Shown: positions 1 through 23,664 of the stretch, piece by piece
How the letters are laid out: each line of letters opens with the position of its first letter
How positions within the stretch are numbered: position 1 is the first letter of the stretch
IMG/VR virus record: IMGVR_UViG_3300045996_004610
Span: 1 to 23,664 of that record
Length of the DNA stretch: 23,664 bases
Source of the DNA: a virus
Strand: one strand, 5' to 3'
The notes under the pieces: model-generated
Told to the model about the DNA's origin: nothing
The model's input: only the letters and a program-made list of their open reading frames with translations
Databases searched by the model: none
Translations under genes and position numbers: made by a program

Positions 1-510
1 TTAATCGGGCCGCCCGTGCAACTGGCGCAGCAGGGCCAGCGCCCGCGTGTCATGTTCCTGCAGCATGTGCTGCAGGGCGCAGGCGGTGTCGTACGAGTGG
101 TTCAGCAAACTGACGAAATCTTCCTGCAGTGACATCAGCCGGCGCGAACTGTAACCCACTCCGTCAAACAGGCGCGTGACATCGACACAGATGTCACGCA
201 AATCGGCCAGGGTGCGCTTGGTGGCTTCGATATCGTCACGCATGCCCATGCCGACGTCGACCAGTTCGGTTTCCGCGCCATCGCGCGCGCACAGATGCTG
301 CATGGAATCGTGCCACGCCTGGATGCGGGCGCCGATACGGCGGATGCGCACGATCTTGGACTCCATCTCCCAGCAATACTGCACTGAGAAAATCCAGTAC
401 GGCACGCGCGCCAGCGCGGCCGGCAAGCCTGCGGCGGCAAGGCGCTGTTCCAGCTGCCGCAATTTCAGCAGCCGGTCCCAGATCGTCAGGTTGACGGGAT
501 GTGGGCGCAT
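1..510 (-). CDS. Unrecognised helical protein, 169 aa
   Basis: I do not recognise this protein. It is mostly charged and predicted-helical with no signal peptide or obvious membrane segment, and it looks cytoplasmic. A GTG at 522 would add four residues, but the ATG at 510 is preferred because GGAG sits six bases upstream of it. The stop codon is at the very edge of the window, so the gene is complete. It follows the lysozyme gene in the same direction but is separated from it by a 48-base inverted repeat. It may therefore be a separately expressed cargo or host gene rather than part of the tailocin. A possible weak -10 (TATACT, 537-542) lies just upstream, without a convincing -35. Coding status is fairly likely; function is unknown. 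Confidence 0.65.
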   Translation of the reverse strand: MRPHPVNLTIWDRLLKLRQLEQRLAAAGLPAALARVPYWIFSVQYCWEMESKIVRIRRIGARIQAWHDSMQHLCARDGAETELVDVGMGMRDDIEATKRTLADLRDICVDVTRLFDGVGYSSRRLMSLQEDFVSLLNHSYDTACALQHMLQEHDTRALALLRQLHGRPD

Positions 511-566
511 GGGATTCTCCACGGTACAACGCTACCAGTATAGCTGCCGCACCAGGTACTCCGGCG

Positions 567-614
567 CACAGTCTGCCTGGCCGTGGACGAATTACCACGC
601 CCAGGCAGACTGTG
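567..614. repeat. 20-bp near-perfect inverted repeat after the lysozyme gene
   Basis: Arms 567-586 and 595-614 are reverse complements with one mismatch, around an eight-base loop (acgaatta). The hairpin begins two bases past the lysozyme stop codon. On the minus strand it is not followed by a T tract, so it is not a canonical intrinsic terminator. It may protect the 3' end of the late mRNA, attenuate transcription, or be a binding or recombination site. Confidence 0.8.
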
Positions 615-616
615 TT

Positions 617-1060
617 CTACGCCGCGCCCGCGCCCAGGAACAACGTCCGCTCCGCCGCGCGGCGGAGCGCCAGTCCCGCCACCTTGCGGCCGCCGGCCTT
701 GTCCCACAACAGGAAACTGTCCGCCGCGCCAGCCAGGTTGCCCGCCAGGATATGGCGGCAAACGGAACTGGCGCCAAATGCCCCGGCGCCGATGTTGTAT
801 GCCAGGGACACGCAGGCCGCGACCCGTTGCGGCGGGGCGCCGCGCAGCGCGGGGCAGCGCTGCAACACGGCCAGCAGGAATTGCGCGACACGCAGGCGCA
901 GCGCCGCGTCGGCCTGTTCCTGCGTCCACACCTGTCCCTGCCGCACCCCGGCCGTCTCGCCCCAGCCGATGGTCCAGATCCCGGCCACGTCCTGGTAGGA
1001 CCGCAGGCGGCAACCTTCGAAACCGGCAATGGTGGCCACCGATAATTCCAGCGCATCCAT
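617..1060 (-). CDS. Endolysin, GH24 (T4/lambdoid-type) lysozyme
   Basis: Muramidase that cleaves the beta-1,4 bond between N-acetylmuramic acid and N-acetylglucosamine to release particles by host lysis. The N-terminus carries the GH24 signature FEG-x(6)-Y-x-D-x(5)-TIGWGET. The catalytic Glu15, Asp24 and Thr30 (numbered from ATG 1060) have the same E-8-D-5-T spacing as T4 lysozyme. Length is 147 aa, normal for the family. There is no signal peptide or SAR anchor, so it should depend on a holin to reach the periplasm. ATG codons occur at 1063 and 1060; the latter is better placed after AAGGTG. The start overlaps the stop of the holin gene (ATGATG/TGA), implying translational coupling. It is the last gene of the lysis cassette. 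Confidence 0.93.
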   Translation of the reverse strand: MDALELSVATIAGFEGCRLRSYQDVAGIWTIGWGETAGVRQGQVWTQEQADAALRLRVAQFLLAVLQRCPALRGAPPQRVAACVSLAYNIGAGAFGASSVCRHILAGNLAGAADSFLLWDKAGGRKVAGLALRRAAERTLFLGAGAA

Positions 1061-1533
1061 CATTTCACCTTGTCGAAGACACGGCCGACGAACCAGAAGG
1101 CCAGGATGCCGGACAGGATGGCGCGGTCTTCGCCGTCATACAGGCGCGCCACCGCGTCCCAGCCGGAAAGTCCAGCATCGGCCGCCACCGCATACATGGC
1201 GGCCTTGGCCACGCCATACAGCGCCAGCACGTAGTAGGTGGCCAGCGGACGCACCAGGAAGTTCAGGGCGTCGACCCAGCGCAAGCCGAGCGGCTGCATC
1301 TGTCCCTGCAACGCGCTCTTTTGCGCATCGAGCAAGGCCAGCACCTGGTCCACGCTGCCCTGGTATTCCGCCAGCGCCTGGCGGCTCGCCGCCCGGGTCT
1401 GTTCCAGCTGGCATTGCCGGTCCAGCATGGCCAGTTCATGCGCATGGTCGGTTTTCTTGTTCAAGTAGCCAAACAGCTCGGGCAGCAGCCGCAGCAATCC
1501 GCCGCCCAGCATCGATAACAGCGACAACATCAC
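1060..1533 (-). CDS. Holin of the 3TM (GTA-holin-like) type
   Basis: Probable holin or holin accessory, about 157 aa. A hydrophobic or amphipathic N-terminus (LLSMLGGGLLRLLPELFGYL) is followed by a charged helical stretch rich in Gln, Ala and Arg. Two hydrophobic segments come next, around LNFLVRPLATYYVLALYG and ILSGILAFWFVGRVF. This layout resembles the 'holin of 3TMs, for gene-transfer release' family; the family match is from memory. The start is GTG 1533 (AGGAG seven bases upstream) or ATG 1530 (ten bases). The former gives a 4-base overlap with the upstream stop. It lies between a second small membrane protein and the lysozyme, the usual holin position. Confidence 0.8.
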   Translation of the reverse strand: MMLSLLSMLGGGLLRLLPELFGYLNKKTDHAHELAMLDRQCQLEQTRAASRQALAEYQGSVDQVLALLDAQKSALQGQMQPLGLRWVDALNFLVRPLATYYVLALYGVAKAAMYAVAADAGLSGWDAVARLYDGEDRAILSGILAFWFVGRVFDKVK

Positions 1534-1799
1534 GATGGTTCTCCTTTGTCTTCCGCCATGGCGCTGTCGCGCCACAGCACATACCAGGCCAGCGCCGCCA
1601 GCAGCAGCGCATCGCCATAAGTGGGCGCGGGAACGCGCCCGAACAGGGGGCCGAGCACGATGTCCACCGCCCCCGTCGTCAACAACAGCCACGCGGCGCG
1701 CGTGGCCGGCGCCGTATGCCGTCCCATGCGGTTGATGGCGACGAACAAGCCACGGCACAAGATCAGCAGCGCTGCCGCGAAATAAACAGCCAGCAGCAT
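1530..1799 (-). CDS. Small membrane protein, putative holin
   Basis: An 89-aa protein with about three hydrophobic stretches: MLLAVYFAAALLILCRGLFV, WLLLTTGAVDIVLGPLF and ALLLAALAWYVLW. It ends in a short charged tail. ATG 1799 overlaps the stop of the upstream membrane protein by one base (TGATG), with GGAGG close upstream. Size, topology and position make it a holin or antiholin candidate. No specific family was recognised. The gene overlaps are typical of a tightly coupled lysis cassette. Confidence 0.75.
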   Translation of the reverse strand: MLLAVYFAAALLILCRGLFVAINRMGRHTAPATRAAWLLLTTGAVDIVLGPLFGRVPAPTYGDALLLAALAWYVLWRDSAMAEDKGEPS

Positions 1800-2161
1800 C
1801 ACGCACCTCCCACCAGCGAACGCAAGCGCTTCAATCCGGCGGGAATCAGCGCCTGGGAGGCAATGCCCAGCGCCGCGCCGCCGGCCAGGCGCAGGAAGTC
1901 GCCCAGCGAGTGCAGCCACGGGAAATAATGCAGCGCCGCCGCCGCGATCACCGGCGCAAAGAAGCCGGCCAGCAGCGCGGAACCCGCCACCGTGCCGGCG
2001 ATCTTCAACGCCGGCATCGGCGGCAGGTAAGACAGCGACACCAGGCCGCCGAAAAAACCGGCCAGCAAGGCGTCGTATTGCACGCCGAATACGGAACCAC
2101 TGAGCGTGATGGTGCCTGCGGCGATGGCGATCGACGCAGTCGAACTTGCGGGTTCTGCCAT
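1799..2161 (-). CDS. Putative holin, about 120 aa multi-pass membrane protein
   Basis: First gene of the lysis cassette. The chosen start, ATG 2161, has AAGGAGG four bases upstream; an earlier ATG at 2176 lies within or before that ribosome site. The protein has three or four hydrophobic segments: SSTASIAIAAGTITLSGSVF, YDALLAGFFGGLVSL, IAGTVAGSALLAGFFAPVIA and LRLAGGAALGIASQAL. It ends in a basic tail (LKRLRSL), as is common in holins. Being 5'-most and with the best ribosome site of the three membrane genes, it is a good candidate for the main holin. The exact holin class is not assigned. Confidence 0.78.
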   Translation of the reverse strand: MAEPASSTASIAIAAGTITLSGSVFGVQYDALLAGFFGGLVSLSYLPPMPALKIAGTVAGSALLAGFFAPVIAAAALHYFPWLHSLGDFLRLAGGAALGIASQALIPAGLKRLRSLVGGA

Positions 2162-2186
2162 ATATCCTCCTTTCATTTAATGGGTG

Positions 2187-3233
2187 TCAGCGCGAGGGCG
2201 GCGCGGCCGCCAGCGCCGGGCCGGACTTGCCGCCGCGCGCCGGGCCGGTCTTGCCCTCGTTGCCGGCATTGACGGTCACCTGCATTTGCCACGACTTGCC
2301 GGCAAACGTGTGTTCGACCGCGCCGACCAGGTATTCGCCATTCAGGCCGTCCTTGAAGTCTCGCAAGACCAGGCGCCGTTCCGCGCCGACGGCGGGATCG
2401 CCCGGCATCTCCAGCTGGCCGCTGGCGGTGCCCCGGTTCAAGGCCGCCAGGCCGGCATGGGCGGCCGCCTGCGCCGCCGCCGCATCGGCATGGGGATGGC
2501 GCCCGGCCAGCTCGGCGCCATCCTGTCCGGCGGCCCCGCGGTTGGCGGCGCGCACTTCGGTCTGGCGCCCGGTGGCCTGGTCATGGCTGCGGGCCGTCAC
2601 CGCCGCCACCAGCGCGCGGTCGGCAAAGGTGAAGCTGTAGCGCGACAGCATGCCGGGGGTGACGGACACTGGCGGCAACGCTTCGCCGCTGGCGGCCTTG
2701 CCGGCGCCGCGCGGCAGCACCAGCAACTTGTTGTCCTTGACGGTGGCGGTCGCGCCATACGCCTGGGCCAGGCGCGTGATGAAGTTCAAGTCGCTTTCGC
2801 GCAACTGGTCGGCCCGGCTGACCTGCGCCGCCACGCGGCACACCGGCAGCCAGCCGTGGCGCCGCGCGATGCGGTCGGTAATGACCGCGAGCGTGGTGTT
2901 TTCGAACGCCTGGCTGCGCTGGCTTTTCGCATCCTTGCGCAAGTCCGCGCTCTTGCCGCGCAGGGTCATGGTCATGGGCGGGCTTTCCATCACGACTTCG
3001 TCGATCCGGTACAGGCCCAGGAAATGCAACTCCCCGTCCATGCGCCCCAGCGACACCTTCAGCATCGCGCCTTTGGGAGGCAGCGCGACCTTGCCGTCGC
3101 GGTCGTCGATTTTCAGTTCGCAGGTGTCGGCCGCCAGCCCGGGTTTGTCGGTCAGCCGCAGCAACAGCAGCCGGTCATTGAGCAGGGGCGTGATGTCGAC
3201 GCCATCCGCCTCGATATGGAATCGTGCTTGCAT
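2187..3233 (-). CDS. D: Phage late control protein D (gpD), tail hub
   Basis: P2 gpD-like baseplate hub protein, 348 aa. In contractile tails it forms the hub that joins the tube to the spike. The N-terminal half (GVDITPLLNDRLLLLRLTD ... DRDGKVALPPKGAMLKVSLG) and the central LRESDLNFITRLAQAYGA block are characteristic of the family. The C-terminal GEYLVGAVEHTFAGKSWQMQ is the usual closing motif, followed by a short Gly/Ala/Pro-rich tail. ATG 3233 has GAGG about eight bases upstream and lies ten bases after the stop of gpX. The order U-X-D is as in P2 and R-pyocins. Confidence 0.95.
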   Translation of the reverse strand: MQARFHIEADGVDITPLLNDRLLLLRLTDKPGLAADTCELKIDDRDGKVALPPKGAMLKVSLGRMDGELHFLGLYRIDEVVMESPPMTMTLRGKSADLRKDAKSQRSQAFENTTLAVITDRIARRHGWLPVCRVAAQVSRADQLRESDLNFITRLAQAYGATATVKDNKLLVLPRGAGKAASGEALPPVSVTPGMLSRYSFTFADRALVAAVTARSHDQATGRQTEVRAANRGAAGQDGAELAGRHPHADAAAAQAAAHAGLAALNRGTASGQLEMPGDPAVGAERRLVLRDFKDGLNGEYLVGAVEHTFAGKSWQMQVTVNAGNEGKTGPARGGKSGPALAAAPPSR

Positions 3234-3242
3234 GGCGCCGCC

Positions 3243-3449
3243 TCAGGTCCACAACTGGATGGTGCCGGCCCGCCGTGGCGGCAGGTCCGGCATCGTGATC
3301 AGCACGCCTGCCGCCAACGGTTGCGGCAATGCCGCCAGGCCGGGGTTGGCGCCGTAGACGGCTTCGAGCACGCCCGGCAAGTGGCCGTAATGTGCGTGGC
3401 ACAGCGTGTCGAGCACGTCGCCGTCACAGCTTCTGATAATCATCGCCAT
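3243..3449 (-). CDS. X: Tail protein X (gpX), LysM-like
   Basis: A 68-aa P2 gpX-type tail protein. It carries the short LysM-like pattern GDVLDTLCHAHYG, VLEAVYGANPGLA and LAAGVLITMPDL. It overlaps the end of gpU by 26 bases in another frame. The start is ATG 3449 with GGAG ten bases upstream; ATG 3443 is an alternative. GpX is needed for tail completion near the hub, and the adjacency to D is conserved in P2-like tails. Confidence 0.92.
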   Translation of the reverse strand: MAMIIRSCDGDVLDTLCHAHYGHLPGVLEAVYGANPGLAALPQPLAAGVLITMPDLPPRRAGTIQLWT

Positions 3450-4344
3450 AGCGTTTGAACTCCAGTGTGTAGGTTTGTTTGCGCGCGTGGCCGCCTGCGA
3501 TCAGGTGGCTGCGCTCTTCGGCCAGGCTGGTCATGTACCAGCGGCCCAGCACCTCGCCGGAACCCATCGTCAGCGCCAGCGGCTTCAGGGCCAGGCCCAG
3601 CCGGCGCAACTGCTCCAGTTCATCGGCGCCGGGCGCCCCCTTGCCGTTGGCAATGCGGCGCGCCAGGTAGACCGCGCCGCCCAGGGTCAGTGTTTCGGAA
3701 CCCTGGCCCACCGCCTGCGCCGCATCCGGCCGTCCCAGCCGGGGCACGCTGTCGATGCCGAACGCGGTGTGCCGCCGCAGCGTGTCGAACGCGGTGGCGG
3801 ACAAGGCAAAGTGAAAACCTTCGCCCTGCCCTTGCGGCGGCATCAACGTCAATAAATGCGCGGTGGCAGAGGTCGCATGCGCCATGCGCGGGGCGGCCGG
3901 TTTCAGTTCAGCCGACGACTTGACTGCCGGCGCGGCGCCCGGCCTGGCCGGCTGCCGCGCCGCGCTGAACATGCCCAGCTTCCGGCCCAGCCCCGCCGCC
4001 GATACCTGCAGGCGGCCGCCCGCCTCCCGGATGGCGCCGATGCCGCTGGCGGCAAATTGGTCGGCGGCGGCCGACAGCACGCCGGTCCCCCGCCTGATCG
4101 CGGCCGCTTCCGTGGCCGGCAGCATGCGGTTCAATGCCGCCGACGCGGACGCGGCCAGTTTGCCCGCACGGTCGATATGGCCGGTGGCCGTATCGATCCA
4201 CTGCGCAGCCCTGTGCGCCTGTCCGTTGACGTGCCGTTCCAGCCCGTCAACCCGCTGTTTCAGCATGGCCTCGGCCTTGCGCACCCGCTCCGCCGCCCTG
4301 GCCGCCTCGCCGGTGGCTTGCCGGATCAAGCTGTCTATGCTCAT
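3424..4344 (-). CDS. U: Tail protein U (gpU) with long N-terminal extension
   Basis: The C-terminal part, about residues 177-306, is a clear P2 gpU tail-completion domain: FHFALSATAFDTLRRHTAF, a GSETLTLGGAVYL block, and LGRWYMTSLAEERSHLIAGG followed by RKQTYTLEFKRYGDD. P2 gpU is about 160 aa, so this protein is nearly twice as long. The first 160-odd residues are helical, Ala-rich and coiled-coil-like (repeated AAERVRKAE, AASASAALNR), then a Pro/Ala linker near 130-155. The start ATG 4344 overlaps the tape-measure stop as ATGA, and the frame is continuous, so the extension looks genuine. Function of the extension is unknown; it could pack against the tape measure or tube. Confidence 0.88.
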   Translation of the reverse strand: MSIDSLIRQATGEAARAAERVRKAEAMLKQRVDGLERHVNGQAHRAAQWIDTATGHIDRAGKLAASASAALNRMLPATEAAAIRRGTGVLSAAADQFAASGIGAIREAGGRLQVSAAGLGRKLGMFSAARQPARPGAAPAVKSSAELKPAAPRMAHATSATAHLLTLMPPQGQGEGFHFALSATAFDTLRRHTAFGIDSVPRLGRPDAAQAVGQGSETLTLGGAVYLARRIANGKGAPGADELEQLRRLGLALKPLALTMGSGEVLGRWYMTSLAEERSHLIAGGHARKQTYTLEFKRYGDDYQKL

Positions 4345-6485
4345 GTTGCGATTCCTCCCGCAGTCAGGGGCCCATCGAACAGCGAGGAACGCTGTTGCTG
4401 GCCCTGGAATTGATCGAATAATTGCCGCAGGTACGGCATCAGTTCCTCGGCGATGCGGCGCGGTTCGCGCACGTCGCCCTGGACCGTGACGGTGATGGAC
4501 GGCTTGAAAGTGAACTGCGGCGCCGCGCCAACGCCGGCTACCGCGCCCTTGCCGCCGGCCGGCAGCGCAGGCAGGGCAGGCGCCAAAAATTTATCGATGG
4601 GATCCGGCGCATTGCGTGTCCGGGCGTCCGCTACAACCGGTGTTTTGCTCCCTGCAACAGCCAAGGCGGTGGCGCCGGCCTGGGTCACCGATAACGGAGC
4701 CCACCCGGGCGCCGTCAATCCCGGCGCCCGCTGCAGCGGCCAGGCCGCCGCCACGCCCGCCACGAGCAATGGCGCGGGCTGTAAAACCGATTGAGTCCAG
4801 GTCCGGTCATGCGGCCCAAGTCCAGCCGCGCCAAAGGGCGGGGTCGCCGGCATGACAAATGGCGCGGGCGCCGGACCGGTTGCCACCGTGCTCGGCTTGG
4901 TCTCGCCATTCTTCCCGCTGTTCTTCTCGGCGCTCTTTTCGCCGGTTTTGCGCAGGAAGACATCAAACGCGGCCCGGCCCAGCGATGCGCCAAGCATGGC
5001 GCCTCCGGGGCCGCCTGCCAATCCTCCTAGCGCCGCGCCTACCCCCATGGCGACCATCGCGCCGTGCGCGTTGTCCTTCCCGGCCTGGCTGCCGCTGCGG
5101 TACGCCTGTACCAACTCCAACCCGGTGGCGCCTGCCGCCAGCAGGCCGAACCGGCGCGTGATAAATCTTCCGGCCTGGCTATTGAGCGCGCCGTGGAGCG
5201 TGCTCCGGCCATTCCTCACGCCCTGCCAGGCGCGCGCCAGCCACCCGCCCCGCCCCGGTCCCGGCGGCCTGCCGCCTCCCGGCCGGCCATTGCGATCCGG
5301 CAGCTCCGGCAATCCCGCACCGCCGCTGCCGCCCATGCCGGCAGGCCAATTGAGCACACGGACATCTTGCACACCGGCGTTGCCGCCTCCCGCTGTTGGC
5401 ACGCCGCCCCGCCCCAGCATTCCCTTGCCAAGAGAGAACATCCCGCTGGCGGCTTTCCACGTGCCGAACGCCGCCGCTGCCGCCGCCAGCGTGCCCGCCA
5501 CCACCGCCGCGCTTCGGGTCAGCGAGGGCCATGCCTGGGCCAGTTCACCCGCGCCAGTGGCCACGCCGGTCAAGGCTTCGGCGGTCCAGTCCGTGACAGG
5601 ACGCAATACGTCGCCCACCTGGCGCCCGGCGTTTTCCGTAGCCCGTCCGGTCTCCGCCCATGTCGACTCTGACCTGGCGCGCACCGCCTTTTGATCGCGT
5701 TCCAGCAAACCGGTATCCACCGGCGCAGTCTTCTGCTCATCGATCGAGACCGTGGCGGCCAACGCTTTGCGCGCCGCTTCCTTGTGCGCCTCGCTGCCAT
5801 TGCCACGCTTGCCGAGCAGCGCCGTGTGCACCAATTGGGCCGCCTTTTTCGGATCGCCCTCCTTTTCCATCGCCTTTTCCAGCATGGCTTGCGCGTACAG
5901 CAGGGTCTCGTCTTTCTTCACGCCCAGGTTGGCCAGGTCGCGCATCAACTGCGGCAGGATCGCCGTGAGCTGCTCCCGTTCGACGCCATTCATGTAGCCA
6001 AATTTGGCGACCCGGGCCAACGACACGTCCAGGTTGGCGGCGGTCGCGCCGCCATGCTCCTTGAGCGAAGCAACCAGTGTCGCCGCGCTCTCCACGCTGA
6101 CCTTCTGGCCGACCGAGAATTGGGCAATCTTCGGCGCCAGTGCCAGCGCCTCGCCATAACTCGTGTCCTTGCCCACCAGTTGCCCGACCGCCTTGCCAAG
6201 CGCATTCCGTTCAACGCCCTGCTCGCGTGCCGTCGCGGCAATGCCGGCCGCAATGGCCTGCGTATTTTTGTCCCGGATTTCCTGCCGGTTGCCGCCTTCC
6301 CAGGCCTGCGGCTGGGTCGTCATGGCCACCAGGGCGATATCATCCACAATGGATTGGTAATCGGCAGCCTGCTTGGCTGTTGTGGCCAGCGCGCGGCCGA
6401 TGCCGCCCGCCTTGTCGCGCAGCGCATCCCCCACTTCCATTCCCGTCAAAAACTGATCGTCGCCGCCAGTCGCGTCATCCGCCAT
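4341..6485 (-). CDS. T: Tape measure protein (gpT-like)
   Basis: A 714-aa tail length-determining protein by position (between E and U) and composition. It is Ala/Gly-rich and helical in the first 300 residues (TAREQGVERNALGKAVGQLV, VLASLKEHGG-like repeats). Hydrophobic stretches lie near 325-345 (VVAGTLAAAAAAFGTW), 445-465 and 475-500 (GVGAALGGLAGGPGGAMLGA), and a Gly/Pro-rich linker near 370-410. The C-terminus ends in RRIAEELMPYLRQLFDQFQG. The chosen ATG 6485 has AAAGGAG nine bases upstream; ATG 6506 has no clear site. It overlaps the GpE-like ORF by 11 bases. At roughly 0.15 nm per residue the tail would be about 100 nm, in the R-pyocin range. Confidence 0.9.
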   Translation of the reverse strand: MADDATGGDDQFLTGMEVGDALRDKAGGIGRALATTAKQAADYQSIVDDIALVAMTTQPQAWEGGNRQEIRDKNTQAIAAGIAATAREQGVERNALGKAVGQLVGKDTSYGEALALAPKIAQFSVGQKVSVESAATLVASLKEHGGATAANLDVSLARVAKFGYMNGVEREQLTAILPQLMRDLANLGVKKDETLLYAQAMLEKAMEKEGDPKKAAQLVHTALLGKRGNGSEAHKEAARKALAATVSIDEQKTAPVDTGLLERDQKAVRARSESTWAETGRATENAGRQVGDVLRPVTDWTAEALTGVATGAGELAQAWPSLTRSAAVVAGTLAAAAAAFGTWKAASGMFSLGKGMLGRGGVPTAGGGNAGVQDVRVLNWPAGMGGSGGAGLPELPDRNGRPGGGRPPGPGRGGWLARAWQGVRNGRSTLHGALNSQAGRFITRRFGLLAAGATGLELVQAYRSGSQAGKDNAHGAMVAMGVGAALGGLAGGPGGAMLGASLGRAAFDVFLRKTGEKSAEKNSGKNGETKPSTVATGPAPAPFVMPATPPFGAAGLGPHDRTWTQSVLQPAPLLVAGVAAAWPLQRAPGLTAPGWAPLSVTQAGATALAVAGSKTPVVADARTRNAPDPIDKFLAPALPALPAGGKGAVAGVGAAPQFTFKPSITVTVQGDVREPRRIAEELMPYLRQLFDQFQGQQQRSSLFDGPLTAGGIAT

Positions 6486-6630
6486 CGCGTCTTTCTCCTT
6501 TCCCATCCCCGTCCAGCCACCACACCATGTCCTCCAGCGTCATGCGGTCAATCTCCGATGGCTGGAACGCGTATTCACCCGCCAGCCGCCGCGCCAGCCT
6601 GCGCACCTGCTCCGGCGTCAGGCTCAGCAT
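6475..6630 (-). CDS. E': GpE-family tail protein (E' extension), probably made by frameshift
   Basis: A 51-codon ORF in the +1 (equivalently -2) frame relative to gene E. The part beyond the E stop codon, GEYAFQPSEIDRMTLEDM, fits the P2 GpE/E' pattern (aromatic-x-P-S-E-x-x-x-M-x-L-x-E). The ATG at 6630 has no ribosome site within about 20 bases. The conserved part starts exactly at the E stop, so expression as an E-E' fusion is more likely than independent initiation. A -2 slip near 6592 would give a 146-residue fusion, close to the roughly 142-residue P2 E+E' product. Its stop overlaps the start of the tape measure, the expected position for a tape-measure chaperone. Confidence 0.82.
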   Translation of the reverse strand: MLSLTPEQVRRLARRLAGEYAFQPSEIDRMTLEDMVWWLDGDGKGERRDGG

Positions 6631-6913
6631 CGGAAACCAGCCGAAAGTACGCCTCCTGGATCCGGTTGTAGTCGGTCAATTTCAGTTGTTCGAGGTCGGC
6701 CGGCGCCACCTGCATCAGGCTGGCGAACAGCGCCAGCTCGCGCTCTTCCACGTCGTTCGGGTGCAGGCGCTGCGCGGCGCGCATGTCGCGCACGGTCGGC
6801 GCGCGCAGCACCACCTGGTTGGATTTCACGCCGTTGAACGATTCGGGGCGCGACAGGGTGACCGTCACCGCGTCCGTACCGGGACGCAGCCATTGCGGAA
6901 CCATTTTTTCCAT
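6575..6913 (-). CDS. E: Tail assembly chaperone (gpE / Mu gp41-like)
   Basis: A 112-aa tail assembly chaperone that binds the tape measure during tube assembly. VTVTLSRPESFNGVKSNQVV followed by LRAPTVRDM is the start motif of the Mu gp41/Phage_TAC family. The acidic, Ala/Gly-rich end (DAEPDAGAGAQAG) is typical of the linker before the frameshift product. The start ATG 6913 has a weak GGAAG six bases upstream. It lies just after an intrinsic terminator (6926-6953) that follows the tube gene. It overlaps the GpE-like ORF by 56 bases. Confidence 0.9.
   Translation of the reverse strand: MEKMVPQWLRPGTDAVTVTLSRPESFNGVKSNQVVLRAPTVRDMRAAQRLHPNDVEERELALFASLMQVAPADLEQLKLTDYNRIQEAYFRLVSDAEPDAGAGAQAGAAAGG
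6587..6595 (-). other. Candidate -2 frameshift slip site in gene E
   Basis: In the E frame the codons read GGC GCG GCG. If a tRNA-Ala on the first GCG slips back two bases it re-pairs with GCG, and the next codon (CGG at 6591) is in the GpE-like frame. A second possibility is a +1 slip of GGG to GGU at the UGA stop (6575-6580). Phage Mu is known to use -2 slippage for the equivalent gene pair. The exact site is inferred. Confidence 0.4.
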
Positions 6914-6925
6914 GTCAGTCTTCCA

Positions 6926-6953
6926 AAAAAAAGCCCGGCGCGGGGGCCGGGCA
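6926..6953 (-). terminator. Intrinsic terminator after tube gene FII
   Basis: On the minus strand, stem GCCCGGC/GCCGGGC (7 bp, arms 6934-6940 and 6947-6953) with a six-base loop is followed by eight T residues (6926-6933). It lies between FII and E inside the apparent operon and would cut E and downstream expression unless read through. Confidence 0.88.
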
Positions 6954-6983
6954 TGGGGTTAATCAGTCAGCTTGGGGGAGGGG

Positions 6984-7487
6984 TCAGGACCCCAGTGCGG
7001 CGCGCACTTCGGCCAGCTGGTCCTTGCCATTGATCATGCGAATGCCTGCCGCCGGTTCGATTTCGAACACGGTGGCGCCATCGACTTCCAGCTTGTAGTA
7101 GCTGCAGTTGACGGTGTATTTGGTCTCGCCTTTTTCGCCGGTCTTCCAGTCGCCCATATCGACGTCGTACAGCGTGCCGTTGAAGGTGGCGACGGCCGCC
7201 ACCACCGCGCCCTTCTGGTCGCGGAAGGCGCCACGGAAGGTGCCCTTGAAGGCGGAAGCGTCGGACAGGCCGAAGTGCTTCAGCACCTCCTTGGCCACGC
7301 CGGACATGGAGAACGCGGCGTCCATCGCTTCCATGCCCATGTCCATCTTGATGGGCGCGTCCATGCCGCCGGCGCGGTAGTCCTCGGTCTTGACTTTCAG
7401 CTTCGGCAGGGTCAGCTGGGTGGCGACACCGGCGTAGCTGGTGCCATCGACGAACAGGTTGAAGTTGTACAGGGTTTGCGGAATCAT
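6984..7487 (-). CDS. FII: Major tail tube protein FII
   Basis: P2 FII-like inner tube protein, 167 aa, the usual length. It starts MIPQTLYNFNLFVDG and contains TLPKLKVKTEDYRAGGMDAP, a Met-rich MDMGMEAMDAAF stretch and GDWKTGEKGETKYTVNCSYY, all characteristic of the family. ATG 7487 has AGGAG seven to eight bases upstream. It follows the sheath gene by 45 bases and is followed by a strong terminator. It polymerises as hexameric rings around the tape measure. Confidence 0.96.
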   Translation of the reverse strand: MIPQTLYNFNLFVDGTSYAGVATQLTLPKLKVKTEDYRAGGMDAPIKMDMGMEAMDAAFSMSGVAKEVLKHFGLSDASAFKGTFRGAFRDQKGAVVAAVATFNGTLYDVDMGDWKTGEKGETKYTVNCSYYKLEVDGATVFEIEPAAGIRMINGKDQLAEVRAALGS

Positions 7488-7532
7488 ATTTTTTCTCCTA
7501 GTGGTCAGGGTTGTTCAGTGATCAGTCGGCAA

Positions 7533-8702
7533 TCAGTTCGCGGTGTCCAGCACTTCGGCGACCCACTGGTTGGTCACTTCGACGCGGAAGTTCGGGTTCT
7601 CGGCCGGCGGCACGTCGGTGAAGCGGATATTCCAGTACACCTTGCCCTGCTCCAGCTGCCTGGCCGAATTCAGGTCGGGGTCGGCATACACCTCGAAATT
7701 GATGACGCAGCCGGCATTGCGCAGGTCGCGCATGAAGGCGTTCAGGCCTTCCGTCACGTCTTTCACGTAGGTGCGCGTGATGCCCCGGTCCACCGCCCAC
7801 TTGTGCGCATACAGGATCGCGTCCATCACCATGTCGGTGGTGCGCACGCGGGTCACGAATGCCCATTTCGGATCGGCCGACAGGGTGCGGTTGCCCCACA
7901 GGCGGAAGCCGCCGTCGCGGATGATGGTGGCGACCTTGGCCTGGTTCAGCAGGTTGGCGCGGCAGCTGGCATCGCCGTCCAGGAATTCAACCGGACGCCT
8001 GGTGCCGGTGACACCGGTCAGCTCCTTGTTCGACGGCGACACCCAGAAGCCATATTCCGCATCGGTCCAGGCGAACAGGCCGGCGGTGGCGGCCGACGCC
8101 GGCGCATCGACTTCCCCGTTGGCGGCGGCGTCCCACAGGCGCACGCCCGGATCGACCATGTACAGGCGCTTGCTGCCGAAGTGCTGCGCATGGGCGACGG
8201 CGGCTTCGTCGGTGGTGTTGGGACCGTCGATGATGGCAATGGCGCGCAGCTTGCCCGCCAGGCCATCCATGTCGGTCGCCACCGCCTGGGTGGCCGAGTG
8301 CCCCGGCGCCGCCAGCAGGCGCGGATGCAGGCCCAGCACCGACTTGGCGTCGAGCAGCGCCTGCAGGCCGGTACGCGCGCCCTGCGCGGTCACGCCGCCA
8401 ATGATGGCGGTGGCCTGCGCCGCCGCATCGGCCACCTTGGCGACACCGACGGCGGCCACCACGGCGCTGGTGCGGGCAAAGATGGCGCGCAGCGATTGAT
8501 ACATCGCGCTGCCGGCGCCAAACGCGGCGGCCGCTTCACGCAGCGAGGTGATCTTCACCGGCGTGTTCGGCGCGGCCAGGCCGGCGCCCGGCGTGTAGGT
8601 ATCGACCAGGCCGATCACCGAGCTCGAAGGGGTCGCAATGGCGCGCGGGCCGGTGTCGACCAGGGTGACGGTGACGCCGTGGAAGAAAGAGGTTGCTGGC
8701 AT
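7533..8702 (-). CDS. FI: Contractile tail sheath protein FI
   Basis: P2 FI-like sheath, 389 aa (P2 about 396). It opens MPATSFFHGVTVTLVDTG. The C-terminal half has the family block GGFRLWGNRTLSADP, a VTRVRTTDMVMDAILYAH segment, and WAVDRGITRTYVKDVTEGLN followed by AFMRDLRNAG. ATG 8702 is chosen over the longer frame to 8825 because AAGGAG lies six bases upstream and the longer start would run back through a terminator hairpin. Sheath contraction drives the tube through the target envelope, so this gene shows that the particle is R-type (contractile). Confidence 0.97.
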   Translation of the reverse strand: MPATSFFHGVTVTLVDTGPRAIATPSSSVIGLVDTYTPGAGLAAPNTPVKITSLREAAAAFGAGSAMYQSLRAIFARTSAVVAAVGVAKVADAAAQATAIIGGVTAQGARTGLQALLDAKSVLGLHPRLLAAPGHSATQAVATDMDGLAGKLRAIAIIDGPNTTDEAAVAHAQHFGSKRLYMVDPGVRLWDAAANGEVDAPASAATAGLFAWTDAEYGFWVSPSNKELTGVTGTRRPVEFLDGDASCRANLLNQAKVATIIRDGGFRLWGNRTLSADPKWAFVTRVRTTDMVMDAILYAHKWAVDRGITRTYVKDVTEGLNAFMRDLRNAGCVINFEVYADPDLNSARQLEQGKVYWNIRFTDVPPAENPNFRVEVTNQWVAEVLDTAN

Positions 8703-8722
8703 GTGTTGCTCCTTTTGGAAAT

Positions 8723-8746
8723 AAAAAAACCCGCTCGGGGCGGGTT
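8723..8746 (-). terminator. Intrinsic terminator between propeller protein and sheath
   Basis: Minus-strand hairpin AACCCGC/GCGGGTT (arms 8728-8734 and 8740-8746) with a five-base loop, followed by a run of T (8723-8729). It ends only some 20 bases before the sheath start. No promoter was seen between it and the sheath, so sheath expression needs read-through. Confidence 0.88.
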
Positions 8747-8790
8747 GATGGAAACTTCGATTTGATCGCCCTGCATGCAGGCGGAAATGG

Positions 8791-10740
8791 TTATGAAAGA
8801 CCTTTGAGGAAGGCTGTGTCGCCAACGATGGTTGCCAGCGTTCCCATGGTGTTTGATTGAATAATCGGTGTCTGCGCCGATACCGTGACCCGAGTGTCGA
8901 CCAACATTGGCTTGGAAAAAGACGAGCGCAATTTGGCAGTCCCCAGGACTTGCACGCTCACCTGCGCATTTGCGGCGGCAGCTGTTTTTGCAACTCCGAT
9001 GAACGTCATACCCTGGATGGATTCGGCCCAGCCATAGTTAGATGCGGTACCGCTCCGGTCCCAGGTCGTAATCTGGTAGCAAGCTGGCGCAAAGCCTTGC
9101 GGATTCGCCACCGATGCTACGCTTCGCAATAAGCAGTCTCCTACGCCCGATAAGGTAACCGGCGTTCCGAACGCATGGGTGCTCGTATTGATCGGGACCC
9201 ATTTCATGCCGGATGCTGGCGGGATACTTTGCGTCGTCAATATTCTGCCAAAATTCGTATCAATCATGATTGGCCTGCAGTCGAACTTCAACGGTGCGGA
9301 GATGTTCGCCTTATAAAAACTTCCCAATGCTGCACTCGAAGAAATTACCACGCCGTTCGCATCCAACACGATCTCGTTCGCGTCGTTCACATAGAGGAAA
9401 TTGCTGCCGTATGGTTCAAATGTGTACGCAGACAAATCCAGGTAATTGCTAGACAGGGACGTTCCCATCCCCCCGACTGCCGAAACCCCGAGAATACTCG
9501 ATACATTGCTATTGAGCAGTGTCGCAGCCCCGTTGTTTGCAACCCGGTAAATGGACGTTGATCCACCAAGACAAGACCCGACTGCAATCAATGCGGTAGT
9601 GGCTGACTGCAGACATCCCAGCACGAAGCAGTCGTTCCTGGCGAAATACGCATGCTGGTTGTCGTATCCCAAGCCAGCCAGCCCCATGGTGTCATACGGA
9701 CCGGCGGTCGGCGAACCTGTATTGTTATAAATTACATGACGAACAATGCGCCGTATCGATCCGTCATTAGTAACGCCATAGTCAAGATAAGCATAGGCAA
9801 AAAGGATGCTGGTATTTGAAAACGGTATGACCGAAAAATTCCAATGCTTGGTTAAAGGTGCGGCCCCAGCCATCGAAGTCCCACCGTAAGCACCAGTAGA
9901 ATTGGCAACGGCAGTGACTCCCAGTGACTGAACACCTGCCTGCGTAAAAATCGCATAGTTCAAGTGATAGCTACAAAAACTGTTGCTTGGCCCCGCCCCA
10001 CCGTAAATTTGCCCCTGATAAGTGCCCCAGGCGAAAACGATGTTTCCATTTGGAAGCAATGCTATTTTCGGGCATACCAGCATCGCGCTTGGCGCCGAAC
10101 CACCTGAAACAGTTGTCACTAACGTTGGCGCCAACACCGTTGTTCCAGCATTCGAATACACCGCATAACGTAGCTGACTCGTTGCTGATGGACTTTCGTA
10201 CCGGGTCCAGGCAAGAATGAAACTGCCCTCTTGCACCCGCCCAACGACATTGGTGTATGACGCCCCGAAATAAGTATTGCTGCTGGTAGCACTGACGCTC
10301 CCAGGGAGCCACGCATTATCTACTTGAACTGTACCGCCGACCTGGGCGCCGGCAGCGTCGAAAATGGCTAAATACAATGCGCCGCACGTGCTGCCACCAG
10401 CAGCGTTGGGAAGCACGTTGGCATTAGGTAGCACACTTCCCCATACGCAAACGCTGCCACCATTAGACAGCTTCCAGTGCTTCACAAAGCTTGCGCTGCC
10501 AAACGATACGATGGCCGAAGTCTGCGCTGGCCGGAACTGGCTCCAAGTGGCCTGATTCGCCAGTTTGAAATTGCGTACACTATTGACTGTCGCATCCATC
10601 GCAGCGGGATCGTTCAGGAAATAGGCTTTGCCGTCATTGAATCCCAATGCGCAGGGATCGCCTGCCTGGATCGCCTCGGCGGCAGTAAAGTTCACATACT
10701 GCTCAGTAACGGGAGCAGCAACCGATAAATCACGACCCAT
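8791..10740 (-). CDS. Large propeller-like tail accessory / receptor-binding candidate, 649 aa
   Basis: It occupies the place where R-pyocins keep the fibre-assembly gene. The middle (about residues 60-560) contains repeated units: a short strand like LRYAVYSNAGTTVLAPT or LNYAIFTQAGVQSLG, then a strand like LPNGNIVFAWGTY or GSFILAWTRY. This suggests a beta-propeller of several blades. N-terminal IQAGDPCALGFNDGKAYFL and C-terminal FIGVAKTAAAANAQVSVQVL look like two halves of one small phage beta-domain interrupted by the propeller. Base composition is unlike its neighbours: positions 9721-9780 have 23 G+C of 60, against 44 of 60 at 18001-18060. The start ATG has GAGGAG five bases upstream. A binding role is inferred; no enzymatic motif was recognised. 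Confidence 0.82.
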   Translation of the reverse strand: MGRDLSVAAPVTEQYVNFTAAEAIQAGDPCALGFNDGKAYFLNDPAAMDATVNSVRNFKLANQATWSQFRPAQTSAIVSFGSASFVKHWKLSNGGSVCVWGSVLPNANVLPNAAGGSTCGALYLAIFDAAGAQVGGTVQVDNAWLPGSVSATSSNTYFGASYTNVVGRVQEGSFILAWTRYESPSATSQLRYAVYSNAGTTVLAPTLVTTVSGGSAPSAMLVCPKIALLPNGNIVFAWGTYQGQIYGGAGPSNSFCSYHLNYAIFTQAGVQSLGVTAVANSTGAYGGTSMAGAAPLTKHWNFSVIPFSNTSILFAYAYLDYGVTNDGSIRRIVRHVIYNNTGSPTAGPYDTMGLAGLGYDNQHAYFARNDCFVLGCLQSATTALIAVGSCLGGSTSIYRVANNGAATLLNSNVSSILGVSAVGGMGTSLSSNYLDLSAYTFEPYGSNFLYVNDANEIVLDANGVVISSSAALGSFYKANISAPLKFDCRPIMIDTNFGRILTTQSIPPASGMKWVPINTSTHAFGTPVTLSGVGDCLLRSVASVANPQGFAPACYQITTWDRSGTASNYGWAESIQGMTFIGVAKTAAAANAQVSVQVLGTAKLRSSFSKPMLVDTRVTVSAQTPIIQSNTMGTLATIVGDTAFLKGLS

Positions 10741-10742
10741 AG

Positions 10743-11054
10743 TTACTCCTCATAGCCCCACAGATTGATGGAAACACCCGTTTGATGCGCTTGCGCCACC
10801 ACACGGGTACCCGCTGGCAGGACAATGCCGGAGTTGTTCAACACGCCGTTGCCGGGTACGCGCTGCTCATATTCGATATATGTGCCGGCGGTTGGCGTGT
10901 CCGCCGGCGCCAAAGCCAGGCGTACCAGCCGTTCGTCCTGTGTCCGGTTGGTAAAGCGGATCGTCACCGACGCTGTTTTACCGGCCGGCACCGTATATGG
11001 TATTGCCGGTGTCGCCGCCGCCAGATCCGCTGATTTCAAAATTACAATTGCCAT
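10743..11054 (-). CDS. Small beta-rich fibre-associated protein, 103 aa
   Basis: A 103-aa all-beta protein: VPAGKTASVTIRFTNRT, ADTPTAGTYIEYEQRVPG, NSGIVLPAGTRVVAQA and an ending SINLWGYEE. This pattern is familiar from small proteins encoded beside tail-fibre genes in many phages. I infer a structural or receptor-proximal role; it has no assigned function. ATG 11054 has AGGGG six bases upstream. It lies four bases after the fibre stop, and its own stop sits two bases before the next gene, so the three genes are tightly coupled. Confidence 0.8.
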   Translation of the reverse strand: MAIVILKSADLAAATPAIPYTVPAGKTASVTIRFTNRTQDERLVRLALAPADTPTAGTYIEYEQRVPGNGVLNNSGIVLPAGTRVVAQAHQTGVSINLWGYEE

Positions 11055-11057
11055 TGA

Positions 11058-14000
11058 TTACCCCTGCATAAAAAAGAGCTTGGCAGCGCTGAGCGTGCCT
11101 TGAATTGCGGCGTCCACTTCCGCCTTGGTGTAGGCATCAGTAATGCCGTAGCCGCCGAGCGAACTGGGCTTGCCTGACACTGATGTCCAGGGCGGTGCAA
11201 CCGCAACCGATTGCGCAGCGGTGATTCGTCCTTGCTGGTCCACCGTAAATGTCGCAACCGCTGTTTGTGAACCAAAAGATTGGGTTGCTCCCAGGCCTGC
11301 GACGTTCGCAAGTGCCACTGTCGGATTGCCATTGACGCCATCGCCATTCGTCACGCTGATGCCAGCGCCCGGTATCAGCGACCGCACAGCTCGCTGCCCT
11401 GCAGCGGTGCGCGCGATTAAGCCAGTACCCGACAAACCCGCTTCCGCCGTCAGCTCCGCCGACTTCGGCTGCGCATCGGTAATGCCGTAATCGTTCAGCA
11501 AGGTCGGCTTGCCTATGATCGAAGTCCATGACGGCGTCACCGCAACAGACGACAACGCGGTAACACGCCCATGCGCATCGATGGTCACTGTCGGTACAGT
11601 CGTATTGCTGCCGACCGGCCCCGTGGCAGAGCCAATCGTGGCCAGGGCGATAGTCGGATTGCCCGCCACGCCATCGCCATTGGTCACCGTAATGCCACTG
11701 CCCTGCGCCAGCGTGCGCACAGCACGCGCACCCGCGCCGGTCCTGGCGATCATGCCGTTGGCATTCAAGCCCGATTCAGCCGTCAGCTCGGCCGACTTAG
11801 GCTGCGCGTCCGTGATCCCGTAGTCATTGAGCAGGGTCGGCTTGCCCGTGATCGAAGTCCAGGACGGCGGACTTACCGCGGCGCTGGACAGCGCCGTCAC
11901 GCGCCCGGTCGCATCGATCGTCACGACCGGCACCGTCGTGCCATTGCCGACCGGACCCGCGGCGGTAACGATGTTTTGCAAGCCGACGGTATTACCCGAC
12001 TTTTGCAGCCCGGTGCCGGCCGTCACCTGCCCCAGCCCGTTGAACTGCACGAACGTCAGCGCCGTCGAACCCAGCGCAATGGCGCCATTGGTGGCCAGCA
12101 CCCAGCCGGAGTTGTCGTTGACGGCGCCTTGCTCGACAAACACATACATGCCCGGCGTCACCTTGGCGCTGTTGTCGGCATCGCCGGCCCTGCTCCACGT
12201 GGTGCCTGTGTTGGCAATGTAAATGCCGTTCTGCACGGCGGTCGCCTGGTCTTTCACCAGCACGCGGTCGCCAGTCGCCACCGCCACACCGTCCACGGTT
12301 TTGGGACCGGTCAGCGCGCCCAGGTCGGCCGTGGTGGCCAGCCGCACGGATGCCTTCATGTCCAGGCCCGACACCAGGTTATCGACTTCCGTCCTGGTGT
12401 AGACATCGCTGAGGCCGAAGGTGTCACGGGTGCTTGGCTTGTTCTGCAGCGTGGTCCAATTGGCTACCGGAGCCACCTCCACCACGGACTTCACACGCCC
12501 CTGTGCATCGACCTCGAAGGTCGGAATCAATGCTCCCGAACCCCAGGTGCGCGCCGCCACGCCGGTATCGGACAGCGACAGCGTATTGCCGGTCTTCTGC
12601 AAACCAGTGCCCGCCGTCACTTGCCCCAAGCCGTTGAACTGCGTGAACGCCAACGCCGTCGAATTCAACGCAATCGGCCCATTGGTCGCCAGCACCCAGC
12701 CGGAGTTGTCGTTGACCGTCCCTTCTTCGACAAACACATACAGGCCCGGCGTCACTTCGGCATTGGTGTTGGCGTCCTCGGTACGCGCCCATGCGCCGGA
12801 AGCGGCGGCATAAATACCGTTCTGCGGCGCCGCCGTCTGGTCCTTCACCAGCACCCGGTCACCCGCCGCCAGCCCGACGCCATCGACGGTTTGCAGGCCG
12901 GACAGCGCGATGTTGCCCGTGGTGGCCACCCGCACGGACGCTTTCAAGTCCAGCCCCGACACCATGCTGTCCACCTCCGCCTTGGTATAGGCGTTGGTGA
13001 TGTTGTGCTCCGCCAGCGTGGTCGGAATCGACTTCAGGTTGGCGAACGTGTGCTGGTGGCTGTCGTCGAGCACATTGACCGGCAAGGTCACGTTGGCGCT
13101 GCCGTCGAAATCGACAAAGCCGGAGGCGTCGCCGGACAGCGCGATGGTGCGCGACGCCTGCAGGCGCGTGGCGGTATCGACGTTGCCGGACAACTGGCCG
13201 CTGGTGGAAATGGTCACCGCGTTGCCCGCGTCGTCAAACGCCAGCGCCACGTTGGCGCCCGCCTTGATGTTGAGGCGTTCGTTGGTGGCCACCGTCATTT
13301 TCTGCACGGTGCCGTCGCCGATCGCCAGCGTGTGCGTGTGGTTGGCCGGCGCAGCGTCGCGGTTGGTGATGCTATTCCAGTCCGGCGTGATGGTCACCGG
13401 CGTCACTTCGGTCAGTTGCCCCTGCCCGTTCACCTTGAAGCTCACCGCCTGCGTGGCCGAGCCATAGGTGCCGGCGGCAACCGCCGTATTGGCCAGGGCG
13501 ATCACATTGCCGCTCTTTTGCAGCCCGGTACCGGCCGTCACCTGGCCCAGGCCATTGAATTGCACGAAGCTCAGCGCCGTCGAGCCAACCGTAATGGCGC
13601 CGTTGGTCGCCAGCACCCAGCCGGAATTGTCGTTGACGGCGCCCTCTTCGACGAACACATACATGCCCGGTGTCACTTTGGCGCCGTTATTGGCATCGCC
13701 GGCACGGCTCCAGGCGGCACCGGTGTCGGCAATATAAATACCGTTCTGCGATGCGACCGCCTGGTCTTTCACCAGCACCCGGTCGCCGTTCGCCACCGCC
13801 ACGCCATCGACGGTCTTGGCGCCGGTCAGCGCGCCCAGGTCGGCGGTGGTGGCCAGCCGCACGGACGCCTTCATGTCCAGCCCCGTCACCAGGTTGTCGA
13901 TTTCCGTCTTGGTGTAGGCATCCTGGATGCCATAGCCGCCCAGCGTACTTGGCTTGTCGGTCAGGTTGCCGAAAGCATGCTTATGGCTATCGTTCGCCAC

Positions 14001-14360
14001 CGTCACGGGAATGGTGACGCTGGCGCTGCCGTCAAACGCCACCGAGCCGCTGGCCGCGCCCGACAGCGACACGGTGCGCGCGGTCTTCAGCTTGTCGGCG
14101 GTGGCCGCGTTGCCCGTCACGCTGGCCGGCAACGCGGCATTCGCATCGAGCTTGAGCACCTTGCCCGCCTGCGCGGTGGCGACCGTGTTGGCAATCACGC
14201 CATCGACCAGCTGTTTTGCGGCCGTCGCCACCGCGGTCGCCTGGAACACGTCGCCATCGATGGCCGTGACCGCATCCCGCACGCGGGCCACGTCAAAGCC
14301 CAGGGCATTGTCCGCGTGCGGCAGCGGGTAAGCCTGGTGGGAAGTTTTTTGATCGATCAT
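11058..14360 (-). CDS. H: Tail fibre protein H, modular, 1100 aa
   Basis: Main tail fibre. The N-terminal region (ATAVATAAKQLVDGVIANTV ... GNAATADKLKTARTVSLSG) is a typical fibre shaft attachment segment. Three related modules follow, starting near residues 160, 470 and 670. Each carries (D/L)MKASVRLATT-type, GDRVLVKDQ-type and VNDNSGWVLATNG motifs. Between about residues 800 and 1025 two near-copies share SITGKPTLLNDYGITDAQPK. The end repeats the phage-fibre motif GKPSSLGGYGITDAYTKAEV and stops at KLFFMQG without an obvious chaperone domain. The start ATG 14360 has only a weak GGA upstream. No separate fibre chaperone gene was found next to it. Confidence 0.9.
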   Translation of the reverse strand: MIDQKTSHQAYPLPHADNALGFDVARVRDAVTAIDGDVFQATAVATAAKQLVDGVIANTVATAQAGKVLKLDANAALPASVTGNAATADKLKTARTVSLSGAASGSVAFDGSASVTIPVTVANDSHKHAFGNLTDKPSTLGGYGIQDAYTKTEIDNLVTGLDMKASVRLATTADLGALTGAKTVDGVAVANGDRVLVKDQAVASQNGIYIADTGAAWSRAGDANNGAKVTPGMYVFVEEGAVNDNSGWVLATNGAITVGSTALSFVQFNGLGQVTAGTGLQKSGNVIALANTAVAAGTYGSATQAVSFKVNGQGQLTEVTPVTITPDWNSITNRDAAPANHTHTLAIGDGTVQKMTVATNERLNIKAGANVALAFDDAGNAVTISTSGQLSGNVDTATRLQASRTIALSGDASGFVDFDGSANVTLPVNVLDDSHQHTFANLKSIPTTLAEHNITNAYTKAEVDSMVSGLDLKASVRVATTGNIALSGLQTVDGVGLAAGDRVLVKDQTAAPQNGIYAAASGAWARTEDANTNAEVTPGLYVFVEEGTVNDNSGWVLATNGPIALNSTALAFTQFNGLGQVTAGTGLQKTGNTLSLSDTGVAARTWGSGALIPTFEVDAQGRVKSVVEVAPVANWTTLQNKPSTRDTFGLSDVYTRTEVDNLVSGLDMKASVRLATTADLGALTGPKTVDGVAVATGDRVLVKDQATAVQNGIYIANTGTTWSRAGDADNSAKVTPGMYVFVEQGAVNDNSGWVLATNGAIALGSTALTFVQFNGLGQVTAGTGLQKSGNTVGLQNIVTAAGPVGNGTTVPVVTIDATGRVTALSSAAVSPPSWTSITGKPTLLNDYGITDAQPKSAELTAESGLNANGMIARTGAGARAVRTLAQGSGITVTNGDGVAGNPTIALATIGSATGPVGSNTTVPTVTIDAHGRVTALSSVAVTPSWTSIIGKPTLLNDYGITDAQPKSAELTAEAGLSGTGLIARTAAGQRAVRSLIPGAGISVTNGDGVNGNPTVALANVAGLGATQSFGSQTAVATFTVDQQGRITAAQSVAVAPPWTSVSGKPSSLGGYGITDAYTKAEVDAAIQGTLSAAKLFFMQG
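11290..11965. repeat. Two tandem ~335-bp repeats inside the fibre gene
   Basis: Two consecutive units, roughly 11290-11625 and 11630-11965, encode near-identical fibre segments. For example, gtcggcttgcc flanked by gatcgaagtcca recurs near 11505 and 11840. Boundaries are approximate, read by eye. Confidence 0.7.
12001..13905. repeat. Three ~385-bp repeats inside the fibre gene
   Basis: Three copies lie at about 12001-12394, 12596-12985 and 13516-13905, separated by different spacer segments. Each contains the same stretch around agcacccagccgga followed by ttgtcgttgac (near 12100, 12690 and 13610). They encode the VNDNSGWVLATNG modules and could recombine to shorten or lengthen the fibre. Confidence 0.78.
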
Positions 14361-14374
14361 GTGTCAGTCCATGG

Positions 14375-15583
14375 TTACAGTACAGTCACGCGCAGGTTGC
14401 GGACGCGCGGGCGCGCCGTCGGGGAGCCGGCCAGCACCAGCTTGATGCGCAGGCGCGCCTCCATCACGTCGTTGCTGGCAAACGAGAATTCGTACAGCTT
14501 GTCGTCCAGCGGTTTCGGCGTGCCCGTCAACGGCATTTCGACCCAGTTGTCGCCCGCGTCCAGCCCCTTGTAATACGCCTTGACGGTGGCGCCGGAAGGG
14601 ATCACGGCGTCGAACACCACGCGCACGTCGGCGCCCAGCGCATCGGCTTCGATCGCGCGGGTCACGTAGTCGGCCGAGGTGGCCAGGCTGCCCGCCGCGA
14701 CAAAGGTGCCCGGATGCAGCACGGCCGAATGGGTGGCGGTGGCCGATACCGCCGCGCGCACTTTCACGGCGCCCGTCACCGGCGCCGGCAGCGACACCAC
14801 CTGACCATTGCCGACACGGACCACGCGGCCATCGGGGAATTCCAGCTGGTAGTCGCCGGTGGCGCCCTGCATCGGCGCTTCGATCAGGCCTTGCAGGCGG
14901 AATTCCGTCACGTTCGACACGGAAATCGCGCCCAGGTCCACCAGGCGGCTGTTTTCCGTGTAGCGCTGGCCGACGATGCGAAACGCCAGGTCGCGGTCCT
15001 GGTGCGGCGTCCACGTCGAGGCATTCGACGACGACAGCAGCACGCCCACCTGGTACGGCTGGCTGGTCACCCACTTGGCGCTGGCCGCGTCATACTTGCC
15101 CAGTTCCGCAATGCCCACTGAGGGCGCCGCTTCCTCGCTCAGCACCACGGCCGCGTATTCGACATTGGCCGACAGGTTGACCGGCGACGGGAACTCGAAA
15201 CGGTTCCATGCGCCGGCCGTGATGGCGGCCGCCACCAGCACCGCTTCGGCCAGCACGGTCTGGGTCGGCACGCCGAACGCGGTCTCGCGCAATTGCACGC
15301 GCACCGGCTTGGCGCCCTTGGCGGTGATGAACAAGTCCACGCCCTTGATCTGTTCCGGCTGCAGCAGCGAAAAGGTTTGCGCCAGCGGGTCGTAGCGGTT
15401 GATGGTGACCGTGGTCAGCCAGCGGACCACCTGGTCGGTGACCGTGCCGTCGCCGACGAAGATCGCGCTGCCCCGGTTGCCCTGCGAGCCGCTGGCGACG
15501 AATTCCTTGCGGCCGGCCGGCACATTGGCGGGAATGGTGAATTTGCCGGAGATCCGGCCCTGGTTGTTTGCGACTAGCGCCAT
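14375..15583 (-). CDS. Tail/baseplate protein, 402 aa, likely split partner of the DUF4815 protein
   Basis: Beta-rich protein beginning MALVANNQGRISGKFTIPAN and continuing VPAGRKEF ... SAIFVGDGTVTD, then WLTTVTINRYDPLAQTFSLL. The latter is a typical segment of large phage baseplate or adaptor proteins. It lies directly after the DUF4815 protein and in the same reading frame, separated only by 17 codons that contain three UGA stops. That suggests the two were once, or in relatives are, one polypeptide. Of the adjacent ATG codons at 15586 and 15583, the second is better spaced (five bases) from AGGAG. Function is inferred to be structural, linking baseplate and fibre. Confidence 0.8.
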   Translation of the reverse strand: MALVANNQGRISGKFTIPANVPAGRKEFVASGSQGNRGSAIFVGDGTVTDQVVRWLTTVTINRYDPLAQTFSLLQPEQIKGVDLFITAKGAKPVRVQLRETAFGVPTQTVLAEAVLVAAAITAGAWNRFEFPSPVNLSANVEYAAVVLSEEAAPSVGIAELGKYDAASAKWVTSQPYQVGVLLSSSNASTWTPHQDRDLAFRIVGQRYTENSRLVDLGAISVSNVTEFRLQGLIEAPMQGATGDYQLEFPDGRVVRVGNGQVVSLPAPVTGAVKVRAAVSATATHSAVLHPGTFVAAGSLATSADYVTRAIEADALGADVRVVFDAVIPSGATVKAYYKGLDAGDNWVEMPLTGTPKPLDDKLYEFSFASNDVMEARLRIKLVLAGSPTARPRVRNLRVTVL

Positions 15584-15608
15584 CATTGCTCCTGATATGT
15601 AAAAAAAA

Positions 15609-15644
15609 ATTCAACCCGGAATTCAACCCGGAATTCAAACCGAA
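15609..15644. repeat. 12-bp tandem repeat placing three in-frame UGA codons
   Basis: Units attcaacccgga at 15609-15620 and 15621-15632, and a diverged third (attcaaaccgaa) at 15633-15644, next to nine A residues (15601-15609). On the minus strand each unit contributes one TGA (15637-15635, 15625-15623, 15613-15611), all in the frame shared by the genes on both sides. Confidence 0.9.
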
Positions 15645-17584
15645 ACCGGCGTCACGGCAATACCGTCGAACGTCAGCGCGTTGAGCACCTCGCCCGGCGC
15701 CAGGCCGTCGATCTGGAACGTCACGTCGATCTGGCGCAGGAATTCCGCCGCTTTCGCGCTGCTCGACACCACCTGCCGTTCCGTCTCGCTGGTGGTGCGG
15801 GTCAGTGCGCCGCCGCCCACCGTCATCACTTCCGTCGCCGCGCTGGTCCAGGTGGTGTTGGTGACGGTAAAACGGTCCGCCGGCGGGTCCAGTCTCACGG
15901 TGGCCGGTATCGGTTCATACGCCTGGTACGGGTTGACCTGCATCGCACCGGTCATGGCGCCCTGCTGCAGCACGGTGGCCGGCGTGCCGTTCAACACCAG
16001 CGGCGCGGTGATGTCGGCGGCGGGACGCAGGAACGCCGCGCTGACCGGCAGCACCAGTTCACCGCGCACGATGGCCGCGTTCTGCGCGATGCCGGCATCG
16101 CGCTGGTTATCGTTGAGGAAGGGATCGACGAACATCCCCTTCTTGGCCGCCGCGTTGCGCGCATTGGCGTCCGACGCCAGGCGCTGCTGGGCGATCATGT
16201 CCGTGATGCCGTTCAGGCGCTCGTTGATTTCTTCCAGGTCTTTCATCGGCACCACGCGCAGGCCATCGTTTTGCAGCGTACGTTCCGCATTCCAGCTCTG
16301 GCGCACCATGGCCAGCGGCAGGAACTGGTTCGGTACCGGCGGCGGCACCGGGTCGAAGTCGGTCGAGGTGCCGCGCACCCATTCAAACGTGCCTTCCTGC
16401 GTCAGGCACAGGCGGTCGATGCGGGGCAGCTTGACGTTGTAGGAAGTCTGCACCAGGGTGCCGACCACGGCGCCCGTCACGGTGTAGCCCGCGTCATCGA
16501 CGGCGGTCGGCGCGACCGTGGTGATGTGGCGGAACTTCGCCGTATAGGTCGAGCCGATCGACGGTTCCGCGCCATCCAGGCTCCAGTCGATCTTCTGGCC
16601 GGTCAGCTTGTAGTCCACGCCCTGGACGTAGGTGGTGCCGCCCTGCTTCACTTCGACGATTTCCACGATGGAGCCCACCAGCAGCGGGTCTTGCGAGCCG
16701 AGGAAGGAGCCATGCACGACTTCCATCGTCTTTTCCGCCGTGATGCGCACCTGCGTGATGTTTTGCACCGGCGTGCGGTCGAACGTGATGCGCTGCGCGC
16801 CGGTGGTGGTGGACATCCAGGGTTCCGAATCGATGAAGCGGATTTCCGGCGCCGCGCTGTATGGCAGGCGCCGCGCGGCCGGGATGTCGACGGAAAAACC
16901 GTTGACGCGCGCGGTGCCGGCGTCCGCGCTGTATTGCTGCACGCCGTTCACGTCCGGCAGCATGGTGATGCGCATGCCGTTGACCACGTAGTCGCCGCCG
17001 GTGGAGTCGCGGTCGTAGCGGGCAATCGCCTGCGACAGCGAATCGAGCTGCGGCGGCGTGGACTTCGAGCGCAGCACGCCCAGGTCGGCCGTGTACACCG
17101 GATAGAACTCGCCTACCTGGCCATCGGCCTGGCCGGCCGCCTGCCAGCCCCAGCTCGTCGCCACTTCCAGGCGGCCCGCACCCGGCTCCTGGTAATTGCG
17201 CACTTCGGACGCCGGATCGCGCAGCGCCGGGTCCTGCAGTTCCGTCACCACGCGTTCCTGCAGGTAAATGCCGATGGAGACGGTCTTGTCGACCGGGATC
17301 GTGACCTGGCTGGACGCCACGCCGCGCACGGCGCCGCGCAGGTAGACCGCGCCGGCGCCGCACTTGACGGTGCCGGTGGCCTGGTTCACGTTGACCTGGG
17401 CGTCGCGGATGATGTCGCCATCCTTGAACAGCGCGTCGGCCACGCCCTTCAAGCGTTGCAGCGAGGCGCTCTGGATCTCGTTGAGTTCCGCCGATTGCAG
17501 CACGTAGCCGGCGCGGAACAGGTGTTTTTCATAATTGCGCGCCGGGTCGTGGCGGTCGTAATGGTGCAGCAGGTTTTCAGCCAT
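15635..17584 (-). CDS. DUF4815-type tail/baseplate protein, 649 aa
   Basis: It starts MAENLLHHYDRHDPARNYEK and continues LFRAGYVLQSAELNEIQSAS, the N-terminal signature I associate with DUF4815 phage proteins. Other recognisable parts are the FKDGDIIRDAQVNVN stretch, ISLHADIDGP-free beta-rich middle sections, and LEEINERLNGITDMIAQQRL near residue 445, a short coiled coil. The family is found in phage baseplates and is of unknown biochemical role. The final TFDGIAVTPVSV runs into a UGA. Reading through would join the next gene in frame. ATG 17584 follows an AGGGAAAA stretch as a modest ribosome site. It lies between gpI and fibre H, so it probably connects baseplate wedge and fibre. Confidence 0.85.
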   Translation of the reverse strand: MAENLLHHYDRHDPARNYEKHLFRAGYVLQSAELNEIQSASLQRLKGVADALFKDGDIIRDAQVNVNQATGTVKCGAGAVYLRGAVRGVASSQVTIPVDKTVSIGIYLQERVVTELQDPALRDPASEVRNYQEPGAGRLEVATSWGWQAAGQADGQVGEFYPVYTADLGVLRSKSTPPQLDSLSQAIARYDRDSTGGDYVVNGMRITMLPDVNGVQQYSADAGTARVNGFSVDIPAARRLPYSAAPEIRFIDSEPWMSTTTGAQRITFDRTPVQNITQVRITAEKTMEVVHGSFLGSQDPLLVGSIVEIVEVKQGGTTYVQGVDYKLTGQKIDWSLDGAEPSIGSTYTAKFRHITTVAPTAVDDAGYTVTGAVVGTLVQTSYNVKLPRIDRLCLTQEGTFEWVRGTSTDFDPVPPPVPNQFLPLAMVRQSWNAERTLQNDGLRVVPMKDLEEINERLNGITDMIAQQRLASDANARNAAAKKGMFVDPFLNDNQRDAGIAQNAAIVRGELVLPVSAAFLRPAADITAPLVLNGTPATVLQQGAMTGAMQVNPYQAYEPIPATVRLDPPADRFTVTNTTWTSAATEVMTVGGGALTRTTSETERQVVSSSAKAAEFLRQIDVTFQIDGLAPGEVLNALTFDGIAVTPVSV

Positions 17585-17603
17585 GGTTTTCCCTTACTTT
17601 CCC

Positions 17604-18086
17604 TTAGAAGGTGATGACAAATTCGAACGTCTGGCGCACGGCCGCGTTGCGGGTGAATTTCGGCAGGCGCTCCAGCGCCAGCAACTGGCCGCGCTGCGCC
17701 AGCTCGGCCAGCGTGAAATACTTCTGGCCCGCCGGCAGGCCGGGCTTGACCACGGTGCCGACGAACACGCCCACTTCGCGGATGTCCGATGCGGCGGCGT
17801 CGGCGAAGTCGAAGTTGAAGCGCAGGTACAGGTTGTTGGTGGGTTCGTTGCTGATCGAGAAGCGGCCGGTCGGCACGATCACCTCGCCGTTCGGGTCCGG
17901 CACGCAGAACAGCGATTGCGTCAGTTCGCGGCGGCCGATTTCGCTTTGCAGCGCCGTGGCCAGCACAGGCTCCGGTTCCGGCGCCGCGTCCCACGATGGC
18001 AGGCCGGCGCCCCACGCCAGGTGCAGCGGCATGGCCTTGATCGATGCGGCAACGGCCGCACGGCCGGAGGAAGTCAATATCGCCAT
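17604..18086 (-). CDS. Conserved tail protein, 160 aa
   Basis: The start ATG 18086 is chosen because AAGGAG lies eight bases upstream; the frame is open further but without a signal. The protein (MAILTSSGRAAVAASIKAMP ... LHLAWGAGLPSWD ... REVGVFVGTVVKPGLPAGQK ... FTRNAAVRQTFEFVITF) resembles proteins found beside DUF4815 genes in P2-like phages and tailocins. I cannot name a specific function. Position between gpI and the DUF4815 gene suggests a baseplate or fibre-adaptor part. Confidence 0.82.
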   Translation of the reverse strand: MAILTSSGRAAVAASIKAMPLHLAWGAGLPSWDAAPEPEPVLATALQSEIGRRELTQSLFCVPDPNGEVIVPTGRFSISNEPTNNLYLRFNFDFADAAASDIREVGVFVGTVVKPGLPAGQKYFTLAELAQRGQLLALERLPKFTRNAAVRQTFEFVITF

Positions 18087-18120
18087 AAAAAATTCTCCTT
18101 GTAGTGAATTAAAAAAAGTG

Positions 18121-19386
18121 TCAGCGCTGGCGCACGCCGGCGCCCCATGGCGTGGCGTCCGGCCAGCCGGTGACCGCGTCCTGGTTCCAGGCGCCGCCGC
18201 CCGCATAAGCCCACATCGCAGGGGCCGGGTTGAAGACCGGGTCGAAGCGCGAGTGTTTGCCGCGCACGAATTCCACGCCCACCTTCGGCTGCACGGCCGG
18301 CTGCCCGGTGTCAATCGCGCCGATCGAACGCAGTTCCGTGATGCCGAACGACGCGACGGCGCCGCCGACGTCGGAAAACGACATCGACGCGGCAAACAGC
18401 GTGCGGATTTCGTCGACGGGACGGCGTTCGATGCGGCCGTCATACGCCGACAGGCGGGTGTTGCCGGACAGGGTCATGAAGTCCGGCGGCTGGTGCCAGT
18501 AATCGCGCTGGAACACGGCATTGATGGCGCCGATTTCATCGCTGTCGGACAAGGCGATGTTGGCGCGCCGCACATTGCGCCGCCGTGCAATCGAATCGGG
18601 ATTGGCCAGCGCATGGCGGTTGCTGAGCGTGATCAACTGGCCCGCCTGGATGCGGTGGTTCAGCGCCGGCGGCATGTCATACGGCGACACGGACAGGCGC
18701 GGCTGCTGCTCCGCGTACAGCCGGTCCATGCGGATATCCGAGCGGCCCAGCACCAGTTTGCGGCCCTTGCCGGCATCGATGCCGCAGCCCCGCACATCGC
18801 CGAAGGACAGCTTGACGCCGTCCGACCAGACCCCGGAATCGTCGGACAGCATGCCCGCGTCCATCGCCGCCGCGCCGGACAATGCCATGCGCCGCAAGTC
18901 ATAGCCGTGGTACAAGCGGTACAGCCTGACGTGGGCCGGCGCCGACGCCTCCACCAGCTGGCGCACGTCGGCCAGGCGCGACGGCGCCTGCACGGTTCCC
19001 GGGTCCAGTTGCAGGCGCGCGTCGCCATCCTCGACCACGGCATCGAGGCCGATCCACGACAGCGCGCGCGTCACGGCCGCCGCGCTGCCGCGCTGCCGCA
19101 GCCAGGGCAAGCCTTGCGCCAGCAAAGCCCGCGGGTCGCTGAAGTAGCGTGCGAACGGCGCCAGCCGCCATTCCGCCGCCAGCCATGGCACAAAGGCCGG
19201 AGACGGCTGGTGGCGCGCGCTGCCCGGCAAGTCCGCCAGCGCATCGCAGGCGGCGCGCGACGCCGCGTTGGCCAGCGCGGATTCGAGCGGCGTGCGGTTC
19301 AGCGGCAGCAGCGCGGCGTTATGGAACGCGCTCTGCGCCGGGCTATGCGCCAGGTTAGGCGCCGGGTCATGCGCCGGCGCTACCAT
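18121..19386 (-). CDS. I: Baseplate protein I (gpI) with C-terminal extension
   Basis: The first 190 or so residues match the P2 gpI type: LLPLNRTPLESALANAASRA, LPWLAAEW-like tryptophan motifs, FARYFSDPRALLAQGLPWL followed by RQRGSAAAVTRALSWIGL. P2 gpI is about 176 aa; here another ~230 residues follow, containing several Arg/Asp-rich beta segments and ending DATPWGAGVRQR. ATG 19386 overlaps the gpJ stop by seven bases, with GGAGG six bases upstream, a clear start. GpI with gpJ and gpW forms the baseplate wedge. The extension probably contacts the following fibre-adaptor proteins (inference). Confidence 0.93.
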   Translation of the reverse strand: MVAPAHDPAPNLAHSPAQSAFHNAALLPLNRTPLESALANAASRAACDALADLPGSARHQPSPAFVPWLAAEWRLAPFARYFSDPRALLAQGLPWLRQRGSAAAVTRALSWIGLDAVVEDGDARLQLDPGTVQAPSRLADVRQLVEASAPAHVRLYRLYHGYDLRRMALSGAAAMDAGMLSDDSGVWSDGVKLSFGDVRGCGIDAGKGRKLVLGRSDIRMDRLYAEQQPRLSVSPYDMPPALNHRIQAGQLITLSNRHALANPDSIARRRNVRRANIALSDSDEIGAINAVFQRDYWHQPPDFMTLSGNTRLSAYDGRIERRPVDEIRTLFAASMSFSDVGGAVASFGITELRSIGAIDTGQPAVQPKVGVEFVRGKHSRFDPVFNPAPAMWAYAGGGAWNQDAVTGWPDATPWGAGVRQR

Positions 19387-20267
19387 GCGATGCCTCCGTC
19401 ATGCATGACGACGGCGCCCGGCGCCAGGTATTGGTGCGGCAACAGCGGCGGCGCCGTTTCGCCACGGCTGCTGGACAATGCCACCTCAGCCACGCCCTCC
19501 ACATACAGGCGGCTGGACAGCCACGAATCCGGCAATTCGCGGCCCAGCTTCGCGTTGGCCGCGATCAGTTCCGGCAGCGCCGTGCGCAGCAGCGCCACCA
19601 GGTCGGGCGGCGCGTTGCCGTCGCGCCGCACGGTGGCCGTCACATCGAGCGGCACCGCTTCGGCCAGCACGATGTCGAGCGGGACGCCCAGCGGCCGGGC
19701 GTCGTCCGCCATGAAGGCCTGCCGCACGGCGGCCAGCGCCGCTTCGCCGTCGGCGGCATGGCCGGGCCACACCGCCAGGGTCACGCGGCCGGGCGGCGCC
19801 GGCAGCACCGCCGCGTCGCGCACCAGCGGCGTGGCCGACAGGGCCGTGTGGCGGTATTGCTCGGCGGTGCCGTTGCCGGCCAGCGCGGCCGCCCGCAGCT
19901 GCACGCGCAGCCGCAGCCGCTCGTCGCTTTCCGCGGCGGCGCCTGCCGCGGCGCCGTCCCCCTGCATGCCGTCCTGCCCCGGCATGCGCCGCACGCCGTA
20001 AAACGCCGCCAGGTGATCGAGGTCCGCGCCGCCGGCAAACGCCAGCAGGCTGGCGCGGGCCGCGTCGTTGATGCGGGCGCGCACCTGCAGTTCACGGTAC
20101 GCGGCCAGCTCCAGCAGCTTGACGACCGGATCCGATTCCAGCGCCGCGCTCCAGCCGCCGCCCATGGCGGCGCGGAACGCCGCCAGCATGTCCTGGTATA
20201 TCTGCTCGAAATCGAGCGCCTCCACCGCGTCGGGTGGCGGCAGTTGAGTGAGATCGATAATGCTCAC
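19380..20267 (-). CDS. J: Baseplate assembly protein J (gpJ)
   Basis: P2 gpJ-like wedge protein, 295 aa, the usual length. It opens MSIIDLTQLPPPDAVEALDF. It contains LESDPVVKLLELAAYRELQV followed by RARINDAARASLLAFAGGAD and LDHLAAFYGV, the hallmark helical region of the family. It ends ALSSSRGETAPPLLPHQYLA. The start is a GTG (20267) in the GTGA overlap with the gpW stop, with GGAGGT six bases upstream. Confidence 0.96.
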   Translation of the reverse strand: MSIIDLTQLPPPDAVEALDFEQIYQDMLAAFRAAMGGGWSAALESDPVVKLLELAAYRELQVRARINDAARASLLAFAGGADLDHLAAFYGVRRMPGQDGMQGDGAAAGAAAESDERLRLRVQLRAAALAGNGTAEQYRHTALSATPLVRDAAVLPAPPGRVTLAVWPGHAADGEAALAAVRQAFMADDARPLGVPLDIVLAEAVPLDVTATVRRDGNAPPDLVALLRTALPELIAANAKLGRELPDSWLSSRLYVEGVAEVALSSSRGETAPPLLPHQYLAPGAVVMHDGGIAW

Positions 20268-20596
20268 GTGTTCACCTCCATGATCATGGCCGTGCCCTGG
20301 AACTGGCCGCGCAGCCTGAGCGTGACCTTGCCGTCAATCACCGCTTCCACCGTCACGGCCTGCAGCGCCAGGCGCGGTTCCCAGCGCCCCAGCGCACGCG
20401 CCACTTCGGCCTGCACGGCCGATTTCCAGCCCGGCGTCAGCGGCATATCCACCATGCGCGGCAGCTCCGACCCATACTCGGGCCGTTCGCGCCGGCTGCC
20501 TTGCGGCGTGGTGAGGATGTCGCGCACGCTTTGCAGCAGGTGCGCCACGCCGGCCAGCGGCTGGCCCGTGTGCCTGTCCATGCCGACGTACTCCAT
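20264..20596 (-). CDS. W: Baseplate wedge protein W (gpW, gp25-like)
   Basis: A 110-aa GPW/gp25 wedge protein. MDRHTGQPLAGVAHLLQSVR followed by DILTTPQGSRRERPEYGSEL is diagnostic (the I-L-x-T-P-x-G-x-R-x-x-R-P-x-Y-G-S motif), as is the ending LRLRGQFQGTAMIM. ATG 20596 is preferred, two bases after the upstream stop; TTG 20602 would add two residues. The ribosome site is weak, so coupling to the upstream gene is likely. Gp25-like proteins join sheath to baseplate. Confidence 0.95.
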   Translation of the reverse strand: MEYVGMDRHTGQPLAGVAHLLQSVRDILTTPQGSRRERPEYGSELPRMVDMPLTPGWKSAVQAEVARALGRWEPRLALQAVTVEAVIDGKVTLRLRGQFQGTAMIMEVNT

Positions 20597-20598
20597 GG

Positions 20599-20787
20599 TC
20601 AACCCGCCGCGCGGACCACCGGCACGCGCTCGAATTCAGCGTGCTGGTCCAGGTGGGCAACCAATTCGGGACTGGCCGCCGTGATATGGCCCTGCAGCAC
20701 GCGGTGCACGGCGCCATTCGGCAAGACCAGCGTGCGGGATCGAAAGGCGGTATCGCGGAAGACAACGGGAATGCGGTTCTTGGTCAT
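20599..20787 (-). CDS. Small hypothetical protein between V and W, 62 aa
   Basis: A 62-aa protein, MTKNRIPVVFRDTAFRSRTL and onward to a VVRAAG end, not recognised. Basic N-terminus, more acidic C-terminus (LVAHLDQHAEFERV), no membrane segment. The start is well supported by AAGGAG five bases upstream. The stop lies two bases from the gpW ATG, implying coupling. It sits just downstream of a terminator, so it is expressed with W, J and I. A small baseplate or tail component is possible but not shown. Confidence 0.7.
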   Translation of the reverse strand: MTKNRIPVVFRDTAFRSRTLVLPNGAVHRVLQGHITAASPELVAHLDQHAEFERVPVVRAAG

Positions 20788-20797
20788 GCTGGCTCCT

Positions 20798-20821
20798 TCA
20801 GGTAAAAACTCAGGTAAAAAA
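20798..20821. repeat. 12-bp tandem duplication upstream of the 62-aa gene
   Basis: tcaggtaaaaac (20798-20809) is followed by tcaggtaaaaaa (20810-20821). The second copy supplies part of the T run of the adjoining terminator on the minus strand. Confidence 0.75.
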
Positions 20822-20841
20822 AAGCCCGCACAGCGGCGGGC
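20816..20841 (-). terminator. Intrinsic terminator after gpV
   Basis: Minus-strand stem GCCCGC/GCGGGC (arms 20824-20829 and 20836-20841), six-base loop, then eight T residues (20816-20823). It lies between V and the 62-aa gene, early in the operon. Confidence 0.88.
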
Positions 20842-20881
20842 ATGTTTCAAGGAAATTTGGGGCCAGGCCCCGTCATGTCGA

Positions 20882-21454
20882 TTAGTGCTTGTGGTGATTG
20901 CTGTTGCCGCCGGCATCCATGACGGAACCGGCGGCGTCGATATTGCCCTGCACGCTGACGTTGCCGCTCACGGCCAGCTTGCCGCCGATGGCGACGTTGC
21001 CGGTGAACGTGACATCATCCGCCTGCACTTTCAGTGCGGCGCATTTCAAGGTGACCTCGCCTGCCGCTTCGATGGCCGCGCGCCGCATGCCGGCCGCGCG
21101 CAAGGCGCCCGACTCCCAGTCGTACTCGAGCACGCAGCCGTCCGGCATGCGCCACGCCAGGGCCGTGGCCCGCTCCTCGCCGGCGCGGCCATGCTGCGTC
21201 GTATAAAAGCCGGGCAGCACGAAGCCGCAGCCGGGATCGCCGGACGGCGACAACAGCAGCGCCTGTTCGCCCACGGACGGCGGGCGCCAGTGGCGCACCT
21301 GCCCCGCCCCCAGGCTCAGCCAGGGCAGCATGGCCGACACCCACGATCCGACCCGTACGCGGCAGCGGGCCGCGCCGTGGTCGACCTGCTCGATGACGCC
21401 AGGCTGCAGCAACAGCGCCAGGCGACGGTCCAGTTCCGATATCGCATAGTCCAT
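20882..21454 (-). CDS. V: Baseplate spike protein V (gpV)
   Basis: P2 gpV-like central spike, 190 aa. The N-terminal OB-like part holds DHGAARCRVRVGSWVSAMLP and PPSVGEQALLLSPSGDPGCG followed by FVLPGFYT. The C-terminus has repetitive short beta turns (VTFTGNVAIGGKLAVSGNVS ... VQGNIDAAGSVMDAGG), the beta-helix needle. It ends NSNHHKH, a histidine-rich tip comparable to the metal-binding H-x-H tip of P2 gpV. ATG 21454 is chosen, one base after the upstream stop; ATG 21487 would overlap the upstream gene by 32 bases. The spike punctures the outer membrane of the target. Confidence 0.94.
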   Translation of the reverse strand: MDYAISELDRRLALLLQPGVIEQVDHGAARCRVRVGSWVSAMLPWLSLGAGQVRHWRPPSVGEQALLLSPSGDPGCGFVLPGFYTTQHGRAGEERATALAWRMPDGCVLEYDWESGALRAAGMRRAAIEAAGEVTLKCAALKVQADDVTFTGNVAIGGKLAVSGNVSVQGNIDAAGSVMDAGGNSNHHKH

Positions 21455-21455
21455 G

Positions 21456-21974
21456 TCACGCCCCCGCCCGCCAGTAGTCGCCTTCATGCCCCGGCCCGGT
21501 GTCCGGGTCGAGGCCCAGCATCAGCGCCAGGCCCGTGCTGTCCGGATAAGGCCAGGCCGGATCGCCCAGTTCAATCTCATGCGTCCACTCCAGCAGCCAC
21601 GCCAGGCGGCCGGATGGCTGCACGGCGTCCGCCGCCGCGCCCTGCCATTGCGCCGCGCCGATCGGCAAGCCCCACTGTTCATGGCACAGGGCCAGCGCGA
21701 TGCGGGCGGCCAGGCCCCGCACCTGCAACGCCGCACCGGGCGCCGCCGCATCGGCCACGATGCGGGCCTGGAAATGCGCCCGCAATCCGGTCTCGCCGCT
21801 GCCGGGATCGCGTCCCGGCGCCAGCCGCACCAGGTCGATCAAGATGGCCGGCAGCGCCAGCGCGCCCGCATCGGCCGGATAGCAAAAAACCGATGGCACA
21901 TCCGCCAGCCTGGCGGCCAGGCCGGTGCGTATCGCGTCATGTAACTGTTCGAGGTTCTGTAGTTTGTCTGCCAT
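21456..21974 (-). CDS. Tail protein upstream of gpV (possible Mu gp37-like), 172 aa
   Basis: First structural gene after the leader. MADKLQNLEQLHDAIRTGLA opens the protein. The middle is alpha/beta with LPAILIDLVRLAPGRDPGSG, AHFQARIVADAAAPGAALQV and RGLAARIALALCHEQWG. R-pyocin clusters have a protein of similar size at this point, and Mu-type phages have a gp37 family tail protein of this general build. I use those as guides but cannot confirm the family. A tail terminator or completion role is a reasonable guess. The ribosome site is weak (GGGGA about eleven bases upstream of ATG 21974). Confidence 0.78.
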   Translation of the reverse strand: MADKLQNLEQLHDAIRTGLAARLADVPSVFCYPADAGALALPAILIDLVRLAPGRDPGSGETGLRAHFQARIVADAAAPGAALQVRGLAARIALALCHEQWGLPIGAAQWQGAAADAVQPSGRLAWLLEWTHEIELGDPAWPYPDSTGLALMLGLDPDTGPGHEGDYWRAGA

Positions 21975-21993
21975 GGCGGCGGATTCCCCAAAT

Positions 21994-22026
21994 AAAAAAC
22001 CCCGCGTGGCAAGGCGCCAGGCGGGG
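21994..22026 (-). terminator. Second leader terminator
   Basis: Minus-strand hairpin with outer stem CCCCGC/GCGGGG (arms 22000-22005 and 22021-22026) and an inner GGC/GCC pairing, then six T residues (21994-21999). It lies 20 bases before the first structural gene. Confidence 0.82.
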
Positions 22027-22051
22027 TGTGTCCACAGGTGGGGCAGAAAGC

Positions 22052-22076
22052 AAAAAAGCCCGCTTTAGCGGGCTTT
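22052..22076 (-). terminator. First leader terminator
   Basis: Perfect 10-bp hairpin AAAGCCCGCT/AGCGGGCTTT (arms 22055-22064 and 22067-22076), with T residues continuing to 22052 on the minus strand. It ends the regulator transcript. It also starts only about 20 bases after the predicted late transcription start. Confidence 0.9.
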
Positions 22077-22103
22077 GGTTGCAATTACTGCGATGATGAC
22101 TGA

Positions 22104-22133
22104 ATCATATCTGCGCTGTAACAAGTTCGTCAA
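22104..22133 (-). promoter_or_regulatory. Predicted late promoter for the structural operon
   Basis: On the minus strand, -35 TTGACG (22133-22128), 18-base spacer, -10 TATGAT (22109-22104), predicted start near 22097. Upstream sequence is very A-rich, like an UP element. The leader to the first gene is about 120 bases and holds two terminators. Confidence 0.68.
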
Positions 22134-22150
22134 GCACTTTTTTTCAGTTT

Positions 22151-22176
22151 TTTCTGATATTTCCGACTTTTCTGAT
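22151..22176. repeat. Paired 8-bp direct repeats upstream of the late promoter
   Basis: tttctgat occurs at 22151-22158 and 22169-22176, 18 bases apart, at about -54 to -79 from the predicted late start and just past the regulator stop codon. Possible activator or antiterminator-loading site, or part of an UP element. Confidence 0.5.
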
Positions 22177-22179
22177 TAT

Positions 22180-22839
22180 TTATGCAAAATCACCCACCAC
22201 ACCCTGTTCGCGGAAGTACGGCTCCAGCCGGTCCAGCGCCAGGTCTTCCAGTTCGCGCAGGCGGCTGCGCAGCTTTTCATACGCCCGCTTGTACGTCATA
22301 TGGCTGGCGCCGAAGTTGGCCGCCAGGTCGCGGAAGCTGATTTCCATCTTTTGGTGATTGGCATACAGCTTGCCAATCATGCAGTCGATCGCGAAGGGAT
22401 TGACGGTTGGGAACGATGGCGCCAGCCAGTCCGACAACCCTTTGATGGCCTCGATGCGCTCGGCGGAAAACGCGAAACGGCGGTTGCCGTCCTCATCTTC
22501 CATTTCCATATGACCGAAGCGCGCCTGCAGCGCCCACATTTCCATGCACGGCAGCCTGGTCTTTACCGCATGCACGATCAACGCGCATTGCGCCCGCACT
22601 TCCAGCGGGCTGAGCCCCGCGAAATTCACGCGGCGCGACGGTGCACCGCGCAACTGCTCCAGCCACGCGCGCTGTTCGCTGCCGGTGTTGGGCGCGCTTT
22701 CCAGCATCCGTATCAACATCTTGCGCAGCGGCGCATCCTGCGGCGCCGCCTGCCCGGTAATCATGTATGCAACATGCACGGCCTGCCCGGCGCTGGTAAA
22801 AATCGCATCCTGGTTCGCCTGTTCTATCGCCATGGTCAT
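22180..22839 (-). CDS. HTH regulator of the tailocin, possible Q-like antiterminator
   Basis: A 219-aa cytoplasmic protein. The C-terminus holds a sigma-region-4-like helix-turn-helix, about residues 167-192 (SFRDLAANFGASHMTYKRAY), then a helix ending LRELEDLALDRLEPYF. The centre contains LSPLEVRAQCALIVHAVKTR. This build (helical body, central 'LSP' block, terminal HTH) resembles regulators I associate with phage late-gene control; I cannot confirm a family. ATG 22839 is chosen for AAGGAGG eight bases upstream. It is transcribed divergently from the repressor and sits immediately before the late promoter with leader terminators. It could act like P. aeruginosa PrtN (activator) or like lambda Q (antiterminator). 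The terminators favour the latter. Confidence 0.8.
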   Translation of the reverse strand: MTMAIEQANQDAIFTSAGQAVHVAYMITGQAAPQDAPLRKMLIRMLESAPNTGSEQRAWLEQLRGAPSRRVNFAGLSPLEVRAQCALIVHAVKTRLPCMEMWALQARFGHMEMEDEDGNRRFAFSAERIEAIKGLSDWLAPSFPTVNPFAIDCMIGKLYANHQKMEISFRDLAANFGASHMTYKRAYEKLRSRLRELEDLALDRLEPYFREQGVVGDFA

Positions 22840-22876
22840 CCTGTTGCCCTCCTTGTAATTAATTGCCATAAAGAAC

Positions 22877-22905
22877 AATATATACGAGAATGAATAGGCA
22901 TACAA
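22877..22905 (-). promoter_or_regulatory. Promoter of the HTH regulator gene
   Basis: Minus strand: -35 TTGTAT (22905-22900), 17-base spacer, -10 TATATT (22882-22877), start near 22870, giving a leader of about 31 bases with a good ribosome site. An operator-like motif lies in the spacer. Confidence 0.65.
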
Positions 22906-22948
22906 TACTCGAATGAATAAAAATTTGCATCAAGCTATTCAACTGTGT
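22884..22948. promoter_or_regulatory. Three operator-like motifs in the divergent promoter region
   Basis: AC-NN-GAATGAATA occurs at 22884-22896 and 22907-22919. A related inverted copy (TATTCAACTGTGT) is at 22936-22948. The TGAATA cores are 23 and 22 bases apart. The first lies in the regulator promoter, the second between the promoters, the third in the repressor promoter, as in a lambda OR-type switch. Repressor binding is inferred. Confidence 0.55.
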
Positions 22949-22953
22949 ATAGT
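22925..22953 (+). promoter_or_regulatory. Promoter of the repressor gene (leaderless)
   Basis: Plus strand: -35 TTGCAT (22925-22930), 17-base spacer, -10 TATAGT (22948-22953). The expected start, about seven bases on, coincides with the A of the repressor ATG at 22960, and no ribosome site is present. Confidence 0.65.
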
Positions 22954-22959
22954 GCATGC

Positions 22960-23664
22960 ATGGATATCTCTAGCCGGCTGACCGAAGCCATGAAAGCAGC
23001 GGGGTTCGAATCGCAGAGCGCGCTTGCGCGCGCCTCCGGCGTGCCGCAACCAACCATCAACCGCATCCTGAACGGGGTGGGCAAGAAAGGCCCGGAAGCG
23101 CATACGCTGGCGGCGCTGGCGGCCGCCTGTAATGTCACGTTCGAATGGCTGCACGAAGGCACGGGCCAACGCGAGCGCAACGGCGCGCCCTCGCCCCAGG
23201 CACAACGCTATTCTCACGTGGTGATCGCACCGGAGGATGACGACCGGTTTTATCGTATTGACAAGGTCAAGCTGCGCCTGTCGGCCGGCATCAGCGGTTT
23301 CGGCGTCGAGCCGGAAACCCATGACGGCAGCACCATCAGCATCCCGCGCGACTGGGCCGACCGCAACGGCTACAACCCGGAGCGGCTGATCGGCGTGAAG
23401 GTGCGCGGCGAAAGCATGGAGCCCTCGCTGTATGAAGACGACCTGGTCATCATCAACACCGCAGATACCAAGCTGGTCGACGGCATCGTCTATGCATTCA
23501 ACTATGAAGGGGAGCCGGTGGTGAAACGGCTGGCGCGCGACGCCGGACAGTGGTGGCTGACGTCCGACAATCCCGACCAGCGCAAGTACCACCGCAAGGT
23601 GTGCCGCGGCGCCGATTGCATCGTGATCGGCCGGGTCGTGCGCAAGGAAAGCGACCGGATCTAA
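22960..23664 (+). CDS. CI/LexA-type repressor (HTH XRE + S24 peptidase)
   Basis: A 234-aa self-cleaving repressor. An XRE-type HTH lies at about residues 18-39 (SQSALARASGVPQPTINRIL). A linker follows, then an S24 domain with GESMEPSLYEDDLVIINT and VVKRL. The catalytic dyad is Ser152 and Lys189, with the 37-residue spacing seen in LexA. A likely RecA-stimulated cleavage site is Ala109-Gly110 (LSAGISGFG). ATG 22960 is chosen over GTG 22945 because the predicted promoter puts the mRNA start on that ATG. It should repress the divergent regulator promoter and be inactivated in the SOS response, as in R-pyocin control. It ends exactly at the window edge with TAA. Confidence 0.95.
   Translation: MDISSRLTEAMKAAGFESQSALARASGVPQPTINRILNGVGKKGPEAHTLAALAAACNVTFEWLHEGTGQRERNGAPSPQAQRYSHVVIAPEDDDRFYRIDKVKLRLSAGISGFGVEPETHDGSTISIPRDWADRNGYNPERLIGVKVRGESMEPSLYEDDLVIINTADTKLVDGIVYAFNYEGEPVVKRLARDAGQWWLTSDNPDQRKYHRKVCRGADCIVIGRVVRKESDRI

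Follow-up and report, generated by a model that had tools for sequence, protein, structure and literature searches.

An AlpA-like regulator beside a terminator-guarded leader suggests antitermination control of a probable R-type tailocin

Introduction

How can RNA polymerase reach tail and lysis genes that stand behind terminators, two of them placed ahead of the first gene and three more inside the operon? This question is raised by IMG/VR record IMGVR_UViG_3300045996_004610, whose positions 1 to 23,664 (23,664 bases) were analyzed in full and are called the window below. The locus is described here from its gene content to its leader, its regulator and the leaders of related loci, and it very probably holds a tailocin switch that works by processive antitermination of the AlpA/Q type.

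Gene Content and Host Site

The minus-strand genes encode a P2-like contractile tail (sheath, tube FII, GpU, GPD, gp25, gpJ, tape measure, fibres, and baseplate) together with a holin-like protein and a lysozyme for lysis (Table 1). The window showed no recognisable gene for a capsid, terminase, portal, or integrase, and its content fits an R-type tailocin. The genes at 1-522, 1060-1806, and 8791-11054 are without an informative match. Two PHROGs labels, “head closure” for the tube gene and “head decoration” for the fibre repeats, gave way to Pfam Phage_tube and gene position. The 1100-aa fibre gene (11058-14360) contains repeated modules, because of which it aligns with the Pseudoduganella rivuli copy in multiple pieces.

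Table 1. Features of the window, ordered by position.
Feature	Coordinates	Strand	Remarks
Target operon	617..21974	-	contractile tail, holin-like and lysozyme genes
Internal terminator T5 (predicted)	6933..6952	-	between tail tube and tail assembly chaperone genes
Internal terminator T4 (predicted)	8728..8746	-	before sheath gene
Internal terminator T3 (predicted)	20824..20841	-	after gpV-like baseplate gene
Terminator T2 (predicted)	21999..22027	-	fold; conservation
Terminator T1 (predicted)	22055..22076	-	+22..+43; 9-bp stem
CATCAT, predicted sigma-dependent pause element (CAnnnT)	22093..22098	-	-1..+5
Late promoter (sigma70-type, predicted)	22104..22133	-	-35 TTGACG 22133-22128; spacer 18; -10 TATGAT 22109-22104
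GTTACA, predicted regulator binding element	22117..22122	-	-25..-20, in spacer; AlpA's GGGACG at same place
AlpA-like regulator (phrog_17923), 219 aa	22180..22839	-	C-terminal HTH; ATG at 22839, stop ends 22180
Two direct repeats, spacing 23	22882-22896, 22905-22919		over regulator promoter, upstream of regulator
XRE/S24 (CI/LexA-type) repressor	22960..23664	+	divergent from regulator; Pfam and PHROGs

In the two relatives whose genomes were checked, P. rivuli and Massilia Root418, the cluster is flanked on the same sides by alcohol-dehydrogenase-like genes (assigned by Pfam) and chemotaxis-receptor genes (assigned by reading), which gives it a fixed host site common to different genera, as would be required of an R-type tailocin. 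Since host genes lie on both sides of the cluster in these two relatives, with no head or integrase gene, it has probably been domesticated as an R-type tailocin, with an S24-type repressor in control. The repressor gene product matches Pfam Peptidase_S24 (E 1.2e-19) and HTH_3 (E 6.7e-10), as well as phrog_4, a repressor family (E 1e-49). The direct repeats that cover the regulator promoter are putative operators for this repressor, and their 23-nt spacing is also found in P. rivuli and Massilia Root418, making three genera with the window.

Promoter, Predicted Pause Element, and Terminators

The original prediction had placed a TTGACG-18-TATGAT promoter on the minus strand, and this promoter was located, with its predicted start at the A of position 22097. 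It matches the consensus at 10 of 12 positions, which is close to consensus, and it is the sole site on the operon strand of the window with at least 9 of 12 matches. Promoter-like sites number 4 against 3.4 expected, so the promoter match alone is not significant; the promoter is, in addition, conserved in relatives. The sequence holds the two leader elements that an AlpA-type system calls for: an element within the target promoter's spacer, at -25..-20, to which binding is predicted, and a -10-like element at -1..+5, at which pausing is predicted.

A strict rule for terminators (at least 6 bp, at least 4 G-C pairs, and at least 6 T in 8) returned exactly five sites in the window, all on the operon strand and 0 on the other, while dinucleotide shuffles gave a mean of 0.10 per strand and a maximum of 2 in 40. 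Under a permissive rule, there were 21 terminator-like sites against 17.8 expected, which is no enrichment. A chance origin was considered, as the promoter and permissive terminator counts are at background, but the strict rule and conservation decide against it. T1 and T2 lie downstream of the late promoter and precede the first gene, in agreement with the two tandem terminators first proposed, and an intrinsic terminator in this place belongs to an AlpA-type system. Both fold in 12 of 12 close leaders (window included), and T2 carries base changes on both sides of its stem among them. The claim that three further co-directional terminators occur within the structural operon also held, since T3, T4, and T5 satisfy the strict rule and recur, with bases changed, in the corresponding intergenic gaps of P. 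rivuli and Massilia Root418. Nor did a convincing promoter appear behind the internal sites, as had been stated: after any of the five terminators there is none with at least 9 of 12 matches, the best being one 8/12 site near 20824.

Internal terminators stand ahead of the tube-chaperone and sheath genes, whose ratios matter, and all five might be regarded as attenuators that set tail-protein ratios, with the late promoter constitutive or otherwise controlled and the regulator acting elsewhere. T1 and T2 are, however, ahead of every gene, so that no ratio could be set there. Together with the joint occurrence of leader motif and regulator (6 of 6 genomes) and the joint change of helix and spacer, both described below, this makes attenuation very improbable.

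The Regulator and Its Relation to AlpA

The gene just upstream encodes a 219-aa protein with a terminal HTH, as had been noted; the HTH is C-terminal. The protein belongs to phrog_17923, a family whose function is listed as unknown, and nothing informative was returned for it by Pfam and NCBIfam. Two family profiles, made from 19 and 38 relatives, were compared with the PDB and matched AlpA at E 1.3e-8 and 1.2e-10, respectively; the next-best matches were at 0.46 and 0.24, and nothing else fell below 0.2. The profile-AlpA alignment consists of three collinear pieces, which are the N-terminal MFQSTEQALAVAY segment, the segment of AlpA E53, and the HTH. The window sequence alone finds AlpA at E 0.044. 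AlpA compared with PHROGs gave weak matches (phrog_17923 at E 0.064), and for this reason the link between regulator and AlpA is based on family profiles and fold.

The fold agrees with the profiles. The AlphaFold model of the regulator (pLDDT 79.7, pTM 0.71, with low confidence in the N-terminal part at residues 65-71) has AlpA as Foldseek hits 1 and 2 in the PDB, at E 2.5e-5 and 4.7e-5, followed by a next hit at 0.49. In a PDB fold comparison, AlpA scored Z 15.6 (over 156 residues) and 14.6, and the next entry 5.2. Homology in sequence and fold thus extends along most of the protein, as an AlpA-type assignment requires, and two further requirements concern single residues: the position aligned to the DNA-contacting R128 of AlpA is Arg in nearly all members, and the one aligned to E53, which contacts RNA polymerase, is acidic (E or D) in 19 of 19. 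By family profile and modelled fold, the regulator is a distant homologue of Pseudomonas AlpA in both sequence and structure. It is longer (219 aa, against 176 aa in AlpA), and its model has a beta-hairpin where some relatives (L030, L031, and L089-L106) carry about 100 extra in-frame residues in mid-protein. A search of BFVD with the model matched two uncharacterised phage proteins, A0A8S5QVS0 and A0A6J7WUV8 (E 1.1e-5 and 3e-4), which could likewise be AlpA-like.

The regulator has a DNA-binding HTH, and the promoter contains a motif that resembles a binding site; both would also suit a conventional activator like PrtN that recruits polymerase, the terminators then serving to insulate the operon from upstream read-through. 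Pseudomonas tailocins do use an activator. Here, however, the promoter is near consensus, and because the terminators come after it, activation by itself would leave the genes out of reach; nor does an activator need the conserved CAnnnT at -1..+5. The regulator is, moreover, homologous to AlpA, which is an antiterminator (PMC7969949), and we consider simple activation improbable. Processive antitermination is the reading carried forward.

Leaders of Relatives

Relatives were drawn from viral contigs, host-family genomes, and one isolated phage, and were reduced to 56 representatives at 90% identity. In these, a promoter followed 15-45 nt on by a terminator was sought within -40..+160 of the regulator stop. 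The arrangement stands beside the regulator in 34 of the 56; the rest of these loci (916 kb) has it 2 times, and shuffled leaders give 0.05 of 56. Several other representatives have the same layout with weaker or longer hairpins, or have it moved by an insert, while several Burkholderia members (e.g., L007-L009, L065, and L070) have no such leader adjoining the regulator.

Individual loci vary in their layout. In L016 (L016:1-1560), a gene of about 0.8 kb separates the regulator from the leader, and the regulator is altered in its final residues; the promoter and both terminators are intact despite the inserted gene. In L087 (L087:5427-7727), a leader-like promoter and terminator do not adjoin the regulator but lie about 2.3 kb further downstream. 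In L025, L027, L032, L079, and others, the TGA stop of the regulator is inside the -35 TTGACG, so that promoter and gene end overlap.

Among 45 divergent leaders, A+1 is present in 44, T+5 in 43, G-25 in 41, and C-21 in 38; these leaders were picked by a score of -10 and CAnnnT, so that those columns are partly selected, whereas the spacer motif is outside the score. The -10, the CAnnnT at -1..+5, and the spacer motif at -25..-20 occupy the positions they have in AlpA's leader, and most often the first terminator begins at about +22. Close relatives also have their first 25 transcribed bases highly conserved, as might be expected if the leader were a small RNA ending at T1 and acting in trans. 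Divergent members nevertheless keep mainly the -10, CAnnnT, CG, and the hairpin, all of which are explained by a pause and a terminator, and a small RNA appears the least credible of the readings weighed here.

A scan of 393 genomes for the close relatives' leader pattern gave single matches in 6, each of which also carries the regulator. With a looser pattern, 8 regulator-bearing genomes had one match apiece. The regulator has one target per genome. In phage relatives, the terminase and portal genes come after the regulator, which is the place of lambda Q, and the switch appears to recur in many Burkholderiales phages.

Joint Change of Helix and Spacer

When the spacer motif was compared with the recognition residues, 0 of 2000 permutations reached the association observed for positions 138, 139, and 142 and for the 139-142 block, and 120 of 2000 did so for position 140, although the association is confounded by descent. 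Close pairs show the change directly. The L025 and L077 regulators are 88.7% identical, differing mostly in their C-terminal halves, and the first has helix RMTFA with spacer GGGACA, the second helix HTTFI with spacer GTTCCA. Between L019 and L044 (84.7%), residue 138 is H in one and R in the other, and the motifs are GTTACA and GTGACA. Regulators with KSTxH, as in AlpA, carry GGGACA. With such close regulator-promoter pairs, which differ in both helix and spacer, the specificity can be tested directly.

Proposed Switch

The promoter, the terminators and their conservation, the AlpA homology, the element positions, and the joint change of helix and spacer were all obtained by computation, and the homology, the AlpA-like positions of the leader elements, and the conserved terminators together support the proposal that a Q-like antiterminator is encoded beside its target, with AlpA as the precedent. 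From AlpA and the type of repressor we infer terminator activity in the cell, pausing, loading, and DNA-damage control, and we add ring formation to the model. The CI/LexA-type repressor would hold the regulator gene off. The late promoter would fire even so, and polymerase would halt at T1 or T2, with stray transcription halted at the three further terminators in the operon. Loss of the repressor, probably triggered by DNA damage as for other S24 repressors, would allow the AlpA-like regulator to be made. It would load onto RNA polymerase at the paused complex, as AlpA and Q do, and form at the RNA exit channel a narrow ring that blocks hairpin formation. Polymerase could then pass all five terminators, and the tail and lysis proteins would be produced.

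In such a switch, a tailocin would be silenced by terminators instead of by an idle promoter. More broadly, we think it likely that phrog_17923 comprises AlpA-homologous late-gene antiterminators across Burkholderiales phages and tailocins, with a readable helix-spacer code, AlpA then being a domesticated phage late regulator. On this reading, a phage family of listed unknown function acquires a likely role, and AlpA gains dozens of relatives together with their promoters.

Comparison with Known Systems

The R-type pyocins of P. aeruginosa are controlled by PrtR and PrtN, and PrtN is described as an activator. They resemble the window in that an S24-type repressor governs genes for a contractile tail and for lysis, and differ from it in their second regulator, which is AlpA-like in the window. 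Another contractile tailocin, the enterocoliticin of Yersinia, has a CI-type repressor and two genes that are named, by annotation, antitermination protein Q (PMC13030884). Among the passages found in the literature on tailocin antitermination, that annotation was the sole relevant one.

The Q systems of phages lambda, 21, and 82 share with the window the order of regulator, late promoter, terminator, and late genes, and lambda pR' likewise combines a binding element in the spacer with a pause element. Among the Pfam, NCBIfam, and PHROGs matches of the regulator, there is none to a Q family (lambda, 21, 82), so that by sequence it is not assigned to those families; the PDB fold search listed AlpA and not lambda Q or 21Q, and BFVD returned a weak match to a protein annotated as Q (E 0.06). 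GafZ of the Caulobacter gene transfer agent is similar by description, with antitermination of a phage-like particle cluster and a binding element between -10 and -35, but GafY and a long untranslated region are also part of that system (PMC11150451).

The closest likeness is to AlpA, PalpB, and PPA0807 of P. aeruginosa, where AlpA acts by antitermination (PMC7969949). The homologous regulator, the spacer element at -25..-20, and the pause element at -1..+5 are common to both systems (PMC7969949, PMC9371919), as are a LexA/CI-type repressor upstream and a terminator soon after the start: that of PPA0807 begins 26 bp after the start site, with another further on (PMC7969949), and T1 begins at +22. 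The pause element of PalpB is CACGAT, and the binding element of AlpA is GGGACG (PMC9371919), in contrast to the GTTACA of the window. The window also differs in its target, an operon of tail and lysis genes that contains three more terminators. No other antiterminator was reported to share sequence homology with AlpA (PMC7969949), and the structural study of AlpA anticipated the discovery of more Q-like proteins (PMC9371919). What is new here is that phrog_17923 is placed, on profile and model evidence, in the AlpA class, which supplies AlpA with sequence homologues.
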